NCBI GenBank assembly: GCA_963965975.1
Contig: OZ014412.1
Location: 12,352,849 to 12,416,848, forward strand
DNA from: Xestospongia bergquistia
Taxonomy: Eukaryota > Porifera > Demospongiae > Haplosclerida > Petrosiidae
DNA length: 64,000 nucleotides
Reading direction: 5' to 3'
Shown here: piece after piece, positions 1-64,000 of the stretch
How positions within the stretch are numbered: the stretch's first letter is position 1
How the letters are laid out: each line of letters begins with the position of its first letter
Program-made: the position numbers and the translations under genes
The notes under the pieces: model-generated
What the model saw: the letters and a program-made list of their open reading frames with translations, nothing else
What the model was told of the DNA's origin: nothing
Database searches by the model: none

Positions 1-429
1 AACAGTTTAGAAAGTTGGTTTGCGTTAACACTCTAAAGTCTTTAAATTAAAGACTTTAGAAGGTTTAGACTATTGAGGGAAGTTAATAAAGTAAACAGCT
101 CAGTCTAATGGACTCTATGGGACTAACTAAATGAACTGTTATTAACAGTTTAGTAAGTTGGTTTGCATTAACACTCTGAGGTCTTTAAATTAAAACTTTA
201 GAAGGTTTAGACTATTGAGTGAAGTTAACAAAGTAAACAGCTCAGTTTAAAGGACTCTAAGGGACTAACTCAATAAAATGTTATTAACAGTTTAGTAAGT
301 TGGTTTGCATTAAGACTCTAAAGTCTTTAAATTAAAGACTTAGAAGGTTTAGACTATTGAGTGAAGTTAATAAAGTAAACAGCTCAGTCTAAAGGACTCT
401 ATGGGACTAACTAAAGAAACTGTTATTAA

Positions 430-1000
430 CAGTTAATAAGTTGGTTTCCATTAACACTTTACAGTCTTTAATTTTAAGCCTTTAGAAGGTTTAGACTATT
501 GAGTAAATTTTATAGAGTAAACTGCTCAGTCTAAAGGACTTATGGGACGAAGTAAATAAACTGCCATGAACAGTTTAGTAAGTTCGTTTGCATTAACGCT
601 CTAAACTCTTTAAATTAAAGAGTTTAGAAAGTTTAGCCTATTGAGTGAAGTTTATAAAGTAAACAGCTCAGTCTAAAGGACTCTATGGGACTAAGCAAAT
701 AAACTGCTATTAACAATGTTTTGTAAGTTGGTTTGCATTAACACTCTAAAGTCTTTAAATTAAAGACTTTAGAATGTTTAGACTATTAAGTGAAGATTAT
801 AAAGTAAACAGCTCAATTTAAAGGACTCTATGGGACTAACTAAAGAAATTGTTATTAACACGTTAGTAAGTTGGTTTCCATTAACACCTTACATTCTCTA
901 ATTTTAAGTCTTTAGGAGGTTTAGACTATTGAGTAAATTTTATAGAGTAAACTGCTCAGTCCAAAGGACTCTATGGGACTAACTAAATCAACTGCTATTA
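430..1000. repeat. Divergent monomers at the left edge
   Basis: Contains relatives of the cassette types: GGTTTCCATTAACACTTTAC (about 444), TATGGGACGAAGTAAATAA (about 541), the matched palindrome variant at 601-627, GAAGATTATAAAG (about 793) and a second TTTCCATTAACAC monomer (about 877). The order resembles the cassette at 61.7-62.5 kb more than the 20-27 kb copies. Confidence 0.7.
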
Positions 1001-1261
1001 ACTGTTTAGTCAGTTGGTTTGCATTAACACTCTAAAGTCTTTAAAATAAAGACTTTAGAAGGTTTAGACTATTGAGTGAAGTTAATAAAGTATAAAGCTC
1101 AGTCTAAAGGACTCTATGGGACTAACTAAATGAACTGTTATTAACAGTTTAGTAAGTTGGTTTGCATTGACAATCTAAAGTCTTTAAATTAAAGACTTTA
1201 GAAGGTTTAGACTATTGATTGAAGTTAACAAAGTAAACAGCTCAGTCTAATGGACTCTATG

Positions 1262-1290
1262 GCACTAACTAAATTAACACTCTAAAGTCT
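1262..1290. repeat. Shortened monomer junction (36-bp deletion)
   Basis: After GGCACTAACTAAAT the sequence jumps directly to TAACACTCTAAAG at about 1274/1275. Monomer positions 133-143 and 1-25 are missing, including the whole boundary hairpin, leaving a 107-bp unit. Confidence 0.85.
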
Positions 1291-1580
1291 TTAAATTAAA
1301 GACTTTAGAAGGTTTAGACTATTAAGTGAAGTTATTAAAGTAACAGCTCAGTCTAAAGGACTCAGTGGGACTAACTAAATAAACTGTTATTAACAGTTTA
1401 CTAAGTTGGTTTGCCTTAACACTCTAAAGTCTTTCAGTTAAAGACTTTAGAAGGTTTAGACTATTGATTGAAGTTAACAAAGTAAACAGCTCAGTCTAAA
1501 GGACTCTATGGGACTAACTAAATGAACTCTTATTAACAGTTTAGTAACTTGGTTTGCATTAACAATCTAAAGTTTTTAAA

Positions 1581-1584
1581 TTAA
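1581..1584. repeat. Target-site duplication TTAA, left copy
   Basis: TTAA directly abuts the first base of the transposon and is monomer positions 47-50, just right of the centre of the satellite's main palindrome. An identical TTAA follows the right end of the transposon. Joining the flanks through one TTAA gives an uninterrupted 143-bp monomer, which fixes the insertion boundaries. Confidence 0.9.
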
Positions 1585-1801
1585 AGGGTAACTGAAATGC
1601 GTATTTTGAAATTTTTGAAACTTGATTATTTGTTAAAAATAATATGATAACATGTAAACCTTACTTCTTTTCTTGAAATGGAACTTTCTTTTGAAATAAA
1701 ACGAAGGCAAAGCTTGTTCAATCACAAGTCAGCCATCTTCTTCGTGTTTAAGCAGCAAAATCGGCGAAACGCAATATGACATCACAAGATGAACGATGAA
1801 C
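1585..1801 (+). repeat. Left terminal inverted repeat of the transposon
   Basis: A 217-bp repeat that pairs with the reverse complement of 2770-2986. By hand I count about a dozen differences, including two compensating single-base indels, or roughly 94% identity. The outermost 40 bases match completely. The ATG of the THAP reading frame at 1796 lies within its last six bases, so the inverted repeat supplies the 5' leader, and possibly the promoter, of that gene. The mirror-image copy may serve the minus-strand gene in the same way. Confidence 0.92.
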
Positions 1802-2206
1802 ACTATTCAACACCTGGTAAGAAGTGTGAACTATTGGAAAATACCTAAGAGATGTGTTGCTTTTGGTTGTGGTAATACTGCCAAGGATGGAGTGAGTCTA
1901 TTTTCATTCCCTAAAGATCCAGTACTCAGTAAAAAATGGACTGAGCAAGGAAAGAGAACCAGGGACGAGTGGTTAGGACCAACCAAGTACTCATTTTTGT
2001 GTAGTTGCCACTTTACTGAAGACTGTTTCCAGCCTGATGTAGTTGTAGCTGCTAGTCTAGGATTATCTAAAAGAATGAAACTGAAATCTGATGCTATCCC
2101 AACAGTCTTCAAGAGACCAGTTAGCGAATATCAAACTAAAGAGGCATCACATTTAAAGAAGTCAAAATCAACAAGTAGACATGAACGTTACAAAAGAAGA
2201 AAATAA
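1796..2206 (+). CDS. THAP-domain zinc-finger protein of the transposon
   Basis: A 136-residue frame containing a complete THAP C2CH zinc finger, a sequence-specific DNA-binding fold found in P-element-type transposases, Kolobok-associated proteins and many animal regulators. The ligands are C20, C25 (CVAFGC), C69 and H72 (CSCHF). The conserved FP (38-39) and W48 are present, and the AVPTIF-type box closes the domain as AIPTVF at 100-105. The tail (106-136) is basic and rich in K, R and S, consistent with nuclear localisation. THAP proteins usually start only a few residues before the first cysteine. The about 15 extra residues here may therefore be leader sequence, an alternative start or part of an upstream exon; no other in-frame Met precedes C20. 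The frame has no internal stop. A role in binding the element's ends is inferred. It ends 3 bp before the convergent minus-strand gene. Confidence 0.8.
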   Translation: MNTIQHLVRSVNYWKIPKRCVAFGCGNTAKDGVSLFSFPKDPVLSKKWTEQGKRTRDEWLGPTKYSFLCSCHFTEDCFQPDVVVAASLGLSKRMKLKSDAIPTVFKRPVSEYQTKEASHLKKSKSTSRHERYKRRK

Positions 2207-2209
2207 CAC

Positions 2210-2650
2210 TCACTCATTAATAGCTGATGGTAAAGTTGCAGACCCATATTCTTGTCAGTATTGGTAATACGCAGTTTGTAATGCCCACACATTCAAGCAA
2301 ACAGCATGAAATCCTGGATGGTCAGTGATACATAGGAGTTCAGGTATCTCAGCTTCTTCCATTTTCTCATTCATTTTCATAATTTCTTGCCAGCAAATCC
2401 ACTCTTTTGAAGTACTCATACTTACACAGTGGCTACATGCACACCTATAATCAACATATAATATATATTACAAATGTTATTCCTCATTTATGTTCATACC
2501 AATTAAAGTTTAAAAATCTTTCTGAGGATAGTTCCGAGTCTTCACTACTACTTCTACTATTACTGAATGCTTGGCTATCACTTGGTTCATATAAATAAGG
2601 TAAACAATACCAACAAAAGAATCTTCATCTTCACTATAATCATCCTGCAT
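2210..2650 (-). pseudogene. Decayed P2X7 cytosolic (ballast)-domain-like gene
   Basis: Reading leftwards from an ATG at 2650-2648, the product starts with an acidic stretch (MQDDYSEDEDSF). It shifts frame at 2601-2605, then continues through PYLYEPSDS and a serine- and acid-rich segment to 2500. A 55-bp intron is inferred at 2499-2445. The joined codon then gives WCACSHC, followed by WICWQE and a stretch containing CITDHPGFHAVCLNVW, ALQTAYYQY, an in-frame TGA at 2257-2255, and about 14 more residues to a TGA at 2212-2210. The NWCxCxxC start, the C-rich WQE segment and the ITxHPGF-CLN-W block match the zinc-binding cytosolic domain of P2X7 receptors (Pfam P2RX7_C), which also occurs in stand-alone invertebrate proteins. 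The family commonly has CC before the E; here the second Cys is Trp, so a metal ligand may be lost. Frameshift plus stop make this a pseudogene in this copy. Confidence 0.72.
2445..2499 (-). other. Probable 55-bp intron in the minus-strand gene
   Basis: On the minus strand the segment begins GTATGA and ends TTATAG, canonical donor and acceptor sequences. Removing it joins AAT-TG to G-TGT and places the tryptophan of the expected W-C-x-C-x2-C motif exactly at the junction. Unspliced, the frame hits a stop within a few codons. This spliceosomal intron supports a eukaryotic host. Confidence 0.7.
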
Positions 2651-2769
2651 TGTTGGACTTGAATATTGTTCAGATCCACTAGTTTCTCATTAGCAAGTAC
2701 ATCCATCTCTATAACAGATGCGAAACTATTGAGACATATTACTATAATAACTATACTATAATAACTTGA

Positions 2770-2986
2770 GTTCATCGTTCATCTTGTGATGTCATAATGC
2801 GTTTGCCGATTTTGCTGCTTAAACAGGAAGAAGATGGCTGACTTATGACTCAGCAAGGTTTGACTTCGTTTTATTTCAAAAGAAAGTTCCATTTCAAGAA
2901 AAGGAGTAAGGTTTACATGTTATCACATTATTATTTAACAAATAACCAAGTTTCAAAAATTTCAAAATACGCATTTCAGTTACCCT
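2770..2986 (-). repeat. Right terminal inverted repeat of the transposon
   Basis: Reverse complement of the left inverted repeat over 217 bp, ending CAGTTACCCT. It ends on its inner side at the G at 2770. Short open frames read through it into the satellite on the plus strand, but they have no recognisable content and are not genes. Confidence 0.92.
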
Positions 2987-2990
2987 TTAA
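2987..2990. repeat. Target-site duplication TTAA, right copy
   Basis: TTAA follows the terminal CAGTTACCCT of the transposon. The satellite then resumes at 2991 with monomer position 51, and the next monomer begins at 3084, exactly 93 bases later as the 143-bp register requires. Confidence 0.9.
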
Positions 2991-3083
2991 AGACTTTAGA
3001 AGGTTTAGACTATTGAGTGAAGTTAATAAAGAAAACAGCTCAGTCTAAAGGACTCTATCGGACTAACTAAATAAACTGTTATT

Positions 3084-3226
3084 AACAGTTTAGTAAGTTG
3101 GTTTGTATTAACACTCTAAAGTCTTTAAATTAAAGACTTTAGAAGGTTTAGACTATTGAGTGAAGTTAATAAAGTAAACAGCTCAGTCTAATGGACTGTA
3201 TGGGACTAACTAAATTAACTGTTATT
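3084..3226. repeat. Representative satellite monomer with its three dyads
   Basis: A near-consensus monomer. Its palindrome has arms CTAAAGTCTTTAA and TTAAAGACTTTAG around one central A (monomer 33-59). The second dyad pairs TTTAGACT-ATT-GAG (64-77) with CTCAGTCTAAA (99-109) across a 21-base loop, with ATT bulged. The third pairs TAAACTGTT at a monomer's end with AACAGTTTA at the next one's start across ATT. More than half of the monomer lies in self-complementary segments or the short loops between them. Confidence 0.85.
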
Positions 3227-3560
3227 AACTGTTTAGTAAGTTGGTTTGCATTAAGACTCTAAAGTCTTTAAATTAACGACTTTAGAAGGTTTAGACTATA
3301 GAGTGAAGTTAACAAAGTAAACAGCTCAGTCTAAAGGACTCTATGGGACTAACTACATAAACTGTTATTAACAGTTTAGTAAGTTGGTTTGCATTAACAC
3401 TCTAAAGTCTTTAAATTAATGACTTTAAAGGTTTAGACTATTGATTGAAGTTAATAAAGTAAACAGCTCAGTCTAAAGGACTCTATCGGACTAACTAAAA
3501 AAAATGTTCTTAACAGTTTAGTAAGTTGGTTTGCATTAACACTCTAAAGTCTTTAAATTA

Positions 3561-6500
3561 AAGACTTTAGAAGGTTTCGACTATTGACTGAAGTTAATAA
3601 AGTAAACAGCTCAGTCTAAAGGACTCTATGGGACTAACTAAATAAACTCTTATTAACAGTTTAGTAAGTTGGTTTGCATTAACAATCTAAAGTCTTTAAA
3701 TTAAAGACTTTAGAAGGTTTAGACTATTGAGTGAAGTTAATAAAGTAAACAGCTCAGTCTAAAGGACTGTATGGGGTTAACTAAATAAACTCTTATTAAC
3801 AGTTTAGTAAGTTTGTTGGCATTAACACTCTAAAGTCTTTAAATTAAAGACTTTAGAAGGTTTCGACTATTGAGTGAAGTTAATAAAGTAAACAGCTCAT
3901 ACTAAAGGATTCTATGGCACTAACTAAATAAACACTTATTAACAGTTTAGTAAGTTTGTTCGCATTAACGATCTAAAGTCTTTAAATTAAAGACTTTAGA
4001 AGGTTTAGACTATTGAGTGAAGTTAATAAAGTAAACAGCTCAGTCTAAAGGACTCTATGGGACTAACTAAATAAACTGTTATTAACAGTTTAGTAAGTTG
4101 GTTTGCACTAACACTCTAAAGTCTTTAAATTAAAGACTTTAGAAGGTTTAGACTATTGAGTGAAGATAAGAAAGTAAACAGCTCAGTCTAAAGGACTCTA
4201 TGGGACTAACTATATAAACTGCTATTAATAGTCTAGTAAGTTGGTTTGCTTTAACACTCTAAAGTCTTTAAGTTGAAGTCTTTAGAAGGTTTAGACTATT
4301 GAGTGAAGTTAATAAAGTAAACAGCTCAGTCTAAAGGATTCTATGGGACTAACTAAATAAACTGTTATTAACTGTTTAGTAAGTTGGTTTGCATTCACAC
4401 TCTAAAGTCTTTAAATTAAAGACTTTAGAAGGTTTAGACTATTGAGTGAAGTTAATAAAGTAAAAAGCTCAGTCTAAAGGACTCTATGGGACTAACTAAA
4501 TAAACTGTTATTAACAGTTTAGTAAGTTGGTTTGCATTAGCAATCTAAAGTCTTTAAAGTAAAGACTTTAGAAGGTTTAGACTATTGATTGAAGATAATA
4601 AAGTAAACAGCTCAGTCTAAAGGACTCTATGGGATTAACTAAATAAACTGTTATTAACAGTTTAGTAAGTTGGTTTGCATTAACACTCTAAAGTCTTTAA
4701 ATTAAAGACTTTAGAAGGTTTAGACTATTGAGTGAAGTTAATAAAGTAAACAGCTCAGTCTAAAGGACTCTATGAAACTTACTAAATGATGTGCTATTAA
4801 CAGTTTAGTAAGTTGGTTTGCATTAATACCTAAAGTGTTTAAATTAAAGACTTTAGAAGGTTTGCACTATTAAATGAAGTTAATAAAGTAAACAGCTCGG
4901 TCTAAAGGACTCTATGGGACTAACTAAAGAAACTGTTATTAACAGTTTACTCAGTTGGTTTGCATTAACACTCTAAAGTCTTTAAATTAAAGACTTTAGA
5001 AGGTTTAGACTATTGAGTGAAGTTAATAAAGTAAACAGCTCAGTCTAAAGGACTCTATGGGACTAACTAAATAAACTGTTATTAACAGTTTAGTAAGTTG
5101 GTTTGCATTAGAAATCTAAAGCCTTTTAAGTAAAGACTTTAGAAGGTTTAGACTATTGAGTGAAGTTAATAAAGTAAACAGCTCAGTCTAAAGGACTCTA
5201 TGGGACTAACTAAATAAACTGTTATTAACAGTTTAGTAAGTTGGTTTGCATTAACACTCTAAAGTCTTTAAATGAAAGACTTTAGAAGGTTTAGACTATT
5301 GAGTAAAGTTAATAAAGTAAACAGCTCAGTCTAAAGGACTCTATGGGACTAACTAAATAAACTGCTCTTAACAGTTTAGTAAGTTGGTTTGCATTAATAC
5401 TCTAAAGTGTTTAAATTAAAGACTTTAGAAGGTTTAGACTATTAAGTGAAGTTAACAAAGTAAACAGCTCAGTCTAATGGACTCTATGGGACTAACTAAA
5501 TAAACTGTATTAACAGTTCAGTAAGTTGGTTTGCATTAACTCTATAAAGTCTTTAAATTAAAGACTTTAGAATGTTTCGACTATTGAGTGAAGTTAATAA
5601 AGTAAACAGCTCAGTCTAAAGGACTATATGGGACTAACTAATTAAAATCTTGTTAAACGTTTAGTAAGTTGGTTTGCATTAACAATCTAAAGTCTTTAAA
5701 TTAAAGACTTTAGAAGGTTTAGACTATTGAGTGAAGTTAATACAGTAAACAGCTCAGTCTAAAGGAGTATATGGGGTTAACTAAATAAACTCTTATTAAC
5801 AGTTTAGTAAGTTTGTTTGCATTAACACTCTAAAGTCTTTAAATCAATGACTTTAGAAGGTTTCGACTATTGAGTGAAGTTAATAAAGTAAACAGCTCAT
5901 ACTAAAGGACTCTATGGGACTAACTAAATAAACTCTTATTAACAGTTTAGTAAGTTGGTTGGCAATAACAATCTAAAGTCTTTAAATTAAAGACTTTAGA
6001 AGGTTTAGACTATTGAGAGAAGTTAATGAAGTAAACAGCTCAGTCTAAAGGACTCTATGGGACTAACTAAATAAACTGTTATTAACAGTTTAGTAAGTTG
6101 GTTTGCACTAACACTCTAAAGTCTTTAAATTAAAGACTTTAGAAGGTTTAGACTATTGAGTGAAGATAAGAAAGTAAACAGCTCAGTCTAAAGGACTCTA
6201 TGGGACTAACTAAATAAACTGCTATTAATAGTCTAGTAAGTTGGCTTGCTTTAACACTCTAAAGTCTTTAAATTGAAGACTTTAGAAGATTTAGACTGTT
6301 GAGTGAAGTTAATAAAGTAAACAGCTCAGTCTAAAGGATTCTATGGGACTAACTAAATAAACTGTTATTAACTGTTTAGTAAGTTGGTTTGCATTCACAC
6401 TCTAAAGTCTTTAAATTAAAGACTTTAGAAGGTTTAGACTATTGAGTGAAGTTAATAAAGTAAAAAGCTCAGTCTAAAGGACTCTATGGGACTAACTAAA

Positions 6501-6960
6501 TAAACTGTTATTGACAGTTTAGTTAGTTGGTTTGCATAAACAATCTAAAGTCTTTAAAGTAAAGACTTTAGAAGGTTTAGATTAATGATTGAAGTTAATA
6601 AAGTAAACAGCTCAGTCTAAAGGACTCTATGGGACTAACTAAATAAACTGTTATTAACAGTTTAGTAAGATGCTTTGCATTAACACTCTAAAGTCTTTAA
6701 ATTAAAGACTTTAGAAGGTTTAGACTATTGAGTGAAGTTAATAAAGTAAACAGCTCAGTCTAAAGGACTCTATGAAACTAACTAAATAAACTGCTATTAA
6801 CAGTTTAGTAAGTTGGTTTGCATTAATACTCTAAAGTGTTTAAATTAAAGACATTAGAAGGTTTAGACTATTAAATGAAGTTAATAAAGTAAACAGCTCA
6901 GTCTAAAGGACTCTATGGGACTAACTAAACAAAGTGTTATTAACAGTTTAGTAAGTTGGT
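3561..6960. repeat. 14-monomer duplication, spacing 2,000 bp
   Basis: Variants at about 3561-4960 recur at about 5561-6960 at a constant 2,000-bp offset, two bases short of 14 monomers. Shared private changes include ATGGGGTTAACT (3771 and 5771), the GATAAG variant near 4165 and 6165, the GTCTAGTAAG boundary near 4231 and 6231, and CTATGAAACT near 4770 and 6770. The copies have diverged at scattered positions, so this is an older duplication. Edges are approximate. Confidence 0.8.
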
Positions 6961-9727
6961 TTGCATTAACACTCTAAAGTCTTTAAATTAAAGACTTTAG
7001 AAGGTTTAGACTATTGAGTGAAGTTAATAAAGTAAACAGCTCAGTCTAAAGGACTCTATGGGACTAACTAAATCAACTATTATTAACAGTTTAGTAAGTT
7101 GGTTTGCATTAACACTCTAATGTCTTTAAATTAAAGACTTTAGAAGGTTTAGACTATTGAGTGAAGTTATTAAAGTAAACAGCTTAGTCTAAAGTGCTCA
7201 ATGGGACTAACTATATAAACTATTATTAACAGTTTAGTAAGTTGGTTTGCCTTAACACTCTAAAGTCTTAAATTAAAGACTTTAGAAGGTTTAGACTATT
7301 GATTGAAGTTAATGAAGGAAACAGCTCAGTCTAATGGACTCCATGGGACTAAGTAAATGAACTGTTATTAACAGTTTAGTAAGTTTGTTTGCATTAACAC
7401 TCTAAAGTCTTTAAATTAAAGACTTTAGAAGGTTTAGACTATATAGTGAAGTTAATAAAGTAAACAGCTCAGTCTAAAGGACTCTATGGGACTAACTAAA
7501 TAAACTGTTATTAACAGCATGGTAAGTTTGTTTACATTAACACTCTAAACTCTTTAAATTAAAGAGTTTAGATGGTTTAGCCTATTGAGTGAAGTATATA
7601 AAATAACAGCTCAGTCTAAAGGACTCTATGGGACTAACTAAATAAACTGTTATTAACAGTTTAGTAAGTTGCTTTGCTTTAACACTCTAAAGTCTTTAAA
7701 TTAAAGACTTTAGAAGGTTTAGACTATTGATTGAAGTTAACAAGGTAAACAGCTCAGTCTAAAGGACTCTATGGGGCTAACTAAATGAACTGTTATTAAC
7801 AGTTTTGTAAGGTGGTTTGCATTAACATTCTAAAGTCTTTAAATTAAAGACTTTAGAAGGTTTAGACTATTGAGTGAAGTTAATAAAGTAAACAGCTCAG
7901 TCTAAAGGACTCTATGGGACTAGCTAAATAAACTGTTTTTATCAGTTTAATAAGTTGGTTTGCATTAACACTCTAAAGTCTTTAAATTAAAGACTTTAGA
8001 AGGTTTAGACTATTGAGTGAAGTTAATAAAGTAAACAGCTCAGTCTAAAGGACTCTATGAAACTAACTAAATAAACTGCTATTAACAGTTTAGTAAGTTG
8101 CTTTGCTTTAACACTCTAAAGTCTTTAAATTAAAGACTTTAGAAGGTTTAGACTATTGATTGAAGTTAACAAGGTAAACAGCTCAGTCTAAAGGACTCTA
8201 TGGGACTAACTAAATGAACTGTTATTAACAGTTTTGTAAGGTGGTTTGCATTAACATTCTAAAGTCTTTAAATTAAAGACTTTAGAAGGTTTAGATTAAT
8301 GATTGAAGTTAATAAAGTAAACAGCTCAGTCTAAAGGACTCTATGGGACTAACTAAATAAACTGTTATTAACAGTTTAGTAAGATGCTTTGCATTAACAC
8401 TCTAAAGTCTTTAAATTAAAGACTTTAGAAGGTTTAGACTATTGAGTGAAGTTAATAAAGTAAACAGCTCAGTCTAAAGGACTCTATGAAACTAACTAAA
8501 TAAACTGCTATTAACAGTTTAGTAAGTTGGTTTGCATTAATACTCTAAAGTGTTTAAATTAAAGACATTAGAAGGTTTAGACTATTAAATGAAGTTAATA
8601 AAGTAAACAGCTCAGTCTAAAGGACTCTATGGGACTAACTAAACAAAGTGTTATTAACAGTTTAGTAAGTTGGTTTGCATTAACACTCTAAAGTCTTTAA
8701 ATTAAAGACTTTAGAAGGTTTAGACTATTGAGTGAAGTTAATAAAGTAAACAGCTCAGTCTAAAGGACTCTATGGGACTAACTAAATCAACTATTATTAA
8801 CAGTTTAGTAAGTTGGTTTGCATTAACACTCTAACGTCTTTAAATTAAAGACTTTAGAAGGTTTAGACTATTGAGTGAAGTTATTAAAGTAAACAGCTTA
8901 GTCTAAAGTGCTCAATGGGACTAACTATATAAACTATTATTAACAGTTTAGTAAGTTGGTTTGCCTTAACACTCTAAAGTCTTAAATTAAAGACTTTAGA
9001 AGGTTTAGACTATTGATTGAAGTTAATGAAGGAAACAGCTCAGTCTAATGGACTCCATGGGACTAAGTAAATGAACTGTTATTAACAGTTTAGTAAGTTT
9101 GTTTGCATTAACACTCTAAAGTCTTTAAATTAAAGACTTTAGAAGGTTTAGACTATATAGTGAAGTTAATAAAGTAAACAGCTCAGTCTAAAGGACTCTA
9201 TGGGACTAACTAAATAAACTGTTATTAACAGCATGGTAAGTTTGTTTACATTAACACTCTAAACTCTTTAAATTAAAGAGTTTAGATGGTTTAGCCTATT
9301 GAGTGAAGTATATAAAATAACAGCTCAGTCTAAAGGACTCTATGGGACTAACTAAATAAACTGTTATTAACAGTTTAGTAAGTTGCTTTGCTTTAACACT
9401 CTAAAGTCTTTAAATTAAAGACTTTAGAAAGTTTAGACTATTGATTGAAGTTAACAAGGTAAACAGCTCAGTCTAAAGGACTCTATGGGACTAACTAAAT
9501 GAACTGTTATTAACAGTTTTGTAAGGTGGTTTGCATTAACATTCTAAAGTCTTTAAATTAAAGACTTTAGAAGGTTTAGACTATTGAGTGAAGTTAATAA
9601 AGTAAACAGCTCAGTCTAAAGGACTCTATGGGACTAGCTAAATAAACTGTTTTTATCAGTTTAATAAGTTGGTTTGCATTAACACTCTAAAGTCTTTAAA
9701 TTAAAGACTTTAGAAGGTTTAGACTAT
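6571..9727. repeat. 12-monomer duplication, spacing 1,714 bp
   Basis: The segment 6571 to about 8013 is repeated almost base for base at 8285 to about 9727, offset 1,714 bp (12 monomers minus 2). Shared markers are TTTAGATTAATGATTG, AAGATGCTTTGC, the paired CTAAACTC/GAGTTTAG palindrome variant (7545 and 9259) and GACTAGCTAAATAAACTG (7919 and 9633). A weaker, broken third version appears at about 15.96-18.45 kb. The high identity indicates recent amplification. Confidence 0.85.
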
Positions 9728-10099
9728 TGATTGAAGGTAACAACTTAAACAGCTCATTCTAAAGGACTCTATGGGACTAACTAAATGAACTGTTATTAAC
9801 AGTTTAGTAAGGTGGTTTGCATTAACACTGTAAAGTCTTTAAATTAAAGACATTAGAAGGTTTAGACTATTGAGTGAAGTTAATAAAGTAAACAGCTCAG
9901 TCTAAAGGATTCTATGTTACTAACTAAATGAACTGTTATTAACAGTTTAGTAAGTTGGTTTGCCCTAACACTCTAAAGTCTTTAAATTAAAGACTTTAGA
10001 AGGTTTAGACTATTGATTGAAGTTGACAAAGTAAAGAGCTCAGTCTAATGGACTCTAAGGGAGTAACTAAATTAACTGTTCTAAACAGTTTAGTAAGTT

Positions 10100-12200
10100 G
10101 GTTTGCATTAACACTCTAAAGTCTTTAAATTAAAGACATTAGAAGGTTTAAACTATTGAGTGAAGTTAATAAAGTAAACAGCTCAGTCTAAAGGTCTCTA
10201 TCGGACTAACTGAATAAACTGTTATTAAGAGTTTAGTAAGTTGCTTTGCTTTAACACTCTAACGTCTTTAAATTAAAGACTTTAGAAGGTTTAGACTATT
10301 GAGTGAAGTTAATAAAGTAAACAGCTCAGTCTAAAGGATTCTATGGTACTAACTATATGAACTGTTATTAACAGTTTAGTAAGTTGGTTTGCCTTAACAC
10401 TCTAAAGTCTTTAAATTAAAGACTTTAGAAGGTTTAGACTATTGATTGAAGTTGACAAAGTAAGCAGCTCAGTCTAATGGACTCTAAGGGACTAACTAAA
10501 TTAACTGTTCTAAACAGTTTAGTAAGTTGGTTTGCATTAACACTCTAAAGTCTTTAAATTAAAGACATTAGAAGGTTTAAACTATTGATTGAAGTTAACA
10601 ACTTAAACAGCTCAGTCTAAAGGACTCTATGGGACTAACTAAACGAACTCTTATTAACAGTTTAGTAAGTTGGTTTGCATTAACACTCTAAAGTCTTTAA
10701 ATTAAAGACATTAGAAGGTTTAGACTATTGAGTGAAGTTAATAAAGTAAACAGCTCAGTCTAAAGGATTCTATGTTACTAACTAAATCAACTGTTATTAA
10801 CACTTTAGTAAGTTGGTTTGCCTTAACACTCTAAAGTCTTTAATTAAAGACTTTAGAAGGTTTAGACTATTGATTGAAGTTGACAAAGTAAACAGCTCAG
10901 TCTAATGGACTCTAAGGGACTAACTAAATTAACTGTTCTAAACAGTTTAGAAAGTTGGTTTGCATTAACACTCTAAAGTCTTTAAATTAAAGACATTAGA
11001 AGGTTTAAACTATTGAGTGAAGTTAATAAAGTAAACAGCTCAGTCTAAAGGACTCTATCGGACTAACTAAATAAACTGTTATTAACAGTTTAGTAAGTTG
11101 CTTTGCTTTAACACTATAACGTCTTTAAATTAAAGACTTTAGAAGGTTTAGACTATTGAGTGAAGTTAATAAAGTAAACAGCTCAGTCTAAAGGATTCTA
11201 TGGTACTAACTACATGAACTGTTATTAACAGTTTAGTAAGGTGGTTTGCATTAACACTCTAAAGTCTTTAAATTAAAGACATTAGAAGGTTTAGACTATT
11301 GAGTGAAGTTAATAAAGTAAACAGCTCAGTCTAAAGGATTCTATGTTACTAACTAAATGAACTGTTATTAACAGTTTAGTAAGTTGGTTTTCCTTAACAC
11401 TCTAAAGTCTTTAAATTAAAGACTTTGAAGGTTTAGACTATTGATTGAAGTTGACAAAGTAAACAGCTCAGTCTAATGGACTCTAAGGGACTAACTAAAT
11501 TAACTGTTCTAAACAGTTTAGTAAGTTGGTTTGCATTAACACTCTAAAGTCTTTAAATTAAAGACATTAGAAGGTTTAAACTATTGAGTGAAGTTAATAA
11601 AGTAAACAGCTCAGTCTAAAGGACTCTATCGGACTAACTAAATAAACTGTTATTAACAGTTTAGTAAGTTGCTTTGCTTTAACACTCTAACGTCTTTAAA
11701 TTAAAGACTTTAGAAGGTTTAGACTATTGAGTGAAGTTAATAAAGTAAACAGCTCAGTCTAAAGGATTCTATGGTACTAACTACATGAACTGTTATTAAC
11801 AGTTTAGTAAGTTGGTTTGCCTTAACACTCTAAAGTCTTTAAATTAAAGACTTTAGAAGGTTTAGACTATTGATTGAAGTTGACAAAGTAAGCAGCTCAG
11901 TCTAATGGACTCTAAGGGACTACCTAAATTAACTGTTCTAAACAGTTTAGTAAGTTGGTTTGCATTAACACTCTAAAGTCTTTAAATTAAAGACATTAGA
12001 AGGTTTAAACTATTGAGTGAAGTTAATAAAGTAAACAGCTCAGTCTAAAGGTCTCTATCGGACTAACTAAATAAACTGTTATTAATAGTTTAGTAAGTTG
12101 CTTTGCTTTAACACTCTAACGTCTTTAAATTAAAGACTTTAGAAGGTTTAGACTATTGATTGAAGTTAACAACTTAAACAGCTCAGTCTAAAGGACTCTA
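10100..12200. repeat. Mixed 3-mer and 4-mer higher-order repeat
   Basis: Monomers carrying AAGACATTAGAAGGTTTAAA recur with the GAAGG word at 10142, 10571, 10999, 11570 and 11999, spacings 429, 428, 571 and 429 bp. They alternate with monomers carrying GTTGACAAAGTAA or GCTTTGCTTTAACACTCTAACG. This is a short-period higher-order repeat switching between three and four monomers, as unequal exchange produces. Confidence 0.8.
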
Positions 12201-13370
12201 TGGGACTAACTAAATGAACTGTTATTAACAGTTTAGTAAGGTGGTTTACATTAACAATATAAAGTCTTTAAAATAAAGACATTAGAAGGTTTAGACTATT
12301 GAGTGAAGATAAGAAAGTAAACAGCTCAGTCTAAAGTACTCTATGGGACTAACTAAATAGACTGTTATTAACAGTTTAGTAAGTTTGTTTGCATTAACAC
12401 TCTAAAGTCTTTAAATTAAAGACTTTAGAAGGTTTAGACTATTGAGTGAAGTTAATAAAGTAAACAGCTCAGTCTAAAGGACTCTATGGGACAAACTAAA
12501 TAAACGTTTATTAACAGTTTAGTAAGTTGGTTTCCCTTAACAATCTAAAGTCTTTAAATTAAAGACTTTATAAGGTTTAGACTATTGATTGAAGTTAACA
12601 AAGTAAACAGCTCAGTCTAATGGACTCTATGGGAGTAACTAAATGAACTGTTATTAACACTTTAGTAAGTTGGTTTGCATTAACACTCTAAAGTCTTTAA
12701 ATTAAAGACTTTAGAAGGTTTAGACTATTGAGTTAAGTTAACTAAGTAAACAGCTCAGTCTAAAGGACTCTATGGGACTAACTAAATAAACTGTTATTAA
12801 CACTTTAGTAAGTATGTTTGCATTAACACTCTAAAGTCTTTAAATTAAAGACTTCAGAAGGTTTAGACTATTGAGTGAAGTTAATGAAGACAACAGCTCA
12901 GTCTAAACAACTCTATTGGACTAACCAAATAAACTGCTATTAACAATGTTTAGTAAGTTGGTTTGCATTAATACTCTAAAATCTTTAAATTAAAGAGTTT
13001 AGAAGGTTTAGACTATTAAGTGAAGATTATAAAGTAAACAGCTCTTTTTAAAATACTCTATGGGACTAACTAAAGAATCTGATATTAACAGTTTAGTAAG
13101 TTGGTTTCCAATAACATTTTACAGTCTTTAATTTTAAGACTTTAGAAGGTTTAGACTATTGACTAAATTTTATAGAGTAAACTGCTCAGTGTAAAGGACT
13201 TATGGGACGAAGTAAATGAACTGCTATGAACGGTTTAGTAAGTTGGTGTGCATTAATGCTCTAAAGTCTTTAAATCAAAGAGTTTAGAAGGTTTAGACTA
13301 TTAAGTGAAGATTATAAAGTAAACAGCTACAGTTTAAAGAACTCTATGGGAAAAAATAAAGAAACTGTTA
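11230..13370. repeat. 2.1-kb segment with a distant copy at about 18.5-20.66 kb
   Basis: The markers TAAACGTTTATTAAC (12501 and 19792) and TAAAGAATCTGATATTAAC (13071 and 20362) lie 7,291 bp apart, two short of 51 monomers. The intervening variants follow in the same order. A shorter copy of part of this segment is also at about 13.63-14.15 kb. It shows duplication over long range, not only between adjacent units. Confidence 0.75.
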
Positions 13371-13380
13371 TTAACACTTT
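12885..13380. repeat. Divergent-monomer cassette, incomplete copy
   Basis: Starts with the AAGACAACAGCTCAG monomer and runs through the CAATGTTTAG, TTTCCAATAACATTTTAC and TTGGTGTGCATTAATGC types. It then rejoins ordinary monomers before the TTCGTTTCC type appears. A related partial copy lies at about 14.59-15.01 kb. Confidence 0.7.
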
Positions 13381-16300
13381 AGTAAGTTGGTTTGCATTAA
13401 CACTCTAAAGTCTTTAAATTAAAGACTTTAGAAGGTTTAGACTATTAAGTGAAGTTAATAAAGTAAACAGCTCAGTCTAAAGGACTCTATGGGACTAACT
13501 AAATAAACTGCTATTAACTGTTTAGTAAGTTGGTTTGCATTAACACTCTAAAGTCTTTAAATTAAAGACTTTAGAATGTTTAGACTATTGAGTGAAGTTA
13601 ATAAATTAAACAGTTCAGTCTAATGGACTCTATGGGACTACCTAAATTAACTGTTCTAAACAGTTTAGTAAGTTGGTTTGCATTAACACTCTAAAGTCTT
13701 TAAATTAAAGACATTAGAAGGTTTAAACTATTGAGTGAAGTTAATAAAGTAAACAGCTCAGTCTAAAGGACTCTATCGGACTAACTAAATAAACTGTTAT
13801 TAATAGTTTAGTAAGTTGCTTTGCTTTAACACTCTAACGTCTTTAAATTAAAGACTTTAGAAGGTTTAGACTATTGATTGAAGTTAACAACTTAAACAGC
13901 TCAGTCTAAAGGACTCTATGGGACTAACTAAATGAACTGTTATTAACAGTTTAGTAAGGTGGTTTACATTAACAATATAAAGTCTTTAAAATAAAGACAT
14001 TAGAAGGTTTAGACTATTGAGTGAAGATAAGAAAGTAAACAGCTCAGTCTAAAGTACTGTATGGGACTAACTAAATAGACTGTTATTAACAGTTTAGTAA
14101 GTTTGTTTGCATTAACACTCTAAAGTCTTTAAATTAAAGACTTTAGAAGATTTAGACTATTGATTGAAGTTGACAAAGTAAACAGCTCAGTCTAATGGAC
14201 TCTAAGAGACTAACTAAATGAACTGTTATTAACAGTTTAGTAAGTTGGTTTGCATTAACACTCTAAAGTCTTTAAATTAAAGACTTTTGAAGGTTTAGAC
14301 TATTGAGTGAAGTTAAAAAAGTAAACAGCTGAGTCTAATGGACTCTATGGGACTAACTAAATGAATTGTTAGTAACAGTTTAGTAAGTTTGTCTGCATTA
14401 ACACTCTAAAGTCTTTAAATTAAAGACTTTAGGAGGTTTAGACTATTGAGTGAAGTTAATAAAATAAACAGCTCAGTCTAAAGGACTCTATGGGACTAAC
14501 TAAATAAACTGTTATTAACAGTTTTGTAAGTTGGTTTGCATTAACACTCTAAACTTTTTAAATTAAAGACTTCAGAAGGTTTAGACTATTGAGTGAAGTT
14601 AATAAAGACAACAGCTCAGTCTAAACGACTCTATTGGACTAATCAAATAAACTGCTATAAACAATGTTTAGTAAGTTGGTTTGCATTAACACTCTAAAGT
14701 CCTTCAATTAAAGAGTTCAGAAGGATTAGTCCATTAAGTTAAGATTACAAAGTAAACAGCTCTGTTTAAAGGACTCTATCGGACTATCTAAACAAACTGT
14801 TATTAACAGTTTAGTAAGTTGGTTTCCATTAACACTTACAGTCTTTTATTTTAAGACTTTAGAAGGTTTAGACTATTGAGTAGATTTTATAGAGTAAACT
14901 GCACAGTCTAAAGGACTTATGGCACGAAGTAAATAAACTGCTATGAACAGTTTAGTAAGTTGGTTTGCATTAACGCTCTAAAGACTTTAAATTAAAGAGT
15001 TTAGATGGTTTAGCCTATTGAGTGAAGTTAATAAAGTAAACAGCTCAGTCCAATGGACTCTATGGGACTAACTAAATAAACTGTTATTAACAGTTTAGTA
15101 AGTTGGTTTGCCTTAACACTCTAAAGTCTTTAAATTAAAGACCTTAGAAGGTTTAGACTATTGAGTGAAGTTAATAAAGTAAACAGCTCAGTCTCAAGGA
15201 TTCTATGGGACTAACTAAATAAACTGTTATTAACAGTTTAGTAACTTGGTTTGCATTAACACTCTAAAGTGTTTAAATTAAAGACTTTAGAATATTTAGA
15301 CTATTGAGTGAAGTTAATAAAGTAAACAGCTCAGTCCAAAGGACTCTATGGTACTAACTCAATAAACTGTTATTAACAGTTTAGTAAGTTTGTTTGCACT
15401 AACACTCTAAAGTCTTTAAATTAAAGACTTTAGAAGATTTAGACTATTGAGTGCAGATAAGAAAGTAAACAGCTCAGTCTAAAGGACTCTATGGGACTAA
15501 CTAAATAAACTGCTATTAATAGTCTAGTAAGTTGGTTTGCTTTAACACTCTTAAGTCTTTAAATTGAAGACTTTGGAAGGTTTAGACTATTGAGTGAAGT
15601 TAATAAAGTAAACAGCTAAGTCTAAAGGATTCTATGGGACTAACAAAATAAACTGTTATTAACTGTTTAGTAAATCGGTTTGCATTAACACTCTAAAGTC
15701 TTTAAATTAAAGACTTTAGAAGGTTTAGACTATAGATTGAAGTTAATAAAGTAAACAGCTCAGTCTAAAGGACTCTATGGGACTAACTAAACAAACTGTT
15801 ATAAACAGTTTACTAAGTTTGTTTGCATTAACACTCTAAAGTCTTTAAATTAATGACTTTAGAAGGTTTAGACTATTCAGTGAAGTTAATAAAGTAAACA
15901 GCTCAGTCTAAAGGACTCTATGGGACTAACTAAATAAACTGTTATTAACAGTTTAGTAAGTTGGTTTGCATTAACACTCTAAAGTCTTTAAATTAAAGAC
16001 TTTAGAAGGTTTAGACTATTGAGTGAAGTTAATAAAGTAAACAGCTCAGTCTAAAGGACTCTATGAAACTAACTAAATAAACTGCTATTAACAGTTTAGT
16101 AAGTTGGTTTGCATTAATACTCTAAAGTGTTTAAATTAAAGACATTAGAAGGTTTAGACTATTAAGTGAAGTTAATAAAGTAAACAGCTCAGTCTAAAGG
16201 ACTCTATGGGACTAACTAAACAAAATGTTATTAACAGTTTAGTAAGTTGGTTTGCATTAACACTTTAAAGTCTTTAAATTAAAGACTTTAGAAGGTTTAG

Positions 16301-19095
16301 ACTATTGAGTGAAGTTAATAAAGTAAACAGCTCAGTCTAAAGGACTCTATGGGACTAACTAAATCAACTATTATTAACAGTTTAGTAAGTTGGTTTGCAT
16401 TAACACTCTAAAGTCTTTAAATTAAAGACTTTAGAAGGTTTAGACTATTGAGTGAAGTTATTAAAGTAAACAGCTTAGTCTAAAGTGCTCAATGGGACTA
16501 ACTATATAAACTGTTATTAACAGTTTAGTAAGTTGGTTTGCCTTAACACTCTAAAGTCTTAAATTAAAGACTTTAGAAGGTTTAGACTATTGATTGAAGT
16601 TAATGAAGTAAACAGCTCAGTCTAAAGGACTCCATGGGACTAACTAAATAAATTGTTATTAACAGTTTAGTAAGTTGGTTTGCATTAACACTCTAAAGTC
16701 TTTAAATTAATGACTTTAGAAGGTTTAGACTATTGAGTGAAGTTAATAAAGTAAACAGCTCAGTCTAATGGACTCTATGGGACTAACTAAATGAACTGTT
16801 ATTAACAGTTTAGTAAGTTGTTTTGCATTAACACTCTAAAGTCTTTAAATTAAAGACTTTAGAATGTTTAGACTATTGAGTGAAGTTAATAAAGTAAACA
16901 GCTCAGTCTAAAGGACTCTATGAGACTAAATTAATAAACTGTTATTAACAGTTTAGTAAGTTGGTTTGTATTAACACTCTAAAGTCTTTAAATTAAAGAC
17001 TTTAGAAGGTTTAGACTATTGAGTGAAGTTAAAAAAGTGAACAGCTCAGTCTAAAGGATTCTTTGGACTAACTAAATAAACTGTTATTAAATGTTTAGTA
17101 AGTTGGTTTGCATTAACACTCTAAAGTCTTTAAATTAAAGAGTTTAGAAGATTTAGACTATTGAGTGAAGTTAATAAAGTAAACAGCTCAGTCTAATGGA
17201 CTCTATGGGACTAACTAAATAAACTGTTATTAACAGTTTAGTAAGTTGGTTTGTATTAACACTCTAAAGTCTTTAAATTAAAGACTTTACAAGGTTTAGA
17301 CTATTGAGTGAAGTTAAAAAAGTGAACAGCTCAGTCTAAACGATTCTGTCGACTAACTAAATAAACTGTTATTAACAGTTTAGTAAGTTGGTTTGCATTA
17401 AGACTCTAAACTCTTTAAATTAAAGATTTTAGAAGGATTAGACTATTGAGTGAAGTTAATAAAGTAAACAGCTCAGTCTAAAGGACTCTATGGGACTAAC
17501 TAAATAAACTGTTATTAACAGTTTTGTAAGTTGGTTTGCATTAACACTCTAAAGTCTTTAAATTAAAGACTTTAGAAGGTTTAGACTATAGAGTGAGGAT
17601 AATAAAGTAAACAGCTCAGTCTAAAGGACTCTATGGGACTAACTAAATTTACTGTTATTAACAATTTAGTAAGTTGGTTTGCATTAACACTCTAAAGTCT
17701 TTAAATTAAAGACTTTAGAAGGTTTAGACTATATAGTGAAGTTAATAAAGTAAACAGCTCAGTCTAAAGGACTCTATGGGACTAACTAAATAAACTGTTA
17801 TTAACAGTTTACTAAGTTGGTTTGCATTAACACTCTAAAGTCTTTAAATTAAAGACTTTAGAGGGCTTTGACTATTGAGTGAAGTTAATAAAGTAAACAG
17901 CTCAGTCTGAAGGATTCTATAGGACTAAATAAATAAACTGTTATTAACAGCATAGTAAGTTTGTTTGCATTAACACTCTAAACTCTTTAAATTAAAGAGT
18001 TTAGATGGTTTAGCCTATTGAGTGAAGTATATAAAATAACAGCTCAGTCTAAAGGACTCTATGGGACTAACTAAATAAACTGTTATTAACAGTTTAGTAA
18101 GTTGCTTTGCTTTAACACTATAAAGTCTTTAAATTAAAGACTTTAGAAGGTTTAGACTATTTATTGAAGTTAACAAGGTAAACAGCTCAGTCTAAAGGAC
18201 TCTATGGGACTAACTAAATGAACTGTTATTAACAGTTTTGTAAGGTGGTTTGCATTAACACTCTAAAGTCTTTAAATTAAAGACTTTAGAAGGTTTAGAC
18301 TATTGAGTGAAGTTAATAAAGTAAACAGCTCAGTCTAAAGGACTCTATGGGACTAGCTAAATAAAATGTTTTTATCAGTTTAATAAGTTGGTTTGCATTA
18401 ACACTCTAAAGTCTTTAAATTGAAGACTTTAGAAGGTTTAGACTATTGATTGAAGTTAACAACTTAAACAGCTCATTCTAAAGGACTCTATGGGACTAAC
18501 TAAATGAACTGTTATTAACAGTTTAGTAAGGTGGTTTGCATTAACACTCTAAAGTCTTTAAATTAAAGACATTAGAAGGTTTAGACTATTGAGTGAAGTT
18601 AATAAAGTAAACAGCTCAGTCTAAAGGATTCTATGTTACTAACTAAATGAACTGTTATTAACAGTTTAGTAAGTTGGTTTGCCTTAACACTCTAAAGTCT
18701 TTAAATTAAAGACTTTAGAAGGTTTAGACTATTGATTGAAGTTGACAAAGTAAACAGCTCAGTCTAATAGACTCTAAGGGACTAACTAAATTAACTGTTC
18801 TAAACAGTTTAGTAAGTTGGTTTGCATTAACACTCTAAAGTCTTTAAATTAAAGACATTAGAAGGTTTAAACTATTGAGTGAAGTTAATAAAGTAAACAG
18901 CTCAGTCTAAAGGACTCTATCGGACTAACTAAATAAACTGTTATTAACAGTTTAGTAAGTTGCTTTGCTTTAACACTCTAACGTCTTTAAATTAAAGACT
19001 TTAGAAGGTTTAGACTATTGAGCGAAGTTAATAAAGTAAACAGCTCAGTCTAAAGGATTCTATGGTACTAACTAAATGAACTGTTATTAACAGTT

Positions 19096-22000
19096 TAGTA
19101 AGTTGGTTTTCCTTAACACTCTAAAGTCTTTAAATTAAAGACTTTAGAAGGTTTAGACTATTGATTGAAGTTGACAAAGTAAGCAGCTCTGTCTAATGCA
19201 CTCTAAGGGACTAACTAAATTAACTGTTCTAAACAGTTTAGTAAGTTGGTTTGCATTAACACTCTAAAGTCTTTAAATTAAAGACATTAGAAGGTTTAAA
19301 CTATTGAGTGAAGTTAATAAAGTAAACAGCTCAGTCTAAAGGACTCTATCGGACTAACTAAATAAACTGTTATTAATAGTTTAGTAAGTTGCTTTGCTTT
19401 AACACTCTAACGTCTTCAAATTAAAGACTTTAGAAGGTTTAGACTATTGATTGAAGTTAACAACTTAAACAGCTCAGTCTAAAGGACTCTATGGGACTAA
19501 CTAAATGAACTGTTATTAACAGTTTAGTAAGGTGGTTTACATTAACAATATAAAGTCTTTAAAATAAAGACATTAGAAGGTTTAGACTATTGAGTGAAGA
19601 TAAGAAAGTAAACAGCTCAGTCTAAAGTACTCTATGGGACTAACTAAATAGACTGTTATTAACAGTTTAGTAAGTTTGTTTGCATTAACACTCTAAAGTC
19701 TTTAAATTAAAGACTTTAGAAGGTTTAGACTATTGAGTGAAGTTAATAAAGTAAACAGCTCAGTCTAAAGGACTCTATGGGACAAACTAAATAAACGTTT
19801 ATTAACAGTTTAGTAAGTTTGTTTCCCTTAACAATTAAAGTCTTTAAATTAAAGACTTTATAAGGTTTAGACTATTGATTGAAGTTAACAAAGTAAACAG
19901 CTCAGTCTAATGGACTCTATGGGAGTAACTAAATGAACTGTTATTAACACTTTAGTAAGTTGGTTTGCATTAACACTCTAAAGTCTTTAAATTAAAGACT
20001 TTAGAAGGTTTAGACTATTCAGTTAAGTTAACTAAGTAAACAGCTCAGTCTAAAGGACTCTATGGGACTAACTAAATAAACTATTATTAACACTTTAGTA
20101 AGTAGGTTTGCATTAACACTCTAAAGTCTTTAAATTGAAGACTTCAGAAGGTTTAGACTATTGAGTGAAGTTAATAAAGACAACAGCTCAGTCTAAACAA
20201 CTCTATTGGACTAACCAAATAAACTGCTATTAACAATGTTTAGTAAGTTGGTTTGCATTAACACTCTAAAATCTTTAAATTAAAGAGTTTAGAAGGTTTA
20301 GACTATTAAGTTAAGATTATAAAGTAAACAGCTCTCTTTTAAAAAACTCTATGGGACTAACTAAAGAATCTGATATTAACAGTTTAGTAAGTTGGTTTCC
20401 AATAACATTTTACAGTCTTTAATTTTAAGACTTTAGAAGGTTTAGACTATTGACTAAATTTTATAGAGTAAACTGCTCAGTGTAAAGGACTTATGGGATG
20501 AAGTAAATAAACTGCTATGAACGGTTTAGTAAGTTGGTGTGCATTAATGCTCTAAAGTCTTTAAATGAAAGAGTTTAGAAGGTTTAGACTATTAAGTGAA
20601 GATTATAAAGTAAACAGCTCAGTTTAAAGAACTCTATGGGAATAAATAAAGAAACTGTTATTAACACTTTAGTAAGTTCGTTTCCATTAACATTTTACAG
20701 TCGTTAATTTTAAGACTTTAGGAGGTTTAGACTATTGAGTAAATTTTATAGAGGAAACTGCTCAGTCTAATGGACTCTATGGGACTAACTAAATAAACTG
20801 CTATTAAGAGTTTAGTAAGTTGGTTTCATTAACACTCTAAAGTCTTTAAATTAGAGACTTTAGAAGGTTTAGAATATTGAGTGAAGTTAATAATGTAAAC
20901 AGCTCAGTCTAAAGGACTCTATGGGACTAACTAAATGAACTGCTATTAACAGTTTAGTGAGTTGGTTTTCCTTAACACTCTAAAGTCTTTAAATTAAAGA
21001 CTTTAGAAGGTTTAGACTATTGATTGAAGTTGACAAAGTAAGCAGCTCTGTCTAATGGACTCTAAGGGACTAACTAAATTAACTGTTCTAAACAGTTTAG
21101 TAAGTTGGTTTGCATTAACACTCTAAAGTCTTTAAATTAAAGACATTAGAAGGTTTAAACTATTGAGTGAAGTTAATAAAGTAAACAGCTCAGTCTAAAG
21201 GACTCTATCGGACTAACTAAATAAACTGTTATTAATAGTTTAGTAAGTTGCTTTGCTTTAACACTCTAACGTCTTTAAATTAAAGACTTTAGAAGGTTTA
21301 GACTATTGATTGAAGTTAACAACTTAAACAGCTCAGTCTAAAGTACTCTATGGGACTAACTAAATGAACTGTTATTAACAGTTTAGTAAGGTGGTTTACA
21401 TTAACAATATAAAGTCTTTAAAATAAAGACATTAGAAGGTTTAGACTATTGAGTGAAGATAAGAAAGTAAACAGCTCAGTCTAAAGTACTCTATGGGACT
21501 AACTAAATAGACTGTTATTAACAGTTTAGTAAGTTTGTTTGCATTAACACTCTAAAGTCTTTAAATTAAAGACTTTAGAAGGTTTAGACTATTGAGTGAA
21601 GTTAATAAAGTAAACAGCTCAGTCTAAAGGACTCTATGGGACAAACTAAATAAACGTTTATTAACAGTTTAGTAAGTTGGTTTCCCTTAACAATCTAAAG
21701 TCTTTAAATTAAAGACTTTATAAGGTTTAGACTATTGATTGAAGTTAACAAAGTAAACAGCTCAGTCTAATGGACTCTATGGGAGTAACTAAATGAACTG
21801 TTATTAACACTTTAGTAAGTTGGTTTGCATTAACACTCTAAAGTCTTTAAATTAGAGACTTTAGAAGGTTTAGACTATTGAGTTAAGTTAACTAAGTAAA
21901 CAGCTCAGTCTAAAGGACTCTATGGGACTAACTAAATAAACTGTTATTAACACTTTAGTAAGTAGGTTTGCATTAACACTCTAAAGTCTTTAAATTAAAG

Positions 22001-22813
22001 ACTTCAGAAGGTTTAGACTATTGAGTGAAGTTAATAAAGACAACAGCTCAGTCTAAACAACTCTATTGGACTAACCAAGTAAACTGCTATTAACAATGTT
22101 TAGTAAGTTGGTTTGCATTAACACTCTAAAATCTTTAAATTAAAGAGTTTAGAAGGTTTAGACTATGAAGTTAAGATTATAAAGTAAACAGCTCTTTTTA
22201 AAAAACTCTATGGGACTAACTAAAGAATTTGATATTAACAGTTTAGTAAGTTGGTTTCCAATAACATTTTACAGTCTTTAATTTTAAGACTTTAGAAGGT
22301 TTAGACTATTGACTAAATTTTATAGAGTAAACTGCTCAGTGTAAAGGACTTATGGGACGAAGTAAATAAACTGCTATGAACGGTTTAGTAAGTTGGTGTG
22401 CATTAATGCTCTAAAGTCTTTAAATGAAAGAGTTTAGAAGGTTTAGACTATTAAGTGAAGATTATAAAGTAAACAGCTCAGTTTAAAGAACTCTATGGGA
22501 ATAAATAAAGAAACTGTTATTAACACTTTAGTAAGTTCGTTTCCATTAACATTTTACAGTCGTTAATTTTAAGACTTTAGGAGGTTTAGACTATTGAGTA
22601 AATTTTATAGAGGAAACTGCTCAGTCTAAAGGACTCTATGGGACTAACTAAATAAACTGCTATTAAGAGTTTAGTAAGTTGGTTTCATTAAAACTCTAAA
22701 GTCTTTAAATTAGAGACTTTAGAAGGTTTAGAATATTGAGTGAAGTTAATAATGTAAACAGCTCAGTCTAAAGGACTCTATGGGACTAACTAAATGAACT
22801 GCTATTAACAGTT
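19096..22813. repeat. Tandem duplication of a 13-monomer unit (1,859 bp)
   Basis: Two adjacent copies, about 19096-20954 and 20955-22813, are offset by exactly 1,859 bp (13 x 143). Three independent markers give the same value: GGTTTTCC at 19105 and 20964, TAAACGTTTA at 19792 and 21651, AGTAAGTTCG at 20671 and 22530. The copies are nearly identical. The last six monomers are copied again at about 22859-23670 (offset 858 bp, 6 x 143). This is the clearest higher-order unit in the window. Confidence 0.88.
20160..20835. repeat. Divergent-monomer cassette (best example)
   Basis: Five successive monomers of distinct types: one with AAAGACAACAGCTCAG and an inserted base (CAATGTTTAG); one with CTAAAATC/GAGTTTAG arms and GAAGATTATAAAG; one with GGTTTCCAATAACATTTTAC and ACTAAATTTTATAGAG; one with TTGGTGTGCATTAATGC; and one with TTCGTTTCCATTAACATTTT. 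The main palindrome is altered or shortened in each. The order is conserved between copies at about 22020-22690, 22880-23550, 24600-25265 and 26785-27410, so the cassette moves as a unit. Confidence 0.8.
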
Positions 22814-24647
22814 TAGTAAGTTGGTTTGCATTAACACTCTAAAGTCTTTAAATTAAAGACTTCAGAAGGTTTAGACTATTGAGTGAAGTTAATAAAGACA
22901 ACAGCTCAGTCTAAACGACTCTATTGGACTAACCAAATAAACTGCTATTAACAATGTTTAGTAAGTTGGTTTGCATTAACACTCTAAAATCTTTAAATTA
23001 AAGAGTTTAGAAGGTTTAGACTATTATGTGAAGATTATAAAGTAAACAGCTCTGTTTAAAAAACTCTATGGGACTAACTAAAGAAACTGTTATTAACAGT
23101 TTAGTAAGTTGGTTTCCAATAACATTTTACAGTCTTTAATTTTAAGACTTTAGAAGGTTTAGACTATTGACTAAATATTATAGAGTAAACTGCTCAGTGT
23201 AAAGGACTTATGGGACGAAGTAAATAAACTGCTATGAACGGTTTAGTAAGTTGGTGTGCATTAATGCTCTAAAGTCTTTAAATGAAAGAGTTTAGAAGGT
23301 TTAGATTATTAAGTGAAGATTATAAAGTAAACAGCTCAGTTTAAAGAACTCTATGGGAATAAATAAAGAAACTGTTATTAACACTTTAGTAAGTTCGTTT
23401 CCATTAACATTTTACAGTCGTTAATTTTAAGACTTTAGGAGGTTTAGACTATTGAGTAAATTTTATAGAGGAAACTGCTCAGTCTAAAGGACTCTATGGG
23501 ACTAACTAAATAAACTGCTATTAAGAGTTTAGTAAGTTGGTTTCATTAACACTCTAAAGTCTTTAAATTAGAGACTTTAGAAGGTTTAGAATATTGAGTG
23601 AAGTTAATAATGTAAAAAGCTCAGTACAAAGGACTCTAGGGGACTAACTAAATGAACTGCTATTAACAGTTTAGTAAGTTGGTTTGCATTAACACTCTAA
23701 AGTCTTTAAATTAGAGAATTTAGAAAGTTTAGGCTATTGCGTGAAATTAACAAAGTAAACAGCTCAGTCTAAAGGACTCTATGGGACTAACTAAATAAAC
23801 TGTTATTAACAGTTTAGTAAGTTGGTTTGCCTTAACACTCTAAAGTCTTTAAATTAAACACTTTAGAAGGTTTAGACTATTGATTGAAGTTGACAAAGTA
23901 AACACCTCAGTCTAATGGACCCTAAGGTACTAACTAAATGAACTGTTATTAACAGTTTAGTAAGTTGGTTTGCATTAACACTCTAAAGTCTTTAAATTAA
24001 AGACTTTAGAAGGTTTATACTATTGAGTGAAGTTAATAAAGTAAACAGATCAGCCTAAAGGACTCTATGGGACTAACTAAATAAACTGTTATTAACAGTT
24101 TAGTAAGTTGGTTTGCATTAACACTCTAAAGTCTGTAAATTAAAGACTTTAGAAGGTTAAGACTATTGAGTGAAGTTAATAAAGTAAACAGCTAAGTCTA
24201 AAGGACTCTATGGTACTAACTAAATAAACTTTTATTAACAGTTTAGTAAGTTGGTTTGCCTTAACACTCTAAATTCTTTAAATTAAAGACTTTTGAAGGT
24301 TTAGACTATTGATTGAAGTTAACAAAGTAAACAGCTGAGTCTAATGGATTCTATGAGAATAACTAAATAAACTTTATTAAGAGTTTAGTAAGTTGGTTTG
24401 CATTAACACTCTAAAGTCTTTAAATTAAAGAATTTAGAAGGTTTAGACTATTGAGTGAAGTTAATAAAATAAACAGCTCAGTCTAAAGGACTCTATGGGA
24501 CTAACTAAATGAACTGTTATTAGCAGTTTAGTAAGTTGGTTTGCATTAACACTCTAAAGTCTTTAAATTAAAGACTTCACAAGGTTTAGACTATTGAGTG
24601 AAGTTAATAAAGACAACAGCTCAGTCTAAACGACTCTATTGCACTAA

Positions 24648-27600
24648 CCAAATAAACTGCTTTTAACAATGTTTAGTAAGTTGGTTTGCATTAACACTCT
24701 AAAATCTTTAATTTAAAGAGTTTAGAAGGTTTAGACTATTAAGTGAAGATTATAAAGTAAACAGCTCTGTTTAAAAAACTCTATGGGACTAACTAAAGAC
24801 ACTGTTATTAACAGTTTAGTAAGTTGGTGTCCAATAACATTATACAGTCTTTAATTTTAAGACTTTAGAAGGTTTAGACTATTGACTAAATTTTATAGAG
24901 TAAACTGCTCAGTGTAAAGGACTTATGGGACGAAGTAAATAAACTGCTATGAACGGTTTAGTAAGTTGGTGTGCATTAATGCTCTAAAGTCTTTAAATGA
25001 AAGAGTTTAGAAGGTTTAGATTATTAAGTGAAGATTATAAAGTAAACAGCTCAGTTTAAAGAACTCTATTGGAATAAATAAAGAAACTGTTATTAACACT
25101 TTAGTAAGTTCGTTTCCATTAACATTTTACAGTCGTTAATTTTAAGACTTTAGGAGGTTTAGACTATTGAGTAAATCTTATAGAGGAAACTGCTCAGTCT
25201 AAAGGACTCTATGGGACTAACTAAATAAACTGCTATTAAGAGTTTAGTAAGTTGGTTTCATTAACACTCTAAAGTCTTTAAATTAGAGACTTTAGAAGGT
25301 TTAGAATATTGATTGAAGTTAATAATGTAAACAGCTCAGTCTAAAGGACTCTATGGGACTAACTAAATGAACTGCTATTAACAGTTTAGTAAGTTGGTTT
25401 GCATTAACACTCTAAAGTCTTTAAATTAGAGAATTTAGAAGGTTTAGACTATTGCGTGAAGTTAACAAAGTAAACAACTCAGTCTAAAGGACTCTATGGG
25501 ACTAACTAAATAAACTGTTATTAACAGTTTAGTAAGTTGGTCTGCATTAACACTCTAAAGTCTTTAAATTAAAGACTTTAGAAGGTTTAGACTATTGATT
25601 GAAGTTAACAAAGTAAATAGCTGAGTCTAATGGACTCTATGGGAGTAACTAAATGAACTGTTATTAACAGTTTAGTAAGTTGGTTTGCATTAACACTCTA
25701 AAGTCTTTAAATTAAAGACTTTAGAAGGTTTAGACTATTGAGTGAAGTTAATAAAGTAAACAGCTCAGTCTAAAGGACTCTATGGTACTAACTAAATAAA
25801 CTGTTATTAACAGTTTAGTAAGTTGGCTTGCCTTAACACTCTAAAGTCTTTAAATTAAAGACTTTAGAAGATTTAGACTATTGATTGAAGTTGACAAAGT
25901 AAACAGCTCAGTCTAATGGACTCTAAGAGACTAACTAAATGAACTGTTATTAACAGTTTAGTAAGTTGGTTTGCATTAACACTCTAAAGTCTTTAAATTA
26001 AAGACTTTAGAAGGTTTAGACTATTGAGTGAAGTTAACAAAGTAAACAGCTGAGTCTAATGCACTCTAAGGGACTAACTAAATGAACTGTTAGTAACAGT
26101 TTAGTAAGTTGGTCTGCATTAACACTCTAAAGTCTTTAAATTAAAGACTTTAGAAGGTTTAGACTATTGAGTGAAGTTAATAAAATAAACAGCTAAGTCT
26201 AAAGGACTCTATGGGACTAACTAAATAAACTGTTATTAACAGTTTTGTAAGTTGGTTTGCATTAACACTCTAAAGTCTTTAAATTAAAGACTTTAGAAGG
26301 TTTATACTATTGAGTGAAGTTAATAAAGTAAACAGATCAGCCAAAAGGACTCTATGGGACTAACTAAATAAACTGTTATTAACAGTTTAGTAAGTTGGTT
26401 TGCATTAACACTCTAAAGTCTTTAAATTAAAGACTTTAGAAGGTTAAGACTATTGAGTGAAGTTAATAAAGTAAACAGCTCAGTCTAAAGGACTCTATGG
26501 TACTAACTAAATAAACTTTTATTAACAGTTTAGTAAGTTGGTTTGCCTTAACACTCTAAATTCTTTAAATTAAAGACTTTTGAAGGTTTAGACTATTGAT
26601 TGAAGTTAACAAAGTAAACAGCTGAGTCTAATGGACTCTATGAGAATAACTAAATAAACTTTATTAAGAGTTTAGTAACTTGGTTTGCATTAACACTCTA
26701 AAGTCTTTAAATTAAAGACTTTAGAAGGTTTAGACTATTGAGTGAAGTTAATAAAATAAACAGCTCAGTCTAAAGGACTCTATGGGACTAACCAAATAAA
26801 CTGCTATTAACAATGTTTAGTAAGTTGGTTTGCATTAACACTCTAAAATCTTTAAATTAAAGAGTTTAGAAGGTTTAGACTATTAAGTGAAGATTATAAA
26901 GTAAACTGCTCTGTTTAAAAAACTCTATGGGACTAACTAAAGACACTGTTATTAACAGTTTAGTAAGTTGGTGTCCAATAACATTTTACAGTCTTTAATT
27001 TTAAGACTTTAGAAGGTTTAGACTATTGACTAAATTTTATAGAGTAAACTGCTCAGTGTAAAGGACTTATGGGACGAAGTAAATAAACTGCTATGAACGG
27101 TTTAGTAAGTTGGTGTGCATTAATGCTCTAAAGTCTTTAAATGAAAGAGTTTAGAAGGTTTAGATTATTAAGTGAAGATTATAAAGTAAACAGCTCAGTT
27201 TAAAGAACTCTATGGGAATAAATAAAGAAACTGTTATTAACACTTTAGTAAGTTCGTTTCCATTAACATTTTACAGTCGTTAATTTTAAGACTTTAGGAG
27301 GTTTAGACTATTGAGTAAATCTTATAGAGGAAACTGCTCAGTCTAAAGGACTCTATGGGACTAACTAAATAAACTGCTATTAAGAGTTTAGTAAGTTGGT
27401 TTCATTAACACTCTAAAGTCTTTAAATTAGAGACTTTAGAAGGTTTAGAATATTGATTGAAGTTAATAATGTAAACAGCTCAGTCTAAAGGACTCTATGG
27501 GACTAACTAAATGAACTGCTATTAACAGTTTAGTAAGTTGGTTTGCATTAACACTCTAAAGTCTTTAAATTAGAGAATTTAGAAGGTTTAGACTATTGCG

Positions 27601-28434
27601 TGAAGTTAACAAAGTAAACAACTCAGTCTAAAGGACTCTATGGGACTAACTAAATAAACTGTTATTAACAGTTTAGTAAGTTGGTCTGCATTAACACTCT
27701 AAAGTCTTTAAATTAAAGACTTTAGAAGGTTTAGACTATTGATTGAAGTTAACAAAGTAAATAGCTGAGTCTAATGGACTCTATGGGAGCAACTAAATGA
27801 ACTGTTATTAACAGTTTAGTAAGTTGGTTTGCATTAACACTCTAAAGTCTTTAAATTAAAGACTTTAGAAGGTTTAGACTATTGAGTGAAGTTAATAAAG
27901 TAAACAGCTCAGTCTAAAGGACTCTATGGTACTAACTAAATAAACTGTTATTAACAGTTTAGTAAGTTGGTTTGCCTTAACACTCTAAAGTCTTTAAATT
28001 AAAGACTTTAGAAGATTTAGACTATTGATTGAAGTTGACAAAGTAAACAGCTCAGTCTAATGGACTCTAAGAGACTAACTAAATGAACTGTTATTAACAG
28101 TTTAGTAAGTTGGTTTGCATTAACACTCTAAAGTCTTTAAATTAAAGACTTTAGAAGGTTTAGACTATTGAGTGAAGTTAACAAAGTAAACAGCTGAGTC
28201 TAATGCACTCTAAGGGACTAACTAAATGAACTGTTAGTAACAGTTTAGTAAGTTGGTCTGCATTAACACTCTAAAGTCTTTAAATTAAAGACTTTAGAAG
28301 GTTTAGACTATTGAGTGAAGTTAATAAAATAAACAGCTAAGTCTAAAGGACTCTATGGGACTAACTAAATAAACTGTTATTAACAGTTTTGTAAGTTGGT
28401 TTGCATTAACACTCTAAAGTCTTTAAATTAAAGA
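24648..28434. repeat. 15-monomer-spaced duplication, 2,144 bp
   Basis: About 1.64 kb at 24648-26290 is repeated at 26792-28434 with an offset of 2,144 bp (15 monomers minus 1). Both copies contain the divergent monomer cassette, the TTGATTGAAGTTAATAATG monomer, the TTGCGTGAAGTTAACAAAG monomer and the GAGTCTAATGCACTCTAAGG monomer, in the same order with very few differences. The leftover segment between them is not duplicated in this register. Confidence 0.85.
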
Positions 28435-28449
28435 CTTCAGAAGGTTTAG

Positions 28450-28870
28450 ACTATTGAGTGAAGTTAATAAAGACAACAGCTCAGTCTAAACGACTCTATT
28501 GGACTAATCAAATAAACTGCTATTAACAATGTTTAGTAAGTTGGTTTGCATTAACACTCTAAAGTCCTTCAATTAAAGAGTTCAGAAGGATTAGACCATT
28601 AAGTTAAGATTACAAAGTAAACAGCTCTGTTTAAAGGACTCTATTGGACTAACTAAACAAACTGTTATTAACAGTTTAGTAAGTTGGTTTCCATTAACAC
28701 TTACAGTCTTTTATTTTAAGACTTTAGAAGGTTTAGACTATTGAGTAGATTTTATAGAGTAAACTGCTCAGTCTAAAGGACTTATGGCACGAAGTAAATA
28801 AACTGCTATGAACAGTTTAGTAAGTTGGTTTGCATTAACGCTCTAAAGTCTTTAAATTAAAGAATTTAGA
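28450..28870. repeat. Divergent-monomer cassette, variant copy
   Basis: Shares with the 14.59-15.01 kb copy the changes AAAGTCCTTCAATTAAAG, GATTAGACCATTAAG (GATTAGTCCATTAAG in the other) and GGCACGAAGTAAATAAAC. The two are therefore closer to each other than to the 20-27 kb cassettes. Confidence 0.7.
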
Positions 28871-29823
28871 TGGTTTAGCCTATTGAGTGAAGTTAATAAA
28901 GTAAACAGCTCAGTCCAATGGACTCTATGGGACTAACTAAATAAACTGTTATTAACAGTTTAGTAAGTTGGTTTGCCTTAACACTCTAAAGTCTTTAAAT
29001 TAAAGACCTTAGAAGGTTTAGACTATTGAGTGAAGTTAATAAAGTAAACAGCTCAGTCTCAAGGATTCTATGGGACTAACTAAATAAACTGTTATTAACT
29101 GTTTAGTAACTTGGTTTGCATTAACACTCTAAAGTCTTTAAATTAAAGACTTTGGAATGTTTAGACTATTGATCGAAGTTAATAAAGTAAACAGCTCAGT
29201 CCAAAGGACTCTATGGTACTAACTAAATAAACTGTTATTAACAGTTTAGTAAGTTTGTTGGCACTAACACTCTAAAGTCTTTAAATTAAAGACTTTAGAA
29301 GGTTTAGACTATTGAGTGAAGATAAGAAAGTAAACAGCTCAGTCTAAAGGACTCTATGGGACTAACTAAATAAACTGCAATTAATAGTCTAGTAAGTTGG
29401 TTTGCTTTAACACTCTAAAGTCTTTAAATTGAAGACTTTGGAAGGTTTAGACTATTGAGTGAAGTTAATAAAGTAAACAGCTCAGTCTAAAGGATTCTAT
29501 GGGACTAACTAAATAAACTGTTATTAACTGTTTAGTAAATCGGTTTGGATTAACACTCTAAAGTCTTTAAATTAAAGACTTTAAAAGGTTTAGACTATAG
29601 ACTGAAGTTAATAAAGTAAACAGCTCAGTCTAAAGGACTCTATGGGACTAACTAAACAAACTGTTATAAACAGTTTACTAAGTTTGTTTGCATTAACACT
29701 CTAAAGTCTTTAAATTAAAGACTTTAGAAGGTTTAGACTATTCAGTGAAGTTAATAAAGTAAACAGCTCAGTCTAAAGGACTCTATCGGACTAACTAAAT
29801 AAACTCTTATTAACAGTTTAGTA

Positions 29824-31253
29824 AGTTGGTTTGCATAAGAAATCTAAAGCCTTTAAAGTAAAGACTTTAGAAGGTTTAGACTATTGAGTGAAGTTAATAA
29901 AGCAAACAGCTCAGTCTAAAGGACTCTATGGGACTAACTAAATAAACTGTTATTAACTGTTTAGTAAGTTGGTTTGCATTAACACTCTAAAGTCTTTAAA
30001 TTAAAGACTTTAGAAGGTTTCGACTATTGACTGAAGTTAATAAAGTAAACAGCTCAGTCTAAAGGACTCTATGGGACTAACTAAATAAAATCTTATTAAC
30101 AGTTTAGTAAGTTGGTTTGCATTAACAATCTAAAGTCTTTAAATTAAAGACTTTAGAAGGTTTAGACTATTGAGTGAAGTTAATACAGTAAACAGCTCAG
30201 TCTAAAAGACTATATGGGGTTAACTAAATAAACTCTTATTAACAGTTCAGTAAGTTTGTTTGCATTAACACTCTAAAGTCTTTAAATTAAAGACTTTAGA
30301 AGGTTTCGACTATTGAGTGAAGTTAATAAAGTAAACAGCTCATACTAAAGGACTCTATGGGACTAACTAAATAAACTCTTATTAACAGTTTAGTAAGTTG
30401 GTTGGCATTAACAATCTAAAGTCTTTAAATTAAAGACTTTAGAAGGGTTAGACTATTGAGTCAAGTTAATAAAGTAAACAGCTCAGTCTAAAGGACTCTA
30501 TCGGACTAACTAAATAAACTCTTATTAACATTTTAGTAAGTTGGTTTGCATTGGAAATCTAAAGCCTTTAAAGTAAAGACTTTAGAAGGTTTAGACTATT
30601 GAGTGAAGTTAATAAAGCAAACAGCTCAGTCTAAAGGACTCTATGGGACTAACTAAATAAACTGTTATTAACTGTTTAGTAAGTTGGTTTGCATTAACAC
30701 TCTAAAGTCTTTAAATTAAAGACTTTAGAAGGTTTCGACTATTGACTGAAGTTAATAAAGTAAACAGCTCAGTCTAAAGGACTCTATGGGACTAACTAAA
30801 TAAAATCTTATTAACAGTTTAGTAAGTTGGTTTGCATTAACAATCTAAAGTCTTTAAATTAAAGACTTTAGAAGGTTTAGACTATTGAGTGAAGTTAATA
30901 CAGTAAACAGCTCAGTCTAAAGGACTATATGGGGTTAAATAAATAAACTCTTATTAACAGTTCAGTAAGTTTGTTTGCATTAACACTTTAAAGTCTTTAA
31001 ATTAAAGACTTTAGAAGGTTTCGACTATTGAGTGAAGTTAATAAAGTAAACAGATCATACTAAAGGACTCTATGGGACTAACTAAATAAACTCTTATTAA
31101 CAGTTTAGTAAGTTGGTTGGCATTAACAATCTAAAGTCTTTAAATTAAAGACTTTAGAAGGGTTAGACTATTGAGTCAAGTTAATAAAGTAAACAGCTCA
31201 GTCTAAAGGACTCTATGGGACTAACTAAATAAACTGTTATTAACATTTTAGTA
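29824..31253. repeat. Tandem duplication of a 5-monomer unit (715 bp)
   Basis: GGTTTCGACTATTGACTG occurs at 30016 and 30731, 715 bp apart (5 x 143). The five-monomer order is the same in both copies: AAATCTAAAGCC, CGACTATTGACTG, AATACAGTAAACAGC with ATGGGGTTAA, CATACTAAAGGAC and GGGTTAGACTATTGAGTCAAG. Confidence 0.82.
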
Positions 31254-34200
31254 AGTTGGTTTGCACTAACACTCTAAAGTCTTTAAATTAAAGACTTTAG
31301 AAGGTTTAGACTATTGAGTGAAGATAAGAAAGTAAACAGCTCAGTCTAAAGACTCTATGGGACTAACTAAATAAACAGCTATTAATAGTCTAGTAAGTTG
31401 GTTTGCTTTAACACTCTAAAGTCTTTAAATTGAAGACTTTAGAAGATTTAGACTGTTGAGTGAAGTTAATAAAGTAAAGAGCTCAGTCTAAAGGATTCTA
31501 TGGGACTAACTAAATAAACTGTTATTAACTGTTTAGTAAGTTTGTTTGCATTAACACTCTAAGGTCTTTAAATTAAAGACTTTAGAAGGTTTAGACTATT
31601 GAGTGAAGTTAATAAATTAAAAAGCTCAGTCTAAAGGACTCTATGGGACTAACTAAATAAACTGTTATTCACAGTTTAGTAAGTTGGTTTGCATTAACAC
31701 TCTAAAGTCTTTAAATTAAAGACTTTAGAAGGTTTAGACTATTGATTGAAGTTAATAAAGTAAACAGCTCAGTCTAAAGGACTGTATGGGACTAACAAAA
31801 TAAACTGTTAATAACAGTTTAGTAAGTTGGTTTGCCTTAACACTCTAAAGTCTTTAAATTAACGACTTTAGAAGGTTTAGACTATTGATTGAAGTTAACA
31901 AAGTAAACAGCTCAGTGTTAAGGACTCTATGGGACTAACTAAACAAAATGTTATTAATAGTTTAGTAAGTTGGTTTGCATTAACACTCTAAAGTCTTTAA
32001 ATTAAAGACTTTAGAAGGTTTCGACTATTGACTGAAGTTAATAAAGTAAACAGCTCAGTCTAAAGGACTCTATGGGACTAGCTAAATAAACTCTTATTAA
32101 CAGTTTAGTAAGTTGGTTTGCATTAACAATCTAAAGTCTTCAAATTAAAGACGTTAGAAGGTTTAGACTATTAATTGAAGTTAATAAAGTAAAAAGCTCA
32201 GTCTAAAGGACTCTATGGGACTAACTAAATAAACTGCTATTAACAGTTTAGTAAGTTGGTTTGCATTAATACTCTAAAGTGTTTAAATTGAAGACTTTAG
32301 AAGGTTTAGACTATTGAGTGAAGTTAATAAAGTAAACAGCTCAGACTAAAGGATTCTATGGGACTAACTAAATAAACTGTTATTAACTGTTTAGTAAGTC
32401 GGTTTGCATTAACACTCTAAAGTATTTAAATTAAAGACTTTAGAAGGTTTAGACTATTGATTGATGTTAATAAAGTAAACAGCTCAGTCTAAAGGACTCT
32501 ATGGGACTAACTAAACAAACTGTTATTAACAGTTTACTAAGTTGGTTTGCATTAACACTCTAAAGTCTTTAAATTAAAGACTTTAGAAGGTTTAGACTAT
32601 TCAGTGAAGTTAATAAAGTAAACAGCTCAGTCTAAAGGACTCTATGGGACTAACTAAATAAACTGTTATTAACAGTTTAGTAAGTTGGTTTGCATTAACA
32701 CTCTAAAGTCTTTAAATGAAAGACATTAGAAGGTTTAGACTCTTGAGTGAAGTTAAAAAAGTAAACAGCTCAGTCTAAAGGACTCTATGGGACTAACTAA
32801 ATAAACTGCTATTAACAGTTCAGTAAGTTGGTTTGCATTAATACTCTAAAGTGTTTAAATTTAAGACTTTAGAAGGTTTAGACTATTAAGTGAAGTTAAC
32901 AAAGTAAACAGCTCAGTCTAAAGGACTCTATGGGACTAACTAAATAAACTGTATTAACAGTTTAGTAAGTTGGTTTGCATTAACTCTATAAAGTCTTTAA
33001 ATTAAAGACTTTAGAAGGTTTCGACTATTGACTAAAGTTAATAAAGTAAACAGCTCAGTCTAAAGGACTCTATGGGACTAACTAAATGAAATATTATTAA
33101 ACGTTTAGTAAGCTAGTTTGCATTAACAATCTAAAGTCTTTAATTTAAGACTTTAGAAGGTTTAGACTATTGATTGAAGTTAACAAAGTAAACAGCTCAG
33201 TGTAATGGACTCTATGGGACTAACTAAATGAACTGTTATTAACAGTTTAGTAAGATTGTTTGCATTAACACTGTAAAGTCTTTAAATTAAAGACTTTAGA
33301 AGGTTTAGACTATTGAGTGAAGTTAATAAAGTAAACAGCTCAGTCTAAAGGACTCTATGGGACTGACTAAATAAACTGCTATTAACAGTTTAGTAAGTTG
33401 GTTTGTATTAACACTCTAATGTCTTTAAATTAAAGACTTTAGAATGTTTAGACTATTCAGCGAAGTTAATAAATTAAACAGCTCAGTCTAAAGGACTCTA
33501 TGGGACTAACTAAATAAAAATTTATTAACAGTTTAGGAAGTTCGTTTGTATTAGCACTCTAAAGTCTTTAAATTAAAGACTTTAGAAGGTTTAGACTATT
33601 GAGTGAAGTTAATAAAGTAAACAGCTCAGTCTAAAGGACTGTATGGGACTAACTAAATAAAATGTTATTAACAGTTTAGTAAGTTGGTTTGCATTAATAC
33701 AATAAAGTCTTTAAATTAATGACTTTAGAAGGTTTAGACTATTGAGTGAAGTTAACAAAGTAAACAGCTCAGTCTAAAGGACTCTATGGGACTAACTAAA
33801 TAAACTCTTATGAGCAGTTTAGTAAGTTGGTTTGCGTGAACACTCTAAAGTCTTTAAATTAAAGACTTTAGAAGGTTTAGACTATTGATTGAAGTTAACA
33901 ATGTAAACAGCTCAGTCTAAAGGACTCTATGGGACTAACTAAATAAACTGCTATTAACAGTTTAGTAAGTTGGTTTGCATTAATACTCTAAAGTGTTTAA
34001 ATTAAAGACTTTATAAGGTTTAGACTATTAAGTGAAGTTAATAAAGTAAACAGCTCAGTCTAAAGGACTCTATGGGACTAACTAAATAAACTGTTATTAA
34101 CAGTTTAGTAAGTTGGTTTGTATTAAAACTCTAAAGTCTTTAAATTAAAGACTTTAGAAGGTTTAGACTATTGAGTGAAGTTAATAAAGTAAACAGCTCA

Positions 34201-35820
34201 GTCTAAAGGACTGTATGGGACAAACTAAATAAACTGTTATTAACAATTTAGTAAGTTGGTTTGCATTAAGAGTCTAAAGTCTTTAAATTAAAGACTTTAG
34301 AAGGTTTAGACTATTGAGTGAAGTTAACAAAGTAAACAGCTCAGTCTAAAGGACTCAATGGGACTAACTAAATAAAATGTTATTAGCAGTTTAGTAAGTT
34401 GGTTTGCATTAAAACTCTAAAGTCTTTAAATTAAAGACTTTAGAAGGTTTCGACTATTGACTGAAGTTAATAAAGTAAACAGCTCAGTCTAAAGGACTCT
34501 ATGGGACTAATTAAATCAACTCTTATTAACAGTTTAGTAAATTGGTTTGCATTAGCAATCTAAAGTCTTTAAATTAAAGACTTTAGAAGGTTTAGACTAT
34601 TGAGTGAAGTTAATAAAGTAAACAGCTCAGTCAAAAGGACTCTATGGGACTAACTAAATAAACTCTTATTAACAGTTTAGTAAGTTGGTGGGCATTAACA
34701 ATCCAAAGTCTTTAAATTAAAGACTTTAGAAGGTTTAGACGATTGAGTGAAGTGAATAAAGTAAACAGCTCAGTCTAAAGGACTCTATGGGACTAACTAA
34801 ATAAACTGTTATTAACAGTTTAGTAAGTTGGTTTGCATTAACACTCTAAAGTCTTTAAATTAAAGATTTTAGAAGGTTTAGACTATTGAGTGAAATTAAT
34901 AAATTAAAGAGCTCAGTCTAAAGGACTGTATGGGACTAACTAAATAAACTGTTATTAACAGTTTAGTAAGTTGGTTTGTATTAAAACTCTAAAGTCTTTA
35001 AAATAAAGGCTTTAAAAGGTTTCGACTATTGAGTGAAGTTTATATAGTAAACAGCTCAGTTTAAAGGACTGTATGGGACTAACTAAATAAACTGTTATTA
35101 ACAGTTTAGTAAGTTGGTTTGCATTAAGACTCTAAAGTTTTTAAATTAAAGACTTTAGAAGGTTTAGACTATAGAGTGAAGTCAACAAAGTAAACAGCTT
35201 AGTCTAAAGGACTCTATGCGATTAACTAAATAAACTGTTATTAACAGTTTAGTAAGTTGGTTTGCATTAATAGTCTAAAGTCTTTAAATTAAAGACTTTA
35301 GAAGGTTTAGACTATTGATTGAAGTTAACATAGTAAACAGCTCAGTCGAAAGGACTCTATGGGACTAACTAAATAAAATGTTATTAACAGTTTAGTAAGT
35401 TGGTTTGCATTAACACTCTAAAGTCTTTAAATTAAAGACTTTAGAAGGTTTCGCCTATTGACTGAAGTTAATAAAGTAAACAGCTCAGACTAAAGGACTC
35501 TATGGGACTAACTAAATAAACCCTTATTAACAGTTTAGTAAGTTGGTTTGCATTAACAATCTAAAGTCTTTAAAGTAAAGGCTTTAGAAGGTTTAGACTA
35601 TTGAGTGAAGTTAATAAAGTAAACAGCTCAGTCTAAAGGACTCTATGGGACTAACTAATAAACTGTTATTAACAGTTTAGTAAGTTGGTTTGCATTAACA
35701 CTCTAAAGTCTTTAAATTAAAGACTTTAGAAGGTTTAGACTATTGAGTGAAGTTAATAAAGTAAACAGCTCATTCTAAAGGACTCTACGGGACTAACTAA
35801 ATAAACTGTTATTAACAGTT

Positions 35821-36400
35821 TAGTAAGTTTGTTTGCATTAACACTCTAAAGTCTTTAAGTTAAAGACTTTAGAAGGTTTAGACTGTTGATTGAAGTTAAC
35901 AAAGTAAACAGCTCAGTCTAATGGACTCTATGGGACTAACTAAATGAACTGTTATTAACAGTTTAGTAAGTTGGTTTGCATTAACTCTATAAAGTCTTTA
36001 AATTAAAGACTTTAGAAGGTTTAGACTATTGAGTGAAGTGAATAAAGTAAACCGCTCAATCTAAAGGATTCTATGGGACTAACTAAATAAACTGTTATTA
36101 ACAGTTTAGTAAGTTTGTTTGCATTAACACTCTAAAGTCTTTAAGTTAAAGACTTTAGAAGGTTTAGACTGTTAATTGAAGTTAACAAAGTAAACAGCTC
36201 AGTCTAATGGACTCTATGGGACTAACTAAATGAACTGTTATTAACAGTTTAGTAAGTTGGTTTGCTTTAACTCTATAAAGTCTTTAAATTAAAGACTTTA
36301 GAAGGTTTCGACTATTGAGTGAAGTGAATAAAGTAAACCGCTCAATCTAAAGGATTCTATGGGACTAACTAAATAAAATGTTATTAACAGTTTAGTAAGT
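35821..36400. repeat. Dimer tandem duplication (286 bp)
   Basis: The pair of monomers containing TAGTAAGTTTGTTTGC with CTTTAAGTTAAAG, then TTAACTCTATAAAGTC with AAACCGCTCAATCTAAAGG, is repeated at a 286-bp offset (35821 and 36107). Confidence 0.75.
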
Positions 36401-39400
36401 TTGTTTCCATTAAAACTCTAAAGTCTTTATATTAAAGACTTTAGAAGGTTTAAACTATTGTGTGAAGTTAATAAAGTAAACAGCTCAGTCTAAAGGACTC
36501 TATGGGACAAACTAAATAAACTGCTATTAACTGTTTAGTAAGTTGGTTTGCATTAATTTTCTAAAGTGTTTAAATTAAAGACTTTAGAAGGTTTAGACTA
36601 GTAAGTGAAGTTAATAAAGTAAACAGCTCAGTCTAAAGGACTCTATGGGACTAACTAAATAAACTGTTATTATCAGTTTAGTAAGTTGGTTTGCATTAAC
36701 ACTCTAAAGTCTTTAAATTAAAGACTTTAGAACGTTTAGACTATTGAGTGAAGTTAATGAAGTAAACAGCTCAGTCTAAAGGACTCTATGGGACTAACTA
36801 AATAAACTGCTATTAACAGTTTAGTAAGTTGGTTTGCATTAATACTCTAAAGTGTTTAAATGAAAGACTTTAGAAGGTTTAGACTATTAAGTGAAGATAA
36901 TAAAGTAAACAGCTCAGTCTAAAGGACTCGATGGGACTAACTAAATAAAATGTTATTAACAGTTTAGTAAGTTTGTTTGCATTGACACTCTAAAGTCTTT
37001 AAATTAAAGACTTTAGAAGGTTTAGACTATTGAGTGAGGTTAATAAATTAAACAGCTCAGTCTAGAGGACTCTATGGGACTAACTAAATAAACTGTTATT
37101 AACAGTTTAGTAAGTTGGTTTGTATTAACACTCTAAAGTCTTTAAATTAAACACTTTAGAAGGTTTAGACTATTGACTGAAGTTAATAAAGTAAACAGCT
37201 CAGTCAAAAGGACTGTATGGGACTAAGTAAATAAAATGTTTTTAACAGTTTAGTAATTTGGTTTGCATTAACACTCTAAAGTCTTTAAATTAATGACTTT
37301 AGAAGGTTTAGACTATTGAGTGAAGTTAATAAAGTAAACAGCTCAGTCTAAAGTACTGTATGGGACAAAGTAAGTAAACTGTTATTAACAGTTTAGTAAG
37401 TTGGTTTGCATTAACACTCTAAAGTCTTTAAATTAAAGACTTTAGAAGGTTTAGACTATTGACTGAAGTTAACAAAGTAAACAGCTCAGTCTAATGGACT
37501 CTATGGGACTAACTAAATAAACTGTTATTAACAGTTTAGTAAGTTGGTTTGCATTAACTCTATAAAGTCTTTAAATTAAAGACTTTAGAAGGTTTAGACT
37601 ATTGAGTGAAGTGAATAAAGTAAACAGCTCAGTCTAAAGGACTCTATGGGACTAAATAAATAAACTGCTATTAACAGTTTAGTAAGTTGGTTTTAATTAA
37701 TACTCTAAAGTGTTTAAATTAAAGACTTTAGAAGGTTTAAACTATTAAGTGAAGTTAATAAAGTAAACAGATCAGTCTAAAGGACTGTAAGGGACTAACT
37801 AAATGAACTGTTATTAACAGTTTAGTAAGTTGGTTTGCATTAAGACTCTAAAGTCTTTAAATTAAAGACTTTAGAAGGTTTAGACTATTGAGTGAAGTTA
37901 ATAAAGTAAACAACTCAGTCTAAAGGACTCTATAGGACTAACTAAATAAACTGTTATTAACAGTTTAGTAAGTTGGTATGCACTAACACTCTAAAGTCTT
38001 TAAATTAAAGACTTTAGAAGGTTTAGACTATTGAGTGTAGTTAATAAAGTAAGCAGCTTAGTCTAAAGGACTCTATGGGACTAACTAAATAAACTGTTAT
38101 TAACAGTTTAGTAAGTTGCTTTGCTTTAAGTCTCTAAAGTCTTATATTAAAGACTTTAGGAGGTGTAGACTATTGATTCAGGTTACAAAGTAAACAGCTC
38201 AGTCTAATGGACTCTATGGGACTAACTGAATGAACTGTTATTAACAGTTTAGCAAGTTGGGTAGTACTAACAATCTAAAGTCTTTAAATTAAAGACTTTA
38301 GAAGGTTTAGTGTATTGAGTGAAGTTAATAAAGTAGACAGCTCAGTCTAAAGGACTCTATGGGACTGACTAAATAAACTGTTATTAACAGTTTAGTAAGT
38401 TTGTTTGCATTAAGACTCTAAAGTCTTTAAATTAAAGATTTTAGAAGCTTTAAACTATGAAGTGATGTTATTCAAATAACAGCTCAGTCTAAAGGACTCT
38501 GTGGGACTAACTAAATAAACTGTTATTAACAGTTTAGTAAGTTGGTTTGCCTTAACACTCTAAAGTCTTTCAGTTAAAGACTTTAGAAGGTTTAGACTAT
38601 TGATTGAAGTTAACAAAGTAAACAGCTCAGTCTAAAGGACTCTATGGGACTAATTAAATGAACTCTTATTAACAGTTTAGTAAGTTTGTTTGCATTAACA
38701 ATCTAAAGTTTTTAAATTAAAGACTTTAGAAGGTTTAGACTATTGAGTGAAGTTAATAAGGAAAACAACTCAGTCTAAAGGACTCTATGGGACTAGCTAA
38801 ATAAAATGTTATTAACAGTTAAGTAAGTTGATTTGCTTTAACACTCTAAAGTCTTTAAATTAAAGACTTTAGAAGGTTTAGACTATTGAGTGAAGTTAAT
38901 AAAGTAAACAGCTCAGTCTAAATGACTCTATGGGACTAACTAAATAAACTGTTAATAACAGTTTAGTAAGTTGGTTTGCATTAACACTCTAAAGTCTTTA
39001 AATTAAAGACTTTAGAAGGTTTAGACTATTGATTGAAGTTAACAAAGTAAACAGCTCAGTGTAATGGACTCTAAGGGACCAATTAAATAAACTGTCATTA
39101 GCAGTTCAGTAAGTTGGTTTCCCTTAACACTCTAAAGTCTTTAAATTAAAGACATTAGAAGGTTTTGACTATTGAGTGATGTTAATAAAGTAAACAGCTC
39201 AGTCTAAAGGACTCTATGGGACTAACTAAATAAACTGTTAATAACAGTTTAGTAAGTTGGTTTGTATTAACACTCTTAAGTCTTTAAATTGAAGACTTTA
39301 GAAGCCTTAGACTATTAAGTCAATCTTATAAAGTAAACTGCTCAGTCTAAAGGACTCTGTGGGACTAACTAAATAAATTGTTATTAACAGTTTAGTAAGT

Positions 39401-42400
39401 TGGTTTTCCGTAACACTCTAAAGTCTTTAAATTAAAGACTTTAGAAGGTTTAGACTATTGAGTGAAGTTAATAAAATAAACAGCTCAGTCTAAAGGACTC
39501 TATGGGACTAACTAAATCAACTCTTGTTAACAGTTTAGTAAGTTTGTTTGCATTAACAATATAAAGTTTTTAAATTAAAGACTTAGAGGTTTAGACTATT
39601 GAGTGAAGTTAATAAAGAAAACAGCTCAGTCTTAAGGACTCTAGGGGACTACCTAAATAAAATGTTATTAACAGTTTAGTAAGTTGTTTTGCATTAACAT
39701 TCTAAAGTCTTTAAATTAAAGACTTTAGAAGTTTTAGACTATTGAGTGAAGTTAATAAAGTAAACAGCTCAGTCTAAAGGACTCTATGGGACTAACTAAA
39801 TAAAATGTTATTAACAGTTTAGTAAGTTGGTTTGCATTAGCACTCTAAAGTCTTTTCATTAAAGACTTTAGAAGGTTTAGACTATTGATTGAAGTTAACA
39901 AAGTAAACAGCTCAGATTAATGGACTCTACGGGACTAAATAAATGAACTGTTACTAACAGTTTAGTAAGATGGTTTGCATTAACACTCTAAAGTCTTTAA
40001 ATTAAAGACTTTAGAAGGTTTAGACTATTGAGTGAAGTTGAAAAAGTGAACAGCGCAGTCTAAAGGATTTTTTGGGACTAACTAAATAAACTGTTATGAA
40101 CAGTTTAGTAAGTTGGTTTGCATTAACACTCTAAAGTCTTTAAAGTAAAGACTTTAGAAGGTTTAGACTATTGAGTGAAGTTAATAAAGTAAACAGCTCA
40201 GTCTAAAGGACTCTATGGGACTAACTAAATAAACTGTTAATAACAGTTTAGTAAGTTGGTTTGTATTAACACTCTTAAGTCTTTAAATTAAAGACTTTAG
40301 AAGGTTTAGACCATTGAGTGAAGTTAATAAATGAAACAGCTCAGTCTAAAGGACTCTATGGGACTAACTAAATAAACTCTTATTAACAGTTTAGTAAGTT
40401 CGTTTGTATTAACACTCTAAAGTCTTAAAATTAAAGACTTTAGAAGGTTTAGACTATTGAGTGAAGTTAATAAAGTAAACAGCTCAGTCTAAAGGACTCT
40501 ATGGGACTAACTAAATAAACTGTTATTAACAGTTTAGTAAGTTGGTTTGCATTTAGACTCTAAAGTCTTTAAATTAAAGACTTTAGAAGGTTTAGACTAT
40601 TGAGTGAAGTTAACAAAGTAAACAGATCTGTCTAAAGGACTCTATGGGACTAACTAAAAAAACTGTTATTAACAGTTTAGTAAGATGGTTTGCATTAACA
40701 CTCTAAAGTCTTTAAATTAAAGACTTTAGAAGATTTAGACTATTGATTGAAGTTAACAAAGTAAACAGCTCAGTCTAAAGGACTCTATGGGTCTAACTAA
40801 ATAAACAGCTATTAACAGTTTAGTAAGTTGGTTTGCATTAATACTCTAAAGTGTTTAAATTAAAGACTTTATAAGGTTTAGACTATTAAGTGAAGTTAAT
40901 AAAGTAAACAGCTCAGTCTAAAAGACTCTATGGGACTAACTAAATAAATTGTTATTAACAGTTTAGTAAGTTGGTTTGCATTAACAATCTAAAGTCTTTA
41001 AATTAAAGACTTTAGAAGGCTTAGAATATTGAGTGAAGTTAATAAAGTAAACAGCTCAGTCTATAGGACTGTATGGGGTTAACTAAATAAACTCTTATTA
41101 ACAGTTTAGTAAGTTGGTTTGCATTAACACTCTAAAGTCTTTAAATTAAAGACTTTAGAAGGTTTAGACTATTGAGTAAGGTTAATAAAGTAAACAGCTC
41201 AGTCTAAAGGACTCTATGGGACTAACTAAATAAACTCTTATTAACAGTTTAGTAAGTTGGGGGGCATTAACAATCTAAAGACTTTAAATTAAAGACTTTA
41301 GAAGGTTTAGACTATTGAGTGATGTGAATAAAGTAAACAGCTCAGTCTAAAGGACTCTATGGGACTAACTAAATAAACTGTTATTAACAGTTTAGTAAGT
41401 TGGTTAGCATTAACACTCTAAAGTCTTTAAATTAAAGACTTTAGAAGGTTTCGACTATTGAGTGAAGTTAATAAATTTAACAGCTCAGTCTAAAGGATTC
41501 TATCGGACTAACTAAGTAAACTGTTATTAACAGTTTAGTAAGTTGGTTTGTGTTAAAACTCTAAAGTCTTTAAATTAAAGACTTTAGAAGGTTTCGACCA
41601 TTGAGTGAAGTTTATAAAGTAAACAGCTCAGTCTAAAGGACTGTATGGGACTAACTAAATAAATTGTTATTAACAGTTTAGTAAGTTGGTTTGCATTAAG
41701 ACTCTAAAGTCTTTAAATTAAAGACTTTAGAAGGTTTAGACTATAGAGTGAAGTTAACAATGTAAACAGCTTAGTCTAAAGGACTCTATGCGATTAATTA
41801 AATAAACTGTTATTAACAGTTTAGTAAGTTGGTTTGCATTAATACTCTAAAGTCTTTAAATTTAAGACTTTAGAAGGTTTCGCCTATTGACTGAAGTTAA
41901 TAATGTAAACAGCTCAGTCTAAAGGACTCTATGGGACTAACTAAATAACCTCTTATTAACAGTTTAGTAATTTGGTTTGCATTAACACTCTAAAGTCTTT
42001 AAATTAAAGACTTTAGAAGGTTTAGACTATTGAGTGAAGTTAATAAAGTAAACAGCTCAGTCTAAAGGACTCTATGGGACTAACTAAATAAAATGTTATT
42101 AACAGTTTAGTAAGTTTGTTTGCATTAACACTCTAAAGTCTTTAAATTAAAGTCTTTAGAATGTTTAGACTATTGAGTGAAGTTAATACATTAAACAGCT
42201 CAGTCTAAAGGACTCTATGGGACTAACTAAATAAACTGTTATTAACAGTTTAGTAAGTTGGTTTGTATTAAAACTCTAAAGTCTTTAAATTAAAGACTTT
42301 AGAAGGTTTAGACTATAGAGTGAAGTTTATAAAGTAAACAGCTCAGTCTAAAGGACTCCGTGGGTCTAACTAAACAAACTGTTATTAACAGTTTAGTAAG

Positions 42401-44460
42401 TTGGTTTGCATTAACAATCTAAATTCTTTAAAGTAAAGACTTTAGAAGGTTTAGACTATTGAGTGAAGTTAATAAAGTAAACAGCTCAGTCTAAAGGACT
42501 CTATGGGACTAACTAAATAAACTGTTATTAACAGTTTGGTAAGTTGGTTTGTATTAACACTCTAAAGTCTTTAAATTAAAGAGTTTAGAAGGTTTAGACT
42601 ATTGAGTGAAGTTAATAAAGTAAACAGCTCAGTCTAAAGGACTGTATGGGACAAACTAAATACACTATTATTAACTATTTAGTAAGTTGGTTTGCATTAA
42701 CACTCTAAAGTCTTTAAATTAAAGACTTTAGAAGGTTTATACTATTGAGTGAAGTTAATAAAGTAAACAGCTCAGTCTAAAGGACTCTATGGGACTAACT
42801 AAATAAAATGCTATTAACAGTTTAGTAAGTTGGTTTGCATTAATACTCTAAAGTGTTTAAATTAAAGACTTTAGAAGGTTTAGACTATTAAGTTAAGTTA
42901 ATAAAGTAAACAGCTCAGTCTAAAGGACTCTATGGGACTAACTAAATAAACTGTTATTAACAGTTTAGTAAGTTGGTTTGCATTAACACTCTAAAGTCTT
43001 TAAATTAAAGACTTTAGAATGTTTCGACTATTGAGAGAAGTTAATAAAGTAAACAGCTCAGTCTAAAGGACTCTATGGAACTAACTAAATAAACTGTTAT
43101 TAACAGTTTAGTAAGTTGGTTTGCATTAAAACTCTAAAGTCTTTAAATTAAAGACTTTAGAAAGTTTAGACTATTGATTGAAGTTAACAAAGTAAACAGC
43201 TCAGTCTAATGGACTCTATGGGACTAACTAAATGAACTGTTATTAACAGTTTAGTAAGTTGGTTTGCATTAACTCTTTAAAGTCTTTAAATTAATGACTT
43301 TAGAAGATTTAGACTATTGATTGAAGTTAACATAGTAAACAGCTCAGTCTAATGGACTCTATTGGACTAACTAAATAAAATCTTATTAACAGTTTAGTAA
43401 GTTGGTTTGCATTAACACTCTAAAGTCTTTAAATTAAAGACTTTAGAAGGTTTCGCCTATTGACTGAAGTTAATAAAGTAAACAGCTCAGTCTAAAGGAC
43501 TCTATGGGACTAACTAAATAACCTCTTATTAACAGTTTAGTAAGTTGGTTTGCATTAACACTATAAAGTCTTTAAATTAAAGACTTTAGAAGGTTTCGCC
43601 AATTGACTGAAGTTAATAAAGTAAACAGCTCAGTCTAAAGGACTCTATGGGACTAACTAAATAACCGCTTATTAACAGTTTAGTAAGTTGTTTTGCATTA
43701 ACACTCTAAAGTCTTTAAATTAAAGACTTTAGAAGGTTTAGACAATTGAGTGAAGTTAATAAAGTAAACAGCTCAGTCTAAAGGACTCTATGGGACTAAC
43801 TAAAAAAACTGTTATTAACAGTTAAGTAAGTTGGTTTGCTTTAACACTCTAAAGTCTTTAAATTAAAGACTTTAGAATGTTTAGACTATTGAGTGAAGTT
43901 AATACATTAAACAGCTCAGTCTAAAGGACTCTATGGGACTAACTAAATAACCTCTTATTAACAGTTTAGTAAGTTGGTTTGCATTAAAACTCTAAGGTCT
44001 TTAAATTAAAGACTTTAGAAAGTTTAGACTATTGATTGAAGTTGACAAAGTAAACAGCTCAGTATAATAGACTCTATGGGACTAACTAAATGAACTGTTA
44101 TTAACAGTTTTGTAAGTTGGTTTGCATTAACTCTATAAAGTCTTTAAATTAAAGACTTTAGAAGGTTTAGACTACTGAGTGAAGTGAATAAAGTAATCAG
44201 CTCAGTCTAAAGGATTCTATGGGACTAACTAAATAAAATGTTATTAACAGTTTAGTAAGTTTGTTTCCATTAACACTCTAAAGTCTTTAAATTAAAGAGT
44301 TTAGAAGGTTTAAACAATTGTGGGAAGTTAATAAAGTAAAAAGCTCAGTCTAAAGGACTCTATGGGACTAACTAAATAAACTGCTATTAACAGTTTAGTA
44401 AGTTGGTTTGCATTAATATTCTAAAGTGTTTAAATTAAAGACTTTAGAAGGTTTAGACTA

Positions 44461-44500
44461 TTAAGTGAAGTTAATAAAGTAATTTAAATTAAAGACTTTA
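44461..44500. repeat. Shortened monomer junction (89-bp deletion)
   Basis: After TTAATAAAGTAA (monomer position 94) the sequence continues at TTTAAATTAAAG (position 41 of the next copy) at about 44482. It lacks 89 bp and shifts the array register. It lies at the left edge of the 17-monomer duplication. Confidence 0.85.
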
Positions 44501-47500
44501 GAAGGTTTAGACTATTGAGTGAAGTTAATAAAGTAAACAGCTCAGTCTAAAGGACTCTATGGGACTAACTAAATAAACTGCTATTAACAGTCTAGTAAGT
44601 TGGTTTGCATTAATACTCTAAAGTGTTTAAATTAAAGACTTTAGAAGGTTTAGACTATTATGTGAAGTTAATAAAGTAAACAGCTCAGTCAAAAGGACTC
44701 TATGGGACTAACTAAATAAACTGTTATTAACAGTTTAGTAAGTTGGTTTGCATTAACACTCTAAAGTCTTTAAATTAAAGACTTTAGAAGGTTTAGACTA
44801 TTGAGTGAAGTTAATAAAGTAAACAGCTCAGTCTAAAGGACTCTATGGGACTAACTAAATAAACTGTTATTAACAGTTTAGTAGGTTGGTTTGCATTAAC
44901 ACTCTAAAGGCTTTAAATTAAAGACTTTAGAAGGTTTAGACTATTGAGTGAAGTAAACAAAGTAAACAGCTCAGTCTAAAGAACTCTATGGGACTAACTA
45001 AATAAACTGTTATTAACAGTTTAGTAAGTTGGTTTGCCTTAACAATCTAAAGTCTTTAAATTAAAGACTCTAAAAGGTTTAGACTTTTGAGTGAAGTTAA
45101 CATAGTAAACAGCTCAGTCTAAAGGACTCTATGGGACTAACTAATTCAACTGTTATTAACAGTTTAGTAAGTTGGTTTGCATTAACACTCTAAAGTCATT
45201 AAATTAAAGACTTTAGATGGTTTAGACTATTGAGTGAAGTTATTAAAGTAAACAGCTTAGTCTAAAGTACTCAATGTGACTAACTAAATTAACTGCTATT
45301 AACAGTTTAGTAAGTTGGTTTGCGTTAATTTCCTAAAGTGTTTAAATTAAAGACTTTAGAAGGTTTAGACTATTAAGTGAAGTTAATAAAGTAAACAGCT
45401 CAGTCTAAAGGACTCTATGGGACTAACTAAATGAACTGTTATTAACAGTTTAGTAAGTTGGTTTGCATTAACACTCTAAAGTCTTTAAATTAAAGACATT
45501 AGAAGGTTTAGACTATTGAGTGAAGTCAATAAAGTAAACAGCTCAGTCTAAAGGACTCTATGGGACTAACTAAATAAACTGCTGTTAACAGTTTAGTAAG
45601 TTGGTTTGCATTAATACTCTAAAGTGTTTAAATTAAAGACTTTAGAAGGTTTAGACTACTAAGTGAATTTAATAAAGTAAACAACTCAGTCTAAAGGACT
45701 CTATGGGACAAACTAAATAAAATGTTATTAACAGTTTTGTAAGTTGGTTTGCATTAATACTCTAAAGTTTTTAAATTAAAGACTTTAGAAGGTTTAGACT
45801 ATTGACTGAAGTTAACAAAGTAAACAGCTCAGTCTAATGGACTCTATGGGACTAACTAAATGAACTGTTATTAAAAGTTTAGTAAGTTGGTTTGCATTAA
45901 CTCTATAAAGTCTTTAAATTAAAGACTTTAGAAGGTTTAGACTATTGAGTGAAGTGAAAAAAGTAAACAGCTGAGTCTAAAGGATTCTATGGGACTAACT
46001 AAATAAACTGTTATTAACAGTTTAGTAAGTTGGTTTGCATTAACACTCTAAAGTCTTTAAATTAAAGACTTTAGAAGGTTTAGACTATTGAGTGAAGTAA
46101 ACAAAGTAAACAGCTCAGTCTAAAGGACTCTATGGGACTAACTAAATAAACTGTTATTAACAGTTTAGTAAGTTGGTTTGCCTTAACAGTCTAAAGTCTT
46201 TAAATTAAAGACTCTAAAAGGTTTAGACTTTTGAGTGAAGTTAACATAGTAAACAGCTCAGTCTAAAGGACTCTATGGGACTAACTAATTCAACTGTTAT
46301 TAACAGTTTAGTAAGTTTGTTTGCATTATCACTCTAAAGTCTTTAAATTAAAGACTTTAGAAGGTTTAGACTATTGAGTGAAGATATTAAAGTAAACAGC
46401 TTAGTCTAAAGTACTCGATGTGACTAACTAAATAAACTGCTATTAACAGTTTAGTAAGTTGGTTTGCGTTAATTTCCTAAAGTGTTTAAATTAAAGACTT
46501 TAGAAGATTTAGACTATTAAGTGAAGTTAATAAGGTAAACAGCTCAGTCTAAAGGACTCTATGGGACTAACTAAATGAACTGTTATTAACAGTTTAGTAA
46601 GTTGGTTTGCATTAACACTCTAAAGTCTTTAAATTAAAGACTGTAGAAGGTTTCGACTATTGAGTGAAGTGAATAAAGTAAACAGCTCAGTCTAAAGGAT
46701 TCTATGGGACTAACTAAATAAACTGTTATTAACAGTTTAGTAAGTTGGTTTGCATTAATACTCTAAAGTCTTTAAATTTAAGACTTTAGAAGGTTTCGCC
46801 TATTGACTGAAGTTAATAATGTAAACAGCTCAGTCTAAAGGACTCTATGGGACTAACTAAATAACCTCTTATTAACAGTTTAGTAATTTGGTTTGCATTA
46901 ACACTCTAAAGTCTTTAAATTAAAGACTTTAGAAGGTTTAGACTATTGAGTGAAGTTAATAAAGTAAACAGCTCAGTCTAAAGGACTCTATGGGACTAAC
47001 TAAATAAACTGCTATTAACAGTCTAGTAAGTTGGTTTGCATTAATACTCTAAAGTGTTTAAATTAAAGACTTTAGAAGGTTTAGACTATTATGTGAAGTT
47101 AATAAAGTAAACAGCTCAGTCAAAAGGACTCTATGGGACTAACTAAATAAACTGTTATTAACAGTTTAGTAAGTTGGTTTGCATTAACACTCTAAAGTCT
47201 TTAAATTAAAGACTTTAGAAGGTTTAGACTATTGAGTGAAGTTAATAAAGTAAACAGCTCAGTCTAAAGGACTCTATGGGACTAACTAAATAAACTGTTA
47301 TTAACAGTTTAGTAGGTTGGTTTGCATTAACACTCTAAAGGCTTTAAATTAAAGACTTTAGAAGGTTTAGACTATTGAGTGAAGTAAACAAAGTAAACAG
47401 CTCAGTCTAAAGAACTCTATGGGACTAACTAAATAAACTGTTATTAACAGTTTAGTAAGTTTGTTTGCCTTAACAATCTAAAGTCTTTAAATTAAAGACT

Positions 47501-49350
47501 CTAAAAGGTTTAGACTTTTGAGTGAAGTTAACATAGTAAACAGCTCAGTCTAAAGGACTCTATGGGACTAACTAATTCAACTGTTATTAACAGTTTAGTA
47601 AGTTGGTTTGCATTAACACTCTAAAGTCATTAAATTAAAGACTTTAGATGGTTTAGACTATTGAGTGAAGTTATTAAAGTAAACAGCTTAGTCTAAAGTA
47701 CTCAATGTGACTAACTAAATAAACTGCTATTAACAGTTTAGTAAGTTGGTTTGCGTTAATTTCCTAAAGTGTTTAAATTAAAGACTTTAGAAGGTTTAGA
47801 CTATTAAGTGAAGTTAATAAAGTAAACAGCTCAGTCTAAAGGACTCTATGGGACTAACTAAATGAACTGTTATTAACAGTTTAGTAAGTTGGTTTGCATT
47901 AACACTCTAAAGTCTTTAAATTAAAGACATTAGAAGGTTTAGACTATTGAGTGAAGTCAATAAAGTAAACAGCTCAGTCTAAAGGACTCTATGGGACTAA
48001 ATAAATAAACTGCTGTTAACAGTTTAGTAAGTTGGTTTGCATTAATACTCTAAAGTGTTTAAATTAAAGACTTTAGAAGGTTTAGACTACTAAGTGAATT
48101 TAATAAAGTAAACAGCTCAGTCTAAAGGACTCTATGGGACAAACTAAATAAAATGTTATTAACAGTTTTGTAAGTTGGTTTGCATTAATACTCTAAAGTC
48201 TTTAAATTAAAGACTTTAGAAGGTTTAGACTATTGACTGAAGTTAACAAAGTAAACAGCTCAGTCTAATGGACTGTATGGGACTAACTAAATGAACTGTT
48301 ATTAAAAGTTTAGTAAGTTGGTTTGCATTAACTCTATAAAGTCTTTAAATTAAAGACTTTAGAAGGTTTAGACTATTGAGTGAAGTGAAAAAAGTAAACA
48401 GCTGAGTCTAAAGGATTCTATGGGACTAACTAAATAAACTGTTATTAACAGTTTAGTAAGTTGGTTTCCATTAACACTCTAAAGTCTTTAAATTAAAGAC
48501 TTGAGAAGGTTTAGACTATTGAGTGAAGTAAACAAAGTAAACAGCTCAGTCTAAAGGACTCTATGGGACTAACTAAATAAACTGTTATTAACAGTTTAGT
48601 AAGTTGGTTTGCCTTAACAATCTAAAGTCTTTAAATTAAAGACTCTAAAAGGTTTAGACTTTTGAGTGAAGTTAACATAGTAAACAGCTCAGTCTAAAGG
48701 ACTCTATGGGACTAACTAATTCAACTGTTATTAACAGTTTAGTAAGTTTGTTTGCATTATCACTCTAAAGTCTTTAAATTAAAGACTTTAGAAGGTTTAG
48801 ACTATTGAGTGAAGTTATTAAAGTAAACAGCTTAGTCTAAAGTACTCGATGTGACCAACTAAATAAACTGCTATTAACAGTTTAGTAAGTTGGTTTGCGT
48901 TAATTTCCTAAAGTGTTTAAATTAAAGACTTTAGAAGATTTAGACTATTAAGTGAAGTTAATAAGGTAAACAGCTCAGTCTAAAGGACTCTATGGGACTA
49001 ACTAAATGAACTGTTATTAACAGTTTAGTAAGTTGGTTTGCATTAACACTCTAAAGTCTTTAAATTAAAGACTGTAGAAGGTTTCGACTATTGAGTGAAG
49101 TGAATAAAGTAAACAGCTCAGTCTAAAGGATTCTATGGGACTAACTAAATAAACTGTTATTAACAGTTTAGTAAGTTGGTTTGCATTAACACTCTAAAGT
49201 CTTTAAATTACAGACTTTAGAAGGTTTAGACTATTGAGTGAAGTACAATAAAGTAAACAGCTCAGCCTAAAGGACTCTACGGGACTAACTAAATAAACTG
49301 CTATTAACAGTTTAGTAAGTTGGTTTGCATTAATACTCTAAAGTGTTTAA
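44490..49350. repeat. 17-monomer higher-order duplication (2,431 bp)
   Basis: GTCTAGTAAG-type boundaries at 44581 and 47012, and TGCGTTAATTTCC at 45321/47752 and 46465/48896, all give an offset of exactly 2,431 bp (17 x 143). Inside the unit, the TGCGTTAATTTCC monomers are 8 then 9 units apart, so the 17-mer is itself an 8+9 duplication. Identity is high. A weaker extension of the variants continues to about 50.4 kb and reappears near 52.2-53.0 kb. Confidence 0.85.
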
Positions 49351-50999
49351 ATTAAAGACTTTAGAAGGTTTAGACTACTAAGTGAATTTATTAAAGTAAA
49401 CAGCTCAGTCTAAAGGACTCTATGGGACTAACTAAATAAACTGTTATTAACAGTTTAGTAAGTTGGCTTGCATTAACACTCTAGAGTCTTTAAATTAAAG
49501 ACTTTAGAAGGTTTAGACTATTGAGTGAAGTACACAAAGTAAACAGCTCAGTCTAAAGGACTCTATGGGACTAACTAAATAAACTGTTATTAACAGTTTA
49601 GTAAGTTGGTTTGCCTTAACAATCTAAAGTCTTTAAATTAAAGACTCTGAAAGGTTTAGACTTTTGATTGAAGTTAACAAAGTAAACAGCTTAGTCTAAA
49701 GGACTCTATGGGACTAACTAATTCAACTGTTATTAACAGTTTAGTAAGTTGGTTTGCATTAACACTCTAAAGTCTTTAAATTAAAGACTTTAGAAGGTTT
49801 AGACTATTCAGTGAAGTTATTAAAGTAAACAGCTTAGTCTAAAGTACTCAATGTGACTAACGAAATAAACTGCTATTAACAGTTTAGTAAGTTTGTTTGC
49901 GTTAGTTTCCTAAAGTGTTTAAATTAAAGACTTTAGAAGATTTAGACTATTAAGTGAAGTTAATAAAGTAAACAGCTCAGTCTAAAGGACTCTATGGGAC
50001 TAACTAAATGAACTGTTATTAACAGTTTAGTAAGTTGGTTTGCATTCACACTCTAAAGTCTTTAAATTAAAGACTGTAGAAGGTTTCGACTATTGAGTGA
50101 AGTGAATAAAGTAAACAGCTCAGTCTAAAGGATTCTATGGGACTAACTAAATAAACCGTTATTAACAGTTTAGTAAGTTGGTTTGCATTAACACTCTAAA
50201 GTCTTTAAATTACAGACTTTAGAAGGTTTAGACTATTGAGTGAAGTCAATAAAGTAAACAGCTCAGTCTAAAGGACTCTACGGGACTAACTAAATAAACT
50301 GCTATTAACAGTTTAGTAAGTTGTTTTGCATTAATACTCTAAAGTGTTTAAATTAAAGACTTTAGAAGGTTTAGACTACTAAGTGAATTTAATAAAGTAA
50401 ACAGCTCAGTCTAAAGGACTCTATGGGACTAACTAAATAAACTGTTATTAACTGTTTAGTAAGTTGGTTTGCATTAACACTCTAAAGTCTTTAAATTAAA
50501 GACTTTAGAAAGTTTAGACTATTGACTGAAGTTAAAAAAGTAAACAGCTCAGTCTAAAGGACTCTATGGGACTAACTAAATGAACTTTTATTAACAGTTT
50601 AGTAAGTTGGTTTGCATTAACACTCTAAAGTCTTTAAATTAAAGACTTTAGAAGGTTTCGACTATTGAGTGAAGTTAATAAAGTAAACAGCTCAGTCTAA
50701 AGGACTCTATGGGACTAACTAAATTAACTGCTATTAACAGTTTAGTAAGTTGGTTTGCATTAACACTCTAAAGTCTTTAAATTAAAGACTTTAGAAGGTT
50801 TAGACTATTGACTGAAGTTAACAAAGTAAACAGCTCAGTCTAAAGGACTCTATTGGACTAACTAATTCAACTGTTATTAACAGTTTAGTAAGTTGGTTTG
50901 CATTAACACTCTAAAGTCTTTAAATTAAAGACTTTAGAAGGTTTAGACTATTGAGTCAATTTATTAAAGTAAACAGCTTAGTCTAAAGTACTCAATGTG

Positions 51000-53900
51000 A
51001 CTAACTAAATAAACTGTTATTAACAGTTTAGTAAGTTGGTTTGCCTTAACACTCTAAAGTCTTTAAATTAAAGACTTTAGAAGGTTTAGACTATTGAGTG
51101 AAGTTAACGAAGTAAACAGCTCAGTCTAATGGACTCTATGGGACTAACTAAACGAACTGTTATTAGTAGTTTAGCAAGTTGGTTTGCATTAACAATCTAA
51201 AGTCTTTAAATTAAAGACTTTAGAAGGTTTAGACTATTGAGTGAAGTGAATAAAGTAAACAGCTCAGTGTAAAGGATTCTATGGGACTAACTAAATAAAC
51301 TGTTACTAACAGTTTAGTAAGTTGGTTTGCATTAACACTCTAAAGTCTTTAAATTAAAGACTTTAGAAGGGTTAGACTATTGAGTGAAGTAAACAAAGTA
51401 AGCAGCTCAGTCTAAAGGACTCTATGGAAATAACTAAATCAACTGTTATTAACAGTTTAGTAAGTTGGTTTGCCTTAACAATCTAAAGTCTTTAAATTAA
51501 AGACTCTAAAAGGTTTAGACTTTTGAGTGAAGTTAACAAAGTAAACAGCTCAGTCTAAAGGACTCTATGCGACTAACTAAATGAACTGTTATTAACAGTT
51601 TAGTAAGTTTGTTTGCATTAACATTCTAGTCTTTAAATTAAAGACTTTACAAGGTTAAGACTATTGATTGAAGTTAATAAAGTAAACAGCTTAGTTTAAA
51701 GGACTCTATGAGACTAACTAAATAAACCGTTATTAACAGTTTAGTAAGTTGGTATGCATTAACACTCTAAAGTCTTTAAGTTAAAGACTTTAGAAGGTTT
51801 AGACTATTGAGTGAATTTAATAAAGTAAACAGCTCAGTCTAAAGGACTCTATGGGACTAACTAAATAAACTGTTATTAACAGTTTAATAAGTTGGCTTGC
51901 CTTAACACTCTAAAGTCTTTAAATTAAAGACTTTAGAAGGTTTAGACTATTGATTCAAGTTAACAAAGTAAAAAGCTCAGTCTAATGGAATCTATGGGAC
52001 TAACTAAATGAACTATTATTAACAGTTTATTAAGTTGGTTTGCATTAACACTCTAAAGTCTTTAAATTAAAGACTTCAGAAGTTTTAGACTATTGAGTGA
52101 AGTTAATAAAGTAAACAGCTCAGTCTCAAGGACTCTATGGGACTAACTAAATAAATTGTTATTAACAGTTTAGTAAGTTGGTTTGCCTTAACAATCTAAA
52201 GTCTTTAAATTAAAGACTCTAAAAGGTTTAGACTTTTGAGTGAAGTTAACATAGTAAACAGCTCAGTCTAAAGGACTCTATGGGACTAACTAATTCAACT
52301 GTTATTAACAGTTTAGTAAGTTGGTTTGCATTAACACTCTAAAGTCTTTAAATTTAAGACTTTAGAAGGTTTAGACTATTGAGTGAAGTTATTAAAGTAA
52401 ACAGCTTAGTCTAAAGTACTCAATGTGACTAACTAAATAAACTGCTATTAACAGTTTAGTAAGTTTGTTTGCGTTAATTTCCTAAAGTGTTTAAATTAAA
52501 GACTTTAGAAGATTTAGACTATTAAGTGAAGTTAATAAAGTAAACAGCTCAGTCTAAAGGACTCTATGGGACTAACTAAATGAACTGTTATTAACAGTTT
52601 AGTAAGTTGGTTTGCATTCACACTCTAAAGTGTTTAAATTAAAGACTGTAGAAGGTTTCGACTATTGAGTGAAGTGAATAAAGAAAACAGAGCAGTCTAA
52701 AGGATACTATGGGACTAACTAAATAAACTGTTATTAACAGTTTAGTAAGTTGGTTTGCATTAACACTCTAAAGTCTTTAAATTACAGACTTTAGAAGGTT
52801 TAGACTATTGAGTGAAGTCAATAAAGTAAACAGCTCAGTCTAAAGGACCCTACGGGACTAACTAAATGAACTGCTATTAACAGTTTAGTAAGTTGGTTTG
52901 CATTAATACTCTAAAGTGTTTAAATTAAAGACTTTAGAAGGTTTAGACTACTAAGTGAATTTAATAAAGTAAACAGCTCAGTCTAAAGGACTCTATGGGA
53001 CTAACTAAATAAACTGTTATTAACAGTTTAGTAAGTTGGCTTGCATTAACACTCTAAAGTCTTTAAATTAAAGACTTTAGAAGGTTTCGACTATTGAGTG
53101 AAGTTAATAAAGTAAACAGCTCAGTCTAAAGGACTCTATGGGACTAACTAAATAAACTGTTATTAACAGTTTAGTAAGTTGGTTTGCACTAACACTCTAA
53201 AGTCTTTAAATTAAAGACTTTAGAAGGCTTAGACTATTGAGTGAATTTATTAAAGTAAACAGCTTAGTCTAAAGTACTCAATGTGACTAACTAAATAAAC
53301 TGTTATTAACGGTTTAGTAAGTTGGTTTGCCTTAACACTCTAAAGTCTTTAAATTAAAGACTTTAGAAGGTTTAGACTATTGAGTGAAGTTAACGAAGTA
53401 AACAGCTCAGTCTAATGGACTCTATGGGACTAACTAAACGAACTGTTATTAGTGGTTTAGCAAGTTGGTTTGCATTAACAATCAAAAGTCTTTAAATTAA
53501 AGACTTTAGAAGGTTTAGACTATTTAGTGAAGTGAATAAAGTAAACAGCTCAGTCTAAAGGATTCTATGGGACTAACTAAATAAACTGTTATTAACAGTT
53601 TAGTAAGTTGGTTTGCATTAACACTCTAAAGTCTTTAAATTAAAGACTTTAGAAGGTTTAGACTATTGAGTGAAGTAAACAAAGTAAGCAGCTCAGTCTA
53701 AAGGACTCTATGGAAATAACTAAATAAACTGTTATTAACAGTTTAGTAAGTTGGTATGCCTTAACAATCTAAAGTCTTTAAATTAAAGACTCTAAAAGGT
53801 TTAGACTTTTGAGTGAAGTTAACAAAGTAAACAGCTCAGTCTAAAGGACTCTATGCGACTAACTAAATGAACTGTTATTAACAGTTTAGTAAGTTTGTTT

Positions 53901-54060
53901 GCATTAACATTCTAGTCTTTAAATTAAAGACTTTACAAGGTTAAGACTATTGATTGAAGTTAATAAAGTAAACAGCTTAGTTTAAAGGACTCTATGAGAC
54001 TAACTAAATAAACCGTTATTAACAGTTTAGTAAGTTGGTATGCATTAACACTCTAAAGTC
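51000..54060. repeat. 16-monomer duplication, spacing 2,286 bp
   Basis: About 51.0-51.77 kb is repeated at about 53.29-54.06 kb. AACGAACTGTTATTAG at 51151 and 53437 and ACATTCTAGTCTTTAAATT at 51621 and 53907 both give 2,286 bp, two short of 16 monomers. The shared ACATTCTAGTC variant is a three-base internal deletion in both copies. Confidence 0.82.
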
Positions 54061-57000
54061 TTTAAATTAAAGACTTTAGAAGGTTTAGACTATTTATTCA
54101 AGTTAATAAAGTAAACAGCTCAGTCCAAAGGACTCTAAGGGACTAACTAAATAAACTGTTGTTAAAAGTTTAGTAAGTTGGCTTGCTTTAACACTCAAAA
54201 GTCTTTAAATTAAAGACTTTAGAAGTTTCAGACTATTGAGTGAAGTTAATAAAGTAAACAGCTCAGTCTAAAGGACTCTATGGGACTAACTAATTCAACT
54301 GTTATTAACAGTTTAGTAAGTTGGTTTGCATTAACACTCTAAAGTCTTTAAATTAAAGACTTTAGAAGGTTTAGACTATTGAGTGAAGTTATTAAAGTAA
54401 ACAGCTTAGTCTAAAGTACTCAATGTGACTAACTAAATAAACTGTTATTAACAGTTTAGTAAGTTGGTTTGCCTTAACACTCTAAAGTCTTTAAATTAAA
54501 GACTTTAGAAGGTTTAGACTATTGATTGAAGTTAACGAAGTAAACAGCTCAGTCTAATGGACTCTATGGGGCTAACTAAATGAACTGTTATTAACAGTTT
54601 AGTAAGTTGGTTTGCATTAACACTCTAAAGTCTTTAAATTAAAGACTTTAGAAGGTTTAGACTGTATAGTGAAGTTAATAAAGTAAACAGCTCAGTCTAA
54701 AGGACTCTATGGGACTAACTAATTCAACTGTTATTAACAGTTTTGTAAGTTGGTTTCCCTTAACAATCTAAAGTCTTTAAATTAAAGACTTTATAAGGTT
54801 TAGACTATTGATTGAAGTTAACAAAGTAAAAAGCTCAGTCTAATGGACTCTATGGGACTAACTAAATGAACTCTTATTAACTGTTTATATTGTTGGTTTG
54901 CATTAACACTCTAAAGTCTTTAAATTAAAGACTTTAGAAGGTTTAGACTATTGAGTTAAGTTAACAAGGTAAACAGCTCAGTCTAAAGGACTCTATGCGA
55001 CTAACTAAATAAACTTTTCTTAACAGTTTAGTAAGTTGGTTTACATTAACACTCTAAAGTCTTTAAATTAAAGACATTAGTAGGTTTAGACTATTGAGTG
55101 AAGTTAATAAAGTAAACAGCTCAGTCTAAAGGATTCTATGGGACTAACTAAATAAACTGTTATTAACAGTTTAGTAACTTGGTTTGCATTAACACTCTAA
55201 AGTCTTTAAATTAAAGACTTTAGAATGTTTAGACTATTTATTCAAGTTAATAAAGTAAACAGCTCAGTCTAAAGGACTCTATGGGATTAACTAAATAAAC
55301 TGTTATTAACAGTTTAGTAAGTTGGTTTGCATGAACACTCTAAAGTCTTTAAATTAAAGACTTTAGAAGGTTTAGACTATTGAGTGAAGTTAATAAAGTA
55401 AACAGCTCAGTCTAAAGGACTCTTTGGGACAAACTAAATAAACTGTTATTACAGTTTAGTAAGTTGGTTTCCCTTAACAATCTAAAGTCTTTAAATTAAA
55501 GACTTTATAAGGTTTAGACTATTGATTGAAGTTAACAAAGTAAACAGCTCAGTCTAATGGACTCTATGGGACTAACTAAATGAACTGTTATTAACAGTTT
55601 ATATTGTTGGTTTGCATTAACAATCTAAAGTCTTTAAATTAAAGACTTTAGAAGGTTTACACTAGTGAGTTAAGTAAACTAGGTAAACAGCTCAGTCTAA
55701 AGGACTCTATGGGACTAACTAAATAAACTGTTATTAACAGTTTAGTAAGTTGGTTTGCATTAAGACTCTAAAGTCTTTAACTTAAAGACTTTAGAAGGTT
55801 TAGACTATTGAGTGAAGTTAATAAAGTAAACAGCTCAGTCTAAAGGATTCTATGGGACTAACGAAATAAAATGTTATTAACAGTTTAGTAAGTTGGTTTG
55901 CATTAACACTCTAAAGTCTTTAAATTAAAGACTTTAGAATGTTTAGACTATTGAGTGAAGTTAATAAAGTAAACAGCTCAGTCTAAAGGACTCTATGGTA
56001 CTAACTAAATGAACTGTTATTAACAGTTTAGTAAGTTGGTTTGCCTTAACACTCTAAAGTCTTTAAATTAAAGACTTTAGAATGTTTAGACTTTTGATTG
56101 AAGTTGACAAAGTAAACACCTCAGTCTAATGGACTCTAAGGGACTAACTTATTTAACTGTTCTAAACAGTTTAGTAAGTTTGTTCGCATTAACACTCTAA
56201 AGTCTTTAAATTCAAGACATTAGAAGGAATAGACTATTGAGTGAAGTTAATAAAGAAAACAGCTCAGTCTAAAGGACTATATGGGACTAACTAAATAAAC
56301 TGTTATTAACAGTTTAGTAAGTTGGTTTGCGTTAACACTCTAAATTCTTTAAATTAAAGACTTTAGAATTTTTAGACTATTGAGTGAAGTTAATAAAGAC
56401 AACACCTCAGTCTAAACGACTCTATTGGACTAACCAAATAAACTGCTATTAACAATGTTTAGAAAGTTGATTTGCATTAACACTCTAAAGTCTTTAAATT
56501 AAAGAGTTTAGAAGGTTTAGACTATTGAGTGAAGTGAATAAAGTAAACAGCTCAGTCTAAAGGACTCTATGGGACAAAATAAATAAACTGTTATTAACAG
56601 TTTAGTAAGTTGATTTCCCTTAACAATCTAAAGTCTTTAAATTAAAGACTTTATAAGGTTTAGACTATTGATTGAAGTTAATAAAGTAAACAGCTCTGTC
56701 TCAAGGACTCTATGGGACTAACTAATTCAACTGTTTTTAACGGTTTAGTAAGTTGGTTGGCATTAACACTCTAAAGTCTTTAAATTAAAGACTTTAGAAG
56801 GTTTAGACTATTGAGTGAAGTTATTAAAGTAAACAGCTTAGTCTAAAGTACTCAATGTGACTAACTAAATAAACTGTTATTAACAGTTTAGTAAGTTGGT
56901 TTGCCTTAACTCTCTAAAGTCTTTAAATTAAAGACTTTAGAAGGTTTAGACTATTGATTGAAGTTAACAAAGTAAACAGCTCAGTCTAATGGACTCTATG

Positions 57001-60000
57001 GGACTAACTAAATGCACTGTTATTAACAATTTAGTAAGTTGGTTTGAATTAACACTCTGAAATCTTTAAATTAAAGACTTTAGAAGGTTTAGACTATAGA
57101 GTGAAGTTAATATAGTAAACAGCTGAGTTTAAAGGAGTCTATGGGACTAGCTTAATAAAATGTTATTAACATTTTAGTAATTTGGTTTACATGAACACTC
57201 TAAAGTCTTTAAATTAAAGACTTTAGAAGGTTAGGCTATTGAGTGAAGTTAATAAAGTAAACAACTCAGTCTAAAGGACTCTATGGGACTAACTAAATAA
57301 ACTGTTATTAACAGTTTAGTAAGTTTTTTTGCCTTAACACTCTAAAGTCTTTAAATTAAAGACTTTAGAAGTTTTAGATTATTGAGTGAAGTTAATAAAG
57401 TAAACAGCTCAGTCGAAAAGACTCTATGGGACTAACTAAATGAACTGTTATTAACAGTTTAGTAAGTTGGTTTGCATTAACACTCTAAAGTCTTTAAATT
57501 AAAGACTTTAGAAGGTTTAGACTATTGATTGAAGTTAACAAAGTAAACAGCTCAGTCTAAAGGACTCTATGGGACTAACAAAATAAACTGTTTTTAACAG
57601 TTTAGTAAGTTGGTTTGCATTAACACTCTAAAGTCTTTAAATTAAAGACTTTAGAAGGTTTAGACTATTGAGTGAAGTTGATAAAGAAAAAAGCTCAGTC
57701 TAATGGACTCTATTTGACTAGCTAAATAGACTGTCATTAAAAGTTTTGTAAGTTGGTTTGTATTAACACTTTTAAGTCTTTAATTTAAAGGCTTTAGAAG
57801 GTTTAGACTATTAAGTAAATTTTATAAAGAAAAATGCTCATTCCAATGGACTCTGTGGGAATAACTAAATAAACTGCTATTAACAGTTTAGTAAGTTGGT
57901 TTGCATTAACACTCTAAAGTCTTTAAATTAAAGACTTTAGAAGGTTTAGACTATTGAGTGAAGTTAATAAAGTAAACAGCTCAGTCTAAGGACTCTATGG
58001 GACTAACTAAATAAACTGCTATTAACAGTTTAGTAAGTTGGTTTGTATTAACACTCTAAAGTCTTTAAATTAAAGACTTTAGAAGGTTTAGACTATTGAG
58101 TGATGTTAATAAAGTAAACAGCTCAGTCTAAAGGACTCTATGGGACTAAATAAATAAACCGTTATTAACAGTTTAGTAAGTTGGTTTGCGTTAACAGTCT
58201 AAAGTCTTTAAATTAAAGACTTTAGAAGTTTTAGACTATTGAGTGAAGTTAGTAAATTAAACAGCTCAGTCTAAAGGACTCTATGGGACTAACTAAATAA
58301 ACTGTCATTAACTGTTTAGTAAGTTGGGTGCCTTAACACTCTAAAGTCTTTAAATTAAAGACTTTAGAAGTTTTAGACTATTGATTGAAGTTAATAAAGT
58401 AAACAGCTCAGTCTAAAGGACTCTATGCTACTAACTAAATAAACTGTTAATAAGAGTTTAGTAAGTTGGTTTGTATTAACACTTTTAAGTCTTTAATTTA
58501 AAGACTTTAGAAGGTTTAGACTATTAAGTAAATTTTATAAAGTAAACTGCTCATTCTAAAGGACTCTGTGGGACTAACTAAATAAACTTCCATTAACAGT
58601 TTAGTAAGTTGGTTTGCATTAACACTCTAAAGTCTTTAAATTAAAGACTTTAGAATGTTTAGACTATTGAGTGAAGTTAATAATGTAAACAGCTCAGTCT
58701 AAAGGACTCTATGGGACTAAATAAATAAATTGCAATTAACAATTTAGTAGTTGGTTTGCATTAACACTCTAAAGTCTTTAAATTAAAGACTTTAGAAGGT
58801 TTAGACTATTGAGTGAAGTTAATAAAGTAAACAGCTCAGTCTAAAGGACTCTATGGGACTAACTAAATAAAATGTTATTAACAGTTTAGTAAGTTGGTTT
58901 GCATTGACACTCTAAAGTCTTTAAATTAAAGACTTTAGAAGGTTTAGACTATTGAGTGAGGTTAATAAATTAAACAGGTCAGTCTAAAGGACTCTATGGG
59001 ACTAACTAAATAAACTGTTATTAACAGTTTAGTAAGTTGGTTTGTATTAACACTCTAAGGTCTTTAAATTAAACACTTTAGAAGGTTTAGACTATTGAGT
59101 GAAGTTAATAAAGTAAACAGCTCAGTCAAAAGGACTGTATGGGACTAAGTAAGTAAAATGTTTTTAACACTTTAGTAATTTGGTTTGCATTAAGACTCTA
59201 AAGTCTTTAAATTAAAGACTTTAGAAGGTTTAGACTATTGAGTGAAGTTAATAAAGTAAACAGCTCAGTCTAAAGTACTGTATTGGACTAGGTAAGTAAA
59301 CTGTTATTAACAGTTTAGTAAGTTGGTTTGCATTAAGTCTCTAAAGTCTTTAAATTAAAGACTTTAGAAGGTTTAGACTATTGAGTGAAGTTAACAAAGT
59401 AAACAGCTCAGTCTAAAGGACTGTATTGGACTAACTAAATAAACTGTTATTAAGAGTTTAGTAAGTTGGTTTGCATTAACACTCTAAAGTCTTTAAATTA
59501 AAGACTTTAGAAGGTTTAGACTATTGAGTGAAGTTAACAAAGTAAACAGTTCAGTCTGATGGACTCTATGGGACTAACTAAATGAACTGTTACTAACAGT
59601 TTAGTAAGATGGTTTGCATTAAGACTCTAAAGTCTTTAAACTAAAGACTTTAGAAGGTTTAGACTATTGAGTGAAGTTAATAAAGAAAAAAGCTCGGTGT
59701 AATGGACTCTATTTGACTAACTAAATAAACTGTTATTAACAGTTTAGTAAGTTTGTTTGCATTAACACTCTAAGGTCTTTAAATTAAAGACTTTAGAAGG
59801 TTTAGACTATTGATTGAAGTTAACAAAGTAAACAGCTCAGTCTAATAGACTCTATGGGACTAACTAAATGAATTGTTATTAACAGTTTAGTAAGTTGGTT
59901 TGCATTAACACTCTATAGTCTTTAAATTAAAGACTTTAGAAGGTTTAGACTATTAAGTGAAGTTAACAAAGTAAACAGCTCAGTCTAAAGGATCCTATGG

Positions 60001-60187
60001 GACTAACTAAATAAACTGTTAGTAACAGTTTAGTAAGTTGGTTTGCATTAACACTCTAAAGTCTTCAAATTAAAGATTTAGAAGGTTTAGACTATTGAGT
60101 GAAGTTAATAAAGTAAAAAGCTCAGTCTAAAGGACTCTATGGGACTAACTAAATAAACTGTTAATAACAGTTTAGTAAGTTTGTTTG

Positions 60188-61300
60188 TATTAACACTTTT
60201 AAGTCTTTAATTTAAAGGCTTTAGAAGGTTTAGACTATTAAGTAAATTTTATAAAGTAAACTGCTCATTCTAAAGGACTCTGTGGGAATAACTAAATAAA
60301 CTGCTATTAACAGTTTAGTATGTTGGTTTGCATTAACACTCTAAAGTCTTTAAATTAAAGACTTTAGAAGGTTTAGACTGTTGAGTGAAGTTAATAAAGT
60401 AAACAGCTCAGTCTAAAGGACTCTATGGGACTAACTAAATAAACTGCTATTAACAGTTTAGTAAGTTGGTTTGCATTAAAACTCTAAAGTCTTTAAATTA
60501 AAGACTTTAGAAGGTTTAGAATATTGAGTGAAGTTAATAAAGTAAACAGCTCAGTCTAAAGGACTCTATGGGACTACCTAAATAAACTGTTATTAACAGT
60601 TTAGTAAGTTGGTTTGCCTTAACACTCTAAAGTCTTTAAATTAAAGACTTTAGAAGGTTTAGACTATTGTTTGAAGTTAACAAAGTCAACCGCTTAGTCT
60701 AATGGACTCCATGGGACTAACTAAATAAACTGTTATTAACAGTTTAGTAAGTTCGTTTGCATTAACACTCTAAAGTCTTTAAATTAAAGACTTTAGAAGG
60801 TTTAGACTATTGATTGAAGTTAACAAAGTAAACAGCTCAGTCTAATGGACTCTATGGGACTAACTAAATGAACTGTTATTAGCAGTTTAGTAAGTTGGTT
60901 TGCATTAACACTCTATAGTCTTTAAATTAAAGACTTTAGAAGGTTTAGACTATTGAGTGAAGATAACAAAGTAAAGAGCTCAGTCTAAAGGACTCTATGG
61001 GACTAACTAAATAAACTGTTATTAACAGTTTAGTAAGTGGGTTTGCATTAACACTCTAAAGTCTTTAAATTAAAGACTTTAAAAGGTTTAGACTATTGAG
61101 TGAAGTTAATAAAGTAAACAGCTCAGTCTAAAGGACTCTATGGGACTAACTAAATAAACTGTTAATAACAGTTTAGTAAGTTGGTTTGTATTAACACTTT
61201 TAAGTCTTTAATTTAAAAACTTTAGAAGGTTTAGACTATTAAGTAAATTTTATAAAGTAAACTGCTCATTCTAAAGGACTCTGTGCGAATAACTAAATAA
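60188..61300. repeat. 7-monomer spacing of a TTTTAAGTC monomer subtype
   Basis: A subtype with TATTAACACTTTTAAGTC, TTAAGTAAATTTTATAAAG and CTGCTCATTCTAAAGG occurs at about 57761, 58474, 60188 and 61189. The last two are exactly 1,001 bp apart (7 x 143) with matching monomers between. The earlier spacings are 713 and 1,714 bp (5 and 12 monomers, each minus 2). Confidence 0.75.
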
Positions 61301-61659
61301 ACTGCTATTAACAGTTTAGTAAGTTGGTTTGCATTAACACTTTAAAGTCTTGAAATTAAAGACTTTAGAAGGTTTAGACTATTGAGTGAAGTTAATAAAG
61401 TAAACAGCTCAGTCTAAAGGACTCTATGGAACTAACTAAATAAACTGCTATTAACAGTTTAGTAAGTTTGTTTGCATTAACACTCTAAAGTCTTTAAATT
61501 AAAGACTTTAGAAGGTTTAGACTATTGAGTGAAGTTAATAAAGTAAACAGCTCAGTCTAAAGGACTCTATGGGACTAACTAAAAAAAATGTTATTAACAG
61601 TTTAGTAAGTTGGTTTGTATTAACACTCTAAAGTCTTTAAATTAAAGACTTTTGAAAGT

Positions 61660-62470
61660 TTAGACTATTGAGAGAAGTTAATAGAGACAATAGCTCAGTC
61701 TAAACGACTCTATAGGACTAACCAAATAAACTGCTATTAACAATGTTTAGTAAGTTGGTTTGCATTAACACTCTAAAGTCTTTAAATTAAAGAGTTTAGG
61801 AGGTTTAGACTATAAAGTGAAGATTATAAAGTAATCAGCTCTATTTAAAGGACTCTATGGGACTAACTAAATAAACTGTTATTAACAGTTTAGTAAGTTT
61901 GTTTCCATTAACAATTTACAGTCTTTAATTTTAAGACTTTAGAAGGTTTAGACTATTGAGTAATTTTATATAGTAAACTACTCAGTCTAAAGGACTTATG
62001 GGACGAAGTAAATAAACTGCTATGAACAGTTTAGTAAGTTGGTTTGCATTAATGCTCTAAACTCTTTAAATTAAAGAGTTTAGAAGGTTTAGCCTATTGA
62101 GTGAAGTTTATAAAGTAAACAGCTCAGTCTAAAGGACTCTATGGGACTAAGCAAATAAACTGCTATTAACAATGTTTAGCAAGTTGGTTTGCATTAACCC
62201 TTTAAAGTCTTTAAATTAAAGACTTTAGAAGGTTTAGACTATTAAGTGAAGATTATAAAGTAAACAGCTCGCTTTAAAGGACTCTATGGGACTAACTAAA
62301 GAAAATGTTATTAAAACTTTAGTAAGTTAGTTTCCATTAACACTTTACAGTCTTTAATTTTAAGACTTTATTAGGTTTAGACTATCGAGTAAATTTTTAT
62401 AGAGTAAACTGCTCAGTCTAAAGGACTCCATGGGATTAACTAAATAAACTTCTATAGTTTAGTAAGTTGG
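61660..62470. repeat. Divergent-monomer cassette near the right edge
   Basis: Contains the AGACAATAGCTCAG, CAATGTTTAG, TTTCCATTAACAATTTAC and TATGGGACGAAG types, the matched palindrome variant at 62057-62083, and a second TTTCCATTAACAC monomer. It ends in a monomer shortened by a few bases near 62450. Another partial copy is at 63395-63750. Confidence 0.7.
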
Positions 62471-64000
62471 TTTCATTAACACTCTAACGTTTTTAAATTA
62501 GAGACTTTAGAAGGTTTAGACTATTGAGTGAAGTTAATAAAGTAAACAGCTCAGTCTATAGGACTCTATGGGACTAACTAAAAAAACTGTTATTGACAGT
62601 TTAGTAAGTTGGTTTGCATTAAGACTCTAAAGTCTTTAAATTAAAGACTTTAGAAGGTTTAGACTATTGAGTGAAGTTAATAAAGTAAACAGCTCAGTCT
62701 AAAGGACTCTATGGGACTAACTAAATAAACTGTTATTAACAGTTTAGTAACTTGGTTTGCATTAACACTCTAAAGTCTTTAAATTAAAGACTTTAGAAGG
62801 TTTAGACTATTGAGTGAAGTTAATAAAGTAAACAGCTCAGTCTAAAGGACTCTATGGGACTAACTAAATAAACTGTTAGTGACAGTTTAGTAAGTTGGTT
62901 TGCATTAACACTCTAAAGTCTTTAAATTAAAGACTTTCGAAGGTTTAGACTTGTGATTGAAGTTAACAAAGTAAACAGCTCAATCTAATGGACTCTATCG
63001 GACTAACTAAATGAACTGTTATTAACAGTTTAGTAAGTTGGTTTACATTAACACTCTAAAGTCTTTAAATTAAAGACTTTAGAAGGTTTAGACTATTGAG
63101 TGAAGTTAAAAAAGTAAACAGCTCAGTCGAAAGGATTCTATGGGACTAACTAAATAAACTGTTATTAACAGTTTAGTAAGTTGGTTTGCCTTAACACTCT
63201 AAAGTCTTTAAATTAAAGACTTTAGAAGGTTTAGACTATTGATTGAAGTTAAGAAAGTAAACAGCTCAGTAAAATGGTCTCTATGGGACTAACTAAATAA
63301 AATGTTATTAAGAGTTTAGTAAGTTGGTTTGCATTAACACTCTAAAGTCTTTAAATTAAAGACTTTAGAAGGTTTAGACTATTGAGTGAAGTTCATAAAG
63401 ACAACAGCTCAGTCTAAACGACTCTATTCGACTAACCAAATAAACTGCTATTAACAATATTTAGTAAGTTGGTTTGCATTAACACTCTAAAGTCTTTAAA
63501 TTAAAGAGTTTAGAAAGTTTAGACTATTAAGTGAAGATTATAAAGTAAACAGCTCTGTTTAAAGGACTCTATGGGACTAACTAAAGAAATTGTTATTAAC
63601 AGTTTAGTAAGTTGGTTTCCATTAACACTTTACAGTCTTTAATTTTAAGCCTTTATAAGGTTTAGACTATTCAGTAAATTTTATTGAGTAAACTGCTCAC
63701 TCTAAAGGACTTATAGGACGAAGTAAATAAACTGCTATGAACAGTTTAGTAAGTTGGCTCGCCTTAACATTCTAAAGTCTTTAAATTAAAGACTTTAGAA
63801 GGTTTAGACTATTGATGGAAGTTAACAAAGTAAACAGCTCAGTCTAATGGACTCTAAGGCACTGACTAAATGAATTGTTATTAACAGTTTAGTAAGTTGG
63901 TTTGCATTACACTCTAAAGTCTTTAAATTAAAGACTTTAGAAGGTTTAGCCTATTGAGTGAAGTTTATAAACTAAACAGCTCAGTCTAAATGACTCTATG

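What the first reader, a model, noticed from the sequence alone, without database searches (positions are those of the whole stretch)
1796..2650. Transposon carrying a convergent THAP gene and a P2X7-ballast-like gene, without transposase
Both genes are DNA- or metal-binding domain proteins, each reading inward from one inverted repeat and ending 3 bp apart. Stand-alone P2X7-type cytosolic domains are expanded in some invertebrates. Carriage by a TTAA transposon would offer a route for their spread and for the capture of this domain. I know of no described element with this pair, but cannot search.
Basis: partly seen in the sequence, partly recalled or inferred. Interest (0 to 1): 0.8.

Follow-up and report, generated by a model that had tools for sequence, protein, structure and literature searches.

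The report
Deleted Kolobok transposon in satellite DNA
This is a broken, internally deleted copy of a known kind of animal DNA transposon (Kolobok, Kol0 type) that keeps the DNA-binding start of its transposase gene and a decayed piece of its second gene, the one related to the tail of the P2X7 receptor; it is ordinary.

Summary
The anatomy is real. Window 1585-2986 is a TTAA-flanked element with about 220-bp inverted repeats, inserted in a 143-bp satellite array. It holds a THAP frame (PF05485, E 2e-16) and, convergent, a P2X7-ballast-like frame. Three corrections. (1) The 3-bp gap is a deletion scar at about 2200: the ten other two-ended copies carry about 660 bp or more extra there, and relative L019 has transposase pieces between the two genes. 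(2) The minus-strand gene is a pseudogene (premature TGA, shifted first exon, third exon lost) and by itself gives no Pfam hit. Spliced relatives from five sequence groups in the same genome reach P2RX7_C (28-53 bits, cut-off 23.5), and their profile finds only P2X7 chains in the PDB. (3) The kind is described: Kojima and Bao 2022 report that Kol0-lineage Kolobok elements encode a transposase plus KolX, a ballast-fold protein, and derive the P2X7 tail from it; THAP is a usual part of Kolobok transposase (PMC6004289). The window copy is a non-autonomous deletion derivative of a known kind. A selection test on the THAP-only frame in a clade lacking the core was not significant, with low power, so a repressor role has no support here.

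The parts
1581..1584 (.). left TTAA target-site duplication
   Evidence: the two flanks printed, read by eye, make up a satellite unit
2987..2990 (.). right TTAA target-site duplication
1585..1801 (.). left terminal inverted repeat, AGGGTAACTG..., about 220 bp
   Evidence: (94% over 221 bases with TTAA)
2770..2986 (.). right terminal inverted repeat
1796..2206 (+). THAP frame, probably the N-terminal part of the transposase gene, cut short by the deletion; THAP domain about 1853-2110
   Evidence: PF05485 E 2e-16, 61 bits, residues 21-106 of P0001
2200..2201 (.). internal deletion junction (transposase core, transposase C-terminal tail and KolX exon 3 missing)
   Evidence: relatives break at query 620-625; junction letters compared with 11 other copies
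2213..2444 (-). KolX exon 2 remnant (P2X7-ballast-like), in-frame TGA at 2257-2255; the apparent end TGA 2212-2210 lies inside a GTGAGT donor-like site
   Evidence: exon limits inferred from splice consensus
2500..2782 (-). KolX exon 1 remnant, reading frame shifted relative to other copies
   Evidence: exon limits inferred
2445..2499 (-). KolX intron 1 (inferred from GT..AG and from the frame of relatives)

Best explanation
Window 1581-2990 is a non-autonomous, internally deleted copy of a Kolobok DNA transposon of the Kol0 type. The parent element has long TIRs, TTAA target sites, a plus-strand THAP-DDE transposase gene entering from one TIR and a minus-strand KolX (P2X7-ballast fold) gene entering from the other. 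In this copy one deletion removed everything between the THAP exon and KolX exon 2, leaving the two stubs 3 bp apart. It moved because a transposase made elsewhere recognised its intact TIRs, and it landed in a TTAA of a satellite unit. Shown here: TIRs, TSD, satellite target, THAP, relation of KolX to P2X7, deletion relative to sister copies, transposase pieces in relatives. Inferred: THAP and core form one spliced gene, mobilisation in trans, the exact exon borders, and any role of KolX in transposition.
For: TIR/TSD anatomy. Eleven two-ended copies of the same family in the 146-Mb genome, window included; 26 TIR ends against 1 for the reversed pattern. TTAA intact on both sides in 9 of the 10 other two-ended family-A copies (L010 is the exception). 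Deletion shown against L009, L011, L012 and L019. Transposase pieces between THAP and KolX in L019: GDGQADSPG, VTDRH, an H2CH-like cluster, SAEAFH. In the family-B relative L027/L050, on one strand after THAP: GDGRADSPG, VTDRR, DIWH, an H2CH-like cluster, SLEGFH. KolX reaches P2RX7_C at 28.1-53.1 bits in 5 of 5 spliced relatives; the profile of these five finds only P2X7 chains in the PDB, best E 4.1e-6. Published Kolobok features: TTAA, 5'-RR/YY-3', THAP, DDE, H2CH, KolX (passages).
Against: No intact full-length autonomous member was found: L019 shows no family TIR end and its frames are broken. L019 reads CNLWH where the published C/DxxH motif is expected, so that motif is not exactly met there. 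No core piece tested reached a Pfam cut-off, so the Kolobok assignment of the core rests on motifs read by eye. No tree with named Kolobok transposases was built. The orientation of KolX in published Kol0 elements was not found in the passages read.
Confidence: 0.95

Rival explanations
1. A self-standing kind of transposon whose cargo is a convergent THAP + ballast gene pair, with no transposase of its own by design.
For: The pair is convergent without a detected core in several sequence groups (L029, L033, L034, L036, L038, L044, L045, L047), and 11 of 11 two-ended family-A copies keep both segments. A core query matched only 3 places in the genome, against 63 KolX matches (lower bounds, one query from family A).
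Against: Shorter copies also keep C-terminal transposase pieces and break at different points, as internal deletions do. L019 and L027/L050 hold the core. KolX exon 2 has stops in 8 of 12 family-A copies. THAP shows no significant constraint in the clade sharing the core deletion.
Confidence: 0.03
2. The truncated THAP protein of the deletion copies acts as a repressor of the parent transposase, as the KP protein of P elements does, and is kept for that.
For: P-element KP analogy and the suggestion made for catalytically dead Xenopus Kolobok proteins (passages). THAP frame open over the compared stretch in 7 of 12 family-A copies. Over all ten copies fitted, omega is 0.57 with 2dlnL 3.89, borderline at 5%, but those branches include ancestry with the core.
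Against: In the clade that shares the core deletion omega is 0.62 and not different from 1 (2dlnL 1.76), and 1.1 in its younger part. Five of 12 THAP frames are broken. Power is low.
Confidence: 0.05
3. A piggyBac-type TTAA element with a KolX-like gene (a few such are mentioned in print).
For: TTAA target; [quoted passage not shown]
Against: Termini are AG..CT (5'-RR/YY-3'), the feature by which PMC9587614 sets Kolobok apart from piggyBac. THAP and Kolobok-type core motifs in relatives.
Confidence: 0.01

Closest known systems
Kolobok DNA transposons, Kol0 lineage (Kolobok-1_XT type; transposase + KolX), Kojima and Bao 2022, PMC9587614
   Same: TTAA target, RR/YY termini, a KolX protein related to the P2X7 ballast; lineage reported from vertebrates, annelids, cnidarians and sponges
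   Different: The window copy lacks the transposase core and KolX exon 3. That paper's main text does not mention THAP, and KolX orientation was not found in the passages read.
Xenopus XKol transposons and T2-MITEs (PMC6004289)
   Same: AG termini, TTAA, THAP with C2CH, PWF and AVPTIF-like box (window: AIPTVF), truncated copies
   Different: Full-length elements listed there are 6.8-13.9 kb; KolX is not mentioned in the passages seen
P-element internally deleted copies with the KP repressor (PMC7776569)
   Same: Deletion derivative that keeps the termini and the N-terminal DNA-binding part
   Different: Different superfamily; no repressor activity was tested here
P2X7 receptor C-terminal ballast / ZCD proteins, nanor (Rump et al. 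2020, PMC7016195)
   Same: Homologous domain (P2RX7_C)
   Different: No channel part; here it is a transposon gene

Membership tests
Kolobok superfamily | TTAA 4-bp target-site duplication | tested here: met
   Window and 9 of 10 other two-ended family-A copies, L010 the exception. The 8 two-ended elements of other groups also have it, but they were picked by requiring TTAA.
Kolobok superfamily | Termini 5'-RR ... YY-3' | tested here: met
   AG...CT in the window; definition from PMC9587614
Kolobok superfamily | THAP domain with C2CH, P-W-F and AVPTIF-like box | tested here: met
   PF05485 E 2e-16; box AIPTVF read; definition
Kolobok superfamily | DDE catalytic core with H2CH cluster | tested here: not met
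   Absent from the window copy by deletion. Motifs present in relatives L019 and L027/L050, read by eye. Hence filed as a non-autonomous derivative of such an element.
Kolobok superfamily | Core falls inside Kolobok on a tree with named members | not tested
Kol0 lineage | Second protein KolX with P2X7-ballast similarity | tested here: met
   5 of 5 spliced relatives above the P2RX7_C cut-off and PDB P2X7. The window copy itself has only broken exons 1-2 and no hit.
Kol0 lineage | Seven zinc-binding cysteines of KolX | tested here: inconclusive
   Seven in four of the five aligned relatives; the family-B sequence has Y at one. The window copy keeps five: one is W, one lay in the lost exon 3. 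Mapping onto the P2X7 zinc residues is recalled.
piggyBac | Termini not of the RR/YY type (as contrasted with Kolobok in PMC9587614) | tested here: not met
   Termini are AG..CT
P superfamily | 8-bp target-site duplication (given for zebrafish P-like elements) | tested here: not met
   TSD is 4-bp TTAA

The most novel reading that the evidence does not exclude
Several Kol0-type groups in this genome have shed the transposase core while keeping ends, THAP and KolX. The retained pair could be a functional unit in its own right: THAP holds the TIRs and KolX acts with a transposase supplied in trans, or represses it. That would make these elements a self-spreading regulator rather than debris.
Probability: 0.05. 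Interest if true: 0.5.

Novelty: new member of a known kind. Interest (0 to 1): 0.15.

Why it matters
It gives another genome in which the P2X7-ballast domain is transposon-borne, in several sequence groups, in agreement with the published proposal that the tail of P2X7 came from a Kolobok KolX gene. It also warns that gene-pair and spacing readings from one deleted copy mislead. The element itself is ordinary.

Tried and rejected
P2RX7_C on the window's own pieces: no hit; an 83-aa query of KolX exon 1 end plus exon 2 reached only 12.1 bits, E 0.18. The third exon found in relatives settled it.

Idea that the 5.4-kb copies L017 and L030 are full-length parents with a MULE-type transposase: rejected. 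Each insert has its own ACAAGCC.TTAGG ends and a 10-bp (TGAAGAATTA) or 9-bp (TGAATGCTC) duplication, so both are nested insertions. PF10551 was scored for L017 only; L030 is called a MULE by likeness to it, read by eye.

Selection on THAP-only frames: not supported. Pairwise dN/dS runs from 0.28 to 1.29 where dS is above zero, with no clear trend among the young copies (0.34 to 1.03 within L014-L018). IQ-TREE codon runs printed no omega, so I fitted a small codon model of my own: seven deletion-sharing copies omega 0.62, 2dlnL 1.76; four younger ones 1.1, 2dlnL 0.02; ten copies in all 0.57, 2dlnL 3.89. L016 (THAP identical to L015) and L019 were left out.

TIR search at 20 other KolX places: 8 have both ends with TTAA, 8 more show at least one family end near KolX, 4 show none nearby (L035, L039, L042, L043). 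One search also listed AT-rich chance-like pairs in some loci, not used. Most of the weaker matches were not fetched.

Not used: structure prediction, fold search, scans of viral or genome collections. Papers seen: PMC9587614 abstract, outline, passages and section 10; PMC6004289, PMC7016195 and PMC7776569 passages only; the rest search listings only.

Full report
What is there. The window is almost wholly a 143-bp satellite. At 1581-2990 it is interrupted by an element with TTAA on both sides and inverted repeats of about 220 bp that begin AGGGTAACTG. The two flanks, read by eye, make up a satellite unit; a 25-base core of that unit occurs 183 times in the window. The plus strand holds a THAP frame, 1796-2206 (PF05485, E 2e-16). 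Read through one TGA (2257-2255), it ends at 2210, 3 bp from the THAP stop.

Other copies. The genome (146 Mb, 21 contigs, unnamed) holds 11 copies of this family with both ends, the window copy included, and 5 single ends; a TIR pattern with up to 2 mismatches gives 26 ends, its reversed control 1. All 11 have THAP and KolX segments (for the ten others; for the window). The longer copies part from the window at the same point, about window 2200, where they have more sequence: some 660 bp in the 2.0-kb copies, 885 in L009 and 1,500 in L012 (L017 more, with a nested insert). At the junction the window reads like L009, L012 and L019, and on the tree it groups with L009 and L012, while eight copies (L010, L011, L013-L018) share a different deletion. 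The 3-bp spacing is thus a scar.

The parent. L019 (C10), in which no family end was found, has plus-strand transposase pieces between THAP and the minus-strand KolX: GDGQADSPG, VTDRH, an H2CH-like cluster and SAEAFH. A second family (L027 with L050) has, after THAP on the same strand, GDGRADSPG, VTDRR, DIWH, an H2CH-like cluster and SLEGFH. In a third group (L049) a core piece with GDGRCDSPG is convergent with KolX exons. These agree with published Kolobok marks: DDE, C/DxxH, H2CH, THAP, TTAA, RR/YY (passages and one section). L019 itself reads CNLWH at C/DxxH. No core piece tested reached a Pfam cut-off, so this step rests on motifs. One core query matched only 3 places in the genome.

The ballast gene. 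In relatives KolX has a further exon (AYCQLV.W ... LPACAV.KI ... YVGFK). With it, 5 of 5 spliced relatives from five sequence groups pass the P2RX7_C cut-off (28.1, 38.9, 43.0, 47.0, 53.1 bits against 23.5); two of the five joins mix copies of one family. Their profile finds four distinct PDB sequences, all P2X7, at 4.1e-6 to 6.7e-6. The window copy has lost this exon, has a TGA in exon 2 and a shifted exon 1, and gives no Pfam hit. What looks like its stop lies in a GTGAGT donor-like site (inferred).

Breadth in the genome. One search lists 63 KolX matches, some overlapping. Of the 20 further loci fetched, 8 have both TTAA ends, 8 more at least one family end near KolX, and 4 none nearby. THAP, sought with the family-A sequence, is convergent with KolX in 10 of the 20 (L029, L030, L033, L034, L036, L038, L039, L044, L045, L047; L039 weak), on the same strand in 2 (L042; L035 weak) and not found in 8. 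Family ends are AGGGTAACTGAAATGCG (window), AGGGTAACAGAA, AGGGTAACTGAACCCC and AGGGAGGGTATC.

Function. Among 12 family-A copies the THAP frame is free of stops and gaps over the compared stretch in 7 (window, L009, L013-L016, L018), and KolX exon 2 is free of stops in 4 (L010-L013). In the clade that shares the deletion of the core (7 copies fitted), omega of THAP is 0.62 and not different from 1 (2dlnL 1.76); in its younger part it is 1.1; over ten copies, ancestry with the core included, it is 0.57 (2dlnL 3.89, borderline). With 133 codons the power is low. The copies look like passengers moved in trans (inference).

What is known. Kojima and Bao (PMC9587614; abstract, passages and one section seen) state that Kol0 Kolobok families encode a transposase and KolX, that KolX has the cytoplasmic ballast fold, that the lineage occurs in vertebrates, annelids, cnidarians and sponges, and that P2X7 arose by fusion with KolX. 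Rump et al. (PMC7016195, passages) had described the domain across animals; the passage search found no mention of transposons there, and it names an Ixodes protein that joins the domain to one printed as TAHP. The finding is therefore a new, degenerate member of a known kind.

Noticed in passing
L017 (C1, element 497-5931) and L030 (C15, element 3184-8525): Two Kolobok-type elements each carry a nested insert coding for a MULE-type transposase (PF10551 scored for L017) with ACAAGCC.TTAGG ends and 10-bp and 9-bp target duplications.
   Followed up: partly
window 1-1580 and 2991-64000: A 143-bp satellite fills nearly the whole window; TRF counts about 290 units at 2987-44482 and 137 at 44475-64000.
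   Followed up: no
L015 and L016 (C7:1908240-1910240 and C7:1903385-1905385): Two family-A copies with identical compared THAP sequence lie about 2.9 kb apart in opposite orientation, with different flanking bases.
   Followed up: no
window 1786-1801 and 2770-2785: The inner end of the repeat carries two ATGs in different frames (AAGATGAACGATGAAC). The KolX frame of relatives opens at the first and the THAP frame has an upstream ATG at the second, so one repeat could supply both genes with a start.
   Followed up: no
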